This document shows, in pieces, positions 1 to 64,000 of a DNA stretch of 64,000 nt. This stretch comes from Tabrizicola soli. GTDB taxonomy: Bacteria; Pseudomonadota; Alphaproteobacteria; Rhodobacterales; Rhodobacteraceae. Below the pieces are notes generated by a model, which saw only the letters and a program-made list of their open reading frames with translations, was not told the DNA's origin and did not search any database. The stretch is taken from positions 124,001 through 188,000 of the forward strand of contig NZ_JAEACP010000001.1 in the NCBI RefSeq assembly GCF_015999335.1, in the 5' to 3' direction. The number at the start of each line of letters is the position of its first letter. Positions within the stretch are counted from its first letter, which is position 1. A program made the position numbers and the translations under genes.

Positions 1-2
1 CC

Positions 3-962
3 GAGGGCGTGTTCTTTACCCGCGACCTGGTGAATGAACCGGCGAACGTGCTGACCACCTCAGACTTCGCCGCCCGCCTGGCCGGGATGCAGGAGCTTGG
101 CCTGCAGGTCGAGATCCTGGAGGAGGAGGAGCTGCGCCGCCTGGGCATGGGCGCGCTGCTCGGCGTGGGGCAGGGGTCGGAAAGCCCCTCGAAGGTCGTG
201 GTGATGCAGTGGCAGGGCGGCGGGGACGAGGCCCCCTTCGCGCTGATCGGCAAGGGCGTGGTCTTCGACACCGGCGGCATCTCGATCAAGCCCGCCGCCG
301 GGATGGAGGACATGACCATGGACATGGGCGGCGCGGGCACCGTAGCCGGGGTCATGCGGACGCTGGCGCTGCGCAAGGCCAGGGCCAATGTCGTGGGGCT
401 GGTCGGTCTGGTCGAGAACATGCCCGACGGCCGCGCCCAGCGCCCCGGCGACGTGGTGAAGTCGATGAAGGGCGACACGATCGAGGTCATCAACACCGAC
501 GCCGAGGGGCGGCTGGTGCTGGCCGATGTGCTCTGGTACGCACAGGACCGCTTCAAGCCGACCGGCATGATCAACCTCGCCACGCTGACCGGCGCGATCA
601 TCATCGCGCTGGGGCATGAGAACACCGGCGTCTTCTCCAACGACGACGCCCTCTGCAACGCCTTCCTCGCCGCCGCCAAGGCGGAGGGCGAGGGCGCCTG
701 GCGGATGCCGATGGGCGAGGCCTATGACCAGAAGCTGAAGTCCCGCGTGGCCGACATGATGAACGTCGGCGGCCGCGACGGCGGCGCGATCACCGCCGCG
801 CAGTTCCTGGCCCGCTTCGTCAAGCCGGAGGTCCCCTGGTGCCACCTCGACATCGCGGGGACCGCGCTTCTGAAGGCGGACACCACCCTGGCGCCGAAAG
901 GGGCGACCGGCTGGGGCGTCATGGCGCTGGACCGGCTGATCCGCGACAGGTTCGAGAAGTGA
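3..962 (+). CDS. pepA: Leucyl aminopeptidase, C-terminal part (runs off left edge)
   Basis: Cytosolic M17 zinc/manganese aminopeptidase that removes N-terminal residues from peptides. The frame is open from the first bases of the window, so the start lies upstream and only about 319 residues are present (the family is usually about 480-500). The visible part begins with the interdomain segment [11 protein letters not shown] and holds the catalytic core: [15 protein letters not shown] (metal-binding Lys and Asp), DMGGAG, and the M17 signature [12 protein letters not shown] with its Asp/Glu metal ligands and Arg. The C-terminal DIAGTA and KGATGWGV segments are also typical. It is followed at about 100 bp by holC, a neighbour pair common in proteobacteria. 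The identity is firm; only the 5' end is missing. Confidence 0.95.
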
Positions 963-1058
963 TGCTCCTCCCTCGCTTCGCGTCGGTCCTCGCGGGCGGG
1001 CGCAACCGGCGAAGAGCGGTCAAAGACAAGCGATGAGCGGACCCGGAAGGCCACGGAC

Positions 1059-1532
1059 ATGGGCACGGTGATGTTCTACCATCTGACCCGTTCGACCCCC
1101 GCCGATACCCTGGCGGTGAACGCGGCCAGGGCGCTCGGGCAGGGTTGGCGGGTGATGGTGCGCGGTACCGACCGCGAGGCGCTCGACCGGCTGGACGCCG
1201 CGCTCTGGCTGAAGGGGGGCGACGGCAGCTTCCTGCCGCACGGGCTGGAGGGCGGGCCGCAGGATGCCGACCAGCCGGTGCTTCTGGGGCTCGGCCCGCC
1301 GGTGAACGGGGCGCGGGTGCTGGCGCTGGTCGACGGGGCGGAAGCAACCGACGCCGAGATCGCGGCGATGGAGCGGGTCTGGATCCTGTTCGACGGCAAC
1401 GACCAGCTCCGGCTGCAGGCCGCGCGGCAGCAATGGCGCGCGGTCACCGGCGCCGGTCATGCCGCGCAATACTGGTCCGAGGACTCGGGGCGCTGGGAGA
1501 AGAAATCCGAAAGCCCGGCCCGCCCGTCCTGA
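1059..1532 (+). CDS. holC: DNA polymerase III chi subunit (HolC)
   Basis: 157-residue HolC family protein, the clamp-loader-associated chi subunit that with psi contacts single-strand binding protein at the replication fork. The sequence starts MGTVMFYHLTRS, has the central basic segment QGWRVMVRGTDREALDRLDAALW, the FLPHG motif and the PVLLG strand, and ends with the YWSEDSGRWEKK tail typical of alphaproteobacterial chi. The length is normal. I took the ATG at 1059; a second in-frame ATG at 1071 would remove only four residues. It sits directly downstream of pepA, as in many proteobacteria, and is probably co-transcribed with it. Confidence 0.9.
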   Translation: MGTVMFYHLTRSTPADTLAVNAARALGQGWRVMVRGTDREALDRLDAALWLKGGDGSFLPHGLEGGPQDADQPVLLGLGPPVNGARVLALVDGAEATDAEIAAMERVWILFDGNDQLRLQAARQQWRAVTGAGHAAQYWSEDSGRWEKKSESPARPS

Positions 1533-1651
1533 CCGGCCGCCTTCTTCTTTGACAGCAGGAGCCGCCGGTGGCACCACGGCCAAAGCGGTTTGAATTCCCG
1601 CCCCCGCCCGCCCCCCCGTTGAAAGTGACCATATCTTGACCAAAGCCCTGC

Positions 1652-1679
1652 TTGACCCCCGCCCGGCGCAGCCTAGCCT
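1652..1679 (+). promoter_or_regulatory. Candidate promoter of the glycogen operon
   Basis: TTGACC at 1652-1657 and TAGCCT at 1674-1679, separated by 16 bases, lie 30 bases before the glgP GTG codon. The match to sigma-70 hexamers is moderate. The 177-bp gap between holC and glgP contains no other gene. Confidence 0.3.
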
Positions 1680-1709
1680 TGGCGGGCCGGACAAGACCGT
1701 GAGCCAAGC

Positions 1710-4088
1710 GTGACCCCGAACCTTCTGCAGGCCGATGTCCTGCGCCATCTGACCTTCACCCAGGGCAAGGACGCCCCCCATGCCAGCCTGCAGGACTGGC
1801 GGCTGGCGCTCAGCCATGCGATCCGCGACCGCATCGTGGTCCCCTGGTTCGCCGCGACCCGGCGCACCTGGGCCGACGACCGCAAGCGCGTCTGCTATCT
1901 GTCGATGGAATACCTGATCGGCCGGGTGCTCGAGGATGCGATGATCAACCTCGGCCTCTACGACGTCGCGGTCGAGGCGATGGCGGGGCTCGGGCTCGAC
2001 CTGCGCGCGCTGATCGACGACGAGCCCGACGCGGCGCTGGGGAACGGCGGGCTGGGGCGGCTTGCCGCCTGTTTCATGGAATCGATGGCGACGCTGGGCT
2101 GCCCGGCCTATGGCTATGGCATCCGCTACGAGAACGGCCTCTTCCGCCAGCATTTCGAGCATGGCCGCCAGGTCGAGACCGCCGAGGACTGGCTGGCCCA
2201 TGTCGATCCCTGGGAATTCACCCGCCCGGAAAGCGCCTATACCGTGGGCTTCAAGGGCCAGGTCGAGATCCGCGACGGCCGCGAGGTCTGGTTTCCCGAG
2301 GAAACGGTGACGGCCGAGGCGCATGACACCCCGGTCGTCGGCTGGCAGGGGAAATGGGCCAATACGCTGCGGCTCTGGGCGGCGAAGGGGACGGCGGATT
2401 TCGACCTCGCGCGGTTCAACCGGGGCGACTATGCCGCCGCAGCCGAGCCCGAGACCCTGGCCCGCACGCTGAGCCGGGTGCTTTATCCCGACGACACCAC
2501 GCATCAGGGCAAGGAGTTGCGCCTGAAGCAGGAATTCTTCCTGACCTCGGCCGCGCTGCAGGACATCCTGCGCCGCTACCTTGCCAATCACGGCGACCTC
2601 GGCGCCCTGCCGGCCCATGTCGCAATCCAGATGAACGACACCCATCCCGCGATCGCGGGGCCAGAGCTGATCCGGCTTCTGTCGGATGTCCACGGCCTGC
2701 CCTTCGACAGGGCACTGGAGATCGCGCGGGGGTGCCTCGGCTTCACCAACCACACGCTCCTGCCCGAGGCGCTGGAGAAATGGACGATGTCCACCTTCGG
2801 CACGATCCTGCCGCGCCATCTGCAGATCGTCGAGCGGATCGACAGCTGGCACCGCCGCAACTGGCCGGGCCGGCCGCATTATCTGGGCATCCTGAAGCAC
2901 GGCGAGGTGCGGATGGGCGAGCTCGCCTTCATCATGAGCCACAAGGTCAATGGCGTCTCGGCGCTGCATTCGCAGTTGGTCAAGACCACGCTCTTTCCCG
3001 AACTGGATGCGATGCATCCGGGCCGGATCGTCAACCAGACCAACGGCGTGACGCCCCGGCGCTGGCTGCGGATGGCGAACCGCCCGCTTGCCGGGCTGAT
3101 CACCCGCACCCTCGGCGAGGGCTGGGAGGCGGACCTCGACCGCCTGCGCGGGCTGGAGCCGCATGTCGAGGACGCGGGTTTCCGCGCCGACTTTGCCGCG
3201 GCCAAGCACGAGAACAAGGTCGCGCTGGCGAACTGGATCGGGCGCGAGACCGGCCTGGCGCTGGACCCGCACGCGATCTTCGACGTCCAGATCAAGCGCA
3301 TCCACGAATACAAGCGCCAGCTTCTGAACATCCTGCAGACCGTCGCCCACTGGCACGCGATCCGCGCCAACCCCGAGGCCGGCTGGGTCCCGCGCGTGAA
3401 GATCTTCGGCGGCAAGGCGGCTCCCGGATATGCGGTCGCCAAGGAAATCATCCGCCTGATCAATGACGTGGCCGAGGTCCTTAACGCGGATCCGGTGACG
3501 AACGGGCTGCTGCGGGTGATCTACCCGCCGAACTACAACGTCACCATGGCCGAGAGGCTGATTCCCGCCGCCGACCTTTCGGAACAGATCTCGACCGCGG
3601 GGAAAGAGGCCTCGGGCACCGGCAACATGAAGTTCATGATGAACGGCGCGGTGACCATCGGCACGCTGGACGGCGCGAATGTCGAGATCCTGCACGAGGT
3701 CGGGGCCGGGAACTTCTTCCTGTTCGGCCTGACCGCCGACGAGGTCGCCCGCCGGCGCGAGGATCCCGAACATGCCCGCAAGGCGATCCAGGCGAGCCAG
3801 CCCTTGCTGGACGTGCTGCAGATGATCGCCGAGGGCCGCTTCTCTCCCGCCGAGCCGGAGCGGTACCATGGGCTGGTCCACCGCGTCTGGCACCACGACT
3901 ATTTCCTCGTCGCCTCGGATTTCGCGGCCTATCACGCGATGCAGGCCGAGGTGGATCGCGCCTATGCCGATCCGGCGCGCTGGTGGAAGATGGCGGCATT
4001 GAACACGGCCCGCAGCGGTTTCTTCTCCTCGGACCGAACGATCCGTGGCTACATGGACGAGATCTGGCAGACGACATCCGCGCTCTGA
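1710..4088 (+). CDS. glgP: Glycogen phosphorylase
   Basis: 792-residue PLP-dependent GT35 enzyme that releases glucose-1-phosphate from the non-reducing ends of glycogen. Length is normal for bacterial GlgP. Visible signatures are the N-terminal [10 protein letters not shown], the [15 protein letters not shown] segment, [10 protein letters not shown], and the PLP-lysine signature [15 protein letters not shown] with the following [12 protein letters not shown]. The start is a GTG at 1710; the only nearby upstream GTG (1699) runs into a stop after four codons. It is the first gene of glgP-glgB-glgC-glgA-glgX-pgm; glgB starts 20 bases after its stop. Having a phosphorylase, a debranching enzyme and the synthesis genes in one unit implies that glycogen turnover is co-regulated. 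Confidence 0.96.
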
Positions 4089-4108
4089 GGCGCTTGCAGG
4101 AGGGGGGC

Positions 4109-6280
4109 ATGGCCGGAACGACACTGGAGCGGGGCGCAGCCGAGGCGATCGCCGGAGGACGGCACGGCGATCCCTTCGCGGTGCTCGGGCCGCACAAGGT
4201 GGCGAAGGGCTGGGAGGTCCGAGCCTTCGTGCCGGGGGCGGAGCGGCTCTGGCTCCTGACCGGACATTCAACCGCCGAGGCCGCGCCCTATCCCGGCGTT
4301 CCGGGGCTTTTCACCCAGCCGATGCCCTGGCGGGACAGCTACAGGTTCCGCGCGGAAGGCCATGGCAACACATGGGAATTCGACGATCCCTATCGCTTCG
4401 GCCCGGTGCTGGGCGAGATGGACGAACATTTCCTGGGCGAAGGCACGCACCGCCGCCTCTGGCAGGCGCTCGGCGCGCATCCGATGACGCATGAGGGCGC
4501 GGCCGGCGTCCATTTCGCGGTCTGGGCCCCGAATGCGGAACGGGTCTCGGTGGTGGGCGACTTCAACCTCTGGGACGGGCGCCGCAATCCGATGCGCCGG
4601 CGGGGTGCGACGGGGGTGTGGGAGATCTTCCTGCCCGGCCTGCACCAGGGCACGGTCTACAAGTACGAGATCCGGGGGCAGGACGGGACGGTCTTGCCGC
4701 TCAAGGCCGATCCGGTTGGCTTCGGCTCTGAACATCCGCCCGCAAATGCAAGCGTCGTAAGGGAAATCCGGGGCGATTGGCAGGACGCGGACTGGATGGC
4801 TGCGCGGGCCGCGAGACAGGCCATCGACGCGCCGATCTCGGTCTATGAGGTGCATCTCGGGTCATGGCGGCGCGCGCCCGGCAACCGGATGCTGAGCTAT
4901 CTGGAACTGGCCGGGCAGCTGGTGGACTACGCCGCCGACATGGGCTTCACCCATATCGAATGCCTGCCGATCAGCGAATATCCGTTCGACGGGTCCTGGG
5001 GTTACCAGCCGGTCGGCCTCTTCGCCCCCACGATCCGCCACGGCACGCCCGAGGAGCTTCGCGCCTTCGTCGATGCCGCCCACCGCCGCGGGCTGGGGGT
5101 CATCCTCGACTGGGTGCCCGCGCATTTTCCGACCGATGCGCATGGTCTTGGCCGCTTCGACGGCAGCGCGCTTTACGAACACGAGGACCCGCGCGAGGGG
5201 TTCCATCAGGACTGGAACACCCTGATCTACAATTACGGCCGGGTGGAGGTGAAGAACTACCTGGTCTCCAACGCCCTCTACTGGCTGGAGGAATATCACA
5301 TCGACGGCCTTCGCGTGGATGCCGTCGCCTCGATGCTCTACCGCGACTACAGCCGCGAGCCGGGCGAATGGGTCCCGAACCGGGATGGCGGGCGCGAGAA
5401 TTACGAGGCGATCGAGGTCCTGCGGCAGATGAACGCCACCGCCTATGGCGAATGTCCCGGCATCATGACCGTGGCCGAGGAATCCACCGCATTTCCCGGC
5501 GTCTCGCGGCCGGTGGACTGGGGCGGCCTCGGCTTCGGGTTCAAGTGGAACATGGGCTGGATGAACGACACGCTCGGCTACATGCAGAAGGACCCGCTCT
5601 ATCGCCGCTACCACCATGGCCAGATGACCTTCGGCCTGGTCTATGCCTGGTCGGAAAACTACATCCTGCCGATCAGCCATGACGAGGTGGTGCATGGCAA
5701 GGGATCCATGCTGGCCAAGATGCCGGGCACACCTTGGGAAAAATTCGCCAACCTGCGCGCCTTTTATGGTTTCATGTGGGCGCATCCGGGCAAGAAGCTT
5801 CTGTTCATGGGCCAGGAATTCGCGCAAGGGGCCGAGTGGAACCACCAGCACAGCCTGGACTGGCACCAGCTTGCCCTGGCCGAGCATCGCGGCGTGCAGG
5901 CGCTGGTGCGCGACCTGAACCGGCTCTACCGCGAGATCCCGGCGCTGCATGTGAACGACTGCCGGCCCGAGGGCTTCGACTGGCTCGAAGGCCATGATGC
6001 CGAGGCCGGGGTCTTCGCCTGGGTCCGGCGGGGCCGGGCAGGGGACAGGCCGGTGGTCGCCGTGGTCAACATGACGCCGGTCCAGCGCAGCTACCGGCTG
6101 GGCCTGCCCGAACCGGGCCACTGGCGCGAGATCCTGAACACCGATGCCGCGGCCTATGGCGGCGGCAACCGCGGCAACCTTGGCGGAATCGACACCGAGC
6201 GGGTGCCATGGCACGGCCGGACCCAGTCGGCCCAGCTGGTGCTGCCGCCGCTGTCCGCGATCTATCTGCAGCAGGATTGA
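4109..6280 (+). CDS. glgB: 1,4-alpha-glucan branching enzyme
   Basis: GH13 branching enzyme, 723 residues, that makes alpha-1,6 branch points in growing glycogen. An N-terminal CBM48-type module ([10 protein letters not shown], then [20 protein letters not shown]) precedes the TIM barrel, in which [11 protein letters not shown] carries the nucleophile Asp, TVAEEST the acid/base Glu, and [12 protein letters not shown] the third acidic residue. The frame is open further upstream inside glgP, but the ATG at 4109 is preceded by a strong AGGAGGGG at 4098-4105, and the protein starting there has the expected N-terminus. It is followed by glgC after a short gap. Confidence 0.96.
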
Positions 6281-6316
6281 CGATTGCCGGGCAAGCCGCC
6301 CGAGGGGAGGACGAGA

Positions 6317-7588
6317 ATGCACCCAAGACCGAACCAGCGCCTTTCATCCCAGGCCATGGCCTTCGTCCTGGCCGGGGGGCGTGGCAGCCGCCTGAAGGAG
6401 TTGACCGACCGGCGCGCGAAACCGGCGGTCTATTTCGGCGGCAAGACCCGGATCATCGACTTCGCGCTGTCGAACGCGCTGAACTCGGGCATCCGCAAGA
6501 TGGCGATCGCGACGCAGTACAAGGCCCATTCCCTCATCCGCCATGTCCAGCGCGGCTGGGGCTTCTTCCGGGCCGAGCGGAACGAATACCTGGACATCCT
6601 CCCCGCCTCGCAGCGGATGGACGAGGTCAACTGGTACCGCGGCACCGCCGATGCCGTGGCGCAGAACATCGACATCATCGACAGCTACGGGGTGAAATAC
6701 GTCGTCATCCTGGCCGGCGACCACATCTACAAGATGGATTACGAGGTGATGCTGCGCCAGCATGTCGAGGCCGGGGCGGATGTGACCATCGGCTGCCTGA
6801 CCGTGCCGCGCGCCGAGGCCACGGCCTTCGGGGTGATGCATGTCGACAAGGCGATGCGGATCACCGATTTCCTGGAAAAGCCGAAGGACCCGCCCGCGAT
6901 TCCCGGCGACCCCGACCATTCGCTCGCCAGCATGGGGATCTACGTCTTCGACTGGGCCTTCCTGCGCGACCTGTTGCGGCGGGACATGGGGGACGACGAT
7001 TCCAGCCACGATTTCGGCTTCGACCTGATCCCCCGCATCGTGCGGGAGGGAAAGGCCGTCGCGCACCGCTTTGCCGACAGCTGCGTGACCTCGGGCCTCG
7101 AGACCGAGCCCTACTGGCGCGACGTCGGCACGATCGACGCCTTCTGGCAGGCGAATATCGACCTGACCGACTTCGTGCCGAAGCTGGACATCTACGACCG
7201 GAGCTGGCCGATCTGGACCTATGCCGAGATCGTGCCGCCGGCGAAGTTCATCCATGACGAGGACGGCAGGCGCGGGATGGCAGTCTCGTCGCTGGTCGCG
7301 GGCGACTGCATCGTCTCGGGGTCCGAGGTGCGCAATTCGCTGCTGTTCACCGGGGTCCGGACGCACAGCTTCTCCAGCCTCGAACATGTGGTGGCGCTGC
7401 CGCAGGTCACCGTCAACCGCAAGGCTCAGTTGAAGAATTGCGTCATCGACCGGGGCGTGACGATCCCCGAGGGGCTGGTCATCGGCGAGGATCCGGCAGA
7501 GGATGCGAGGTGGTTCCGCCGCTCGGACGGGGGGATCGTGCTGATCACGCAGGACATGCTTGACGCCAGGGCGCGGGCATTGTCCTGA
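6317..7588 (+). CDS. glgC: Glucose-1-phosphate adenylyltransferase
   Basis: ADP-glucose pyrophosphorylase, 423 residues, making ADP-glucose from ATP and glucose-1-phosphate, the regulated step of bacterial glycogen synthesis. The N-terminal pyrophosphorylase signature [12 protein letters not shown] is present, followed by [10 protein letters not shown], the substrate-site segments [15 protein letters not shown] and DFLEKP, and a C-terminal left-handed helix region with isoleucine-patch repeats. The start at 6317 follows GAGGGGAGGA at 6302-6311. Arg residues near the N-terminus (RPNQRLSSQ) fit the allosteric region of the fructose-6-phosphate-activated class, which is an inference from the family. 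Confidence 0.96.
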
Positions 7589-7609
7589 CGGCGCGCGGGG
7601 TGGACGGCG

Positions 7610-7664
7610 CCGGGGGACTTCGCGCCCCCCGGACCCCCTGCGGGATGTTTGGGCCAGGATGAAA
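7610..7664. repeat. GC-rich hairpin element between glgC and glgA
   Basis: CCGGGGG (7610-7616) pairs with CCCCCGG (7626-7632) around a 9-base loop and is followed by a stretch ending in GTTTGGGCCAGGATGAAA. From general knowledge this hairpin plus 'TTTGGGCCA-GATGAA' tail resembles a dispersed intergenic element seen in many Rhodobacterales genomes. It sits between two co-oriented operon genes and just upstream of the weak ribosome-binding region of glgA, so it could act in mRNA processing or attenuation. Confidence 0.45.
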
Positions 7665-7677
7665 CGGGGGCTGGTGA

Positions 7678-9098
7678 ATGGGCGGGCGGGTGCTTTCGGT
7701 GGCGTCGGAATGTGTGCCGCTGGTCAAGACCGGCGGGCTGGCCGATGTGGTGGGCGCGCTGCCGGAGGCGCTTGCGGCCAAAGGCTGGGAGATGCGGGTG
7801 CTCCTGCCCGCCTATCGCAGCCTGCGGGCAGAGGCCGAGGGCTGGCCGGTGGTCTGGGAGGAGGGCGATCTCTGGGGCGGGCAGGGACGGGTCCTCGCCG
7901 GCGAGGTGGGGGGGAAGTCGGTCCTCCTCCTCGATGCGCCGCATCTTTATGACCGCGAGGGCGGGCCCTATGCCGGGCCGCAGGGCGAGTTTCCCGACAA
8001 TGCGATCCGCTTCGCCGCGCTGAGCTGGATCGCCGCCCGCATCGCGCGCGAGGGGCTGGCGGGCTGGAAGCCCGACATGCTGCACGCCCATGACTGGCAG
8101 GCGGGGCTGGCCCCGGCCTATCTCGCCTACTACGGCGCGGGTGGAGTGAAGTCGGTCATGACCATCCACAACATCGCCTTCCAGGGCTGGGCGCCGGGCC
8201 ACATGCTGGGGATCCTGCGCCTGCCCGCCCATGCCTTCCACCCCGAGGCGCTGGAATACTACGGCGGCATCTCCAGCCTGAAGGCCGGGCTGATGACCGC
8301 CGACTGGATCACCACCGTCTCGCCCAGCTATGCGGCCGAGTTGATGCGGCCCGAGTTCGGCATGGGGCTGGAAGGGGTGATGGCGGCGCGCGGGCGGGTG
8401 GTCTCGGGCATCCTGAACGGGGTGGACACGACGATCTGGAACCCCGCGCGCGAGGAGCCGGGCTTCGGCCCGAAGACCATGGCCGGCAAGGCCGCCGCCC
8501 GCGCGCGGCTGTGCCAGGAATTCGGGCTGGAGGTTCCCGGCCCGCTGGCCATCGTCATCAGCCGGCTGACCGACCAGAAGGGCATCGACCTTCTTCCCGC
8601 GGTGATCCCCGATTTCATACTCGGCGGCGGCGGGCTGATCGTCCTCGGCTCGGGCGAGCCGGGGATGGAGGCGGCGATGCGCAACCTTGCCGCGCGCTTT
8701 CCCGGACGGGTCGCCGTCCGCATCGGCTATGACGAGGCGCTGAGCCACCGCCTGTTCTCGGGCGCCGACGCCGTCCTCGTCCCCAGCCGGTTCGAGCCCT
8801 GCGGCCTGACCCAGATGTATGGCCTGCGCTATGGCACGCTGCCGGTGGTTTCGCTGGTGGGGGGGCTGGCGGATACGGTGATCGGGGCCAGCCCGGCGAC
8901 GCTGGCGGCCGGGGCGGCGACGGGGGTGACCTTCCACCCGGTCGATGCCATGGCCTTCGGCCAGGCGCTGGAGCGGCTGCAGGCGCTGTACCGCCAGCCG
9001 AAGCTCTGGGCGAAGCTGCGCGCCAATGCCATGGCGCATCCCGTCGGCTGGGAGGCGAGCGCGGCCGCCTATGCCGGGCTTTACGAAAGGCTGGCCGG

Positions 9099-9102
<4 letters not shown>
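7678..9102 (+). CDS. glgA: Glycogen synthase (ADP-glucose-using)
   Basis: 474-residue GT5 glycogen synthase, elongating alpha-1,4-glucan from ADP-glucose. The N-terminal ADP-glucose-binding motif KTGGLADVVGALP is present, together with HAHDWQAGLAPAYL, TIHNIAFQG, NGVDTTIWNP, VISRLTDQKG and the C-terminal PSRFEPCGLTQMYGLRYGTLPVV catalytic segment with the conserved Glu. The ATG at 7678 has only a weak upstream purine stretch (GGGGG) in a hairpin-bearing 89-bp gap after glgC. Its stop overlaps the glgX GTG start in a GTGA arrangement, implying translational coupling. Confidence 0.96.
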
Positions 9103-12859
<3,757 letters not shown>

Positions 12860-13214
12860 GAAGCAGGGCTGCCACGCGTGGACAGGTTTCGAACCCCAGC
12901 AATATCAATGGCCTGGACGTCGCCATTAACGATCTGGCAAGGATCGGGATGGCCAGCGATCCCGCCCGCGCGAGGGCTGCCCTGGTGTGGTTGCGCGGTG
13001 CGCGATCCGGCGGCACTCCGCCGAGCGGAAGCGGCCGGATGGCGTTTTCCGCAGCGCTGGGGTCGATGTCGACGCGGTCATCATCGAAGAGCAGTCGAGA
13101 GATGAGACTTTCCGGCCCCGACGAAATGCACCGATTGATGTCGGATTTCGGTGCGCCGCTACTGGCGGCTGACGAAAAAGGCCAGGATGCCGTCTGTGAG
13201 GGCCGGCCCCCGCG
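12860..13214. other. 355-bp region at the island boundary, no convincing gene
   Basis: Between the convergent ends of pgm (+) and the FAD oxidoreductase gene (-) there is no frame with a recognisable product. Several short frames are open, but none has a ribosome-binding site plus a familiar motif. Small inverted repeats are present (CCACGCGTGG near the start, CGGCGG-CACT-CCGCCG near 13010-13025) without a U-tract. It may be degraded mobile or acquired DNA marking the left end of the island, but I cannot identify it. Confidence 0.3.
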
Positions 13215-14447
13215 TCATTCACCAAATATCGCCTGTTCCAATAGTTCCGCGTTGCGAGGCGCGCTGGTATATTTCCCTGTTGCAACCGAAAAGAAAGTCC
13301 CATTCTGCCGGACCGGCTGCTCATCCCGGCGATGAAAGCCGCTGTCAGGTCTGTCAATGTCGCGCAGCCCATCGGCAAGAATGATTCCTGCCTTGATCAG
13401 CACGGCGTCGGGACGTCCCATGCCCGGAATGATACGGGAAAACCCCTCCAGATTGTCCCGCCAGATCCGCTCCATGGTTTTGCTTTGGATATTCCCGTCG
13501 CAAACCTCTCGCCATTCGCGGGGAATCGCCTGTGATGCGGCCATCCCTTTCAGACTGGCCGGGTACCATGACAGGAAGGCATAATCCCGCCCCGGATGCG
13601 TGACGATGCTGCCAAAGGCGCCATGAACGATCAGAAACGACCCCAGCCTGTCGATCATCGGATTGCGCCGGACCAGAAGGCTGTATTTCAGACGCTGGCT
13701 TTCAGAAGGGAAATCGTCGATTCCGGCCTGACGATCCAACCGGGCGCGATCTTCCCAAAGGCAATTCACCACCATTGACGCCTTCAGATCATGCGACGCC
13801 CCCGCCTCGTCTTTGCAGGCGATGGCCCAACGACCGCCGGATTCGTCCTTGACCCCGCTGACGCAGATGCCAAGGCCAAGCGTGATCCGAGGCTCGGCCC
13901 TGATCGCAGCCGTCAATATCCGGTGCAGGGCGGGTTGATCGACACAGGCTTCGACCGTTTCGAAATTCGCCATGATGTCTGCAGGCGACACATCGGCGGG
14001 AATTGCGGCGCGGCGGGCGACATGGGTCGGCCTTTGACCCAGATAGGAAAGGCGATCATCGCGCAACCCCTCGAGAACCGCCCGTTCGACCTGATGGAAA
14101 TGGTCTTCCAACTGGTCGGCCGACAGATGCGACTCATGATGCACGAGATAACGCGAGCATGTGGAAGATAGCGACGCCCAATCCGGCCTTTGCCTCGAAA
14201 GCCGTTCAACAACCGGGGCAAAGTGCAGCGCATCGGCGGCCATCCGGGCGCTGGTCGAAAAACTGCGATCCATCGCATAGATCAGCCCAAGATGGACCCT
14301 GCCTTCATAATTCAGGCTTGCCCCGGTCATCATTTCGCGGCGGCGGTCAATCAGGGTGACCTTATGCCCCCTTTGGGCCAGCATCAGCGCCGCCAAGACT
14401 CCCTGCACCCCGGCCCCAAGAACAACCGCGCTCACATTTTTCCCCAC
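13215..14447 (-). CDS. FAD-dependent oxidoreductase (DAO family)
   Basis: 410-residue flavoprotein with an N-terminal Rossmann motif GAGVQGVLAALMLAQRGHKVTLID ending in the acidic residue that binds the FAD ribose, so it belongs to the DAO/amine-oxidase-like superfamily. A C-terminal ATGKYTSAPRNAE segment fits the closing FAD loop. The substrate cannot be read from sequence. The start is a GTG at 14447, preceded by GGGG five bases upstream and overlapping the end of the upstream glycosyltransferase gene by 16 bases, so the two are co-translated. It is the most distal gene of the island. It could oxidise an amino sugar, amino acid or peptide side chain, or act as a surface-glycan enzyme; function is not established. 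Confidence 0.7.
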   Translation of the reverse strand: MGKNVSAVVLGAGVQGVLAALMLAQRGHKVTLIDRRREMMTGASLNYEGRVHLGLIYAMDRSFSTSARMAADALHFAPVVERLSRQRPDWASLSSTCSRYLVHHESHLSADQLEDHFHQVERAVLEGLRDDRLSYLGQRPTHVARRAAIPADVSPADIMANFETVEACVDQPALHRILTAAIRAEPRITLGLGICVSGVKDESGGRWAIACKDEAGASHDLKASMVVNCLWEDRARLDRQAGIDDFPSESQRLKYSLLVRRNPMIDRLGSFLIVHGAFGSIVTHPGRDYAFLSWYPASLKGMAASQAIPREWREVCDGNIQSKTMERIWRDNLEGFSRIIPGMGRPDAVLIKAGIILADGLRDIDRPDSGFHRRDEQPVRQNGTFFSVATGKYTSAPRNAELLEQAIFGE

Positions 14448-15343
14448 ATATGCCCCGGCAAGGGGTGGCTGCGCAACGCCTCTGCCTTGGCATCCGGGGC
14501 CGGTTGATAGCGGAACCGGGCCGCCTGGGGCCGGAGTGCCGCAACCGCATTGGCCGCGTTCAAAGCAAGGTCACGGCTTGCGTATTCGATCAGTTCGCCC
14601 GAAGGCAAAAGCGCCTTGGCATAATCGGTCATCAAATCCGCAACATCGGTAAATGCCTTTGGGCTTTTGACCCAGCTGCGGTGGGTGCTTTCCGGGTAAT
14701 ATCGCTTGGTCAGAACAACCGCCGGCACATACCGGAAAGCCCCCGCCAGGCCAAGCGCAAAAAGCCAAGCCCGTTCGGAATGCATCAATCCGGGTGTGGC
14801 GCGAAACCTGAGCGCGTTCTGCTTGGCAAGCGCCGACCGGACCAGCCCCTTGAATGATCCCGGAAATCGCCCTGTCCAGAACATTGGCAGAATATCTTCC
14901 AACACCCAGCGTGACGTGCTGCTACCTTCGGCCAGATTCAATTCGTCACGGTCGGCTATCCGCTGGCCATCAAGTCCGATTGCGATGGTCTGACCAAAGG
15001 CGACAGCCGCGCCGGGGTCCTGCATCAGCACGGCAACAAGGGCCTCGACTCCGGCCTTGTCGATGGAATCGTCGTGGGGTAATATTCGCAGAAATCGCCC
15101 CTGCGCCGCCGAGATCAAGCCCGCGATGTTTTCGACCCAATTCGCATTGTCATCGGAGAGAAGCACCCTGACATTCGCCCTGTTTGCAAACATCCGTAGA
15201 AGGCGCTTACAATAGTCCTTGTCCCCGTTTCGGTCCGACAGGATGATTTCATCCCGGGGATCGACCAAGGCTTCGATATTCGCAACGATGACGTCATGAA
15301 ACCGGGCGGATTTATAAAGCGGGATTAAGTGGCTTACACGCAT
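14432..15343 (-). CDS. Family 2-like glycosyltransferase
   Basis: 303-residue GT-A-fold protein. The N-terminus MRVSHLIPLYKS matches the first strand of GT2 enzymes, DEIILSDRNGD follows, and RFLRILPHDDSIDKAG carries an acidic HDD motif in the position of the metal-binding DxD. There are no membrane segments, so a soluble or peripheral enzyme is likely. I used the ATG at 15343; an in-frame TTG two codons upstream is less likely. It overlaps the FAD oxidoreductase gene and lies 129 bp after the adenylation-carrier-thioesterase gene, a wider gap than any other in the island. Donor and acceptor are unknown. Confidence 0.72.
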   Translation of the reverse strand: MRVSHLIPLYKSARFHDVIVANIEALVDPRDEIILSDRNGDKDYCKRLLRMFANRANVRVLLSDDNANWVENIAGLISAAQGRFLRILPHDDSIDKAGVEALVAVLMQDPGAAVAFGQTIAIGLDGQRIADRDELNLAEGSSTSRWVLEDILPMFWTGRFPGSFKGLVRSALAKQNALRFRATPGLMHSERAWLFALGLAGAFRYVPAVVLTKRYYPESTHRSWVKSPKAFTDVADLMTDYAKALLPSGELIEYASRDLALNAANAVAALRPQAARFRYQPAPDAKAEALRSHPLPGHMWGKM

Positions 15344-15478
15344 TTCCAAGGCCCCATAGTTCGCCTCTCTATTCGGCGCGTCTTCGTCGAGGATGGCGCG
15401 TCGTATCCGCGGGATTCTTCGTAGCCGTTTATGCAGTCTGCCTGATCACGCAGAAACGGTAGGTCTTTCAGATGGTCA

Positions 15479-18280
15479 TTATGAGATCGCATTACCTGAC
15501 TCCGGCAGATCGGCCCATGTGCGAGATTGCGCGGCAGGGGCGAACCAGCCGTATCCTTCCTCGCAGAAACCGATCAGTGCACGCTGACCGGGGCGGGTTC
15601 CCGGCGGCATTTCCATCTTGAGTTCCAGCGTTCCCCCTGGCTCAATCGCGTGCGGCAGCCATACGCTTTGATCCGGCAGCCGCAAAGGACGCTCACAGGT
15701 CTCGGGATCCACCAGATGCAGGGTCACAGCCAGGCCCGTGACCTTGCCCGGCCCCCAACGAACCCGGCCCGGGTTGCCAATCCGGACATGTATCGCGCGA
15801 TTGCCGGGCAGCAAGTTCACGGCAAGTTCGACAGTCCTGAGCGCGGCAGGCACAAGCGGTGCTGGGTCGGTCGTCACGCGGTCGATCTCTTTGCCGATTT
15901 CGGCGGCGAGATGGGCGATCTGATTGCCCGAGAAGAACTCGCCATGTGCCCCCGGGATTTCCCTGCTTTCGATAGCGGGCGTGTAACGCGACCAGGCCTG
16001 CGTGGGCCGCCTGAAATGGAAGACCGGGTTGTGCCTGCGGCTGTCCTTGCCAAAGAGGGCCAGAATGCGTCCGGCATACGGATAGGGCTGCACCTTTTCC
16101 ATGAAGATGAGAGACCCCACGGCAATGCCGCCTTGCCACAGGCAATTCGCGAGATGTTGGGAAATTCGGCCTGCCTGGCAATTGCCACCGACCACGACCA
16201 GCGGGGGAAGGCCATAAGCCTCCAGGCTGCGCAGACAGGTTTCCGCGACAAATCTCTCGATGGCGGGATCGACGTTGCCGGGCGGCAAGATGCCGTTCAG
16301 GGAACGAAAGGCAAGCAGGGGTTGATCAGGCCCCAGTTCCCGGGCGAGGGCATCGGCCTCGCCATAATAGTTGAAGCACCAGATCAGCCATGGCCGGTTG
16401 CCCCTGCCGTTGTAGATCTTGACCAATCCATCGGAATCTATGGTTTCCCCCGTCGCTTGCGCCATAAGCGCAGACAGCTTTTCCAGAAGATCCTGTCGCC
16501 GGCTCTGTTCCTCTTGCGGCGCGGGGGCGATTGGACGCGCTTCACGCCAAAGGCGTTCCGGTGTGGTTTCGGCCGAGAACAGCCCGCGCAACGACAATCG
16601 GAACTGGCGCGCGACCTGCAACTCGATTTCAAGGAGGGTCAGAGAGTCAGCGCCCAGCCTGGCGAGCGTTTCCCGCGGATCTACCTGGGTCTTCAGCGCG
16701 TCGTCCCAGATTGCCAGATAGGACGGGGGCAAACCGACCTCGCCAGACGAAGGAGCCTGTTCAGCCGCCAGCGCATGCAGGCGCGCATTGTCCACCTTGA
16801 AGTTCCCGAGCCGGGGAAGCTTGCCAAGGACCAGGACACGGTCGGGGACAAGATGAGGCGGCAGGTTTGCTGCCATGGCCGCCCTGAGCTGATCCTCGGC
16901 CAAAGGCTGCCGCTCTGTCGCCTCGACGAAGCCAAAGGTGCGGACGCGCTCGCCGTCGGTTTCAACCACCAGCGCGGCTTCGGCCACACCGGGCAGGCGA
17001 CGCAAGGCGGCCTCGATATCGACCGGGTCAAAGCGGTAGCCGCGCACCTTGATCTGGCGGTCGGCACGGCCGCAGAAATCGAGCAGGCCATCCGGGCGCA
17101 AACGGCCGAGATCCCCGGGACGGAAACGCCTCTGGTCTGGATGGTCGGTGCAGGAGGGAAACGCCTGGGCGGTCAGTTCGGGGTCGTTCCAATACCCACG
17201 TGCCATAAAGGCGCTTGTGACCTCGATCTGACCGACCTTCCCGGGTGCGACTTCGGCGCCATCGTCGCCGATCAGCCGCATGTCGCGATCTGCGATGGCA
17301 TGGCCCACCGGAACAAGCGGGGTATCGGGCAGCCAGTTTTCCGGAATGCTCCAGTGCCGGTAGAGCGTCGCACATTCTGTCGAGCCGATCCCGGTATAGA
17401 TTCGGCAACCTGGCGACAGGGATCGCCGCAGATCGGCCAGATCCTGTGCCAGAAACCTGTCGCCCGCCGTATAGACCACTCGCGCAAAAGGGGCGATCCG
17501 TGAGCCGGCCGACCGCATGAGCCCCCGCAGAACCGGCGGCATGGCGTGAAGGATGGTGACCTGCCGCCGGGACAGGTCGGACAGGACCTTTGCCAGCCCT
17601 TCGCCGCGCAGGTCCGCCATGCTGAGCGAAGCGCCATTCAACAAGGCTCCATAGATGTCGCGCAAGGCGCCATTCACGCTGGGCGAGTAGAGCAGACTCG
17701 ATCGGTCGGCAGGGGTGATTGAGATCGCCTGCGAATACTGAAGGACATCATGCATGAGGCCGCGCTGATCCTGCCAGACGCATTTGGGCGCCCCGGTCGA
17801 CCCGGATGTCAGCAGTATGTAGGCCGGGTCATTCGCACCGCCGATCAGGGGAGGGTCCGCCAGCACCGGCAGGGCAACGGCCGACAGTCCGTATGTCCCG
17901 GCGGAAAGGCCGGCCAGCGCGTCCTCCGTCCTGCCGATGACCAGGCGGGCGCCGCAGTGGTCGATGGCACGGCGAAGGGGGGCGAGCGGAAAGCCGGGAT
18001 CCAACGGCAGATAGGGCCGCCCGGTCGCCAGGGCGCCCAGCATTGCCGCCACCACATCGCGACCGGGAGCGAGGAATAGGGCCACGGGCTCGCCCCGCGG
18101 GACCTTGTGCGCGATGACGGCGGCGTATCGGCGCGCCAGCCGGTCCAAGTCCTGATAGGTCATCACGCCGCGATCATCCACAAGCGCGGCCGATTGCGGA
18201 CAGGTGGCGACCACATCGGAGAACCGTGTGTATAGACCGCGTTCGAGGTGGTCGCGGTCAAGCGGCGGCAGGCTGGTCAT
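15479..18280 (-). CDS. NRPS-like adenylation / carrier / thioesterase protein
   Basis: 933 residues in one chain. Adenylation domain about 20-500: core A3 LLTSGSTGAPK (156-166), A5 YTGIGSTE (295-302), A7 RPGDLGRL (387-394) and a variant A10 PRLGNFKVD with Lys495. Carrier domain about 520-580 with LGADSL, Ser546 being the 4'-phosphopantetheine site. Alpha/beta-hydrolase (thioesterase) about 625-800, in which the nucleophile elbow reads G-N-C-Q-A with Cys701 where Ser is usual, plus GAHGEFF with a candidate catalytic His779. A beta-rich tail of about 120 residues follows. The A4 motif reads YSPS, not FDxS, so the amino-group-binding Asp is absent. The ATG at 18280 was chosen because the stop of the upstream gene is 2 bases before it. 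It probably activates and off-loads one acyl or amino-acyl unit. Confidence 0.85.
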   Translation of the reverse strand: MTSLPPLDRDHLERGLYTRFSDVVATCPQSAALVDDRGVMTYQDLDRLARRYAAVIAHKVPRGEPVALFLAPGRDVVAAMLGALATGRPYLPLDPGFPLAPLRRAIDHCGARLVIGRTEDALAGLSAGTYGLSAVALPVLADPPLIGGANDPAYILLTSGSTGAPKCVWQDQRGLMHDVLQYSQAISITPADRSSLLYSPSVNGALRDIYGALLNGASLSMADLRGEGLAKVLSDLSRRQVTILHAMPPVLRGLMRSAGSRIAPFARVVYTAGDRFLAQDLADLRRSLSPGCRIYTGIGSTECATLYRHWSIPENWLPDTPLVPVGHAIADRDMRLIGDDGAEVAPGKVGQIEVTSAFMARGYWNDPELTAQAFPSCTDHPDQRRFRPGDLGRLRPDGLLDFCGRADRQIKVRGYRFDPVDIEAALRRLPGVAEAALVVETDGERVRTFGFVEATERQPLAEDQLRAAMAANLPPHLVPDRVLVLGKLPRLGNFKVDNARLHALAAEQAPSSGEVGLPPSYLAIWDDALKTQVDPRETLARLGADSLTLLEIELQVARQFRLSLRGLFSAETTPERLWREARPIAPAPQEEQSRRQDLLEKLSALMAQATGETIDSDGLVKIYNGRGNRPWLIWCFNYYGEADALARELGPDQPLLAFRSLNGILPPGNVDPAIERFVAETCLRSLEAYGLPPLVVVGGNCQAGRISQHLANCLWQGGIAVGSLIFMEKVQPYPYAGRILALFGKDSRRHNPVFHFRRPTQAWSRYTPAIESREIPGAHGEFFSGNQIAHLAAEIGKEIDRVTTDPAPLVPAALRTVELAVNLLPGNRAIHVRIGNPGRVRWGPGKVTGLAVTLHLVDPETCERPLRLPDQSVWLPHAIEPGGTLELKMEMPPGTRPGQRALIGFCEEGYGWFAPAAQSRTWADLPESGNAIS

Positions 18281-18282
18281 GA

Positions 18283-19278
18283 TCAAGGATCTACCGGGCA
18301 ACGGGCCGCGGCCAGGGCGGCGTGGATGTTCTGGTCCGGCGTGTCGGGTCGCAATACGCAGCCGGCGCCGAGGGTGAATATCCGTCCCCGCATCTGTTCG
18401 CGCAGCGTCCGTGTCGCGGTGATGATTTCGGATACCGTTGCTGTGGCCAGCCAATCTGGACGCGGCCCCGCCGATAAGGAAAGGTCAGGCGCCTTGAGAG
18501 CCTCTGACCACAGGACCGGGTTGTCGTCCGGAGAAAAATGCAAGATCGCTTCGGGGAAGGCGTGGGCAAGCGCGGGGGGATGGTCATGGCCATGCAGATG
18601 AACAAAGTTCAACGCTCCGGGGCCGGTTTCGGCGAGGCACGCCAGATCGTCGGGCAGACCGAGGCGCCAGTAGTCGCCTTCAGGGTCTTCGCCAGCGCCG
18701 GCATGCTGGATGGCCAGGAAGATCCCATCGACACCCGCCTCTCGAAAATCATGGATCAGCCGCTTTGTGCGCGCGCATAGCGCGCTCAGGCCAATGGCGA
18801 CGGCCTCGGGGTGCTCTTGCAGATGGTGGCGCCAAACCCCGCGGCTCAGGGTCCGTGCCTGGAAGAGCGGATCGAATATCGACTGTAGCACCGGAACCTC
18901 GGGCGAGACCCGCGCCCTGATCGCGCGCGCCGCCTGGAGATGTTCCGAGACATGCCGCGCGTTCCGGGACGTTTCCGCAAGGCGGAGCCAGTGTTCCGGC
19001 TGTGTGATCGCAGGCGCGCCGAAGACCCGGCGGCCCAGGCTGTCGCCGGCCCAAGCATCTTCCTGGCCCAGGTCGCGCAGCTGAAAGCTCGAGGCCGGCG
19101 TTATCTTGACAAGATCAGAGCGGAAATCCTGCTGGAACTTGCAGGTCGCCGCGACAAGCGTCTCTGCCCGCTGGTCCGCCACCGGATGATGCCGCCAATA
19201 GGCGACCGGAACGGGGACGTCCATCCTGCCCGATCCGAACCCCGCGACGATGTCCAGAAAATGAGAAACGGCTGCCAT
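18283..19278 (-). CDS. Uroporphyrinogen decarboxylase/corrinoid methyltransferase-like protein
   Basis: 331 residues (348 if the GTG at 19329 is used). It resembles the UROD superfamily, which includes haem-pathway decarboxylases and MtaA/CmuA-type methylcobamide methyltransferases: N-terminal FLDIVAGF...VPVPVAYWRHHP, a central AGVDGIFLAIQHA strand and the C-terminal GAGCVLRPDTPDQNIHAALAAAR closure. Methyltransferase members bind zinc through an H-x-C-G motif; here the equivalent stretch reads HLHG followed by HDH. The ATG at 19278 gives a normal family N-terminus and a 4-base gap from the upstream stop; the GTG would overlap it by 47 bases. It is too divergent for hemE. A role in methyl transfer or decarboxylation of a pathway intermediate is inferred only. 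Confidence 0.7.
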   Translation of the reverse strand: MAAVSHFLDIVAGFGSGRMDVPVPVAYWRHHPVADQRAETLVAATCKFQQDFRSDLVKITPASSFQLRDLGQEDAWAGDSLGRRVFGAPAITQPEHWLRLAETSRNARHVSEHLQAARAIRARVSPEVPVLQSIFDPLFQARTLSRGVWRHHLQEHPEAVAIGLSALCARTKRLIHDFREAGVDGIFLAIQHAGAGEDPEGDYWRLGLPDDLACLAETGPGALNFVHLHGHDHPPALAHAFPEAILHFSPDDNPVLWSEALKAPDLSLSAGPRPDWLATATVSEIITATRTLREQMRGRIFTLGAGCVLRPDTPDQNIHAALAAARCPVDP

Positions 19279-19282
19279 GCCC

Positions 19283-21136
19283 TCAGCCCGAAGGTCGATC
19301 ACTTGTGGCAAGGCGCGTGTCGTTTCCACGGGGGCGCCGCTCCACGAGGGAAAGGCAATCCAGGCCCGTCACGGTGCCCCACGGGATGACCTGCTGAGCG
19401 ATGACTTCGAACCCGTGCCGGTTCGCCATCTCGGCGAGGCGCGCCGCCGACATGGAGGCGCGTCCGTGCGGCCGGTCGTGCATGGCAACCGTGTCGTCGA
19501 ACAGAAAATTGGAATGGTGAAGGAGAGCCAGCCCCCCGTCGCGCAGCACCTGGGCCGTTTCTGCCAGGAAGGTGTCGAGGTTCGTCTCGGGCATCTGGAC
19601 GAGGCAGTCATAGCTGAACAGGCTGTCCACTGTCCCCTCGTCGCACTCCGGCAGGTACTTTTCGTTTGCCGTGCGGCAGGTGACGTTTGCGACGGATTCC
19701 AGCCGGGCCCGCGCATTTGCAGACACATCCGCAGTTGCGGCGATGGCGACGACTTCATGTGCAAGTTCCGCGGCCCGGCCCGCGTGCGCGCCGTCGCCGG
19801 CGAAGAACGCCACCATCCGACCCGGGTCGAGTTTGTCGAACAATGGTCTGAAGCTCCAGGGGCGCTGCCAGAAGATGTGGCTCCAGTCCTGCGGGACAGC
19901 GGACTGATCCAGGTCGGAGGCGGGGTCGTTGGCCGGATCGCGCAGGGCCACCTCGTCAGGAAGCAGCCTTCGGGCCAAGGTGCAAACCGAGTCCACCAGA
20001 TCCGGCACAGGTCTAGCCCGGTTCTTCAGCTGGACGGCAACATCCCTGATGACACAGGCGTCGTCGTATTCGATCACCGGATCGAGAAACAGGAAGTGGT
20101 TATACGCCCGCGCCACCAAAGTGCCAGTGTCATCGGTCATGTTGAAGGCGATGCCGGTATCCGCCATCGCCGCACGCAGTTCATCCCGAAGATCATCAAC
20201 GCCATCGAGAAGAAACTGCTCGATCCTGCTTTCCAGAACAGCCCCGGGCAGGGGCGTTTCGGGAACGGGAGCGTCACGGAAGTCGATGCCAAAGCTGTCG
20301 TGCAGCCAGTCGATTTCGGCACGCGAACAGAAGGAGGCGGCAAGTTCGTCGGGCAGCCTGAACTTTGGTCCGGGTATCGCGGATTGCAGCCAGACATACA
20401 GACGGATCCAGCCCTTCGCCAATCCGGGATGGCCCACGAGCACAGGCAGCCTCACGCGGAGCAGATTGAGCAGCCGGATAGAATCCAGCGAACCTGCGGG
20501 ATTCTCCTGGGTGCCAAGATCCACATGCTCGAGGCCGAACTCGGCCGCGAAATCGGCGACAACCGAGCCTTGCGGAAATCGGCTCAGGTCATAGGCCTTG
20601 AGCTTGAACGCGTCGCTGCCAAATATGGTCTGAAAGGCTTTGAAGTTGTCGCGATATTTAACCGCTCGCTGAAGCCGCGTACCTCTACCTTTCACACATT
20701 GCTGGATGATAGCGCTGGCGAAGGACATCGGGTCACGGACATAGCCAATGACCCGAAGAGAGCCGGACGCGGCAGAAAGGCGCTCCCATAATGCCTGGAT
20801 GCCTGCGCCGTCGAAACTAGACAGCACCTCTCCGGAAAGGATCAGGCGCTTGCGTTCCATTGCAAGTTCGCTTTCCAGCAGCAGGCTATAATGCGCGCGC
20901 GCCGTCTCCTCTTCGCTGGCCGTCTGCCCCAGGAAATTAACCCTACGATTCGCCTCCTGCCCCCTCCCGTCGCCGAAGATCGCGTCGAGGGCGATGGAAT
21001 GGTTGCAATCGCCAAGCCGAGCGTATCGAGTGCCATTGCGATCATAGTTCGCCAATGCCGTCTGGATCGCGGTCGATCCGGTTTTTGGCATGCCGATGTG
21101 CAGGATGATCTCCCGATCGCGCTGGTTCCAAGTCAC
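19283..21136 (-). CDS. Sulfotransferase-methyltransferase fusion protein
   Basis: 617 residues. The first half is a PAPS sulfotransferase-like domain: the 5'-phosphosulfate loop IGMPKTGST (14-22) and the 3'-phosphate motif GYVRDPMSFASAI (131-143). The second half, from about residue 435, looks like a class I SAM methyltransferase with a degenerate motif I (FFAGDGAHAGRAAEL), an acidic strand about 30 residues later, the motif IV-like FSYDCLVQMPE and the LRDGGLALLHHSN strand. The start is a GTG at 21136 with GGAAGGAG 8 bases upstream, 4 bases after the preceding stop. A single chain with both activities would suit sulfation and methylation of one sugar or peptide acceptor. The methyltransferase call is weaker than the sulfotransferase call. 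Confidence 0.75.
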   Translation of the reverse strand: MTWNQRDREIILHIGMPKTGSTAIQTALANYDRNGTRYARLGDCNHSIALDAIFGDGRGQEANRRVNFLGQTASEEETARAHYSLLLESELAMERKRLILSGEVLSSFDGAGIQALWERLSAASGSLRVIGYVRDPMSFASAIIQQCVKGRGTRLQRAVKYRDNFKAFQTIFGSDAFKLKAYDLSRFPQGSVVADFAAEFGLEHVDLGTQENPAGSLDSIRLLNLLRVRLPVLVGHPGLAKGWIRLYVWLQSAIPGPKFRLPDELAASFCSRAEIDWLHDSFGIDFRDAPVPETPLPGAVLESRIEQFLLDGVDDLRDELRAAMADTGIAFNMTDDTGTLVARAYNHFLFLDPVIEYDDACVIRDVAVQLKNRARPVPDLVDSVCTLARRLLPDEVALRDPANDPASDLDQSAVPQDWSHIFWQRPWSFRPLFDKLDPGRMVAFFAGDGAHAGRAAELAHEVVAIAATADVSANARARLESVANVTCRTANEKYLPECDEGTVDSLFSYDCLVQMPETNLDTFLAETAQVLRDGGLALLHHSNFLFDDTVAMHDRPHGRASMSAARLAEMANRHGFEVIAQQVIPWGTVTGLDCLSLVERRPRGNDTRLATSDRPSG

Positions 21137-21140
21137 GCCG

Positions 21141-24100
21141 TCACTCCTTCCCGCTCGGACGACAGCTCGAAGGGCCTCGGGCTATCCGGCCGCAGGCTTC
21201 CGAGAATATCGCCTCGTATTCCCTGACAAGGTGGTCCATGCTGAAAGCATGCGTGGAACGGACCGCGCATGTCCGAGCTGCGGCAAGACGTGCCTCGTCG
21301 GACAGAAGCGCGATCAGCTTCTCACATATTGCATCCGTCATTTCCGCCGGTCGAAGCCGGTGGGAAACGAGTTGATCATCCCCGCCGCCACCGGCTGCGA
21401 TCATCCTTGGGATGGCTCCGATGTCCGTCGCCAATACGGGAATCCCGGCGGCAAAACATTCCAGCAGGAACAGGGGAAAGCTTTCCCCCGCGAAGGTGCT
21501 GGGCAAGACGCCCAGGTCAAAAGCATGCAGCATGCGCCGGGGCTCCTCGATGAAGCCGAGGTGGTAAACCCAGGGCATCGAGCGGATCAGGGGGGAAAGC
21601 CGTGCCACTTCCGGCCCGTCGCCAATCAGAACGATGACAATGTTGCGGGCGCTTGCTTCGCGCGCCTTGCGAACCGCTTCGATCGCAGTTTCCCATCCCT
21701 TTTCCGAAATGGCCCGAGACGCGATGACCAGCGCGAATGCATCTAGCGGAAGGCCCAGTTCGCGGCGAAGCGCATCTCTATCCTGAAGATGGGAATTGCA
21801 TTCCGGCAGCGCATTGAAGATGGGTCTGACCTGGGCGTCCCTTAGGCCCAGCGAGGCAAGCGGGTTCAGGTTCTTTTCGTCGAGATAAAGCCAGTTGGTG
21901 ACATTCCTGCTCAAATACGCGCCGTGGGCGGGTATCTTGTCCGCCACGCTTTCGTATCCACCGTGCAGACTCGCGATCAGCGGCAGGTCGAGTTCGTGAC
22001 CACCGGCCGCCAGCCGCAAGTCCAGGCTGACGTTGTGCGAGTTCAGGACATCAAACCGGAAGGCGCGGAAGAAACCAGCCGGATCGCCCTGGATTTCACG
22101 CCAGCTAACAACCGGGATATCCTTGCGCAATTCCGTCCGGATCGAAGGCGCGCCGATGCGGATCTGATCTTCGACGACCAGATAGGTCACATAGTGGCCT
22201 CTTGCCCGCAGGGCGTTTGCCAGCTGAAGCGGAACCTTCTCGCCCCCGCCGGGCTTGAAACTGTCCGCGCCGATGCAGATCCGCAGGGGCTGGTTCTTCA
22301 GCTTGGCCAAGGGCGCGATCTCGTCCCTGAACAGCATGAGACGTTCTGGCGAAAAGAAGCTGGACAACCGCTGACAATGCGCCTCGATGGCAGTCTGGCC
22401 CAGACCATATTCCGCGGCGATGTCCGAAAGAACCTTGCGATGTTCCGCCAGATGGGTTTCGCCGAAAAGGGATGACCTTGACCGTCCCGTCTCACGAATC
22501 CGGAACTGCGACCGCGCAAGCCGCCGATAGGCAAACTGCCCGCCACGAAGCACCATGGCGTAGAAATACCAGTCTCCGGCAAACCGATAGCTGGTCAGCC
22601 TGTCGCGTTCCGCCTGCGTCAAGACGGGTTTGCGGAAGACCGCCCCGGCCGCATTCGCGATCAGATTGCGCGAGACGAAGTCGTGCTCGAACAGGCGCGC
22701 CGCGGGTAGGGTGGCCGAGCGGTCGCGCGTCAGGTGGTCAAGTCCCTGCCAGTAGTGTTCAAGATCGTCGCGCGACCTGCCGTCGGGTCCGATCGCCTCG
22801 ATACGGCCACAGGCCAGCATGACATCCTCGCGCTGGAAGACGGGCAGCAGATTGGCAAGGAACCCGGAGTCCGCACAATCGTCGGTTTCAGCGATCCAGA
22901 TCAGGTCGTGGCTGGCAGCGTCGATCCCTTTCAGCCACTGGCCGAACACGGAGCCGCTGTTCCTCTCGCCCGCGATGATCCGATAGGGGATATTGCCGCC
23001 TTGAAGGATTTCCGCCGCGATCTTGAGGCTGTCGTCATCCGACCCATCGTCGAGAAAGACGATCTCGTCCGGGGGACGGCTCTGGTTCAGGACCGAAGCC
23101 AGGCGGAGGGGCAGATAGGTCTCGTGGTTGTAGCAGGGCAGAACCGCGGTGACGCGCAGGTCCGCCGGTCGCTGGTGCAGCACGCGCGAAACCGTGTTCA
23201 GATAGGCCGCACCGAAATGGACATCCGGCTCGAGATACGCACCCTCCGCCCATTCGTTCCAGGCATTGATGCACAGCAGCGGTTCGCCCGCCACAGGATG
23301 CGCATTGGCCTCTCGGACGGCCCATTCCAGCCATTGCCGGAACTTTTCGGGGGTCGAGCCTGCGACGGCCGTCCCATGCCCCGGACGCCGGGCCTCGTTG
23401 TCCCATGACGGAAACACCGATCGGATCAACGGCAGTTCGTCACGCGTGTTGTGAATCGCCGCTTCGGTCACATCGTCGTAATCGTAGACCGCGCCGGCAT
23501 GACGGTCGTCCAGAAGATCGAGTTCGGAGGTGACGTCTTGGGCCGTTGCAAAGATCCCATGTGGCGGAAACTCTATGGCGCCGTCCAGCCCAAAGACCGC
23601 CGGATCCTTTTCCCCAAAGGCACGCGCCATGAATATCAGCGGCGCTTCCCCATGACGCAGTTCGAAGAGGTCGCGCCATCGTGCCACCCGGTTCAGGCAA
23701 TCCGGCACATGGCCGGGCCGATAGATGAACCACAGCGGCCGGCCGCCGAGGCGGATATACCGCTCATCCCGGAAATGACGGGCAAGATCGTCGATCAGGG
23801 CCTCGTCGTCTTCCGTCCGGTAACTCTGTTGCAGCAGGACGTCACGTTCCGCGCCATCCCAGGTGCGGGTCCAGTTTTCATTCGCCCACATCAATGCGAA
23901 GGGCATGGCAAGGGTGGGATCGGCCAGAAACCGTTCCATCGGCGTTTCCAGAACCCGCCTGCCGTCGAACCAGTAGTGATAGAAACAGAAACCGTGGATC
24001 CCGGCATCGCGCGCCAGTTCGATTTGCCGACGCATGACACCGCTTTCCGCAAGGTCATAGAAGCCGAGATCCCGAGGCAGACGCGGTTGCAGGTGACCTG

Positions 24101-25544
24101 GAAAGCGCGGCATCCCCCGCGCGACATTGCGCCATTCGGTAAAGCCACGCCCCCAGAAGCGGTCATTTTCCGCAATCGCGTGGTACTGGGGCAGATAATA
24201 GGCCAGCACCTTGGCGCGTGGCGGGGCGTCTCCGGCATCGACCGGGTCGAATTCCTCGAAATATGCCCCGGGTCGTGTGGATGCGGCCTGCTCTGTCAGG
24301 ATGCGCCCCGCCATCTTGACCGGGGCGGCTGTCGGAGCGCCGGACTCGCGCCAGGGCAAGCCTAGGATCTCGGTGCCGCCACAGCGGGGCAGCGCGAGAA
24401 GCGAGCACCCGGCTCGCCGGCCCGCACGCCTCTCATGGCTTCTGGAGGCGATCGCGGAAAACTCTTCGGGCCGCGGCGCATCGGAGGCGAACAGCGCGAT
24501 GTCCAGTTGCTGGTCCGCAAACCATCCCGCAGCCGCCGCGCGGATTTCGGTCAGTTCCCCGTGGTCTATGCAAAAAGCCTCGGCCCGCAGGTACTCCAGC
24601 GCACCATGCTTGCGGTAAAGCGTATCTCGCGCCGCAATGCTGAGCGCGGTCCGCCTTTCATCGGAATAACTCCGGGACCGGCCATGCTGCACAAAGACAT
24701 CGGTGCAGACCCCGGTCCTGTATCCCGCAGCCGTCAGCCGGAAACACAAATCCTGAGTCTCGCCATAGCCTTGGCGGAAGTTCTCCAGATCAAAACCGCC
24801 CACCTCATCGTAAGCGTTGCGTGCGATCATGAAGCAGAACCCGTGCACAAGGGGCAGATCGACAAACCCGTGATCCGCGTGATTTTGCAGAAACCGATTT
24901 ACTGCGCGGAGATCAGTGCCGGCGGGCAGGATATTGGTCGCGTATAATCCCCGCGCGTTTGTGACCCGTCCGAGGCTTTGCCATGCCGCCGCATTCGACA
25001 GCGGACCCGTCAATGCGACACCGGAGCGATGTTCGAACGGATGAGACAGCGCCGCGAGCCAGCCTTCGTCGACCACGGTGTCGCTGTTCAAAACCACGAC
25101 CCGCCCGGCAGTCGAATGCTGGAATCCCAGCGCGGCAGCCCCGGTGAACCCCAGATTCTCTGGCGTGCGGAGGTAGCGCACCAGCCCGTCCTGTTGAGAG
25201 GCCAGCCAGCCCGCTGTCTCGGGCCCGGAGCAATCATCCACCAGCCAGACCCGCCCCAGATTCCCTGTCGCCGTCCGTCGCACGGACGCCAGACAGGCCT
25301 GCACATCGTCCAATGCGTCATGTACAGGCAGAACGATGTCCACCGTCGCCCCGGAAATCCCTTTGCGGCAGCCGCCTGGCGGATCCTGCACGGGCCGCGC
25401 AGCACGCCAGCCCCCCGCCATCATTCCTCCGGCCCTTATCGCCCGCCGGAAGGCCAGAACGGCATCTTGATCCGCCGGAGCGGCGGCGCAAAGCGCAGCC
25501 AGGGATTGCAGGTAGACGGCATGGGCCGCCGTGGCATCAGCCAT
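21141..25544 (-). CDS. Four-domain glycosyltransferase (GT2, WbsX-like, GT2, GT4)
   Basis: 1467 residues. Domain 1 (about 66-330) is GT2: VDIVLPVHDALDD, VWLVDDCS, VVVLNSDTVVD, and a C-terminal YGETQDLCFRLTAAGY. Domain 2 (about 444-792) is WbsX/GH99-like: AYYLPQYHAIAENDRFWG, GFTEW, WANENWTR, and the hallmark NAWNEWAEGAYLEPD. Domain 3 (about 795-1060) is a second GT2: VLPCYNHETYLPLRLASVL, IVFLDDGSDDDS, WIAETDDC. Domain 4 (about 1087-1450) is GT4 with the E-x7-E motif in AGESFPLFLLE. It has no transmembrane segment. The gene overlaps the HExxH gene by 8 bases and is followed 4 bases later by the sulfotransferase fusion. Such chains usually build O-antigen or capsule-like glycans; here it sits in a peptide-modification operon. 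Confidence 0.88.
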   Translation of the reverse strand: MADATAAHAVYLQSLAALCAAAPADQDAVLAFRRAIRAGGMMAGGWRAARPVQDPPGGCRKGISGATVDIVLPVHDALDDVQACLASVRRTATGNLGRVWLVDDCSGPETAGWLASQQDGLVRYLRTPENLGFTGAAALGFQHSTAGRVVVLNSDTVVDEGWLAALSHPFEHRSGVALTGPLSNAAAWQSLGRVTNARGLYATNILPAGTDLRAVNRFLQNHADHGFVDLPLVHGFCFMIARNAYDEVGGFDLENFRQGYGETQDLCFRLTAAGYRTGVCTDVFVQHGRSRSYSDERRTALSIAARDTLYRKHGALEYLRAEAFCIDHGELTEIRAAAAGWFADQQLDIALFASDAPRPEEFSAIASRSHERRAGRRAGCSLLALPRCGGTEILGLPWRESGAPTAAPVKMAGRILTEQAASTRPGAYFEEFDPVDAGDAPPRAKVLAYYLPQYHAIAENDRFWGRGFTEWRNVARGMPRFPGHLQPRLPRDLGFYDLAESGVMRRQIELARDAGIHGFCFYHYWFDGRRVLETPMERFLADPTLAMPFALMWANENWTRTWDGAERDVLLQQSYRTEDDEALIDDLARHFRDERYIRLGGRPLWFIYRPGHVPDCLNRVARWRDLFELRHGEAPLIFMARAFGEKDPAVFGLDGAIEFPPHGIFATAQDVTSELDLLDDRHAGAVYDYDDVTEAAIHNTRDELPLIRSVFPSWDNEARRPGHGTAVAGSTPEKFRQWLEWAVREANAHPVAGEPLLCINAWNEWAEGAYLEPDVHFGAAYLNTVSRVLHQRPADLRVTAVLPCYNHETYLPLRLASVLNQSRPPDEIVFLDDGSDDDSLKIAAEILQGGNIPYRIIAGERNSGSVFGQWLKGIDAASHDLIWIAETDDCADSGFLANLLPVFQREDVMLACGRIEAIGPDGRSRDDLEHYWQGLDHLTRDRSATLPAARLFEHDFVSRNLIANAAGAVFRKPVLTQAERDRLTSYRFAGDWYFYAMVLRGGQFAYRRLARSQFRIRETGRSRSSLFGETHLAEHRKVLSDIAAEYGLGQTAIEAHCQRLSSFFSPERLMLFRDEIAPLAKLKNQPLRICIGADSFKPGGGEKVPLQLANALRARGHYVTYLVVEDQIRIGAPSIRTELRKDIPVVSWREIQGDPAGFFRAFRFDVLNSHNVSLDLRLAAGGHELDLPLIASLHGGYESVADKIPAHGAYLSRNVTNWLYLDEKNLNPLASLGLRDAQVRPIFNALPECNSHLQDRDALRRELGLPLDAFALVIASRAISEKGWETAIEAVRKAREASARNIVIVLIGDGPEVARLSPLIRSMPWVYHLGFIEEPRRMLHAFDLGVLPSTFAGESFPLFLLECFAAGIPVLATDIGAIPRMIAAGGGGDDQLVSHRLRPAEMTDAICEKLIALLSDEARLAAARTCAVRSTHAFSMDHLVREYEAIFSEACGRIARGPSSCRPSGKE

Positions 25545-26538
25545 GATGCAAATCGCGGCTGATACTTTTCGTCAGATCCCGCACAGCCTGTTCAGCATTG
25601 GTGAAGATCGCAAGCCCGGTCGCCGTGAATCTGGCATGCGCGCGAACTACATCCGCGCCTTTTTGAAAGTTCGCGATGTCCTCGTCCCGCAACCGCCGGG
25701 CTTCTTGTCGAATGTCGTCGCCGAGCGTCGCGCTGGTGGCCACACGATGCATCGTCAACGCCATGCGGGCCGAGACATAGGCGGCATGATAGATCCCGTC
25801 CATCGGGCGTGGATCACGTCGGAGCGGCGAGGGGTAGCGGTCGGCTTCCGGGTTGAGAACCAGAGGTTCGTCCGTCGTGAAGCCGAAAAGCAACAGGTGG
25901 CTGGCCTCATGCACCAGAACCTCTGCAACCGCGAGCGGTGTCCGATGAAAGGCCGGGTTCAGGATCAGCATCCCCCAGAGCTGATAGTGGCTGCCCCCAT
26001 CGAAATGCTCGGTTGCCGATTGTGAACCCGTCGCGACCAGCACCTGTTTGACCAGTACAGAGACCTCCGCCGCCATTTCCGGCCAGCACCTGTCAAGAAA
26101 GCCCAGCCCGTCGGCCAGCCTGGTGCGGAACGCCGCGAAGATGGCGGGATCAACCGCATTGAAAAGCGAGGCCACCGAGCCGAAACGGTCGACTGCCATG
26201 TCCTGAAGCAGCGTTTTCGAAGTGTCGGACCAGCGGGTCAGGAAGTGTCGGTCGGCGGCCGTATCCACCGCAAAACCGGAAAGTACGGTACGAACGGTAT
26301 CAACATCTTCGGCCAGCGTCGCGGTGGCGAGCTGATAGTGCCGCGCGTAATCTGATGGCGAGGGGTCGTAGCCCTGTTCCAGCGCAGCGATGAACCCGGC
26401 AAGTTCCTTCACTTCGGGAAAGTCCTGCGGATCGAAGCAATCGATCAGAACACCAAGGCTTTCGCCAAGCTGCGTCCGCATGCGGTCGTCAAGAAGCCGG
26501 GCGCGTTGCGCGGAAGGCTCGATGGAGTAGCTGGGCAT
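25537..26538 (-). CDS. HExxH-motif protein, putative peptide beta-hydroxylase
   Basis: 333 residues. The C-terminal half carries LVHEASHLLLFGF (HExxH at 210-214), followed about 30 residues later by YPSPLRRDPRPMDGIYHAAYVSARM, which supplies a third candidate metal ligand His251 and Arg residues that could bind a co-substrate carboxylate. This spacing and wording match the 'HEXXH motif' proteins associated with peptide-modification systems, some of which are named alpha-ketoglutarate-HExxH peptide beta-hydroxylases. I see no signal peptide, so a secreted protease is less likely. The ATG at 26538 has GGAGG five bases upstream; a GTG at 26553 would overlap the ATP-grasp stop. It is the third gene after the short peptide gene, whose product is the obvious candidate substrate. 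Confidence 0.72.
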   Translation of the reverse strand: MPSYSIEPSAQRARLLDDRMRTQLGESLGVLIDCFDPQDFPEVKELAGFIAALEQGYDPSPSDYARHYQLATATLAEDVDTVRTVLSGFAVDTAADRHFLTRWSDTSKTLLQDMAVDRFGSVASLFNAVDPAIFAAFRTRLADGLGFLDRCWPEMAAEVSVLVKQVLVATGSQSATEHFDGGSHYQLWGMLILNPAFHRTPLAVAEVLVHEASHLLLFGFTTDEPLVLNPEADRYPSPLRRDPRPMDGIYHAAYVSARMALTMHRVATSATLGDDIRQEARRLRDEDIANFQKGADVVRAHARFTATGLAIFTNAEQAVRDLTKSISRDLHHG

Positions 26539-26549
26539 TCGGGCCTCCG

Positions 26550-27602
26550 TCACGGGTTCCGGGCAAGCATTTCGCGAACGGAAAGCGTGGGCACGGGCAT
26601 CGCCTTGCCTTCCTTAAGCTTGGCGAAGGAAGCGCGCAGACGCTGCTCGATATTCTTGTAGACCGGCTCCATGCGACCCAGGTGTTTCTTCGGCACGTTC
26701 GACGGCACGGCCATGGTCATGGCGGCATTCGCCTCGAAAAACACGAAGGATCTGTCGGAACGGACCCCAAGGTCGGCCCCCCAGAAATTCAGGGGACAGC
26801 GCCTGATCATCTCGCCGCAGATGGCACGCAGCTCCATCCAGTTGTGAAAGTCGCGCATTCTTTCGAGCAACTGGTCGATCGACCTTGTGACCCCGGCGCC
26901 GGATGACGGGCTTGTCGCGCCGCCGCTGCCGATTTGCCAGCCGCCAGATACGCCGTATTCGCGCAATGAAATGGTGTCGTCGACAAAGCAGACCCGGATC
27001 TTGACATAACGCCCGCGCTCGTCCTTGAAATCCACGAACTGGGTCATGAAGAATATTCGGCCAAGGCTCGGGAATTGCTCAAGCGGGTCCCAGTCTGCGG
27101 CAGAGCTCACTTTGACGAGACCAATGCCGGTCTGGGAAGATACGGGTCGAACCAGAACCGGGTAGGTGAATCCCTCGCGCTCGAACACTTCCCTGAAAGC
27201 ATCGGTATGAGCTACGGCAAAGCGCGCGACACGGGGCACTTCAAGCCCCTCGATACCGCCGAAGACCTTCGGCGCAAGATCACGCCGGGTCAGGGCGACA
27301 GCACGTGGGTGGTTCCAGATCGGGCATTTCTCGCCGAGGATCGCGTCAAGCTGGGCAAGACTGTCGCGATATTCGTCTATATCCGCCAAAGTATTCACGA
27401 TCCAGCGGTCCGCAAAAGAGGCTGCGAAATCACGATCCGCAAACCAGTATTCGTCCGCGTCGATTGCCAGATCCGACAATACCGGCGCCGGGAGGACGGA
27501 GCGATTCGACCATCGAATGCGAGGCGATCCATCGTTCCCCAAGAACACATCCAATTTCGCCGAATCGGGTATGCCCTTCCAGATCAATCCATCTTCGAGC
27601 AA
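26550..27602 (-). CDS. ATP-grasp enzyme, putative peptide ligase/modifier
   Basis: 350 residues with the ATP-grasp pattern: YPVLVRPVSSQTGIGLVKV (147-165) as the nucleotide-binding strand and flexible loop, with Arg152 in place of the more common Lys; MTQFVDFKDERGRYVKIRV as the central segment; and WGADLGV...FVFFEANAAMTM near 274-296, with Asp277, Glu290 and Asn292 as metal ligands. ATP-grasp enzymes activate a carboxylate as acyl phosphate and join it to an amine, hydroxyl or thiol. It follows the 33-codon peptide gene, with a hairpin between, so the peptide is the likely substrate. The start is a rare TTG at 27602 with GGGAA 8 bases upstream; an in-frame TAG just before it blocks any earlier start. 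Confidence 0.75.
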   Translation of the reverse strand: MLEDGLIWKGIPDSAKLDVFLGNDGSPRIRWSNRSVLPAPVLSDLAIDADEYWFADRDFAASFADRWIVNTLADIDEYRDSLAQLDAILGEKCPIWNHPRAVALTRRDLAPKVFGGIEGLEVPRVARFAVAHTDAFREVFEREGFTYPVLVRPVSSQTGIGLVKVSSAADWDPLEQFPSLGRIFFMTQFVDFKDERGRYVKIRVCFVDDTISLREYGVSGGWQIGSGGATSPSSGAGVTRSIDQLLERMRDFHNWMELRAICGEMIRRCPLNFWGADLGVRSDRSFVFFEANAAMTMAVPSNVPKKHLGRMEPVYKNIEQRLRASFAKLKEGKAMPVPTLSVREMLARNP

Positions 27603-27615
27603 CGTCTAATTCCCA

Positions 27616-27646
27616 TCGCATGCCCTGCATTCCGCAGGGCATGCGA
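27616..27646 (-). terminator. Perfect 13-bp hairpin between peptide gene and ATP-grasp gene
   Basis: TCGCATGCCCTGC (27616-27628) is the exact reverse complement of 27634-27646, with a 5-base loop. In the direction of transcription (-) there is no U-run after the stem, so it is more likely an RNA-processing, stabilising or partial-attenuation structure than a full terminator. It lies 28 bases after the peptide stop codon and 13 bases before the TTG start of the ATP-grasp gene. Confidence 0.75.
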
Positions 27647-27674
27647 AATTCGAACCTATTATCAAGAATGGACC

Positions 27675-27776
27675 TCAGCAGGCGCCGCCACCCTTGACGC
27701 CGATTTTATCAGCCACCGCAGCGCCGCTTTCAAGCTTGAAGCCAAGGAGCTTGGATGTGTCCGGTTTTTTGATCAT
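27675..27776 (-). CDS. Putative RiPP precursor peptide (33 residues)
   Basis: A 33-residue peptide starting MIKKPDTSKLLGFK and ending KIGVKGGGAC, with the Cys as the last residue. The ATG at 27776 is preceded by AGAGGAAC at a good distance (7 bases) and by a candidate promoter, and is the first gene of the minus-strand operon. The N-terminal part is Lys- and Leu-rich and could be the leader; the Gly-rich tail could be the core. I found no named precursor family. The case for a real gene rests on the ribosome-binding site, position, a following hairpin and adjacent ATP-grasp and HExxH genes. The upstream in-frame extension to 27929 has no ribosome-binding site and is not favoured. Confidence 0.72.
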   Translation of the reverse strand: MIKKPDTSKLLGFKLESGAAVADKIGVKGGGAC

Positions 27777-27804
27777 GTTGCAGGTTCCTCTTTTTATCCC
27801 CTCA

Positions 27805-27833
27805 GTTAAATTTACCGCCACCGATGGAGTCAA
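27805..27833 (-). promoter_or_regulatory. Candidate promoter of the peptide operon
   Basis: On the minus strand TTGACT (27833-27828) and TTTAAC (27810-27805) are separated by exactly 17 bases, close to sigma-70 consensus. The -10 lies about 28 bases before the peptide ATG, leaving a short leader with the ribosome-binding site. The surrounding 27777-28040 region holds no other gene. Confidence 0.5.
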
Positions 27834-28040
27834 AAGCGCATAAGGGTACTGGCAATATCTTTCGTTGGGCAGGGTTGCCTTCATTCGCCTTCGGAAAAGA
27901 GGCCGCAAACATGACCGGCGGCTTGCCATGACATGTCATATGCCCGTGCGGCGGCGCGGCGGATCAGGGGACCTTGAGCATTGCGAAGGCCAATCCCGTG
28001 AAACTGTCGTTCCTTTACACCCAGCCATTGCCGGTGAGGC

Positions 28041-28625
28041 TCAGGCCTCCAGCTCGGCGTCCCAGTAGAGGTAGTCCATCCAGCTGACGTGCAGGTGGTT
28101 CGGCGGGAAGCGGCGGCCGTGGGCCTGCATCTCCTCGGCGGTGGGGGTCCGAGGGGGGCGGCGGAGGTGGAGGCCGGACTGGCGCAGCGTCCGGGAGCCC
28201 TTGCGCAGGTTGCACGGAGAGCAGGCGGCGACGACATTCTCCCAGCTGGTGATGCCGCCGCGTGAGCGCGGGACGACATGGTCGAAGGTGAGATCGCCCC
28301 GCGCGCCGCAGTACTGGCAGCAGAATTCGTCCCGCAGGAAAAGATTGAAGCGCGTGAAGGCCACGCGCTTCTGGGGTTTGACGTATTCCTTGAGGACGAC
28401 GACCGAGGGTATCCTGAACTCGTGCCGCTGGCTTCGCACCACATGGTCGTATTCGGCGACGATCTGCACCCGCTCCAGCACGGCGGCCTTGATCGCCTCT
28501 TGCCAGGGCCAGAGGCTGAGCGGGTAGTAACTGAGCGGGCGGTAATCGGCGTTCAGCACCAAAGCGGGGTAATGCTTCAGCGCCGCGGGATCGCGCACGA
28601 ACTGGGTTCTGAAATCGCCGTCCAT
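28041..28625 (-). CDS. HNH endonuclease
   Basis: 194-residue HNH nuclease-like protein. The nuclease module is FCCQYCGARGDLTFDHVVPRSRGG followed by SWENVVAACSPCNLRKGSRT: two CxxC pairs for structural zinc, the His in FDHVVPRS and the Asn in WENVV. The N-terminal RPLSYYPLSLWPWQEAIKAAV is typical of a chromosomal HNH family widespread in alphaproteobacteria, often single-copy and not tied to phage. It may act in DNA repair or restriction; the role is not known. It lies upstream of the peptide operon on the same strand and marks the right side of the accessory island, with normal high-GC codon use. Confidence 0.88.
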   Translation of the reverse strand: MDGDFRTQFVRDPAALKHYPALVLNADYRPLSYYPLSLWPWQEAIKAAVLERVQIVAEYDHVVRSQRHEFRIPSVVVLKEYVKPQKRVAFTRFNLFLRDEFCCQYCGARGDLTFDHVVPRSRGGITSWENVVAACSPCNLRKGSRTLRQSGLHLRRPPRTPTAEEMQAHGRRFPPNHLHVSWMDYLYWDAELEA

Positions 28626-28879
28626 TCCGTCAAAGACTCCACGCTTTGCCCGCTGACCCGGAGGTCATGTGGGGGGCGGGGGAGTCCGCCCCGGTGCGGG
28701 AACTATATCTGGCGTTCTTGCCATGGCAACCCCCCAGCTAGTGACGGTGCCGTGAAGTTTTCCGAGATTCCTGATGCCAGAGTTCCATGACCCCGGCATG
28801 ACAACGCGCAAGACCGGAAGAAGAGCTTGCCGGATGGGCAAGAGAAACATACCATCTGGTCTGATATGGAGGTACAGGC

Positions 28880-29539
28880 ATGGCCGGTCTTCCGACGATC
28901 ACCGGATTCCGCCGCTCGCCCGATGGGGGCAGGGGGCTGGCACGCGACCTGCGGGTCCGCTGGGCGCTGGAGGAGGCCGGGCAGTCCTATGCGGTGGAAC
29001 TGCTGGACTTCGCCGAGTTGAAGTCGCACCGGCATCTGGCGCGGAATCCCTTCGGACAGATCCCGACCTATGCGTCGGAGGGGCTGGTGCTGTTCGAATC
29101 CGGGGCGATCCTCTGGCATCTGGGGCAGGAGCATCCGGTTCTGCTTCCGGCCGAGTCCAAGGCACGGGCGCGGGCGGTGATGTGGATGTTCGCCGCCCTG
29201 AACACGGTCGAGCCGCCGATCTTCGAGTCCAGCCTGGCGCGGGTGCTGGAACGCGACAGGCCCTGGTTCGCCGAGCGGCAGGAGATGCTGGAGGGACGCG
29301 TCCGCGGCGTGCTGGGGCGGCTTGCCGACCGGCTGGGGCAGGGGGAGTGGCTGGAGGCGAGGTTCTCGGCCGGCGACCTGCTGATGGTCAGCGTGCTGCG
29401 TCGGCTGGGCGGGACCGGGATCATCGAGGATTGGCCGAACCTCGCCGGCTACGTCGCGCGGGGCGAGGCGCGTCCGGCCTTCCAGCGCGCGCTGGCGGCG
29501 CAGCGGACCGAGGCGGAGGCGGTGCGCGCCCGAGGGTAG
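28880..29539 (+). CDS. Glutathione S-transferase family protein
   Basis: 219 residues. The N-terminal thioredoxin-like domain contains RVRWALEEAGQSYAVELLDF, the NPFGQIPTY turn with the cis-Pro, and LFESGAILWHLGQ, in which Glu-Ser bind the glutathione gamma-glutamyl group. The helical C-terminal domain includes the SAGDLLMVSVLRRL N-capping segment. Length is normal for a bacterial cytosolic GST. The ATG at 28880 has GGAGG at 28868-28872. The natural substrate cannot be inferred. It is divergently oriented to the HNH gene, and its 3' end faces the end of the CO-dehydrogenase-like operon. Confidence 0.9.
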   Translation: MAGLPTITGFRRSPDGGRGLARDLRVRWALEEAGQSYAVELLDFAELKSHRHLARNPFGQIPTYASEGLVLFESGAILWHLGQEHPVLLPAESKARARAVMWMFAALNTVEPPIFESSLARVLERDRPWFAERQEMLEGRVRGVLGRLADRLGQGEWLEARFSAGDLLMVSVLRRLGGTGIIEDWPNLAGYVARGEARPAFQRALAAQRTEAEAVRARG

Positions 29540-29561
29540 CCCCCGGGCGCGGTAAGAGGCG

Positions 29562-30353
29562 TCAGGCCAGCGCGGCGGCGACGGCGCGGCCGGTCAGCAC
29601 TTTCACCAGGTTGGCGCGATAGGCCTGGGTTCCGTGCAGGTCGTGGATCATCGTGCCGCTTTCCATCGCGAGACCCTTGATCGCGGCGGGAGAGAAGTCG
29701 GCCGATAGCGCGGCCTCGGCATCCTTCCAGCGGAAGACGCCGTCTTGCGACGCCCCGGTGACCGCCACCCGCACGCCGCCTGCGTATTTCGCGACGAAGA
29801 CGCCGGTCAGGGCAAAGCGGCTGGCGGGCTGGTCGAACTTCACATAGGCCGCCTTTTCCGGGATCGGGAAGACGATCGAGGTGATGATCTCGCCATCATG
29901 CAGTGCGGTGGAGAACAGGCCCTGGAAGTAGTCGTCGGCCGCGATCTTCCGGGTGTTGGTGACCACGGTCGCGCCCGAGGCGAGGACCGCCGAGGGATAG
30001 CAGGCAGCCGGGTCGTTGTTGGCGAGGCTGCCGCCGATGGTGCCCCGGTTCCTGACCGCCGGATCGCCGATGCCCCCGGCAAGGGCGGCGAGCGCCGGAT
30101 AATGCGCCTTGGCCTCGCGCGCGACCACCGCATGCGGCGTGGCCGCGCCGATGTGCAGGCCCCCGTCGCCAAGGCAGACGCCCTGCATCTCGGGGATGGC
30201 GGTCAGGCTGACCAGGGTGGCGGGCGCGGCAAGGCGCTGCTTCATCGTCGGGATCAGGGTCTGACCGCCCGAGAGCGCCTGCGCGCCCTCGTGGGAGAGC
30301 GCCTGCGCCGCATCGGCGATGGTCGAGGGTTTGACGAAGTCGAAGTTGTGCAT
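29562..30353 (-). CDS. coxM: CO-dehydrogenase-type molybdenum hydroxylase, FAD (medium) subunit
   Basis: 263-residue FAD subunit of the xanthine oxidase family (PCMH-type FAD domain, then the CO-dehydrogenase flavoprotein C-terminal domain). It shows FDFVKPSTIADAAQAL, LSGGQTLIPTMKQRL, the flavin motif GTIGGSLANNDPAACYPSAVLA and a C-terminal HDLHGTQAYRANLVKVLTGRAV. In the complex it passes electrons from the 2Fe-2S subunit to quinone or another acceptor. It is the last gene of a coxG-S-L-M order, 12 bases after coxL. The symbol is given by family; since the large subunit is form II, CO may not be the substrate. Confidence 0.85.
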   Translation of the reverse strand: MHNFDFVKPSTIADAAQALSHEGAQALSGGQTLIPTMKQRLAAPATLVSLTAIPEMQGVCLGDGGLHIGAATPHAVVAREAKAHYPALAALAGGIGDPAVRNRGTIGGSLANNDPAACYPSAVLASGATVVTNTRKIAADDYFQGLFSTALHDGEIITSIVFPIPEKAAYVKFDQPASRFALTGVFVAKYAGGVRVAVTGASQDGVFRWKDAEAALSADFSPAAIKGLAMESGTMIHDLHGTQAYRANLVKVLTGRAVAAALA

Positions 30354-30365
30354 GGGGTCCCTCCC

Positions 30366-32735
30366 TCAGCCGTGCATCGCCTGCCAGACCCGCGAGGGGC
30401 TGACCGGCATGTCGATATGGGTGACGTTGGTGAAGCCGCCGCGATGCAGCGCGTCAAGCACCGCGTTGACGACCGCCGGGGGCGAGCCGATGGCCCCGGC
30501 CTCGCCGCAGCCTTTCACGCCCAGGGGGTTGTGCGTGCAGGGCGTGGCGCAACTGTGATCGACGCTGTAGAACGGCACGTCGTCGGCGCGGGGCATGGCG
30601 TAGTCCATGAAGGACCCCGACAGAAGCTGCCCGTTTTCGTCGAAGACGCAATGCTCCAGCATGGCCTGGCCGATGCCCTGCGCAAGGCCGCCGTGGACCT
30701 GGCCCTCGACGATCATCGGGTTCACCACATTGCCGAAGTCGTCGGCGGCGGTAAAGGCCAGGATCTCGACCTTGCCGGTTTCGGGGTCCACCTCCAGCTC
30801 GCAGCCATAGGCGCCGGCGGGGTAGGTGAAGTTCGAGGGATCGTAGAAGGCGGTTTCCTCGAGCCCCGGCTCGATGCTTTCCAGCGGGTAGTTGTGGGGA
30901 ACGTAGGCGGCGAGCGTGATGTCGACCCAGGTCTTTTCCTTGTCGGTCCCGGCGACGGTGAATTTGCCGTCCTTGAGTTCGATGTCGGCCTCGGACGCTT
31001 CCATCAGGTGGGCCGCGATCTTCTTGGCCTTGTTGATGATCTTGTTGGTGGCCTTGACCATGGCCGAGCCGCCGACCGCAAGGCTGCGCGAGCCGTAGGT
31101 GCCCATGCCCATCGGCGTGTTCGAGGTGTCGCCGTGCACGATCTCCACCTGGCTGGCGTCGATGCCGATCATGTCGCTGATCACCTGGGCGAAGGTGGTC
31201 TCGTGCCCCTGGCCATGGCTATGGCTGCCGGTGAAGACGGTGATCGAGCCGGTGGCGTTCACCCGGACGGTCGCCGATTCATAAAGACCGGCGCGGGCGC
31301 CGAGCTGGCCCACCAGGTTCGAGGGCGCGATGCCGCAGGCCTCGATGTAATGCGCGAGGCCGAAGCCGCGCAGCTTGCCGCGGGCCTTCGATTCCGCCGC
31401 GCGGGCCTCGAAGCCGGCGTAGTCGGAAAGCTCCAGCAGCTTGTCGAGCGTCGCGTCGTAGTTGCCGGTGTCGTAGACCACGGCGACCGGGGTCTGGTAG
31501 GGATACTGGTCCGGCTTGATGAAGTTCTTCCGCCGCAACTCCACCGGCGACACGCCCAGTTCGCGCGCGGCCTTGTCGATCACCCGTTCCAGCTGGAAGG
31601 TCGCCTCGGGCCGGCCCGCGCCGCGATAGGCGTCGACGGGGACGGTGTTGGTGAAGACCGCCTTGACGTTGGTGTAGACCAGCGGCGTCTTGTAGTTCCC
31701 GGCCAGAAGCGTGCCGTGCAGCCAGGTCGGGATGCAGGGCGCGAAGGTCGAGAGATAGGCGCCCATATTGGCGTAGGTCTCGCAGCGCAGCGCCATGAAA
31801 TTGTTGTCGGCGTCGAGCGCAAGCTGGATCCGGGTCTGGTGGTCGCGGCCCTGCGCGTCCGAGATGAAGGCCTCGGACCGGGAGGAGGTCCATTTGACCG
31901 GACGCTTCAGGATCTGGGCGGCCTTGGTGACGAAGGCCTCCTCGGCGTAGTGGTAGATCTTCGAGCCGAAGCCGCCGCCCACGTCAGGGGCGACCACGCG
32001 CAGCTTGTGCTCGGGGATCGACAGCACGAAGGCCCCCATCAGCAGGCGGATCACATGCGGGTTCTGGCTGGTCGTGTACAGCGTGTGCTGGCCCGAGTGA
32101 TCCTCGTAATCGCCGACGGCGACGCGGGGCTCCATCGGGTTGGCGATCAGCCGGTTGTTCACCAGGTCGAGCGTGGTGACATGGGCGGCCTTCTTGAAGG
32201 CCTCGTCCACGGCGGCGCGGTTCTCCTCGACGAAGCCCCAGTCGTAGCAGAGGTTCGAGCCGATCTCGTCATGCACCAGGGGCCCGCCCTGGACCGCGGC
32301 CTTCATGTCCATGACGGCGGGCAGTTCGTCGATGTCGATCTCCACCGCCTCGGCCGCGTCGCGGGCCTGGTCCAGCGTCTCGGCCACCACCACCGCGATC
32401 GGATCGCCGACATGGCGGACCTTGCCTTCGGCCAGCACGGGGTGCTTCGGTTCCAGCATCACCGAGCCGTCGCGGCTGGTCACCTGCCAGCCGGTCGGGA
32501 TGCCGCCGACGCCGGCGAAATCGGCCGAGGTGAACACCTTGACCACGCCGGGCATGGCTTCCGCGTCGCGGGTGTCGATCTTGCGGATCGTGCCGTGGGC
32601 GACCTGGCTGCGGATGAAATGGGCGTGGAGCTGGCCCCGGATGTTGATGTCGTCGGTATATCTGCCCTTTCCGGTCAGGAACCGCACGTCTTCGCGCCGC
32701 TTGGTGCTGGCGCCGATGCCTCCGTCCTTCGGCAT
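30366..32735 (-). CDS. coxL: CO-dehydrogenase form II-type large (molybdopterin) subunit
   Basis: 789-residue molybdopterin-binding subunit with [26 protein letters not shown] at the N-terminus, the GGGFGSK cofactor loop (about 253-259) and [11 protein letters not shown] near the C-terminus, which holds the catalytic Glu. The active-site loop reads AYRGAGR (369-375). True CO-oxidising form I CoxL carries AYxCSFR with the Cys that binds copper, so this is the form II/putative class, also close to other aldehyde or purine hydroxylases. The ATG at 32735 lies 19 bases after coxS. The substrate of form II enzymes is mostly unproven. Confidence 0.88.
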
Positions 32736-32754
32736 GTCGTCCTCCCTGATTCTG

Positions 32755-33240
<486 letters not shown>

Positions 33241-33268
33241 TCCTCTCCTCCCTTGGATTTCCTGGGTT

Positions 33269-33284
33269 GGGGGCCTCAGCCCCC
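33269..33284. repeat. GGGGGC-loop-GCCCCC hairpin
   Basis: GGGGGC (33269-33274) and GCCCCC (33279-33284) form a 6-bp stem with a 4-base loop spanning the coxG stop codon. The same stem recurs at 38610-38626 and 49117-49135 in this window. Confidence 0.5.
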
Positions 33285-33791
33285 GGTCAGACGCTTGAAC
33301 CAGCCCTTCTTCGGGGCCTCTTCCGCCTCGTCCGCGGGCGGGGGCTCATCCGGGCCCTCGACCGCGTCCTGGAAGCGGGTGAAGAATTCATCGGCCAGCT
33401 TGCGGGCGAAGCCGTCGATGATCCGGCTGCCAAGCTGGGCGATCTTGCCGCCGACCGAGGCATCGACGGAGTAAGTCAGCCGGGTGCCGTCCCCGGCCGG
33501 CTCCAGCACCATGTCGGCGCCCCCCTTGGCGAAGCCCGCGACGCCGCCCTTGCCCTCGCCCGAGATGCGCAGGGACCGGCCTTCCACGATGTCGGACAAC
33601 TGAACCACGCCGGTGAAGGTGGCGCTCACCGGCCCCACCTTCTGCTTGACTACGGCCTGATATCCTTCGGCCACGCTGCCAGAGAGGCTTTCGCAGCCGG
33701 GAATGCAGGCGCGCAGCACCTCGGGGTCGAGGATCGCGCGCCAGACCATGTCGGGCGGCGCGGCAATTTCGCGCGTGTCGGACATCTGCAT
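33276..33791 (-). CDS. coxG: CoxG-type SRPBCC protein
   Basis: 171 residues with an SRPBCC/START-like fold pattern: [29 protein letters not shown], then repeated beta strands [20 protein letters not shown] and [35 protein letters not shown]. This is the CO-dehydrogenase 'subunit G' family, thought to recruit the enzyme to the membrane or assist its assembly. The tail after residue 145 is acidic and Pro-rich ([14 protein letters not shown]), then basic (KKGWFKRL), which suits a membrane-contacting end. It is the first gene of the four-gene minus-strand operon. Confidence 0.88.
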
Positions 33792-33979
33792 CGGTTTGAT
33801 TCCCCCCGGCCTTTTTCACGAGACTATGCCAAAGCGCGCATAATCCATCAGGAATTTCGCGCCTCGCCCGGTCAATTTTCTCCGGACCCGCGCAAAGGGC
33901 CGCCGACGGATGCAGCCGGGACTTGCGGCAAGGCGCGGCCGTCTTTAACGCTTTGCGGCAAAAACCCAGCGGAGCCCCC

Positions 33980-34444
33980 ATGTCCTTCAGCCGCCGACAG
34001 ATCCTTGTCCTTGCCGCCGGAGCAGCACTTGCCGCCTGCGGCCGCAAGCCCGAGCCCGAAGTCTCGCGCGCGCCGATGCAGCCCGGCGCCACGCCCGAGA
34101 TGAAGGCCCTGGTGCGGAAATACGCCCATGTGCACGAGATTCCCGAAGAGCTTCTGCACCGGGTGATCCGGCGCGAAAGCGGTTACAATCCGGCGGCGCG
34201 CAACGGGCCCTACTACGGGCTGATGCAGATCATGCCGCAGACGGCGCAGACCATGGGTTATCGCGGCGCGCCCGAGGGTCTTCTGGATGCCGAGACCAAT
34301 CTGAAATATGCCGGGCGCTATCTGCGCGGGGCCTGGCTGGTGGCGGATGGCAACCAGGACGCTGCCGTGGGCTGGTATGCTCGCGGCTATTACTACGAGG
34401 CCAAGCGCAAGGGCCTGCTGGAGGAGACCGGCCTTAGGGCCTGA
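33980..34444 (+). CDS. Lytic transglycosylase lipoprotein
   Basis: 154 residues. A short signal peptide MSFSRRQILVLAAGAALAAC ends in a lipobox with the Cys as the lipidation site. The rest is an SLT-type transglycosylase domain: IPEELLHRVIRRESGYNPAARNG with the catalytic Glu in RES, YYGLMQIMPQTAQTMGYRG, and NLKYAGRYLRGAW. It would cleave glycan strands of peptidoglycan in the periplasm. The ATG at 33980 has GGAG at 33971-33974. It is divergent from coxG and lies 80 bp ahead of zwf. Confidence 0.88.
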   Translation: MSFSRRQILVLAAGAALAACGRKPEPEVSRAPMQPGATPEMKALVRKYAHVHEIPEELLHRVIRRESGYNPAARNGPYYGLMQIMPQTAQTMGYRGAPEGLLDAETNLKYAGRYLRGAWLVADGNQDAAVGWYARGYYYEAKRKGLLEETGLRA

Positions 34445-34454
34445 TACGGCAATG

Positions 34455-34484
34455 CTGGACATGGGCGGGCGCAGGCGGTAGAAC
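34455..34484 (+). promoter_or_regulatory. Candidate zwf promoter
   Basis: CTGGAC (34455-34460) and TAGAAC (34479-34484) with an 18-base spacer lie just upstream of the palindromic operator, placing the predicted start point inside it. Hexamer matches are moderate. Confidence 0.35.
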
Positions 34485-34490
34485 GCGCCC

Positions 34491-34502
34491 GTTAGCGCTA
34501 AC
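34491..34502. promoter_or_regulatory. LacI-family-type operator upstream of zwf
   Basis: GTTAGCGCTAAC is a perfect 12-bp palindrome with the central CG step and arms typical of LacI/GalR-family operators. It overlaps the predicted transcription start, 22 bases before the zwf ATG, an arrangement expected for repression. No LacI-family gene is in this window, so the regulator would be encoded elsewhere. Confidence 0.55.
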
Positions 34503-34524
34503 AGCGCATAAGAGGGAGTTGCCC

Positions 34525-35976
34525 ATGGTCTCGCGTGTGATTCCGGTGGATGTGTTCGATCTGGTGATCTTCGGCGGCACCGGGGATCTGGCGCGGCGCA
34601 AGGTGCTGCCAGGGCTTTACCGGCGCTTCCTCGCGGGGCAGATGCCCGAGGACAGCCGGATCATCGGCGCGGCACGGGGCGAGCTGACCGATGCCGAATG
34701 GCGCGCGCAGGTGGCCGGGGCCATCGCGGAATTCGTCCCGAAGGAGAAGCAGGACAAGACGGCGATCGCGGGCTTCCTGGAGCGGCTGACCTATGTCCCG
34801 ATCGACGCCAGGGGGACGACCGGCTGGGAGCGGCTGAAGGAGTTGATGCGCGAGAACGTGGTCCGGGCCTTCTACTTCTCGGTCGCGCCGGGCCTGTTCG
34901 GCGATATCGCGCAGCGGCTGTCGGACCACGGGATCGCCGATGCCTGGAGCCGGATCGTGGTGGAAAAGCCCTTCGGCCGCGACCTGACCAGCGCCCGCGC
35001 GCTGAACGAGGTGCTGGCGCGGCATTTCACCGAGGCGCAGATCTACCGGATCGACCATTACCTCGGGAAGGAGACGGTGCAGAACCTGATGGCGGTGCGC
35101 TTCGCCAACATCCTGTTCGAGCCCCTGTGGAAGGCGGAATACATCGACCATGTGCAGATCACAGTGGCCGAGACCGTGGGCGTGGACGGGCGCGGGGCCT
35201 ATTACGACAAGTCGGGCGCCATGCGGGACATGGTGCAGAACCACCTGATGCAGCTTCTGTGCCTGATCGCGATGGAGCCGCCCTGGCACTTCGACCCCGA
35301 TGCGGTGCGCGACGAGAAGCTGAAGGTGATCCGGGCGCTGAAGCCGGTGCTGGCCCAGGACATCGTGCGCGGCCAGTATGCGGCGGGGGGCGGCGAGCCG
35401 GGCTATGCCGAACACGCCGAGAATTCCGCCAGCCGGACGGAAAGCTATGTCGCGCTGAAGGTCGCGATCTCGAACTGGCGCTGGCAGGGGGTGCCCTTCT
35501 ACCTGCGCACCGGCAAGCGGCTGCGGGCGCGCGCCAGCGAGATCGCCGTTACCTTCAAGCAGCCGCCGCATGCGATCTTCGACGATGCGAAGGGCTGGCA
35601 CGAGAACGTGCTGGTCATCCGGCTGCAACCGGACGAGGGGATGCACCTGTGGGTGATGATCAAGGAGCCGGGGCCGGGGGGGATGCGGCTGATGCAGGTG
35701 CCGCTGGACATGTCCTTCGCCGACGCGCTGGCCGAGGTGTCCGAGGATGTGCCGGACGCCTATGAACGGCTGATCATGGATGTGATCCGGGGCAACCAGA
35801 CGCTGTTCATGCGCGGCGACGAGGTCGAGGCCGCCTGGGCCTGGACCGATCCGATCATCGAGGGCTGGGAATCGCGTGACGACCGGCCGCAGCTTTACGA
35901 TCCCGGATCCTCGGGGCCGGAAGATGCGTTGATGCTGATGCACCGCGACGGGCGTCGCTGGCGGGAGATACGCTGA
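34525..35976 (+). CDS. zwf: Glucose-6-phosphate 1-dehydrogenase
   Basis: 483-residue G6PDH, oxidising glucose-6-phosphate to 6-phosphogluconolactone and feeding the Entner-Doudoroff and pentose phosphate routes. The nucleotide-binding FGGTGDLARRKVLPGLY and the substrate/catalytic RIDHYLGKETVQNLMAVRFAN (with the general-base His region) are present, plus VVEKPFGRDL. The ATG at 34525 has GAGGGAG 6 bases upstream. Its stop overlaps the pgl start (TGATG). Together with pgl and pgi it forms a sugar-phosphate operon behind a candidate LacI-type operator. Confidence 0.96.
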   Translation: MVSRVIPVDVFDLVIFGGTGDLARRKVLPGLYRRFLAGQMPEDSRIIGAARGELTDAEWRAQVAGAIAEFVPKEKQDKTAIAGFLERLTYVPIDARGTTGWERLKELMRENVVRAFYFSVAPGLFGDIAQRLSDHGIADAWSRIVVEKPFGRDLTSARALNEVLARHFTEAQIYRIDHYLGKETVQNLMAVRFANILFEPLWKAEYIDHVQITVAETVGVDGRGAYYDKSGAMRDMVQNHLMQLLCLIAMEPPWHFDPDAVRDEKLKVIRALKPVLAQDIVRGQYAAGGGEPGYAEHAENSASRTESYVALKVAISNWRWQGVPFYLRTGKRLRARASEIAVTFKQPPHAIFDDAKGWHENVLVIRLQPDEGMHLWVMIKEPGPGGMRLMQVPLDMSFADALAEVSEDVPDAYERLIMDVIRGNQTLFMRGDEVEAAWAWTDPIIEGWESRDDRPQLYDPGSSGPEDALMLMHRDGRRWREIR

Positions 35977-36647
35977 TGCAGCTGGAGACCTATCCGGACC
36001 GCGAGATGCTGATGCTGGGGCTGGCGAATGTGCTCGCCGGGCAGCTGGCGGATTTCCTGCGCCGCGACGGCCAGGCCACGCTGGCGGTTCCGGGGGGCAC
36101 GACGCCGGGGCCGGTGTTCGACACGCTTTCAGGGGTGGACCTCGACTGGGCGAATGTCGCGGTGCTGCCGACCGACGAACGCTGGGTGCCCGAAACCAGC
36201 GACAGGTCGAACACGCGGCTGGTGCGCGAACGGCTCATCCGCGGCCGGGCGGCGCAGGCGCGGCTGATCCCGCTTTACGCCCCGGCCGAGACGCCCGAGG
36301 AGATGCTGCCCGCGCTGGAGGACGGGATCCGGCCGCATCTGCCGATCTCGGTCCTGCTTCTGGGCATGGGGACGGACATGCATGTGGCAAGCCTGTTCCC
36401 CGGCGCCGACCGGCTGGACGAGGCGCTGGCGGCGAATGCGCCGCTTCTGCTGCCGATGCGGGCCGAGGCGGCCGGCGAGCCGCGCGTGACGCTGACCGCG
36501 CCGGTGCTGAAAGGGGCGTTCAACATCCATCTCCTGATCACCGGCGGCGAGAAGCGCGAGGCGCTGGAGCGGGCGCAGTCGCTGACCCCGCAGGAGGCGC
36601 CGGTGCGCGCCGTCCTGGACGCCGCGACCGTGCATTGGGCGGAGTGA
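35976..36647 (+). CDS. pgl: 6-phosphogluconolactonase
   Basis: 223-residue DevB/SOL-type lactonase, hydrolysing 6-phosphogluconolactone made by Zwf. It has LAVPGGTTPGPVFDTLS, the conserved VLPTDERWVPETSDRSNTRLV, GMGTDMHVASLFPG and the C-terminal LLITGGEKREALERA. The ATG is fused to the zwf stop (TGATG), indicating translational coupling, and pgi starts 3 bases after its stop. Confidence 0.94.
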   Translation: MQLETYPDREMLMLGLANVLAGQLADFLRRDGQATLAVPGGTTPGPVFDTLSGVDLDWANVAVLPTDERWVPETSDRSNTRLVRERLIRGRAAQARLIPLYAPAETPEEMLPALEDGIRPHLPISVLLLGMGTDMHVASLFPGADRLDEALAANAPLLLPMRAEAAGEPRVTLTAPVLKGAFNIHLLITGGEKREALERAQSLTPQEAPVRAVLDAATVHWAE

Positions 36648-36650
36648 GTC

Positions 36651-38249
36651 ATGGACAAATGGGCGGAACTGCACCGGCTGCGCGGAGTGAACAAGGACCG
36701 GCATATCCTTGATCTCTTTGACGGATCCCGTGCCGGGGATTTCACTGTCGAGGCGGAGGGGATGCGCCTCGACTATGCCAAGACCAATATCGACGCCCAG
36801 ACCCGCGCCGCGCTGGTCCGGCTGGCCGAGGAGTCGGGCGTGGCGGAAAAGCGCGCGGCGATGTTTTCCGGCGAGAAGATCAACGACACCGAGGGCCGCG
36901 CCGTCCTGCATGTGGCGCTTCGGGCGGGCGAGGGCGCGGTGATCCGGGTGGATGGCCAGGACGTGCTGCCCGATGTGCGCCGCATCCGTGCCGCCTGCGC
37001 CGCCTTCGCGCGCCAGGTGCGCGAGGGGGTGTTCACGGGGCAGGGCGGCCGGATCACCGATGTGGTGAACATCGGGATCGGCGGCTCGGACCTCGGGCCG
37101 GCGATGGCCTATCTGGCGCTGCAACCCTGTGCCGACGGGCCGCGCTGCCATTTCGTCTCGAACGTCGATGGCGCACATGTCCATGACACGCTGCGGGGGC
37201 TGAACCCCGAGACGACGCTGGTGATCGTCGCCTCGAAGACCTTCACCACGATCGAGACCATGACCAATGCCGACACGGCACGGCGCTGGATGGCGGAGAA
37301 GGTCGCCAACCCCGCCGCGCAGTTCGCGGCCGTCAGCACGGCCGGGGACAAGACCGCCGCCTATGGCATTGACCCAGAGCGGGTTTTCGGCTTCGAGGAT
37401 TGGGTCGGCGGGCGCTACTCGGTCTGGGGGCCGATCGGTCTGAGCCTGATGATCGCCATCGGTCCCGAGCGGTTCGACGACTTCCTGGCCGGTGGGCGGG
37501 CGATGGACGCGCATTTCATGGGCGCGCCCTTCGCGCGGAACATGCCGGTGCTGCTGGCTTTGGTCGGGATCTGGCACAACCAGATCTGCGGCCATGCGAC
37601 GCGGGCGGTCCTGCCCTATGATCAAAGGCTTGCGCGGCTTCCCGCCTATCTGCAGCAGCTGGAGATGGAGAGCAACGGCAAGCGCGTCGCGGTGGATGGC
37701 AGCGACCTTGCCACCCAGTCCGGCCCGGTGGTCTGGGGCGAGCCGGGGACGAACGGCCAGCACGCCTTTTACCAGCTGATCCACCAGGGCACCCGGGTGG
37801 TCCCTTGCGAGTTCCTGGTGGCGCGGCGGGGACATGAGCCGGATCTGGCGCACCAGCATCTCCTCCTGGTCGCGAACTGCCTGGCGCAGGCCGAGGCGCT
37901 CTTGCGCGGCCGGTCGCTGGAAGAGGCGCGGGCGATCATGGCGAAGAAGGGGCTGGCCGGGGCCGAGCTGGAGCGTCAGGCGCGGCACCGCGTGTTTCCG
38001 GGCAACCGGCCCTCCACCGTGCTGGCCTATGACCAGCTGACCCCCTTCACCCTGGGCCAGATCATCGCGCTTTACGAGCACCGGGTGTTCGTCGAAGGGG
38101 TGATCCTGGGGATCAACTCCTTCGACCAGTGGGGGGTGGAACTGGGCAAGGAACTGGCGCTGGCCCTGCAGCCGCTGCTGGAGGGCAAGGCGGGGACGGA
38201 GGGCAAGGACGGCTCGACCGCGGCGCTGGTCGGGTTCCTGCGCGGCTGA
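36651..38249 (+). CDS. pgi: Glucose-6-phosphate isomerase
   Basis: 532-residue phosphoglucose isomerase interconverting glucose-6-phosphate and fructose-6-phosphate. It shows [34 protein letters not shown], the PGI signature region [27 protein letters not shown], and [12 protein letters not shown], plus the catalytic C-terminal segment [13 protein letters not shown]. Length is close to the long bacterial PGI form. The ATG at 36651 lies 3 bases after pgl, completing the zwf-pgl-pgi operon. Confidence 0.96.
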
Positions 38250-38251
38250 GG

Positions 38252-38581
38252 TCAGCCGGTGGACCCCATGTCGTCGTCGCCGTCATGGCCGCCGGCATAG
38301 TCCGGGCCATTGCCGCTGGCGGTCAGATCGGTGCCGTCGACGCCGTATTTCGCCCGCGCCCAGGCCAGCGCCTTGGCGCGGTTGAACAGGATCGTGCGGG
38401 TCAGCCCATCCTGGCCCACGCGATGGACATGGGTCTCGCCATTGTGCTTGACGATCAGGACGGGGACATAGGCACCGTCGATCAGCTGGTTCGTCCGCTT
38501 CACCGTCAGCGCCGAGGCGCCATAGGCGGTGGAGAGGATAAGGACGCCGACGAGGAAACTGCGGGCCAGGAGCGGGTTCAT
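38252..38581 (-). CDS. Secreted hypothetical protein
   Basis: 109 residues from the ATG at 38581. MNPLLARSFLVGVLILSTAYGASALT reads as a signal peptide with an Ala-Leu cleavage region, so the mature protein of about 85 residues is probably periplasmic. The mature part contains VPVLIVKHNGETHVHRVG and an acidic, Gly-Asp-rich tail (GGHDGDDDM). I recognise no domain. It converges with pgi, their stops being only 2 bases apart. A longer version starting at 38602 is possible. Confidence 0.55.
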   Translation of the reverse strand: MNPLLARSFLVGVLILSTAYGASALTVKRTNQLIDGAYVPVLIVKHNGETHVHRVGQDGLTRTILFNRAKALAWARAKYGVDGTDLTASGNGPDYAGGHDGDDDMGSTG

Positions 38582-38609
38582 CTGCAAGCCTCGGAAAATC
38601 AAGGGTTCC

Positions 38610-38626
38610 GGGGGCAGGGCGCCCCC
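38610..38626. repeat. GGGGGC-loop-GCCCCC hairpin
   Basis: GGGGGC (38610-38615) pairs with GCCCCC (38621-38626) around a 5-base loop, in the 145-bp gap between the secreted hypothetical gene and the RidA gene. It has the same stem as the elements at 33269 and 49117. Confidence 0.5.
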
Positions 38627-38726
38627 TTGCCTCCCTGCTAGCGCGGGGGCGGAGGGGGCGCATACTCCAATCGGGTGAAGGGTCGGGAATCCCCGACCGA
38701 TCGGGACCGATTGCTTCAGCGCGCCG

Positions 38727-39080
38727 TTACTTCAGCGCGGCGGTCACGATGACCTCGACCTTGTAGTCGGGGGTGGCAAGCTTCGCCTCGCCGGTGGCGC
38801 GGGCCGGGGTGTGGCCCTGCGGCACCCAGGCGTCCCAGACCGCGTTCATCTCGGCGAAGGTCGAGATGTCGGCCAGCCAGATCTGCGCCGAGAGGATGCG
38901 GGTCTTGTCCGTCCCGGCGGCGGCGAGGATGCGATCGACCTCGGCCAGGCACTGGCGGGTCTGCTCGGCCACCGATGCGCCGGGTTGGCCGACCTGGCCG
39001 GCAAGCCAGAGGATGCCGTTACATGCCACGCCTTCGGACATGCGGGGGCCGGTGCCGTAGCGGGTGATGTCGTTGTTCAT
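38727..39080 (-). CDS. RidA-family deaminase
   Basis: 117 residues of the YjgF/YER057c/UK114 (Rid) family, which hydrolyses reactive enamine/imine intermediates. Visible segments are GILWLAGQVGQPGASVAEQTRQCLAEVDRILAAAG, ADISTFAEMNAVWDAWVPQGHTPARATGEAKLATPDYKVEVIVTA, with Arg in the TPARA position as expected for the carboxylate-binding residue of active Rid proteins. It is a stand-alone gene; the closest named subgroup cannot be fixed by eye. Confidence 0.88.
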   Translation of the reverse strand: MNNDITRYGTGPRMSEGVACNGILWLAGQVGQPGASVAEQTRQCLAEVDRILAAAGTDKTRILSAQIWLADISTFAEMNAVWDAWVPQGHTPARATGEAKLATPDYKVEVIVTAALK

Positions 39081-39136
39081 GAAATGCTCCGTTGCTGGTC
39101 GTTAGCGGATTAGCCGGTCGGGGGCGCGAACGGAAG

Positions 39137-39439
39137 TCAGTTCACGCGGCGGCAGTGGAACTGGTCGCCCGAGGCGGCCGAGACCCAGGTCAGGCCGGTG
39201 TCGGTGACGAGGGCAAGGAAGATGCGCGTGCCGCCCTGGATGTAGAGGGTGTAACTGTCGCCCTCGCGCGTGACGGCGCGGATCGGGTAGGTTTTCGAGC
39301 CGTTGAAATAACTGGTGTTGGTGAAGCGGAAGGTCGCGCCGCCGCAGTCCCAGCTGCCGGTGAAAGGATAGGGCGGCGCGGGCGCGGGTTCTCTGGCGCA
39401 GGCCGCGAGGAGGGGCAGGAGGAGAGGGGCAAGCCGCAT
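39137..39439 (-). CDS. Small lipoprotein, hypothetical
   Basis: 100 residues. [14 protein letters not shown] is a short lipoprotein signal with a LAAC lipobox. The mature part is Pro-rich, then [28 protein letters not shown], a beta-rich pattern with two Cys that could pair (DCGG and QFHCRRVN). It is probably anchored in the outer membrane. No named domain is recognised. The ATG at 39439 was preferred to upstream starts because the signal peptide begins there. Confidence 0.6.
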
Positions 39440-39568
39440 CGTCGGGCCTTTCAGGGGGGCTTCCGGGAATGGGTAGCAAGGCCCCTGGGCAGCGGCAAGC
39501 CATGCGGTCTTGCATTGCGCCCCCCATCGGCGCAAAGAGGGGCCGTTTCATTCCGTCGGAGCAGGACC

Positions 39569-40597
39569 ATGACCCATCGCATCGCCATCCTCGGGGCCTC
39601 GGGCTATACGGGGGCGGAGCTTGTCCGCCTGATCGCGACGCATCCCTCGATGCGGATCGTCGCGCTCTCGGCGGACCGCAAGGCGGGGATGAGCATGGCC
39701 GAAGTCTTTCCCTTCCTGCGGCACCTCGACCTGCCGAGGCTGGTGAAGATCGACGAGATCGATTTTTCCAATGTCGACCTGTGCTTCTGCGCGCTTCCTC
39801 ATGCGACGACGCAGGAGGTGGTGGCGAAGCTGCCGCGCGGGTTGAGGATCGTCGACCTGTCGGCCGACTTTCGGCTGCGCGACCCGGCGGAATATGAAAA
39901 GTGGTATGGCCAGCCCCATGCGGCGGTGGAGGTCCAAAAGGAGGCGGTCTATGGCCTCACCGAGTTCTACCGCGACGAGATCCGGGCGGCGCGGCTGGTC
40001 GCGGGCACGGGCTGCAACGCGGCGACCGGGCAGTTTGCGCTGCGGCCATTGATCGCGGCAGGGGTGATCGACCTGGAGGATATCCTGATCGACCTGAAGG
40101 CTGGGGTCTCGGGCGCGGGGCGGAGCCTGAAGGAGAACCTGCTTCACGCGGAATTGTCCGGGGGAACGCATACCTATTCGGCCGGTGGCAAGCACCGGCA
40201 TCTGGGCGAGTTCGACCAGGAATTCTCCAGGATCGCCGGGCGGCCGGTCCGGGTGCAGTTCACGCCGCATCTTCTGCCGATGAACCGGGGCATCCTGGCC
40301 ACGGTCTATCTGAAGGGCGATGCGAAGACCGTTCATCAGGTGCTTGAAAAGGCTTATGAAAGCGAGCCCTTCCTGCAAGTCCTGCCCTTCGGCGCGTTGC
40401 CCTCGACCCGCGACATCGCGGGGAGCAATTTCTGCCATCTCGGGGTGATCGGCGACCGGATTCCGGGGCGCGCGGTTGTCGTCGCGGTGCTGGACAACCT
40501 GACCAAGGGCTCGTCGGGTCAGGCGATCCAGAACGCGAACCTGATGCTGGGCCTGCCCGAGACCGAAGGGCTGATGCTGGCGCCGGTCTTTCCGTGA
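39569..40597 (+). CDS. argC: N-acetyl-gamma-glutamyl-phosphate reductase
   Basis: 342-residue arginine-pathway enzyme reducing N-acetylglutamyl phosphate with NADPH. The Rossmann motif [15 protein letters not shown], the catalytic-Cys segment [16 protein letters not shown] and the C-terminal [15 protein letters not shown] and [23 protein letters not shown] are all present. The frame is open far upstream, but the ATG at 39569 is preceded by GGAGCAGGA and yields the normal N-terminus. A large imperfect inverted repeat follows the stop. Confidence 0.95.
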
Positions 40598-40599
40598 GG

Positions 40600-40667
40600 G
40601 CTCGTCGTTCGACTGCGTCTCCTCCTCGCCGGGATAGAGCGAGGAGTGGCGCAGCCCATCGACGAGC
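40600..40667. repeat. Nested inverted repeat after argC
   Basis: GCTCGTCG (40600-40607) pairs with CGACGAGC (40660-40667), and inside it CTCCTCGC (40622-40629) pairs with GCGAGGAG (40639-40646), with TGCG/CGCA matches between. It makes an interrupted 68-base stem in the argC-ccmE gap. There is no strong U-run, so it may be a dispersed palindromic element or mRNA-stabilising structure more than a classic terminator. Confidence 0.5.
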
Positions 40668-40739
40668 GGGGGCTTGATTAGGGTCAAGGCGCGCCCAAGT
40701 GAGGGCGTGTAAGCAGGGGCCGTGCAAAGGGGTGCAGGC

Positions 40740-41216
40740 ATGAGCAGGGAATTCCGCGGCTTGAAGGGGCTGAAGAAGCAGCGCCGGATCCAGATCGTCG
40801 CGCTGGCGGCGGTGGCGCTGATCGGCGCGACCGGGCTGGTCGGCTATGCGATGCAGGACGGGATCAACTTCTTCCGCTCGCCCACCCAGGTGATGGAGGA
40901 GCCCCCGCGCGAGGGCGAGACCTTCCGCATCGGCGGGCTGGTGGAGGAGGGATCGCTGAAGCGCGGCGAGGGCACCGAGGTCGCCTTCGCGGTGACGGAT
41001 ACCAATGCGACCGTGCCGGTGCGCTATACCGGGATCCTGCCCGACCTCTTTGCCGAGGGGCAGGGCGTCGTCGCCCTGGGCAAGATGGAGGGCGAGACCT
41101 TCGTCGCGACCGAAGTGCTGGCCAAGCATGACGAGACCTACATGCCGAAGGAAGTGGTCGACGCGCTGAAGGAGCAGGGGGTCTACGTCGATCCCGCGGA
41201 GCAGCCCGAAAGCTGA
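40740..41216 (+). CDS. ccmE: Cytochrome c maturation haem chaperone CcmE
   Basis: 158-residue periplasmic haem chaperone. KKQRRIQIVALAAVALIGATGLVGYAM is the N-terminal membrane anchor with a basic cytoplasmic side. The OB-fold domain follows (FRIGGLVEEGSLKRGEGTEVAFAVTD, VRYTGILPDLFAEGQGVVALG), and VLAKHDETYMP contains His130, which forms the covalent bond to haem. The ATG at 40740 was chosen over an earlier start at 40722. It is isolated from other ccm genes in this window. Confidence 0.93.
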   Translation: MSREFRGLKGLKKQRRIQIVALAAVALIGATGLVGYAMQDGINFFRSPTQVMEEPPREGETFRIGGLVEEGSLKRGEGTEVAFAVTDTNATVPVRYTGILPDLFAEGQGVVALGKMEGETFVATEVLAKHDETYMPKEVVDALKEQGVYVDPAEQPES

Positions 41217-41285
41217 CCAGCGCGCGGCGGGGCAGGGCGGCGTTAACGCCCTGCGGGCAGGCTTCCCCCGGAAAAGGGGGTGCCC

Positions 41286-41897
41286 ATGCCGAATGTCCGC
41301 CAGATTGCCGAGGAAATCGTCGCCCGCGAGGGCGGTTTCGTGGACGACCCCGATGATCCGGGCGGGGCCACGAACCATGGTGTCACGCTTCCTACGCTGC
41401 GGCGGCTGGGGATCGACGTGAACCGGGACAGCCGGATCGACCTGGCCGACGTGCGCGCCCTCACACGCGCGCAGGCGGTGGAGATCTATCTGGAGCATTA
41501 CCACAAACGCCCCGGCATCGCGACCCTGCCCGAGGCGCTGCAGGCCAGCGTCTTCGACATGCAGGTGAACGCGGGCGCGAATGCGGTGCAGATCCTGCAG
41601 CGGCTTCTGACCGACATGGGCTTTCCCTGCGATCCGGATGGCCAGATCGGACCGCAGACCATCCGTGCGGCGCAGATGGCGCAGGACGCCGCGCCCTCGC
41701 ATCTTGTCGATGCCTACGGGATCGCGCGGCGGAACTATTATTACGCGCTGGCGGACAAGCGGCCGGCGAGCCGGAAATATGCCCGCAGCCGCGACGGCGG
41801 AAAGGGCGGCTGGATCAAGCGGGCCGAGGAGTTCATCTCGCCGCGCTATCACCTGACCGCGGCGCAGCATGCGGCACGGGTGGCGGCATGGGAGTGA
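41286..41897 (+). CDS. GH108-type endolysin, candidate gene transfer agent lysis enzyme
   Basis: 203 residues. The N-terminal GH108 domain has [25 protein letters not shown], with the catalytic Glu in REGGF and the DPGGATN signature, and the ARAVE-type helix [14 protein letters not shown]-terminal peptidoglycan-binding-3-like region follows ([18 protein letters not shown]). No signal peptide is present, so export would need the adjacent holin. It overlaps the holin gene by 10 bases. The pair resembles the endolysin/holin genes that release GTA particles in Rhodobacter capsulatus, which lie apart from the structural cluster. Confidence 0.83.
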
Positions 41898-42358
41898 TCG
41901 GCAAGCTGATCGGCGGGCCGGGGGCGGTCACCGCGCTGGGAGAGGCGGCGAAGGGGGTGGCCGAGGTTTTCGTGCCCTCGTCCACCCGGAGGATGGAACT
42001 CTCGGCCGAGGCGCAGATGGCCGCGCTGCGGCAGCTGGGCGAGGAATACCAGCATCCCGCACTCAGCTGGTTCGACCGGATGGTGAACGGGCTGAACCGG
42101 CTGCCGCGTCCCTGCCTGGCCTTCGGGACGCTGGGGCTCTTCGCCTATGCGATGGTCGACCCGGAGGCATTCGCGAAGCGGATGGTCGGGCTCAACGCGG
42201 TGCCGGAGCCCTTGTGGTGGCTGCTGGGCGCGATCGTCGCCTTCTATTTCGGCGCGCGGGAGACGTATTATTTCCGGACGCGGGGAGTGGTGTCGCCCTT
42301 TGCCGGCCGGGGTTCGGGCGAGGAGAATGCGGCGCTGGAGGACTGGCGGCGGGAGTGA
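41888..42358 (+). CDS. Holin, candidate GTA holin family
   Basis: 156 residues. An N-terminal amphipathic stretch ([24 protein letters not shown]) and two clear hydrophobic segments ([17 protein letters not shown] and [21 protein letters not shown]) fit the three-transmembrane GTA/phage holin family. [21 protein letters not shown] is characteristic wording. It overlaps the preceding endolysin gene, so the two form a lysis cassette. A 68-base gap then leads to argS. No phage structural genes are nearby, which favours the GTA interpretation over a prophage remnant. Confidence 0.78.
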
Positions 42359-42426
42359 TCCCGCGCCTATCCTTGACCTCTGGCATGGCCTCTGGCATGG
42401 CCTTGCGGATCAGAGGATGTGATCAA

Positions 42427-44169
42427 ATGAACCTGTTCGCCGATATCCGTGAGCTTGTGGTGGCCGAGTTGCAGGCGCTGATGGCCGAGGGCGCGCTGCC
42501 CGCAGGGCTGGACCTCGCCGCCGTCGCGGTCGAGCCGCCACGCGATGCGGGGCATGGCGACATGGCCACCAATGCGGCGATGGTGCTGGCGAAACCGGCG
42601 GGGATGCCGCCCCGCGCGATCGCCGATGCGCTGGCCGCGCGGCTGATGGAAGATCCGCGCCTGGCCGGGGCCGATGTGGCCGGGCCGGGGTTCCTGAACC
42701 TGCGGCTGGAGCCGGCGGCCTGGCAGGGGCTGGTGCGCGAGGTGCTGGAGCGCGGGACGGACTATGGCCGCTCGGACCTCGGGCAGGGGCGCAAGGTCAA
42801 CGTGGAGTTCGTCAGCGCCAACCCGACCGGGCCGATGCATGTGGCGCATGCGCGCGGCGCGGTGGTGGGCGACGCGCTGGCCGCGCTGCTGGGCTTTGCG
42901 GGCTGGGCCGTGACGCGGGAATACTACATCAACGATGGCGGCGGGCAGGTGGATGTGCTGGCCCGCTCGGCCTATGAACGCTACCGCGAGGCGCATGGCC
43001 TGTCGCCCGAGATCGCCGAGGGGCTTTATCCCGGCGACTACCTGATCCCGGTAGGCGAGGCGCTGAAGGCGAAATACGGCGACAGTCTTCTGAACAAACC
43101 GGAAAGCGAATGGCTGGCGGATGTGCGCCTGTTCGCGACCGACATGATGATGGCGGTCATCCGCGACGACCTGAAGGCGCTGGGGGTGACGATGGACGTC
43201 TATTCCAGCGAGAAGGCGCTCTATGGTACCGGGCAGATCGAGGCGGCGATCGAACGCCTTCGCGGCCTCGGCCTGATCTACGACGGCGTGCTGGAGCCGC
43301 CGAAGGGCAAGACGCCCGAGGACTGGGAGCCGCGCGAGCAGACGCTGTTCCGCTCGACCTCGTTCGGGGATGACGTGGACCGGCCGGTGAAGAAGTCGGA
43401 CGGCTCCTGGACCTATTTCGCGCCCGACATCGCCTATCACTACAACAAGGTGCAGCGCGGTTTCGACGAGTTGATCAACATCTTCGGCGCCGATCATTCG
43501 GGCTATGTCAAGCGACTGAAGGCGGTGGTTTCGGCGCTGTCGGAGAACCGGGTGAGCCTGGACATCAAGCTGATCCAGCTGGTCAAGCTTCTGAAAGGCG
43601 GCCAGATCGTCAAGATGTCGAAGCGGGCAGGGACCTTCGTCACCCTGCGCGACCTGATCGACGAGGTGGGGCCGGATGTGGTGCGCTTCGTCATGCTGAC
43701 GCGCAAGAACGACGTGGCGCTGGATTTCGACTTCGACAAGGTGACGGAGCAGTCGAAGGACAATCCGGTCTTCTACGTGCAATATGCCAATGCGCGGGTG
43801 AACTCGATCCTGCGCAAGGCGCGCGACGCGGGGCTGGAGGTGGGCGATGCCACGCTGTCCGCCGCGCATCTGGGCCACCTGGGGCATGAGGCGGAGCTTC
43901 AGGTCATCCGCAAGCTTGGCGAATGGCCGCGCCTGGTGGAAATCGCCGCCAGGGGGCACGAGCCGCACCGGGTGGCCTTCTACCTCTATGAACTGGCCTC
44001 GGACTTCCACGGGCTGTGGAACAAGGGCAACGATGACGACAGCTTGCGGTTCATCCAGGGGGATACCGCAATCTCTGCGGCAAAAATCGCCCTTGCCCGG
44101 GCCGTGGGCGTTGTCATTTGCGCTGGCCTTGGTATCCTTGGCGTCACTCCGGTCGAGGAAATGCGCTAG
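42427..44169 (+). CDS. argS: Arginyl-tRNA synthetase
   Basis: 580-residue class I synthetase charging tRNA-Arg. The N-terminal Add1 domain ([19 protein letters not shown]) is followed by [22 protein letters not shown], in which HVAH is the HIGH-type motif, the [20 protein letters not shown]-like motif, and a C-terminal DALR anticodon-binding domain ([16 protein letters not shown]...[21 protein letters not shown]). Upstream codons are in frame but overlap the holin gene; the ATG at 42427 gives the family N-terminus. Confidence 0.95.
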
Positions 44170-44196
44170 GCAATGGCGCCCCCGGAGCAGGCGTGA

Positions 44197-45195
44197 ATGC
44201 AGGGGTGGACCAACCGCCCCGCAGGGCAGGGGCAGCAGATGGCGGATGCGGACTTCGACGGTCTCGGCAGCGGCTATACGGCCCGCGATGGCGCGCGGCC
44301 GAAGGCGCAGCGGTTCGTGCGGCTGGCTGGCGGGCTGACCTCGCTGGCGCTGGTCGTGGGCCTTGCGGTCTGGGGCTACAGGCTGGCGGTGCGCGATGTG
44401 CGCGGCGTGCCGGTGATCCAGGCGCTGGAAGGCCCGATGCGCATCGCGCCCGAGGATCCGGGCGGCGAGATCGCCGATCACCAGGGGCTGGCGGTGAACG
44501 CCGTCGCGGCTGTGGGCACCGCCGCGCCGCCCCCGGAAAAGCTGATCCTGGCGCCGCGCCCGGTGGACCTGGCCGAGGAGGATGTCCCCGGCCTTTCGGG
44601 ACTCGAGCCGCAGGTTCCCGAATTGCCCTCGGCCGCGCCGCCGCCTGCCGCCGATCTGGCCCTGGCCGCCGCGCCGACCGTGGAAAGCGCCAGCCCGACC
44701 GAGATCGCGGTGGATGCGGCTTTGGCCGAGGCGCTGGGTGAGGTCCCGGTCGAAGCGGCGGAGCCGCCCGCACCCTTGCCGGATGTGGTGCAGGATCCGG
44801 TTCCGCTGGGTGGGATCGCGATCTCGCCGCGCCCCAGGGCGCGCCCCGGCAGCGCGGCCGCCGCGACCAAGCCCGCGCCGGTGGCCGCCGAGGCGACCGC
44901 GGCCATGGCAGCCCCGAACGAGGTGGACCCCGCGACGATCCCGGCCGGAACCCGGTTGGTGCAGTTCGGCGCCTTCGACACCGCCGACGAGGCGCGGGTG
45001 GAATGGGCGCGCCTCGCGGGGCTTTTCGGCGAGCTGATGGGGGGCAAGGGCATGGTGCTGCAACCGGCCGAAAGCGGCGGGCGCACCTTCTATCGCCTGC
45101 GCGCGCATGGCTTCGAGGACGAGGCCGACGCGCGCCGCTTCTGCTCGGCCTTCGTCGCCCAGGGCGCCACCTGCATCCCGGTCCCGCAGCGATGA
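44197..45195 (+). CDS. SPOR-domain membrane protein
   Basis: 332 residues. One transmembrane segment near residues 43-62 (RLAGGLTSLALVVGLAVWGY), a long Ala/Pro-rich periplasmic linker, and a C-terminal SPOR domain from about 247: RLVQFGAFDTADEARVEWARL and FYRLRAHGFEDEADARRFCSAF. SPOR domains bind denuded glycan strands at the division septum. The ATG at 44197 follows GGAGCAGG; an in-frame ATG at 44239 (MADADFDG) is an equally plausible start. The stop overlaps nagZ (ATGA). Confidence 0.85.
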   Translation: MQGWTNRPAGQGQQMADADFDGLGSGYTARDGARPKAQRFVRLAGGLTSLALVVGLAVWGYRLAVRDVRGVPVIQALEGPMRIAPEDPGGEIADHQGLAVNAVAAVGTAAPPPEKLILAPRPVDLAEEDVPGLSGLEPQVPELPSAAPPPAADLALAAAPTVESASPTEIAVDAALAEALGEVPVEAAEPPAPLPDVVQDPVPLGGIAISPRPRARPGSAAAATKPAPVAAEATAAMAAPNEVDPATIPAGTRLVQFGAFDTADEARVEWARLAGLFGELMGGKGMVLQPAESGGRTFYRLRAHGFEDEADARRFCSAFVAQGATCIPVPQR

Positions 45196-46178
45196 GCCTG
45201 GGTCGCGGGGCGGCGATCTTCGGCTGTGCCGGGCCGGAACTTCTGGATACCGAACGCGCCTTCTTCCGCGAGGCGGATCCGTTCGGCTTCATCCTGTTCG
45301 CGCGGAATATCGAGACCCCGGAACAGGTTAGCCGCCTGACCTCATCCCTGCGCGAGGCGGTGGGACGCGAAGCCCCGATCCTCGTCGACCAGGAGGGCGG
45401 CCGCGTCCAGCGCCTGCGCGCGCCCCATTGGCGCGAGTGGGAGCCGCCGCTGGATACCGTTCTGGCGGCCGGCAGCTTGGACGCGGCGACCCGGCAGATG
45501 CGCCGGCGGATGGCGGTGATTGGGGCGGAGCTGCGCGCCGTGGGGATCGACGCCGACTGCGCCCCGGTCGGCGATGTGGCCCGGCCCGGGACGCATCCTT
45601 TCCTGCGCAACCGCTGCTACGGGACCGATCCCGAAACCGTCGCCCGCATCGGCCGCGCGGTGGCCGACGGGCTGGTGGAAGCAGGGGTCCTGCCGGTGAT
45701 GAAGCACCTGCCGGGGCATGGGCTCTCGCATCTCGACACCCATCTCGACCTGCCGACGGTGGACGCCTCCCTCGAGGAACTGCGTGCGGTGGACTTCATG
45801 CCGTTCCGGGCGCTGAACGACCTGCCGATGGCGATGACCGCGCATCTGGTCTTTGCCGCGCTCGATCCCGGCCGGCCAGCGACCCAGTCGCCGGTGATGA
45901 TCGACCTCATCCGCAATGAGATCGGCTTTCAGGGCCTGTTGATGAGCGACGACCTGAACATGCAGGCGCTGCAGGGGACGCTGGCGGAACGCACGGCGCG
46001 ATCCATCGCCGCCGGTTGCGACATCGCGTTGCACTGCAAGGGCGACCTTGCCGAGATGCAGGCGGTCGCCGCTGCGGCCGGTGAAATGGCGCCCGAGGCG
46101 CAGGCCCGCGCGCGCCGGGTGATCGCCGCGCGGCCCACCGCCTTTCTCAGCCTCGCCGAGGCGCTGGCCGATGGCTGA
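45192..46178 (+). CDS. nagZ: Beta-N-acetylhexosaminidase
   Basis: 328-residue GH3 NagZ, a cytosolic enzyme that removes GlcNAc from recycled muropeptides. Visible are GFILFARNIETPEQV, VDQEGGRVQRLRAPHW, the GH3 motif MKHLPGHGLSHLDTHLDLP with its His-containing catalytic loop, and SDDLNMQAL with the nucleophile Asp. The ATG overlaps the SPOR gene stop, and its end overlaps scpA by 8 bases. The SPOR-nagZ-scpA-scpB order is a conserved alphaproteobacterial neighbourhood. Confidence 0.94.
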   Translation: MSLGRGAAIFGCAGPELLDTERAFFREADPFGFILFARNIETPEQVSRLTSSLREAVGREAPILVDQEGGRVQRLRAPHWREWEPPLDTVLAAGSLDAATRQMRRRMAVIGAELRAVGIDADCAPVGDVARPGTHPFLRNRCYGTDPETVARIGRAVADGLVEAGVLPVMKHLPGHGLSHLDTHLDLPTVDASLEELRAVDFMPFRALNDLPMAMTAHLVFAALDPGRPATQSPVMIDLIRNEIGFQGLLMSDDLNMQALQGTLAERTARSIAAGCDIALHCKGDLAEMQAVAAAAGEMAPEAQARARRVIAARPTAFLSLAEALADG

Positions 46179-46956
46179 GGATTGGGAGCAGCCCGAGCGC
46201 CTGTCGCCCGAGGAGCGGCTGGCCGCCGAGGCGCTGATCGTCGATGTCGACGGGTTCGAGGGGCCGCTCGACCTCCTCCTGACGCTGTCGCGCACGCAGA
46301 AGGTGGACCTGCGCAGGATCTCGGTCCTGCAACTGGCCGAGCAATACCTGGGCTTCGTCGAACGCGCCCGGACGCTGCGGATCGAGCTGGCGGCGGACTA
46401 CCTGGTGATGGCGGCCTGGCTGGCCTTCCTGAAATCCCGCCTGCTTCTGCCCCCCGAACCCGGCGAGGCGGGGCCGAGCGCCGAGGACCTGGCGGCCCAT
46501 CTTGCCTTCCAGCTGGAGCGGCTGCAGGCGATGCGCGATGCCGCCGCCCGGCTGATGGCGCGCGACCAGAAGGGGCGCGACTTCTTTGCCCGCGGCCTGC
46601 CCGAGGACCTGACCCATCACCGCAAGGTGACCTGGACGGCGACGCTCCTCGACCTGATGCGCGCCTATGCGATGATCCGCACCAAGGACGAATTCCGCCC
46701 CTTCGTGCTGGACCGCGACCATGTCTATACGATGGAGCAGGCGCTGGAGCGGATGCGCGGCCTGATCGGCTATACCGGCGACTGGGCCACGCTGACCAGT
46801 TTCCTGCCCGAGGGCTGGGACGTGACGCCGATGGCGCGGCGCTCGGCCCTTGCGGCGCATTTCGCGGCGGTGCTTGAAATGGCCAAGCGGGGCCAGCTGA
46901 CCCTGCGTCAGGGCGAAACCTTCGCGCCGATCGAACTGCGCCGGAGGGATGCGTGA
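46171..46956 (+). CDS. scpA: Segregation and condensation protein A
   Basis: 261-residue kleisin subunit of the SMC-ScpAB chromosome condensin. It has the N-terminal signature VDVDGFEGPLDLLLTLSRTQKVDLRRISVLQLAEQYL, the DYLVMAAWLAFLKSRLLLP helix and a C-terminal winged-helix segment VLEMAKRGQLTLRQGETFAPIELRR that contacts the SMC head. It overlaps nagZ by 8 bases and scpB by 4 bases, implying coupled translation and stoichiometric production with ScpB. Confidence 0.94.
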   Translation: MAEDWEQPERLSPEERLAAEALIVDVDGFEGPLDLLLTLSRTQKVDLRRISVLQLAEQYLGFVERARTLRIELAADYLVMAAWLAFLKSRLLLPPEPGEAGPSAEDLAAHLAFQLERLQAMRDAAARLMARDQKGRDFFARGLPEDLTHHRKVTWTATLLDLMRAYAMIRTKDEFRPFVLDRDHVYTMEQALERMRGLIGYTGDWATLTSFLPEGWDVTPMARRSALAAHFAAVLEMAKRGQLTLRQGETFAPIELRRRDA

Positions 46957-47585
46957 GCGAGGAACAAAGCCTTTTCGACGCGCCGCCGATGGGCGAGCAG
47001 GAGCGGATGGTCGAGGCGATCCTGTTCGCCAGCGCGGAACCCGTGACCGTGGCCGAGCTCGAGGCGCGGATGCCGCATGGCGCCGACCCGGCCGAGGCGC
47101 TGGTCCACCTGCGCCGCCGCTATGAGGGCAGGGGGGTGAACCTGGTCAAGGTGGGCGACGCCTGGGCCTTCCGCACCGCGCCGGACCTCGGCTTCCTGAT
47201 GCGGCGCGAGACGGTCGAGACGCGCAAGCTCAGCCGCGCGGCGATCGAGACCCTGGCCATCGTCGCCTATCACCAGCCGGTGACCCGGGCCGAGATCGAG
47301 GAGATCCGCGGCGTCGCGGTCAGCCGGGGCACGATCGACCAGTTGATCGAGCTGGAATGGATCCGCTTCGGCCGCCGCCGGATGACCCCCGGCCGGCCAG
47401 TGACCTTCGTGGTCACGGAAGCCTTCCTGGATCATTTCGGACTGGAATCGGCCCGCGACCTGCCGGGGCTGAAGGAACTGCGCGCGGCCGGTCTTCTGGA
47501 CAGCCGCCCCCTGCCGGGCCAGGCGGCCGCGCCGGATGACGAGGACGGGCCGGTGGTGGGGCAGAGCGAACTTTTCGAGGATTGA
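46953..47585 (+). CDS. scpB: Segregation and condensation protein B
   Basis: 210-residue ScpB, a tandem winged-helix partner of ScpA. The first winged helix contains MVEAILFASAEPVTVAELEARMP, and the second LSRAAIETLAIVAYHQPVTRAEIEEIRGVAVSRGTIDQLIEL, ending with TFVVTEAFLDHFGLESARDLPGLKEL. The GTG start overlaps the scpA stop. An acidic, Gly-Pro-rich tail follows the folded part. Confidence 0.94.
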   Translation: MSEEQSLFDAPPMGEQERMVEAILFASAEPVTVAELEARMPHGADPAEALVHLRRRYEGRGVNLVKVGDAWAFRTAPDLGFLMRRETVETRKLSRAAIETLAIVAYHQPVTRAEIEEIRGVAVSRGTIDQLIELEWIRFGRRRMTPGRPVTFVVTEAFLDHFGLESARDLPGLKELRAAGLLDSRPLPGQAAAPDDEDGPVVGQSELFED

Positions 47586-47588
47586 GCG

Positions 47589-47789
47589 ATGGACTGGAAC
47601 CGTCTGGTCGGCCCGCTGCTGCGCATGTTCCTCCGCACGGCGGTCAACAGGGGGATCGACCATGTCGCGCGCGGCGGCAAGACGGACGCCGAGCTTTCGC
47701 CCGAAGAACTGAAGCGCGCCCGCGCCACCCGCGAGATGGCCGGACGGACGCGGAAGCTGTCACGGATCGCGGGGCGTTTCCTGCATTAG
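47589..47789 (+). CDS. Small conserved-looking protein
   Basis: 66 residues beginning MDWNRLVGPLLRMFLRTAVNRGID and rich in Arg and Lys (ELKRARATREMAGRTRKLSRIAGRF). The N-terminal stretch could be a short amphipathic membrane-contacting helix. It starts 3 bases after scpB with the same codon bias and is probably the last gene of that operon. I recognise no named family; a DNA- or membrane-associated role is possible but not shown. Confidence 0.6.
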   Translation: MDWNRLVGPLLRMFLRTAVNRGIDHVARGGKTDAELSPEELKRARATREMAGRTRKLSRIAGRFLH

Positions 47790-47811
47790 ATCAGGGGCTT
47801 GCGTTGGGTCC

Positions 47812-48384
47812 TTACTGTCGCAGGATCAGCCGGTCGCCGGTGAACTCCATGCGGAACTGGCCGAGGTAATCCATCCCCAGCAGCGAGCCCTGCATCTCGC
47901 CCTCGGTCACATAGGCGCGGAAGTCGCGGTTGACGAAGGGGCCAAGCTCGATCCGGGGCAAGGTGACCTGCGCGGTGCGCACGACCCCGTTGGCGGTGAT
48001 GGCCTCGCCCAGGAAGGTCAGGCTGTCGGCAGTGATCCCCAGCGCCTCGGCGTCCTGCCGGGCGAGGACGAGACCGCTCGCGCCGGTATCGACCATGAAA
48101 TGCACGGCCCGGCCGTTGATCATCAGCGTGAGGTAGTAATGCCCATCGGCCGCACGCGGCACCTCGACGGTGCCCTGCGTCACGGCCTGGATCGGCGGCG
48201 TCTCGCGCCGGATGTCGGACCAGAGCCCGTAGCCCGCCGCCACGCCGACGAAGATCAGCCCCCAAGCCATCGCCATGCGCAGGGCCTGGCCCATGCGCTG
48301 GCGGAACTCGACCAGGGCCCAGCCGCCGAGTGCGGCCAGGATGATCGCCAGATAGCCCACGCGGGCAAAGGTGTCGCCGTCCAT
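47812..48384 (-). CDS. Retropepsin-like aspartic protease
   Basis: 190 residues. Two N-terminal hydrophobic segments (RVGYLAIILAALGGWALVEF and ALRMAMAWGLIFVGVAAGYGLW) anchor it in the membrane. The periplasmic part is a clan AA retroviral-protease-like domain: GHYYLTLMINGRAVHFMVDTGASGLVLARQDAEALG, where VDTGAS carries the catalytic Asp, and LLGMDYLGQFRMEFTGDRLIL. One Asp per chain implies a homodimer. This matches the TIGR02281-type alphaproteobacterial family. The ATG at 48384 was chosen since it begins the first membrane helix. Confidence 0.88.
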   Translation of the reverse strand: MDGDTFARVGYLAIILAALGGWALVEFRQRMGQALRMAMAWGLIFVGVAAGYGLWSDIRRETPPIQAVTQGTVEVPRAADGHYYLTLMINGRAVHFMVDTGASGLVLARQDAEALGITADSLTFLGEAITANGVVRTAQVTLPRIELGPFVNRDFRAYVTEGEMQGSLLGMDYLGQFRMEFTGDRLILRQ

Positions 48385-48434
48385 TCCGCCTCCGCTTTGG
48401 CCAGATATGGGGGCAGGGGGCGGCAAGGAAAAGA

Positions 48435-49055
48435 TCAGCCGATCAGCCCCGTGCCCTTTACCCCGTCGATCACGAACTGCACCGACAGCGCAGCAAGCAG
48501 CATGCCCAGAAGCCGGGTGATCACTATGGTCCCGGTCCGGCCCAGCATCCGTTCCAGCGGCGGCGAGGCGAGGAGGAAGGCGTAGGTCACGGCCATCATT
48601 GCCAGCATCAGCCCCAGCACCGCCGCAGAGCCCGCCCAGCCCGGACCGGACTGGCCGACCAGCAGGATCACCGAGGCGATCGCCCCGGGGCCGGCGATCA
48701 GCGGCGTGGCCAGCGGGAAGACCGAAGGGTCGTGGTCGGGTTCCGGATGCTGCCCCTCGCGGCGCTGGGTGCGGCGTTCGAACAGCATGTCGAGCGCGGT
48801 GAGGAACAGAAGGATGCCGCCGGCAATGCGGAAGGCCGGCATCGAGATGCCGATGAAGGACAGGATCGCCTCTCCCGCCAGCCCGAAGAGGAGGAGCAGC
48901 GCCGCCGCGATCAGGCAGGCCCGCCGCGCCATCGCCTGCCGTTTTTCCGGTCCCATGCCCCGCGTGAGCGCGATGAAGAGCGGCACGAGCCCCGGCGGGT
49001 CGATCACCACGAAGAGCGTGGCGAAGGCGGTGATCAGGAAGGCGGTCTCGGGCAT
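48435..49055 (-). CDS. MarC-family integral membrane protein
   Basis: 206 residues with six hydrophobic segments. Characteristic text is AFLITAFATLFVVIDPPGLVPLFIALTRGM at the N-terminus, RIAGGILLFLTALDMLF, SVFPLATPLIAGPGAIASVILL, and ITRLLGMLLAALSVQFVIDGVKG. MarC/UPF0056 proteins are inner-membrane proteins of unknown transport function; the old link with multiple antibiotic resistance is not upheld. The ATG at 49055 begins the first helix. Confidence 0.9.
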   Translation of the reverse strand: MPETAFLITAFATLFVVIDPPGLVPLFIALTRGMGPEKRQAMARRACLIAAALLLLFGLAGEAILSFIGISMPAFRIAGGILLFLTALDMLFERRTQRREGQHPEPDHDPSVFPLATPLIAGPGAIASVILLVGQSGPGWAGSAAVLGLMLAMMAVTYAFLLASPPLERMLGRTGTIVITRLLGMLLAALSVQFVIDGVKGTGLIG

Positions 49056-49116
49056 CGTCACCTCGTTTTGCCACAGGCTAGGCGGGCGGCCGCGGTTTGC
49101 ATAGCCAAACCTTCGG

Positions 49117-49135
49117 GCGGGGGCGCGGCCCCCGC
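49117..49135. repeat. GCGGGGGC-loop-GCCCCCGC hairpin
   Basis: GCGGGGGC (49117-49124) pairs with GCCCCCGC (49128-49135) around a 3-base loop, between the ABC-F and MarC genes. The core GGGGGC/GCCCCC stem matches the elements at 33269 and 38610. Confidence 0.5.
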
Positions 49136-49185
49136 GCCAGAAAGCCGAAGGCGTGGCCGCACCGGCCAAGGACGGGGAACCGCCG

Positions 49186-51036
49186 TCAAGCCGCTGCCGA
49201 GTCGAGCTTTTCCTGCGCGTCCAGCCAGAGCGCCTCGGCCTTGTCGAGGGCCTGCATCACCTCGGCATATTTGGCGTTCCAGGTCGCGAGTTCGCCCTTG
49301 CGCGCATCCTCGTAGAGCGCGGGATCGGCCAGCTTGGCGGCCAGCTTGTCGCGCATCCCGTTCAGCTTCTCCAGCCGGTCCTCGCATTTGCGGACCTCGG
49401 ACCTTAGCGCGAGAAGTTCGTCGCGGCTGGCTTTCTTCGGTTTTTCAACGGGTTTCGACGCCGGCTTCACCTCGTCCTCACCGGCCAGAAGCTGGCGGCG
49501 ATAGGCTTCCAGATCCTCGGTATAGGGCGTGACCGCACCGCCCTTGACCAGCCAGAGCCGGTCGGCCACCAGGCCCAGAAGGTGCATGTCGTGAGACACC
49601 AGCACCACCGCGCCGGAATATTCGGTCAGCGCCTCGACCAGCGCCTCGCGGGATTCGATGTCGAGGTGGTTGGTCGGTTCGTCCAGGATCAGGAGATGCG
49701 GCGCGTCGATCGTGGCGAGGAGGAGCGACAGCCGCGCCTTCTGCCCGCCGGAAAGCCGTCCCACCAGCGTCTCGGCCTGGTCGGCCATCAGCCCGAACCC
49801 CGCCAGCCGGGCGCGCAGCTTCGCCTGGCCTTCCTCGGGGCGCAGGCGCTGGACGTGCTGCAGGGGCGTCTCGTCCAGATGCAGCTCGTCGACCTGGTGC
49901 TGGGCGAAATAGCCGATCCTGAGCTTGGACGAGCGCGAGATCTTGCCTTCGGATGCTTGAAGTTTCCCGGCCAAGAGCTTGGAAAGCGTGGATTTCCCCT
50001 CGCCATTGCGGCCAAGGAGTGCGATGCGGTCATCCTGGTCGATGCGCAAGGACAGGCGGCGCAGAACCGGAGCGCCGCCATAGCCCACCGCCGCGCCGTC
50101 AAGGTTGATGATCGGAGGCGGCAGTTCCTCGGGTTCGGGGAAGGTGAAGACGACTTTCTTCGCCTCCTCTGGCGCAGTGATCGGGGTCAGCTTCTCCAGC
50201 ATCTTCACGCGGGATTGTGCCTGTACGGCCTTGGAGGCCTTGGCCTTGAAACGGTCGACGAAGCTTTGCAGATGGGCGCGGCGGGCTTCGACCTTCTTCG
50301 CCTCGGCCTGCAGGACCGCGCGGCGTTCGGCCATCTGGCGGGCGAACTGGTCGTAGCCGCCCTGCCAATAGGTCAGCTTCCGGTTGTCCAGATGCAGGAT
50401 GCCCTGCACCGCGCGGTTCAGAAGGCCCCGGTCGTGGCTGATGATCAGCACTGTGTGCGGGTACTTCTGCAGGTAGCTCTCCAGCCAGAGCGCGCCTTCC
50501 AGGTCGAGATAGTTGGTCGGCTCGTCCAGAAGCAGATAGTCGGGCTGGGCGAACAGCACGCCGGCCAGCGCCACCCGCATCCGCCAGCCGCCGGAGAAGG
50601 CCGAGCAGGGCATCAGCTGTTCCTCGGCATCGAAGCCCAAGCCCTTGAGGATGCTGGAGGCCCGGCCCTCGGCCGACCAGGCATCGATGTCGGCGAGGCG
50701 GGCCTGGATCTCGGCGATGCGGTGTGGATCATGCGCGGTCTCGGCCTCGGCCATCAGGCCGGCGCGTTCGGTGTCGGCGGCCAGCACCGTGTCGAGCAGC
50801 GAGGTCTCCGACGACGGCACTTCCTGCGCCACGCCGCCGATCCGGGCGCGCTGGGGCAGGGTGATCGTGCCGCCCTCCAGCGCCAGCTCGCCCCGGATCA
50901 GCCGGAACAGCGTGGTCTTGCCCGCGCCGTTCCGGCCGACGAGACCGACCTTGTGGCCGGTCGGAATGGTCGCGGTGGCGCCCTCGAACAGGGGGCGGCC
51001 CTCGACGGAATAGGTGATGTCCTCGATCTTCAGCAT
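49186..51036 (-). CDS. ABC-F family ATPase
   Basis: 616 residues with two ABC domains and no membrane part. Domain 1: Walker [10 protein letters not shown], signature [11 protein letters not shown], Walker [15 protein letters not shown]. Domain 2: [37 protein letters not shown]. The interdomain linker is Arg/Lys-rich ([28 protein letters not shown]), and the C-terminus is a Lys-rich coiled coil ([22 protein letters not shown]), as in Uup/YheS-type proteins acting on ribosomes. The exact subfamily is not assigned. The ATG at 51036 gives the normal MLKIEDI start. Confidence 0.92.
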
Positions 51037-51081
51037 GCGCCGTTGCTTGGCCGCAGGGGCGCGGCTTGTCAACCGGCGGGA

Positions 51082-51357
51082 TCAGTCCATCAGGCCGACC
51101 AGCAGGTCGGAGGGCCAGGACTGGAAGGCGATCAGCGGCTGGTCGCCTTCCTCGGAAAAGACGAAGACGTTGATCTGTTCGGCATGGGTGGTCAGCCGGC
51201 AGAAGCGGCCGGGCGCGGCCAGCGGCACCGGGCAGACCGCAAGGTCGATATGCGGCACGGCGTTCTCGAATTCGAGATAGGTGAAGGGGATCGGCTGATC
51301 CGAGGCAAGGGCGGGGACGGCGGACAGGGCAAGCGCAAGGCAGGCGGGGCGGATCAT
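51082..51357 (-). CDS. Small secreted hypothetical protein
   Basis: 91 residues with a clear signal peptide ([19 protein letters not shown]), leaving a mature periplasmic protein of about 72 residues with two Cys ([19 protein letters not shown]) that may pair. No domain is recognised. It lies upstream of the ABC-F gene on the same strand with a 45-base gap and may share its transcript. Confidence 0.65.
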
Positions 51358-51516
51358 GGAACTCTCCTCGGTTTCTATTTCCGATTAATTCACTCAGATT
51401 TGATCCACCGGGAAGATGACGCTCTGTCGCAGGGCATCTTTTCAACGGCGCGCCTGCATGGTAGCAGCCCGACCACACGAAAAGGGCCGCCTGGCCCCGA
51501 CACCATGGAGAGCCCG

Positions 51517-51939
51517 ATGGCCACTGAACGCACCCTCTCGATCATCAAGCCCGACGCGACCAAGCGCAACCTGACCGGCAAGATCGTCGCCAAGTTCGAG
51601 GACGCGGGCCTGCGCGTCGTCGCAAGCAAGCGCATCCACCTGACCCCGGCGCAGGCCGGCGCCTTCTACGCCGAGCACAAGGAGCGCGGCTTCTATGGCG
51701 AGCTGTGCGAGTTCATGGCCTCCGAGCCGGTCGTGGTGCAGGTCCTGGAAGGCGAAGGCGCGATCGCGAAGAACCGCGAAGTGATGGGCGCGACCGATCC
51801 GGCCGCTGCCGCCGCCGGCACGATCCGCAAGGAATTCGCGCTGTCCAAGGGCGAGAACTCGGTCCACGGCTCGGACTCTGAGGCCTCGGCCGCACGCGAG
51901 ATCGCGTTCTTCTTCTCGGGCCTCGAACTGGTCGGCTGA
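51517..51939 (+). CDS. ndk: Nucleoside diphosphate kinase
   Basis: 140-residue NDK transferring gamma-phosphate between nucleoside tri- and diphosphates. The sequence begins [21 protein letters not shown] and has [41 protein letters not shown] and the active-site segment [21 protein letters not shown], whose His is phosphorylated. The ATG at 51517 is preceded by GGAGAG; an in-frame ATG four codons upstream is not the family start. A strong intrinsic terminator follows. Confidence 0.96.
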
Positions 51940-51960
51940 TTTCTTCTGACGTCAGCGTTG

Positions 51961-51989
51961 CGGCCCGGTCCTTTGACCGGGCCGTTTTC
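51961..51989 (+). terminator. Intrinsic terminator of ndk
   Basis: CGGCCCGGTC (51961-51970) and GACCGGGCCG (51975-51984) form a 10-bp perfect stem with a 4-base loop followed by TTTTCG, 21 bases after the ndk stop. Confidence 0.88.
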
Positions 51990-52115
51990 GTTCAGGCGGG
52001 GGGGCATCGGCAGAAGCTCGCAGAGTCGCATAATCGGTATTATGTAATGCACTGGATGCTGGAAAGCCCGGATCACCCGCGATATGACCCCGGAAAGCCG
52101 TTTGGAGCCTGCCCG

Positions 52116-52805
52116 ATGTTCAGCCGTTCGATCAAGATCGCCCCCTCCATCCTTGCCGCCGATTTCGCGAACTTCGGTGCGGAATGTCGCGCGATCGAGG
52201 CGCAGGGTGCGGATTGGGTGCATGTCGATGTGATGGACGGCCATTTCGTGCCGAACCTCACCTTCGGCCCGGCGATGTGTGCCGCACTCCGGCCGCACAT
52301 CAAGGGCGTGATGGACGTGCATCTGATGATCTCGCCGGTGGACGCCTATCTCGAGGCTTATGCCAAGGCCGGCGCCGACGTGATCACCGCGCATGTCGAG
52401 GCCGGACCGCACATTCACCGCACCTTGCAAGCCATTCGCGGGCTTGGGAAAAAGGCCGGTGTCGCGCTGAACCCCGGTACCCCGGTCGAGGTGGTGGCCG
52501 AGCTGCTGGACATGGTGGACATGGTCTGCGTGATGACGGTCAACCCCGGCTTCGGCGGGCAAAGCTTCATCGAGAGCCAGGTCGCCAAGATCACCCGACT
52601 GCGCCAGATGATCGGCGACCGCGAGGTCCATATCGAGATCGACGGCGGCATCACGGTGGCGACGGCGCCGCTGGTGTCGAAGGTCGGCGCGGATGTGCTG
52701 GTGGCGGGATCGGCGGTGTTCAAGGGCGGCTCGGTCGACAATCCGGCACCCTATGGCGCCAATATCCGGGCAATCCGGGCGGCGGCCGAGGCGGTGCTTG
52801 GCTGA
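52116..52805 (+). CDS. rpe: Ribulose-phosphate 3-epimerase
   Basis: 229-residue TIM-barrel epimerase interconverting ribulose-5-phosphate and xylulose-5-phosphate. It shows [16 protein letters not shown], the metal-binding [36 protein letters not shown] and the phosphate-binding EIDGGI and VLVAGSAVF. The ATG at 52116 has TTTGGAG upstream. It overlaps gph by 8 bases. The rpe-gph pair is common in proteobacteria and, where the Calvin cycle operates, couples pentose flow to removal of phosphoglycolate. Confidence 0.95.
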
Positions 52806-53478
52806 GGCGCTGAACCTTGTCTTCGATCTCGACGGCACGTTGATCGATTCAGCGCCGCAGATCCATGCCGCCGCCAATGCGGTCTTTACCGCAAGGAGCC
52901 TGCCCGGCTTTGCCCTTGCGACCGTGCTGGGCTTCATCGGCAATGGCCTGGGCGTGCTGGTCGGCCGCCTTCTGGCGCATCAGGGGCTGGAGGCCGAGGG
53001 GCCGCTGCACCGGGATCTGGTCGCAGACTTCATGAGGATCTACGAGCAGGCCTTTGATCTTACGTCGCTTTATCCCGGCGCGGCCGAGGCGCTGCAGGAT
53101 CTTGCCGCCGCCGGGCATCACCTGGCCATCTGCACCAACAAGCCCGAGGCCCCTGCCCGCGCCATCCTGCATCATTTCGGACTGGCGGAACTGTTCCCCG
53201 TGGTGATCGGTGGCGACACCTTGCCCCTACGCAAGCCCGACCCGGCCCCGCTGCACGCCGCCATCGCCGCCCTGGGCCCTGCAAGGACGCTTTTCATCGG
53301 CGACAGCGAGGTCGATGCCGAGACCGCACGCGCGGCCGATGTGCCGCTTGCGCTCTTTTCCGGCGGCTACCGGAAAGCGGCCCCCGAGGAGATGGGGACG
53401 GAACTGGTTTTCGACCATCATGCCGCCCTGCCCCGGCTGGTCGCGCAGCTTCAGGGCCGCAGGCCCGGAAAAGGATGA
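52798..53478 (+). CDS. gph: Phosphoglycolate phosphatase (HAD family)
   Basis: 226-residue HAD hydrolase. Motif [14 protein letters not shown] contains both catalytic Asp, motif II is [11 protein letters not shown], motif III the Lys in LRKPDPAPL, and motif [15 protein letters not shown] helical cap lies between motifs I and II. It dephosphorylates 2-phosphoglycolate. The only in-frame start before motif I that keeps the family N-terminus is a TTG at 52798, inside the end of rpe; a rare start with 8-base overlap suggests low, coupled translation. Confidence 0.9.
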
Positions 53479-53610
53479 AATCTTCCGTCATCCGGTCGAA
53501 ACGACACCCTTTCCATGGCAAGAACCCTCGACAAGCCGGGAAAACCTGCCTTATCTCTCGCCCAGGTCAAGGTTGCCCCTGCGGCAGGCTGGACAATCAG
53601 GGATAGAGCC

Positions 53611-54390
53611 ATGCGCGAGATACTTGCACTCCTGAACCGGATCGCCTCCTCCTCGAAGATCGACGATGCCTGGGAGCAGGCGACCGGCTGGTTCGCCACC
53701 CTGGGCTTCGGCCGCGTGAACTACGGGTTCACCCGGTTCAAGCATCTGAAGACCATCGGCGACCCCGAGGATGCGCTGTTCCTCACCACCTGCGACGCCG
53801 ATTATGTGCGGCGCTACTTCCAGGGCGGTTTCTACGCCAAGACCCCGGTCTTCCGCTGGGCCGAGCGCAACTCGGGCATCTGCACCTGGAGCTGGGTGAA
53901 GGAAGCTTTCGAAGCCGGGCGGCTTTCCGCGGAAGAGGCCGAGGCGGTGCGGCAGAACGCGGCCATGGGGATCGTGGCCGGGATGTCGGTCAGCTTTCCC
54001 GCCGTCTCGTCGCGCTCGAAGGGCGCGCTGGGGCTGCTGGCCGATCCGGGGCTCTCGCCGGCCGATGTGGAGGCGCTGTTCGCGTCGCGCCGGGACGAGA
54101 TCCTGGCGGTGGCGAACATGATGCACCTGACCATCGTGCACCTGCCGCAACTGTCACGGCACCGCGCGCTTAGCCCGCGCCAGCGCGAGGCGCTGGAATG
54201 GGTGGCGGACGGCAAGACGACGCAGGACGTGGCGCTGCTGATGGGTGTCTCTCCGGCGATGGTGGAAAAGCACCTGCGCCTTGCGCGTGAGGCGCTGGCG
54301 GTGGAGACCACGGCCCAGGCGGTGGCCAAGGGCGCGCTTCTCAACATGATCTTCCAGCGCCTGCCCGAGGTCGCCCAGGCGGCGCATTAG
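53611..54390 (+). CDS. Orphan LuxR-type transcriptional regulator
   Basis: 259 residues. Residues about 15-165 form an autoinducer-binding-like domain (WFATLGFGRVNYGFTRF, YVRRYFQGGFYAKTPVFRWAER); residues about 186-250 are the LuxR helix-turn-helix with ALSPRQREALEWVADGKTTQDVALLMGVSPAMVEKHLRLAREAL. In acyl-homoserine-lactone receptors the ligand-contacting Asp-Pro precedes V in this stretch; here the text is K-T-P-V, so the Asp is replaced by Thr. No luxI-type synthase is in the window, so it is a LuxR 'solo'. The ATG at 53611 was preferred to a start at 53515. Confidence 0.85.
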   Translation: MREILALLNRIASSSKIDDAWEQATGWFATLGFGRVNYGFTRFKHLKTIGDPEDALFLTTCDADYVRRYFQGGFYAKTPVFRWAERNSGICTWSWVKEAFEAGRLSAEEAEAVRQNAAMGIVAGMSVSFPAVSSRSKGALGLLADPGLSPADVEALFASRRDEILAVANMMHLTIVHLPQLSRHRALSPRQREALEWVADGKTTQDVALLMGVSPAMVEKHLRLAREALAVETTAQAVAKGALLNMIFQRLPEVAQAAH

Positions 54391-54552
54391 GTAAGGTATT
54401 CCGCACTCGCTTGCCCCTGGGTAAGCTGCAACAAGGGCTTACCGGATGTGCCACGCTTGACCGCTGCCGGATCGTTTGTTTCAGAGTAGCCGCATTTTGC
54501 GGCGGTTTCTGCCCTTCCCATCCTCGTCCCCAAGGGGCGGGCGGAACAGCGA

Positions 54553-54592
54553 CGGCGCGGCCCCTCCCCAGGGCCGCGCCGTTTGCCTTTTT
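54553..54592 (+). terminator. Terminator-like hairpin after the luxR-type gene
   Basis: CGGCGCGGCCC (54553-54563) pairs with GGGCCGCGCCG (54571-54581), 11 perfect base pairs with a 7-base loop, followed by TTTGCCTTTTT. It is 162 bases after the regulator stop, so the transcript has a long 3' region in which I see no gene. Confidence 0.75.
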
Positions 54593-54605
54593 CCGCAAGG
54601 CAAAA

Positions 54606-54636
54606 CAGAAGGGCCGGCGCATCGCTGCACCGGCCC
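54606..54636 (-). terminator. Terminator-like hairpin after tsf
   Basis: On the minus strand GGGCCGG (54636-54630) and CCGGCCC (54617-54611) form the stem, followed by TTCTGTTTTG. It lies 21 bases after the tsf stop and faces the terminator of the convergent luxR-type gene. Confidence 0.7.
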
Positions 54637-54657
54637 CCTGCCCCATTGTCCGGGAAA

Positions 54658-55566
54658 TCAGCCCTGAAGCACCTTGGCCACTTCGGCGGCGAAGTCTTCC
54701 TGCTTCTTCTCGATGCCTTCGCCGACCGCGACGCGGGCATAGCCGGTGATCTCGACACCCGCTTCCTTGGCGGCCTGCTCGACCGTCAGGTCGGGGTTGA
54801 TCACGAAGGCCTGGCCCAGAAGCGTGTTCTCGGCGAGGAACTTCTTCATCCGGCCCGGGATGATGTTGTTGTGGATCACCTGCTCGGGCTTCGGCTTGGC
54901 CGAGGCGGCGTTCTCTTCCAGGGCCTTGGCGGTCTGGACGGCCAGCTCGCGCTCCACCACCGAAGGATCGAGGGTGGCTTCGGAGAGCGACAGCGGCGAG
55001 GTCGCGGCGATGTGCATCGCGAACTGCTTGCCGATCTCCTCGGCCTTGGCGGCATCGCCCTTCAGGGCAACCAGCACGCCGATCTTGCCCATGCCGGCGG
55101 TCGCGGCGTTGTGGACATAGGAGACCACGGTGTCGCCTTCCAGGATGTGCAGGCGGCGGAAGGTCATGTTCTCGCCGATGCGGGCGATGGCTTCCTGGAT
55201 CACGGTCTCGACGGTCTTGCCGTTCAGATGCGCGGCCTTCACCACCTCCACCGAATCGCCGGTGGTCAGCGCGACATTGGCCACGTCACGGACCAGCGCC
55301 TGGAAATCCTCGTTCTTGGCGACGAAGTCGGTTTCCGAGTTGATCTCGATCGCGACGCCCTTGCCGTTCGAGACGGCCACGCCGATCAGGCCCTCGGCCG
55401 CGACGCGGTCGGCCTTCTTGGCGGCCTTGGCCAGGCCCTTGGTGCGCAGCCAGTCGACGGCCGCTTCCATGTCGCCGTTCGTCTCGGTGAGCGCCTTCTT
55501 GGCGTCCATCATGCCTGCGCCGGTCGAATCGCGCAGTTCCTTCACCATCGCAGCGGTGATCGTCAT
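54658..55566 (-). CDS. tsf: Elongation factor Ts
   Basis: 302-residue guanine-nucleotide exchange factor for EF-Tu. [41 protein letters not shown] is the canonical N-terminal domain, and [33 protein letters not shown] the EF-Ts signature 2 region that inserts into EF-Tu. The C-terminal helical region [35 protein letters not shown] is typical. It follows rpsB in the usual order after about 70 bases and ends before an intrinsic terminator. Confidence 0.97.
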
Positions 55567-55636
55567 GGTTTCACTCCTTGGAATCGATGGACCCGGCGGA
55601 ATGGACCCGCCGGGTGATCTCTGGTGACAGCCGGGC

Positions 55637-56401
55637 TCAGGCCTCGGCTTCGGCGACCGCTTCTTCTTCCGGAGCCACTTCCAGCGCGCCCAGGTCGACG
55701 CCAGCCGCGCCCATCTGGGCCGACATGCCGTCCAGGGCCGCGCGGGCGACGAGATCGCAGTACAGCGCGATGGCGCGGGCCGCGTCGTCGTTGCCCGGGA
55801 TGACGTAGTTCACGCCCTTGGGCGAGCAGTTGGTGTCGACCACGGCCACGACCGGGATGCCCAGCTTCTGGGCTTCCTGCACGGCCAGGTCTTCCTTGCC
55901 CACGTCGATGATGAAGATCAGGTCCGGGGTGCCGCCCATCTCGCGGATGCCGCCGAGCGAGGCCTGCAGCTTGGCCTGGTCACGCTCCATGCCCAGGCGC
56001 TCTTTCTTGGTCAGGCCCTCGCCACCGGCGCCCAGGACCTCGTCCAGGTGCTTCAGGCGCTGGATCGACTGCGAGACGGTCTTCCAGTTGGTCAGCGTGC
56101 CGCCGAGCCAGCGGTGGTTCATGTAGTATTGCGCGCATTTCTCGGCGGCTTCGGCGATCGGCTTCTGCGCCTGCCGCTTGGTGCCGACGAAGAGGATGCG
56201 GCCGCCCTTGGCGACGGTGTCGCGCACGACCTTCAGCGCCGCGTCCAGCATCGGGACGGTCTGGGTCAGGTCGAGGATGTGGATGCCGTTGCGGTCGCCA
56301 TAGATGAACTCGCCCATGCGGGGGTTCCAGCGGGCGGTCTGGTGGCCGTAGTGAACGCCAGCTTCCAAGAGCTGACGCATGGAGAACTCGGGAAGAGCCA
56401 T
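55637..56401 (-). CDS. rpsB: 30S ribosomal protein S2
   Basis: 254 residues beginning [42 protein letters not shown], with the S2 signatures [20 protein letters not shown] and [36 protein letters not shown]. The C-terminal acidic tail ([15 protein letters not shown]) is normal for alphaproteobacteria. The frame is open upstream to 56551, but the ATG at 56401 gives the family start. The 203-bp leader up to psuK (divergent) holds its promoter; in related bacteria S2 and EF-Ts synthesis is controlled by S2 binding the leader, which I could not read here. Confidence 0.97.
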
Positions 56402-56604
56402 GCTGTATCCTTTTCCGGTTTGAACCTCGGCGCGGCCGTCTTCACCCCTTGGCTGGGGCAACCGGCGGACCGCACGGGATTTCTCCCCGCATCGGCCCCG
56501 ACCACGCCTGTGAAGTGCCGCGCGTATAGACGGGGCGGCGCGCCGGCGCAAGCCCTTCCGTACCGGGCCTTGCGCGATGGGCGGCTTTCGGCGATGCAGG
56601 GGCC

Positions 56605-57491
56605 ATGACGCCCGACATCCTCTGCATCGGATCGGTCCTGTGGGACATCATCGGCCGCTCGCCCACCGCGATGCGCCTTGGCGCGGACGTGCCGGGACGG
56701 ATTACCCGGCTGCCGGGGGGCGTGGCAATGAACATCGCGATGACGCTGCGGCGGTTCGGGATGACGCCTGCCCTCCTCACCGCCATCGGTCGCGATGCCG
56801 AAGGGGAGGAGCTGACCCACTCCTGCGAGCGTCTGGGGCTGGTGACGGCGCATGTCTACCGCTCGGACGACCTGCCGACCGACCGCTACATGGCGATCGA
56901 GGGGGCGAACGGGCTGATCGCCGCCGTGGCCGACGCCCATTCGCTGGAGGCGGCGGGGGAGAAGATCCTGCGCCCGCTGGCCGACGGCCGCCTCGGGACC
57001 GAGGCCGCGCCCTGGTCCGGTCCGATCGCGCTGGACGGAAACCTGACCGAGGCGCTTCTGGCCGAGATCGCCGTCTCCTCGCTGTTCTCCGCCGCCGACC
57101 TGCGGGTGGCCCCGGCCTCTCCGGGCAAGGCGGGGCGGCTTCTGCCGCTGCTGACCCATCCTTCTGCCACGCTCTATGTCAACCTCGAGGAAGCGAACAT
57201 CCTGGCCCGCAGCGACTGCGCCAGTGCGGCCGACGCCGCCGAGGCGCTGCTGGATCGCGGCGCGGGCCGGGTGCTGGTCACCAACGGCGGTGAACCCGCG
57301 GCCGAGGGAACCCGCGACCGCGGCGTGATCGAGGGTCATCCGCCCCCGGTCCTCGTGACCCGCGTCACCGGGGCGGGCGACACCTTCATGGCGGCGCATC
57401 TCGTCGCCGAGCGGCGCGGCGCGGACCGCCAGACCGCGCTGGACGAGGCGTTGCGCGCCGCTGCAACCTATGTTTCCGGAGATATCGGCGC

Positions 57492-57495
<4 letters not shown>
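56605..57495 (+). CDS. psuK: Pseudouridine kinase (PfkB family)
   Basis: 296-residue ribokinase-like enzyme. The N-terminal [15 protein letters not shown] and [22 protein letters not shown] match the substrate loop, and the PfkB C-terminal signature [17 protein letters not shown] carries the catalytic Asp and anion hole. The PfkB family acts on many sugars and nucleosides; pseudouridine is assigned because the stop overlaps the start of psuG by 4 bases. It would phosphorylate pseudouridine at the 5' position for cleavage by PsuG. Confidence 0.82.
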
Positions 57496-58406
<911 letters not shown>

Positions 58407-58477
58407 ATTTCCGGTTGCCGCCATTGCGCGGCCGGGGGGGCAAGCCATAGATTGACGGGAAAGGGACCAGAGACCTC

Positions 58478-59164
58478 GTGACCGAACCGCATCCGCCCCA
58501 CCACCGCCGCGGCTTTCTTGCCGGGCTGCGCGCCAGTTTCCTCACCGGCCTCGTCGTCGTCCTGCCCATCGGGCTGACGATCTGGTTCGTCTGGGCGGTG
58601 ATCGGCTGGATCGACGGCTGGATCCTGCCGCTGATCCCGGCCTATTACCAGCCCGACGTGCTGATCGGCCGCTGGTTCGGCCCGGAATACGAATTTCCCG
58701 TGCGCGGCGTCGGCGTCCTCGTCTTCCTGATCGTCACCATCATGGTCGGCTGGCTGGCCAAGGGCCTGATCGGCCGCTCGATCATCCGCTCGGGCGAGGA
58801 TCTGGTCGACCGGATGCCCGTCGTCCGGTCGGTCTACAGCGCGATCAAGCAGGTGGCCGAGACCTTCTTCAACAAGAAGGAGAAAAGCTTCGACAAGGTG
58901 GTGCTGGTCGAGTTTCCCCGCGCCGGGTCCTGGGCGCTGGGGTTCCTCTCCACCCGCCCCAAGGGCGAGCTGGCCGAGCGCCTGGCCGCCATCGGCCCCG
59001 ATGTGTCGGCGGTCTTTGTCGGGCTGACGCCCTTCACCAGCGGGATGCTCCTGTTCGTGCCGACGCGGGATCTGGTCGTCATGGACATGGGCGTGGACGA
59101 TGCGGCAAAGCTGATCGTCTCCGGCGGGCTGGTCTACCCGCTGCCGAAAGAGCCCTTCGCCTAG
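58478..59164 (+). CDS. DUF502 membrane protein
   Basis: 228 residues. Two transmembrane helices (SFLTGLVVVLPIGLTIWFVWAVIGWI and GVGVLVFLIVTIMVGWLAKGL), then a soluble domain with RMPVVRSVYSAIKQVAETFF, VVLVEFPRAGSWALGFLS and a C-terminal VFVGLTPFTSGMLLFVPTRDLVVMDMGVDDAAKLIVSGGLV. This is the DUF502 family, with no agreed function in bacteria; related plant proteins are membrane-localised. The GTG at 58478 is the only suitable start. It converges with the patatin gene and overlaps its end by 4 bases. Confidence 0.85.
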   Translation: MTEPHPPHHRRGFLAGLRASFLTGLVVVLPIGLTIWFVWAVIGWIDGWILPLIPAYYQPDVLIGRWFGPEYEFPVRGVGVLVFLIVTIMVGWLAKGLIGRSIIRSGEDLVDRMPVVRSVYSAIKQVAETFFNKKEKSFDKVVLVEFPRAGSWALGFLSTRPKGELAERLAAIGPDVSAVFVGLTPFTSGMLLFVPTRDLVVMDMGVDDAAKLIVSGGLVYPLPKEPFA

Positions 59165-60255
59165 CCAAGCACCCCCGGAATGTCGAGCCCGGCCTCGTCA
59201 TGCCCGATCTTCGACCAGCCGTTGCCCAGGAACCCGTCGGCCGCCTTGCGCCCGGCGTCCTTCAGCCGCTCCAGCAACAGCGGCGTGGGCGACAGTTTGG
59301 AATCCGCCGAAAGCGCGTTCATCAGCCCGTCGTCGGCGATCATGTGGACATTGACCTCCTTCATCACGCCGCGCTCCATCCTGCCCTCGCGGATCAGGCG
59401 GCGCACGAAGTTGATCGCGCGCAACTCGCCCAGGAAGGCCGAGTTGAAGCTGATCTCGTTGATCCGGTTCTGGATCTCCAGCGCGGTCTCCGGCACCTCG
59501 TCGCGGCGCAGCGGGTTGATCGAGACGACCAGAAGATCGTCGGGCAGGTCGGGCTCATACAGCGGGAACAGCGCCGGATTGCCTGCATAGCCGCCATCCC
59601 AATAGGCCTCGCCGTCGATCTCGACCGTCTGGAAGGCGGTGGGCAGGCAGGCCGAGGCCAAGAGCGCCTCGGGCGTCAGTTCCGCGCCGGTGAAGACCTT
59701 GATCCGGCCGGTCCTGACATTGGTCGCGCTGACGAAAAGCCGTGGCCCGGCATCGGCCTGGACCTCGCTGAAGTCGAGATCGGCGACCACCGGGGCCAGC
59801 GGATTCTTCCAGCCCTCGCCCCAGGCATGCGGCGACCAGACCTGCGCCGCCAGCGCCTGTGGCGAGAAGGGCAAGACCGAGGCGCTGGCGGTCTGCCAGA
59901 AGCGCATCGCCGGGACGAAGGGTTGCAGCCAGGGCGCCATGCGGAAGTCGCCGATCCCGGCGATATGGTCCCAGAGCCGGTCCAGCCGCGCCCTGGCGCC
60001 CGCACGGCCGTCCTCGATCATCCCGGCCTTCAGCGCCGCCCCGTTCAGGGCCCCGGCCGAACTCCCCGAGACCGCGGCGATCTCCAGGTCCTCCTCCTGC
60101 AGAAGCCGGTCGAGAACCCCCCAGGTGAAGGCGCCATGCGCGCCCCCGCCCTGCAACGCCAGGCTGACGCGCCTCGGGTCGGGCGCCCGCGAATCTTTCA
60201 GGTCTGCAAAGTCCTTCGAAGGATCGTGGCCCGCCTTGGCCGCGCCTCGTCTCAC
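59161..60255 (-). CDS. Patatin-like phospholipase
   Basis: 364 residues. VSLALQGGGAHGAFTWGVLDRLL contains the oxyanion loop GGGAHG, AAVSGSSAGALNGAAL the nucleophile elbow GSSAG, and YWDGGYAGNPALFPL the catalytic Asp in DGG. The rest resembles alphaproteobacterial patatin proteins often found next to 3-hydroxybutyrate dehydrogenase; some are linked to polyhydroxybutyrate granules, but the substrate is not shown here. The GTG at 60255 overlaps the bdhA stop (GTGA), so translation is coupled. Confidence 0.86.
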   Translation of the reverse strand: MRRGAAKAGHDPSKDFADLKDSRAPDPRRVSLALQGGGAHGAFTWGVLDRLLQEEDLEIAAVSGSSAGALNGAALKAGMIEDGRAGARARLDRLWDHIAGIGDFRMAPWLQPFVPAMRFWQTASASVLPFSPQALAAQVWSPHAWGEGWKNPLAPVVADLDFSEVQADAGPRLFVSATNVRTGRIKVFTGAELTPEALLASACLPTAFQTVEIDGEAYWDGGYAGNPALFPLYEPDLPDDLLVVSINPLRRDEVPETALEIQNRINEISFNSAFLGELRAINFVRRLIREGRMERGVMKEVNVHMIADDGLMNALSADSKLSPTPLLLERLKDAGRKAADGFLGNGWSKIGHDEAGLDIPGVLG

Positions 60256-61025
60256 AATGCGGTCCAGCCGCCGTCGATGCTGATCGTCGTCCCCGTCACC
60301 TGGTCCGCCGCCGGGCTGCACAGATAGACCGCCGTGCCGCCGATCTGCTCGACGGTCGCGAACTGGCGCGAGGGCTGGCGTTGCAGCATGACCTCGCGGA
60401 TCACCGTCTCGCGGTCCATGCCGTGCACCTTCATCTGCTCGGGGATCTGCGATTCGATCAGCGGCGTCAGCACATAGCCCGGGCAGATCGCATTGCAGGT
60501 GATGCCCTGGCCCGCGACCTCCAGTGCCACGGTCTTGGTCAGGCCCACGACGCCGTGCTTGGCCGCGATATAGGCCGATTTGAACGGGCTGGCGGTCAGG
60601 CCATGCGCGCTGGCGATGTTGACGATCCGGCCCCAGCCCTTCGCCTTCATCCCCGGCAGGGCGGCGGCGGCGGTGTGGAAGGCCGAGGTCAGGTTGATCG
60701 CCAGGATCGCATCCCATTTCTCGACCGGGAACTCCTCGACCGGGGCGACGAACTGGATCCCGGCATTGTTGACCAGGATGTCGCAGCCGCCCGCCTTCTC
60801 GACCAGGGCCCGACATTCGGCCCCCTTCGACATGTCGGCCGCGATATAGCGCACCGGCACGCCATGCCGCGCGGCAAGCTCGGCCGCCAGCGCGTGATCC
60901 TCGGGCCGGTCGGTGAAGCTGTTCAGAATCACCTCCGCCCCGGCGGCGGCCAGCGCCTCGGCCACGCCCAGTCCGATTCCCGAATTCGACCCGGTGACGA
61001 TCGCCCGCCTGCCCTTCAGCGCCAT
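60252..61025 (-). CDS. bdhA: 3-hydroxybutyrate dehydrogenase
   Basis: 257-residue short-chain dehydrogenase oxidising D-3-hydroxybutyrate to acetoacetate with NAD. MALKGRRAIVTGSNSGIGLGVAEAL is the Rossmann start, NNAGIQFVAPVEEF and GRIVNIASAHGLTASPFKSAYIAAKHGVVGLTK include the Ser-Tyr-Lys catalytic set, and CPGYVLTPLIESQIPEQ is the typical substrate-loop text of this enzyme. The ATG at 61025 was preferred to the open upstream extension. It forms an operon with the patatin gene. Confidence 0.93.
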   Translation of the reverse strand: MALKGRRAIVTGSNSGIGLGVAEALAAAGAEVILNSFTDRPEDHALAAELAARHGVPVRYIAADMSKGAECRALVEKAGGCDILVNNAGIQFVAPVEEFPVEKWDAILAINLTSAFHTAAAALPGMKAKGWGRIVNIASAHGLTASPFKSAYIAAKHGVVGLTKTVALEVAGQGITCNAICPGYVLTPLIESQIPEQMKVHGMDRETVIREVMLQRQPSRQFATVEQIGGTAVYLCSPAADQVTGTTISIDGGWTAL

Positions 61026-61096
61026 TCCCAGACTCCATGCTGCAACTGCAAAGATATTACGTCCGCCTGCGGGCAAGGTTCCAGACCCGGCGGGCA

Positions 61097-61172
61097 TAAA
61101 AAAACGCCGGCGCAAGGCCGGCGTTAAGTCGTTGAGGCAGGTTTCATACAGGCAAGAAACCTATCGAGCAGT
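61097..61172 (-). ncRNA. Candidate small RNA with its own promoter and terminator
   Basis: A minus-strand unit of about 76 bases starting near 61172 and ending in an intrinsic terminator: AACGCCGGC (61103-61111) and GCCGGCGTT (61117-61125) form a 9-bp perfect stem with a 5-base loop, followed on the minus strand by a U-run (61104-61098). A good promoter lies at the right distance upstream, and no frame in the unit is protein-like. Upstream of the terminator on this strand there is no other gene it could serve. The body contains TTTCTTGCC and AAACCTGCC repeats, possible pairing sites. Size and promoter type recall stress-induced Rhodobacter sRNAs such as StsR, but identity is unproven. Confidence 0.65.
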
Positions 61173-61178
61173 GACTCC

Positions 61179-61207
61179 TATATAGTCCCCTAACCGCCGA
61201 TGGCCAA
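61179..61207 (-). promoter_or_regulatory. Promoter of the candidate sRNA
   Basis: On the minus strand TTGGCC (61207-61202) and TATATA (61184-61179) are separated by 17 bases. The -10 reads CTATATA with a preceding C, which is also what RpoH-type alternative sigma factors of Rhodobacter prefer, so heat- or oxidative-stress control is possible. Confidence 0.6.
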
Positions 61208-61286
61208 GCTAAAAGTTTGAATATCCACGTTTGGCCGCTTAGGGTTCGGGACAAAGAACAACAGCTTAGACGAGGGATGCGCCCCG

Positions 61287-63107
61287 ATGCTGCCCGACCT
61301 GACCCCGATCTTCCGCCGGCTTGCGCTGCCGCTGGGCCTTGTCCTGGGCGCCGCTACAGCCGTCGCCGAGCCGCAGCATGGCATAGCTATGTATGGCGAG
61401 CCCGCGCTTCCCCCGGATTTTGTGTCGCTGCCGCAGGCCAATCCCGACGCGCCCAAGGGGGGCGGCATCACGCTGTCGATGAACGGCGGCTTCGACACGC
61501 TGAATCCCTTCATCACCAACGGCTCTCCGGCCGAGGGGATCGCGCCCTTCACCTTCGAGACGCTGCTGGCGCGCAGCTATGACGAACCCTTCACCCTCTA
61601 CGGCCTCCTGGCCGAATCGGTCGAGACCGACGAGGCCCGCAGCTTCGTGGAATTCACCCTGCGCGAGGGCGCCCGATTCTCGGACGGGACGCCGGTGACG
61701 GTGGATGACGTGCTCTGGTCCTATGAGACGCTGGGCACGCTGGGCCATCCGCGCTACCACACCGCCTGGAAGAAGATCGCCAAGGCCGAGGCGACCGGCC
61801 CCCGCACCATCCGCTTCACCTTCAACACCGAAGACCGCGAGTTGCCACTGATCCTGGGGCTGCGCCCGATCCTGAGGAAGGCGGATTTCGAGGGCAGGGA
61901 TTTCGAGGCGACGTCGCTCGACAAGCTCACCGGCTCGGGCCCCTATGTCGTCGACCAGGTCGATCCCGGCGTCTCGATCACCTTCAAGCGCAACCCCGAC
62001 TGGTGGGGCAAGGACCTGGCCGTGAACCGGGGCCAGTGGAACTTCGACAGGATCCGCTACGACTATTACTCGAACCCGGTCGCGGTCTTCGAATCGGTCA
62101 AGACCGGCGCGATCTCGGCCTATCGCGAGGACAACATCGCGAAATGGGCCAGCCGCTACGACTTTCCCGCGCTCGCCTCGGGCGAGATGGTGAAGCTCGA
62201 GGTGCCGCACGACCGGCCCTCGGGGATCATCGGGCTGGTGATGAACAGCCGCAAGCCGCAGTTCCAGGACTGGCGCGTGCGCGAGGCGATGATCGAACTG
62301 TTCAACTTCGACTTCATCAACCAGACCGTGACCGGCGGCGCCGCGCCCCGCATCACCTCGTATTTCGCCAACAGCGCCTTCGCGATGACCCCCGGCGCCC
62401 CGGCCGAGGGCGCGGTCCTGTCGCTGCTGGACCCCTACAAGGCCGACCTCCTGCCCAGCACGCTGGAGGGCTACGCCCTGCCCCAGCCCGACGGCACGCC
62501 GCAGAACCGCGCCGGCCTGCGCCGGGCGATCAAGCTCCTGGACGAGGCGGGCTGGACCGTGGGCGAGGATGGCATCCTGAAGAACGCCGAGGGCACGCCC
62601 TTCGCCTTCGAGATCCTCCTGACCATCGGCCAGGACGAGGTCGCCAGCGTCGCCGCGATCTATGTCGAGGCGCTGAAGGATGTCGGCATCGACGCCCGGG
62701 TCACCATGCTGGACAGCGCGCAGATGAAGGCGCGAACCGACAGCTTCGACTTCGACATGACCTATATCATCCGCACCATGTCGCTTTCCCCGGGGAACGA
62801 GCAAAGCCTCTACTGGTCCTCGGCCGCCGCCGACACCGAGGGCTCGCGCAACTGGATGGGCGTGAAGTCGCCCGCGATCGACGCGGTCATCGCCGCGATG
62901 CTCGCCGCCCGCAGCCAGGAGGAGGCCGCCACCGCCGCCCAGGCGCTGGACCGGCTTCTGACCGCCGGGCGCTATGTCGTGCCCTTCTGGTTCTCCGACC
63001 GCAACCTGATCGTCCACAAGGCCGAACTGAAGCACCCCGAGCGGGTCCAGCTTTACGGCGACTGGGGGACGTCCTATCTTCCCGCGCTGTGGTGGTACGA
63101 AGAATGA
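61287..63107 (+). CDS. Extracellular oligopeptide-binding protein (SBP family 5)
   Basis: 606-residue periplasmic solute-binding protein. A signal peptide (FRRLALPLGLVLGAATAVAEP) is followed by YGEPALPPDFVSLPQANPDAPKGG, which is typical of the YejA-like branch, the family 5 text VEFTLREGARFSDGTPVTVDDVLWSYE, GSGPYVVDQVDPGVSITFKRNPDWWG, and NFDRIRYDYYSN. YejA-type proteins deliver peptides, including microcin C-like compounds, to the YejBEF ABC permease. No permease genes are adjacent, so transport partners would be elsewhere. Confidence 0.9.
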   Translation: MLPDLTPIFRRLALPLGLVLGAATAVAEPQHGIAMYGEPALPPDFVSLPQANPDAPKGGGITLSMNGGFDTLNPFITNGSPAEGIAPFTFETLLARSYDEPFTLYGLLAESVETDEARSFVEFTLREGARFSDGTPVTVDDVLWSYETLGTLGHPRYHTAWKKIAKAEATGPRTIRFTFNTEDRELPLILGLRPILRKADFEGRDFEATSLDKLTGSGPYVVDQVDPGVSITFKRNPDWWGKDLAVNRGQWNFDRIRYDYYSNPVAVFESVKTGAISAYREDNIAKWASRYDFPALASGEMVKLEVPHDRPSGIIGLVMNSRKPQFQDWRVREAMIELFNFDFINQTVTGGAAPRITSYFANSAFAMTPGAPAEGAVLSLLDPYKADLLPSTLEGYALPQPDGTPQNRAGLRRAIKLLDEAGWTVGEDGILKNAEGTPFAFEILLTIGQDEVASVAAIYVEALKDVGIDARVTMLDSAQMKARTDSFDFDMTYIIRTMSLSPGNEQSLYWSSAAADTEGSRNWMGVKSPAIDAVIAAMLAARSQEEAATAAQALDRLLTAGRYVVPFWFSDRNLIVHKAELKHPERVQLYGDWGTSYLPALWWYEE

Positions 63108-63136
63108 CCGCCCGGCAGCAACGTACAGGTGGACCG

Positions 63137-63250
63137 ATGCGCAAACTCGCCCTTATCGCAACCCTGCTGGCGCTGGCCGGCTGCAACACCGTCGCCGGCG
63201 TGGGCGAGGATGTCTCGGCCGGGGCGCGCACCGTGCAGGACATGTTCTGA
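63137..63250 (+). CDS. Entericidin-like small lipoprotein
   Basis: 37 residues: MRKLALIATLLALAGC is a lipoprotein signal with lipobox AGC, and the mature part NTVAGVGEDVSAGARTVQDMF matches the EcnA/EcnB entericidin pattern. Entericidins are outer-membrane-associated lipopeptides; EcnA/EcnB act as an antidote/toxin pair in enterobacteria, but single copies in alphaproteobacteria have unknown function. AGGTGGA lies just before the ATG at 63137. It follows the peptide-binding protein gene by 29 bases. Confidence 0.85.
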   Translation: MRKLALIATLLALAGCNTVAGVGEDVSAGARTVQDMF

Positions 63251-63253
63251 CGC

Positions 63254-64000
63254 TCAGGCGGCGGCGCGCTCCTCGGGCAGACGGATCACGGTGACCGAGC
63301 ATCGCGCCTCGGCCACCACCTTGGCCGAGACCGACCCCAGATAGCGCCGCGTGGTCGAATAGCCGCGCGCGCCCATCATGATGTGGTCGACATGGTTGGC
63401 GGTGGCATAGTCGATGATCGCAAGCCCCGGATCGGGGCCTTCCAGCACGGTATAGGTCAGCCGGTGGTCGGGCAGTTCGATCCCCTCGGCCCAGGCCTTC
63501 AGCTGCACCAGCCGCATCACATGCAGGTTGTTGCCCTGGTCGTCGGTGCCCTGGTCGATGCCGATCCGCGCGGTCTTGATCACGTTCACGCAGGCGATGC
63601 GGGCGTCGGGCTCGATCGTCAGCATCCGCTTGACCGCCGCCCGCAACACCTCGGCCAGGCGCTCGCCTTCGGGGGAAAGGTCCACCGCGACCACGATGAT
63701 CGGCACCGACGCCAGCTGCGCCGCGACCGAGACCGGCGCGTCGAAGCGGCGGAGCTTCCGCATCACGCGCCAGCGGTCCCAGACCTGCAGCCAGCCGTCG
63801 CGCCGCGTCTTCAGCGCCCGCGCGGTCAACGTCACCTGCTGCGGATGCGCCAGGTCGAAGGCCAGCTGCGCCGCCGTCTGATAGCGCCGCATCGGATCGA
63901 CCGACAAGGCCCGCAGGATGATCTCCTGCAGCCATTCCGGGATCTCGGGCCGGATCGCGCGCGGCGGCTCGGGGTCGCGCCAGAGCCGCTTTCTCACCCC
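63254..64000 (-). CDS. Protein kinase/universal stress protein fusion, C-terminal part (runs off right edge)
   Basis: About 249 residues are visible; the frame stays open to the right edge, so the N-terminus is missing. The first part, PRAIRPEIPEWLQEIILRALSVDPMRRYQTAAQLAFDL, is the C-lobe end of a Hanks-type Ser/Thr kinase. From about residue 95 a UspA domain follows: VPIIVVAVDLSPEGERLAEVLRAAVKRML, DYATANHVDHIMMGARGYSTTRRYLGSVSAKVVAEARCSVTVIRLP, containing the ATP-binding G-x2-G-x9-G(S) pattern. A kinase fused to a universal stress domain suggests a stress or energy sensor. Confidence 0.85.
   Translation of the reverse strand, partial: GVRKRLWRDPEPPRAIRPEIPEWLQEIILRALSVDPMRRYQTAAQLAFDLAHPQQVTLTARALKTRRDGWLQVWDRWRVMRKLRRFDAPVSVAAQLASVPIIVVAVDLSPEGERLAEVLRAAVKRMLTIEPDARIACVNVIKTARIGIDQGTDDQGNNLHVMRLVQLKAWAEGIELPDHRLTYTVLEGPDPGLAIIDYATANHVDHIMMGARGYSTTRRYLGSVSAKVVAEARCSVTVIRLPEERAAA

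What the first reader, a model, noticed from the sequence alone, without database searches (positions are those of the whole stretch)
13215..27776. Hybrid RiPP-like / NRPS-like / glycan operon, possibly an undescribed biosynthetic system
Nine genes on one strand behind a single good promoter: 33-residue peptide, ATP-grasp, HExxH protein, four-domain glycosyltransferase, sulfotransferase-methyltransferase fusion, UROD-like protein, adenylation-carrier-thioesterase protein, GT2 and FAD oxidoreductase. From ATP-grasp to the NRPS-like gene all junctions are overlaps or gaps of a few bases (11 at most). The island is visibly less GC-extreme than the flanking housekeeping genes. I know no named pathway with this set. 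A peptide that is hydroxylated, then glycosylated, sulfated, methylated and acylated is one reading; a surface glycan carrying a peptide is another.
Basis: partly seen in the sequence, partly recalled or inferred. Interest (0 to 1): 0.9.

Follow-up and report, generated by a model that had tools for sequence, protein, structure and literature searches.

The report
Modified-peptide operon with decoration genes
A 15-kb gene island in a proteobacterium encodes a tiny peptide from a widespread, apparently unnamed family of enzymatically modified peptides, together with enzymes that probably hydroxylate it, attach an acid to it and decorate it further, a combination for which no description was found.

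Summary
The nine genes are real and tightly packed, in a 15.2-kb island (12860-28040) absent from the four same-genus genomes fetched. The 33-aa peptide belongs to a RiPP precursor family found beside alphaKG-HExxH hydroxylases in 59 of 80 loci: leader about "LD.[ST]KLLGF[KR]", core repeats "K-h-G". In 72 of 80 loci an ATP-dependent carboxylate-activating enzyme lies within 5 kb, and the three main kinds never overlap: a LysX/RimK-like ATP-grasp (49), a larger ATP-grasp (14), thioesterase/adenylation genes related to the window's (8); one more has an adenylation gene alone. The window has a divergent ATP-grasp plus an adenylation-carrier-Cys-thioesterase (A-T-TE) protein. The same genome carries a second peptide copy (91% identical; dN 0.06, dS 1.55) beside a sulfotransferase-like gene and the genome's only other match to that thioesterase, which supports the peptide/NRPS-like link. 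The glycosyltransferase link rests on position only: no relative has the window's GT protein, and the UROD-like/A-T-TE pair stands alone in two other genomes. Best reading: a RiPP hydroxylated and acylated near its K-h-G motif, then probably glycosylated, sulfated and methylated. New variant of a known kind; not found in the literature searched.

The parts
12860..28040 (.). Island between two conserved flanking segments; four same-genus genomes have 164 bp to 4.1 kb there, without DNA similarity to the island
   Evidence: Left homology ends at 12859-12866 in 4 of 4 relatives fetched and right homology begins at 28039-28045; in two of the four (L198, L199) the right segment is inverted. Flanks found in 31 of 31 and 30 of 31 same-genus genomes, own included
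27675..27776 (-). Precursor peptide, 33 aa, MIKKPDTSKLLGFKLESGAAVADKIGVKGGGAC; leader KLLGFK, core K-I-G
   Evidence: paralog on contig C26 with dN 0.062, dS 1.55
27616..27646 (-). RNA hairpin (13-bp stem, 5-nt loop) between peptide and ATP-grasp genes
   Evidence: strand folding -30.7 kcal/mol, z -3.95, 0 of 200 shuffles as good; the paralog is followed by a weaker hairpin of other sequence (z -1.95, 11 of 200)
26550..27602 (-). ATP-grasp ligase, divergent from the usual partner of this HExxH clade
   Evidence: Profile hit LysX 3vpd E 3.6e-6; model pLDDT 67.4, Foldseek D-Ala-D-Ala ligase, ArgX, RimK, PsnB; hhalign to the usual partner family 98.4%
25537..26553 (-). alphaKG-HExxH-type peptide beta-hydroxylase (HEASH)
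   Evidence: TIGR04267 110 bits; alignment matches ChlH 8s5f E 4.9e-10; tree places it inside the type I clade
21141..25544 (-). Four-domain glycosyltransferase: GT2, WbsX, GT2, GT4
   Evidence: Pfam
19283..21136 (-). Sulfotransferase-like + SAM methyltransferase fusion
   Evidence: Methyltransf_25 E 3.7e-7; N-terminal part 45% identical to the gene after the second peptide; sulfotransferase motif recalled
18283..19278 (-). UROD/MtaA-superfamily protein (H-x-H and C at the MtaA zinc-ligand positions, ligands recalled)
   Evidence: Pfam URO-D E 3.6e-5, just under the cut-off; MtaA 4ay7 E 0.0046; start from orthologs
15479..18280 (-). Adenylation - carrier - Cys-thioesterase protein with an unassigned C-terminal stretch
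   Evidence: Pfam/NCBIfam; GGNCQ motif; A4 motif VNGAL; start chosen; C-terminal piece no Pfam hit
14432..15349 (-). GT2 glycosyltransferase
   Evidence: PF00535 E 8.2e-8
13215..14447 (-). FAD-dependent oxidoreductase (DAO type)
   Evidence: PF01266 E 1.8e-12

Best explanation
The island makes a ribosomally made, modified peptide. The leader (..KLLGFKL) recruits the enzymes. The HExxH protein hydroxylates a residue in or next to the core motif ADKIGVKGG. An ATP-dependent ligase then joins an outside carboxylic acid to the peptide, most likely at the K-h-G lysine or its new hydroxyl. In most relatives one ATP-grasp does this; in others a larger ATP-grasp or an adenylation/thioesterase set takes its place. 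Here there are two such activities, an ATP-grasp and an A-T-TE protein whose adenylation domain lacks the usual Asp for an alpha-amino group (role of that Asp recalled). The remaining enzymes (four-domain GT, GT2, sulfotransferase-methyltransferase, MtaA-like protein, FAD oxidoreductase) most likely decorate the same peptide or the acid that it receives. Shown: gene content, homology, island boundaries, precursor family, mutual exclusion of ligase kinds, second peptide beside a second A-T-TE gene. Inferred: every reaction, its order and its site, and that the GTs act on the peptide.
For: Precursors with the same leader beside HExxH in 59 of 80 loci, 45 of 50 with the usual ATP-grasp; the same model on 23 loci without HExxH finds at E<0.5 only the second peptide. 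K-x-G 183 times in 55 cores, shuffles 51 +/- 6, maximum 69 of 500. A ligase gene within 5 kb in 72 of 80 loci; the three main kinds never overlap (49, 14, 8). Window HExxH nests among ATP-grasp-partnered enzymes (98/90). Usual ATP-grasp model pLDDT 93.6, best matches ArgX/LysX, then RimK and D-Ala ligases; that ArgX, LysX and RimK act on peptide or protein substrates is recalled. Two peptides and two matches to the A-T-TE thioesterase at E 1e-5 in the genome, both paired; sulfotransferase-like gene at both loci. Among 196 genomes of the order, 4 of the 14 thioesterase matches outside the own genome lie within 3 kb of an HExxH gene (G010, G062, G093, G109). Whole set in one island slot.
Against: No relative has the window's GT protein. 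UROD-like + A-T-TE occur as a stand-alone pair in G024 and G115. Other A-T-TE relatives (L173-L176, L178, L179) and thioesterase relatives (L180, L181) show no precursor by the leader model, so these modules have a life of their own; 10 of the 14 matches outside the own genome are not near HExxH. The window's ATP-grasp is not the usual partner (usual-partner profile gives -0.0 bits), and its closest relatives found (L051, L204, L205) have no HExxH nearby. No protease or exporter was recognised in the island. The second locus lacks HExxH and ATP-grasp. Of the 8 loci with the thioesterase, the leader model finds a precursor in 1 only; the type II precursors that I name (L068, L070, L071) were picked by eye. 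Eight of 80 loci show no ligase within 5 kb.
Confidence: 0.55

Rival explanations
1. Two systems side by side: a peptide/ATP-grasp/HExxH RiPP unit, and an unrelated glycan-decoration unit (GTs, ST-MT, UROD-like + A-T-TE, GT2, FAD) that shares the island and transcript only by history.
For: UROD-like + A-T-TE is a stand-alone pair elsewhere; a relative of the A-T-TE lies beside a protein like the window's GT2-WbsX part (43% over 731 aa, L178); no HExxH relative carries the window's GT protein.
Against: The second peptide copy also sits beside a sulfotransferase-like gene and an A-T-TE gene, of a different architecture; relatives of the thioesterase lie within 5 kb of HExxH in 8 of 80 loci; overlapping start and stop codons join HExxH to GT.
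Confidence: 0.28
2. The peptide is a carrier or primer: an LysW-like small protein on which an amino acid or glycan is built and then released, not itself the product.
For: Nearest folds of the usual partner are ArgX and LysX/ArgX, two of the entries being complexes with the carrier protein LysW; the thioesterase could release or transfer the acid; the C-terminus GG[GS]AC is nearly fixed between the two copies.
Against: Many family members have repeated K-h-G motifs and no common C-terminus, as cores rather than carriers do; HExxH relatives of known function modify peptide residues (PMC12636437, first of six parts read; PMC13060819, passages).
Confidence: 0.1
3. A graspetide: the ATP-grasp closes side-chain ester or amide rings between Asp/Glu and Ser/Thr/Lys of the core, and HExxH hydroxylates it.
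For: ATP-grasp beside a precursor is the graspetide layout; PsnB is among the fold matches of the window's enzyme (rank 45, with the same E-value as RimK); the window core has one Glu and one Asp.
Against: 5 of 55 family cores have no Asp/Glu at all and 19 have at most one; in other loci the ligase is replaced by adenylation/thioesterase genes, which load outside acids; ArgX/LysX and RimK rank first for the usual partner.
Confidence: 0.07

Closest known systems
alphaKG-HExxH peptide beta-hydroxylases (ChlH, BpmH, PflC/PosC, PesO)
   Same: HExxH domain over the NCBIfam cut-off; SPxRxDxRPxxGxxHA block shared with ChlH; beside small precursor genes
   Different: No radical SAM or MNIO protein among the Pfam hits of the island; partner is a ligase; precursor leader and K-h-G core are unlike the Gln-ARMD (Pfl) and R(V/T)DN (Pes) cores in the passages read
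RimK / LysX / ArgX ATP-grasp ligases
   Same: ATP-grasp fold; conserved C-terminal acidic/Asn residues; peptide or protein substrates (recalled)
   Different: Low identity in the structure matches (about 13-18%); sits in a RiPP locus; substrate unknown
Graspetides (PsnB, microviridins)
   Same: ATP-grasp next to a precursor gene
   Different: Cores poor in Asp/Glu, lysine-rich K-h-G repeats; ligase interchangeable with non-ATP-grasp genes
NRPS A-T-TE proteins with a Cys thioesterase (ObiF type, recalled)
   Same: Adenylation, carrier and thioesterase domains, Cys in place of Ser at the nucleophile
   Different: No condensation domain; A4 motif VNGAL instead of FD; paired with an MtaA-like protein
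Mycofactocin (RiPP glycosylated by MftF, recalled)
   Same: A RiPP with a GT2-type glycosyltransferase in its operon; the window GT hits MftF at 104 bits
   Different: Below the curated cut-off of 280 bits, so GT2 likeness only; no radical SAM gene recognised

Membership tests
alphaKG-HExxH peptide beta-hydroxylase | Score over the curated NCBIfam cut-off with intact HExxH | tested here: met
   110 bits against 40; HEASH at residues 215-219
alphaKG-HExxH peptide beta-hydroxylase | Homology to a solved member | tested here: met
   ChlH 8s5f E 4.9e-10 with the family alignment
alphaKG-HExxH peptide beta-hydroxylase | Hydroxylates a peptide residue with Fe(II) and alphaKG | not testable with these tools
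   Needs enzymology
RiPP | Genetically encoded precursor with conserved leader and variable core next to modifying enzymes | tested here: met
   59 of 80 loci; window peptide and its paralog under purifying selection
RiPP | Core is modified and released | not testable with these tools
   No protease recognised in the island; needs mass spectrometry
Graspetide | Acidic donors and hydroxyl/amine acceptors in the core for side-chain rings | tested here: inconclusive
   Window core has E16 and D23; 5 of 55 related cores have none
Graspetide | ATP-grasp of the graspetide synthetase clade | tested here: inconclusive
   By profile LysX (E 3.6e-6) ranks above 5ig9 (E 0.017, microviridin-type by recall) and 7drm/PsnB (E 0.37); by fold many D-Ala ligases and ArgX rank above PsnB, and RimK ties with it. 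No clade tree was made
Modular NRPS | Condensation domains that make peptide bonds | tested here: not met
   Only AMP-binding, AMP-binding_C and PP-binding by Pfam in the protein
O-antigen/capsule locus | Lipid-carrier transferase and flippase/polymerase or ABC exporter genes | tested here: not met
   None among the Pfam hits of the eight large island proteins; elsewhere in the genome not searched
UroD (heme decarboxylase) | Match over the Pfam cut-off and nearest solved relative a UroD | tested here: not met
   23.4 bits against 23.9; the only PDB match at E 0.01 is the methyltransferase MtaA

The most novel reading that the evidence does not exclude
A previously unnamed, phylum-crossing RiPP class whose K-h-G lysines are hydroxylated by HExxH enzymes and then acylated by one of several unrelated, swappable carboxylate ligases (two or three ATP-grasp kinds, or an adenylation/carrier/Cys-thioesterase set). 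The window is its most elaborate member, a true RiPP-NRPS-glycan hybrid with two ligase systems on one 33-residue precursor, and a second precursor copy in the same genome is modified in trans and finished by a different cassette.
Probability: 0.35. Interest if true: 0.88.

Novelty: new variant of a known kind. Interest (0 to 1): 0.7.

Why it matters
RiPP and NRPS-like acyl chemistry are rarely joined on one peptide (recalled). The mutual exclusion of ligase kinds beside one hydroxylase family is a natural experiment that hints at what the ligases do (activate an outside acid) without knowing the product. None of nine precursors tested has an NCBIfam match and my searches found the family nowhere in print, so such small genes are probably often missed by annotation. 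Minimal three-gene loci make the chemistry testable by co-expression in E. coli.

Tried and rejected
Direct search of genome contigs with the window's ATP-grasp: 36 pattern matches, no relative. The same protein in 244 (order), 289 (class) and 394 (family) genomes, overlapping sets, matched in 12, 17 and 4 genomes, own included. I fetched wide neighbourhoods of 12 other genomes; HExxH was in none of the 12, the rest were not looked at. NCBIfam on 9 precursors and one ATP-grasp: no family. Plasmids: 7 records with distant HExxH proteins (22-30% identity), not followed. tRNA as island anchor: none in the window. Sigma-70 promoter: none found. Substrate of the adenylation domain: only the A4 position was read; no specificity code derived. 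Modular NRPS, UroD and O-antigen locus were considered and rejected as memberships; graspetide stays open (Membership tests). Literature: (listings). Three papers hold ATP-grasp, HExxH and RiPP together, none on such a locus judging by title and start of abstract. Most subscription journals are not in that library.

Limits of the counts: one search kept the best 80 of 93 relatives; many are from MAGs, so the non-proteobacterial hosts may be binning errors. The set of 14 includes truncated or distant matches (L104, L112; L130, L145; weakest L098). Eight of 80 loci show no ligase within 5 kb: L093 has one at 5.5 kb; L129, L133 and L141 are contigs of 4-9 kb; L083, L134, L149 and L150 are unexplained. 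In the 8 thioesterase loci the adenylation motif was read in all, the CQ motif was printed for 6 (not for L132 and the fragment L148), and carrier domains were not checked; the separate carrier gene is from L068, which is not among the 80. Where adenylation genes overlap with the ATP-grasp sets was not computed.
Full report
What is there. The region 13215-27776 holds nine minus-strand genes in the order peptide, ATP-grasp, HExxH protein, four-domain glycosyltransferase, sulfotransferase-methyltransferase, UROD-like protein, adenylation-carrier-thioesterase protein (A-T-TE), GT2, FAD oxidoreductase. Junctions from ATP-grasp to A-T-TE are overlaps of 4 and 8 bases or gaps of 4, 4 and 2 bases. 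GC is 62.0% against 68.6 and 67.8% outside. No sigma-70-like promoter was found upstream of the peptide. A stable hairpin lies between the peptide and the ATP-grasp gene (13-bp stem, z -3.95).

The island. The flanks are conserved in the genus: the HNH gene in 30 of 31 genomes and the left flank in 31 of 31, own genome included. In the four relatives that I fetched (of 30 other genomes searched), homology to the left flank ends at 12859-12866 and homology to the right flank begins at 28039-28045. Between them lie 164 bp, 2.0, 2.4 and 4.1 kb without DNA similarity to the island, instead of 15.2 kb. In two of the four (L198, L199) the right segment is turned round, so the slot is rearranged there. 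The nine genes thus sit in one variable slot. The HExxH family was not found in the four same-genus genomes.

The peptide is a real precursor. In 9 of 11 HExxH loci from the same order, short ORFs seen by eye share the leader K[LM]LG[FY] followed by K[MIV]G motifs (6 loci), or a shorter variant with K-V-G (3 loci). A wider scan kept 80 loci, most from alpha-, beta- and gammaproteobacteria. An iterated leader model found same-strand precursors near HExxH in 59 of 80. The same model run on 21 loci without HExxH found at E below 0.5 only one hit, the second peptide described below, and none in two more. In 55 distinct cores of loci with the usual ATP-grasp, K-x-G occurs 183 times against 51 +/- 6 in shuffled cores. 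None of the nine precursors tested matches an NCBIfam family.

The ligase swap. Beside HExxH stands, in 49 of 80 loci within 5 kb, an ATP-grasp without a Pfam match (tested on two members) whose model (pLDDT 93.6) is nearest to ArgX and LysX, then RimK and D-Ala ligases, at fold level only (TM-score at most 0.58 over the query). In 14 it is a different, larger ATP-grasp protein, about 620 aa in the seven tested (Pfam). In 8 it is a relative of the window's thioesterase with an adenylation domain in the same or a neighbouring gene. One locus (L151) has an adenylation gene alone. The three main sets do not overlap; eight loci have none within 5 kb. I infer that these enzymes fill one role: activating an outside carboxylic acid and joining it to the peptide. 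Five of 55 cores have no Asp or Glu, so ring closure inside the core cannot be the reaction in those five.

Where the window belongs. Its HExxH protein nests among the ATP-grasp-partnered enzymes, sister to a clade of ATP-grasp-partnered ones that includes the rhodobacterial members (98/90), on a long branch. It scores 110 bits against a cut-off of 40 for TIGR04267, and the family alignment matches ChlH. The window's own ATP-grasp is not the usual partner: the usual-partner profile scores it at -0.0 bits, though profile-profile comparison relates the two families (98.4%). Its closest relatives found have no HExxH near. The usual partner seems to have been replaced.

The NRPS-like part. The A-T-TE protein has a carrier motif GADSL and a Cys in place of Ser at the thioesterase nucleophile (GGNCQ; a CQ motif was printed for 25 of 29 related rows, some of them the same gene). 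It has VNGAL where the aligned LgrA domain has FDGSA, so the acid may lack an alpha-amino group (role of that Asp recalled). It forms a two-gene unit with the UROD-like protein in two genomes of another genus (48-54% identity over the two proteins), with none of the other island genes within about 10 kb. The UROD-like protein's only solved relative at E 0.01 is the methyltransferase MtaA; His and Cys stand at the positions that I recall as zinc ligands.

A second peptide. The own genome has exactly two matches to the peptide and exactly two, at E 1e-5, to the thioesterase region, and they are paired. On contig C26 the peptide MIRKPDTSKLLGFKLNSGAAVADKIGVKGGSAC is followed by a short ORF that begins like the window's ATP-grasp (LFENGLIWKSLP against LLEDGLIWKGIP), a protein 45% identical to the window's sulfotransferase-like part, a Sulfotransfer_3-DUF218 protein, and a Mur ligase-A-T-TE protein. 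Neither HExxH nor the window-type ATP-grasp has a second match. This is the best evidence that peptide, sulfotransferase and A-T-TE chemistry belong together, and it suggests that the second peptide is modified in trans. Against it, the other loci with such genes that I fetched (L173-L176, L178-L181; four of them, L173, L175, L176 and L179, with the same N-terminus as the C26 protein by eye) show no precursor.

What stays open. No relative links the window's glycosyltransferases to such a peptide; only position does. The modified residue, the acid and the order of steps are inferred. In print: alphaKG-HExxH enzymes are known to hydroxylate RiPP precursors and, for PflC and PosC, to cleave the backbone (PMC12636437: first of six parts and found passages; PMC13060819: passages). 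In a survey of graspetide loci the terms hydroxylase, glycosyltransferase, AMP-binding and adenylation do not occur in the main text (PMC8939145, term search only). Of six sequence strings searched none occurs in the library, and I saw no paper on an ATP-grasp/HExxH locus (listings).

Verdict. A real, coherent and unusual biosynthetic island; its RiPP core belongs to an apparently undescribed precursor family, its NRPS-like part is probably linked, its glycan part possibly. Overall interest 0.7.

Noticed in passing
window 27616-27646: 13-bp RNA hairpin directly after the peptide gene; the second peptide (L177, 2975-2997) is followed by a hairpin of different sequence at a similar place, less exceptional against shuffles (z -1.95). 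Could set the ratio of precursor to enzyme transcripts.
   Followed up: partly
L150 11387-12166 (-): An ORF with the same leader (YSKLLGF) and an AKVG core that runs on into a segment resembling a Hint/hedgehog-type autoprocessing domain (recalled resemblance), as if the precursor cut itself.
   Followed up: no
L134 5327-9772 (-): A 1481-aa Ig-like/RTX protein carries the leader-like stretch LQFDPARLLGF at its N-terminus, beside an HExxH gene: a large secreted protein may be the substrate.
   Followed up: no
L204 8434-10403 and L205 8242-10271: Two tandem copies of the window-type ATP-grasp beside a ~295-aa gene, without HExxH: possibly another peptide system.
   Followed up: no
L061 8250-10300 (and L076): Histidinibacterium lentulum has at least six different precursors with the same leader before one HExxH gene (one search lists six, its maximum).
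   Followed up: no
L173, L175, L176, L179: Recurring pair of a DUF218-like protein and a 1280-1330-aa protein whose ends resemble the Mur ligase-adenylation-carrier-thioesterase protein of L177 (by eye and tblastn), product unknown.
   Followed up: no
window 12859-28041: The slot between the left flank and the HNH gene holds 2.0-4.1 kb of other DNA in three relatives (contents not compared) and 164 bp in a fourth, with the HNH segment inverted in two: a variable site without a tRNA in the window.
   Followed up: partly
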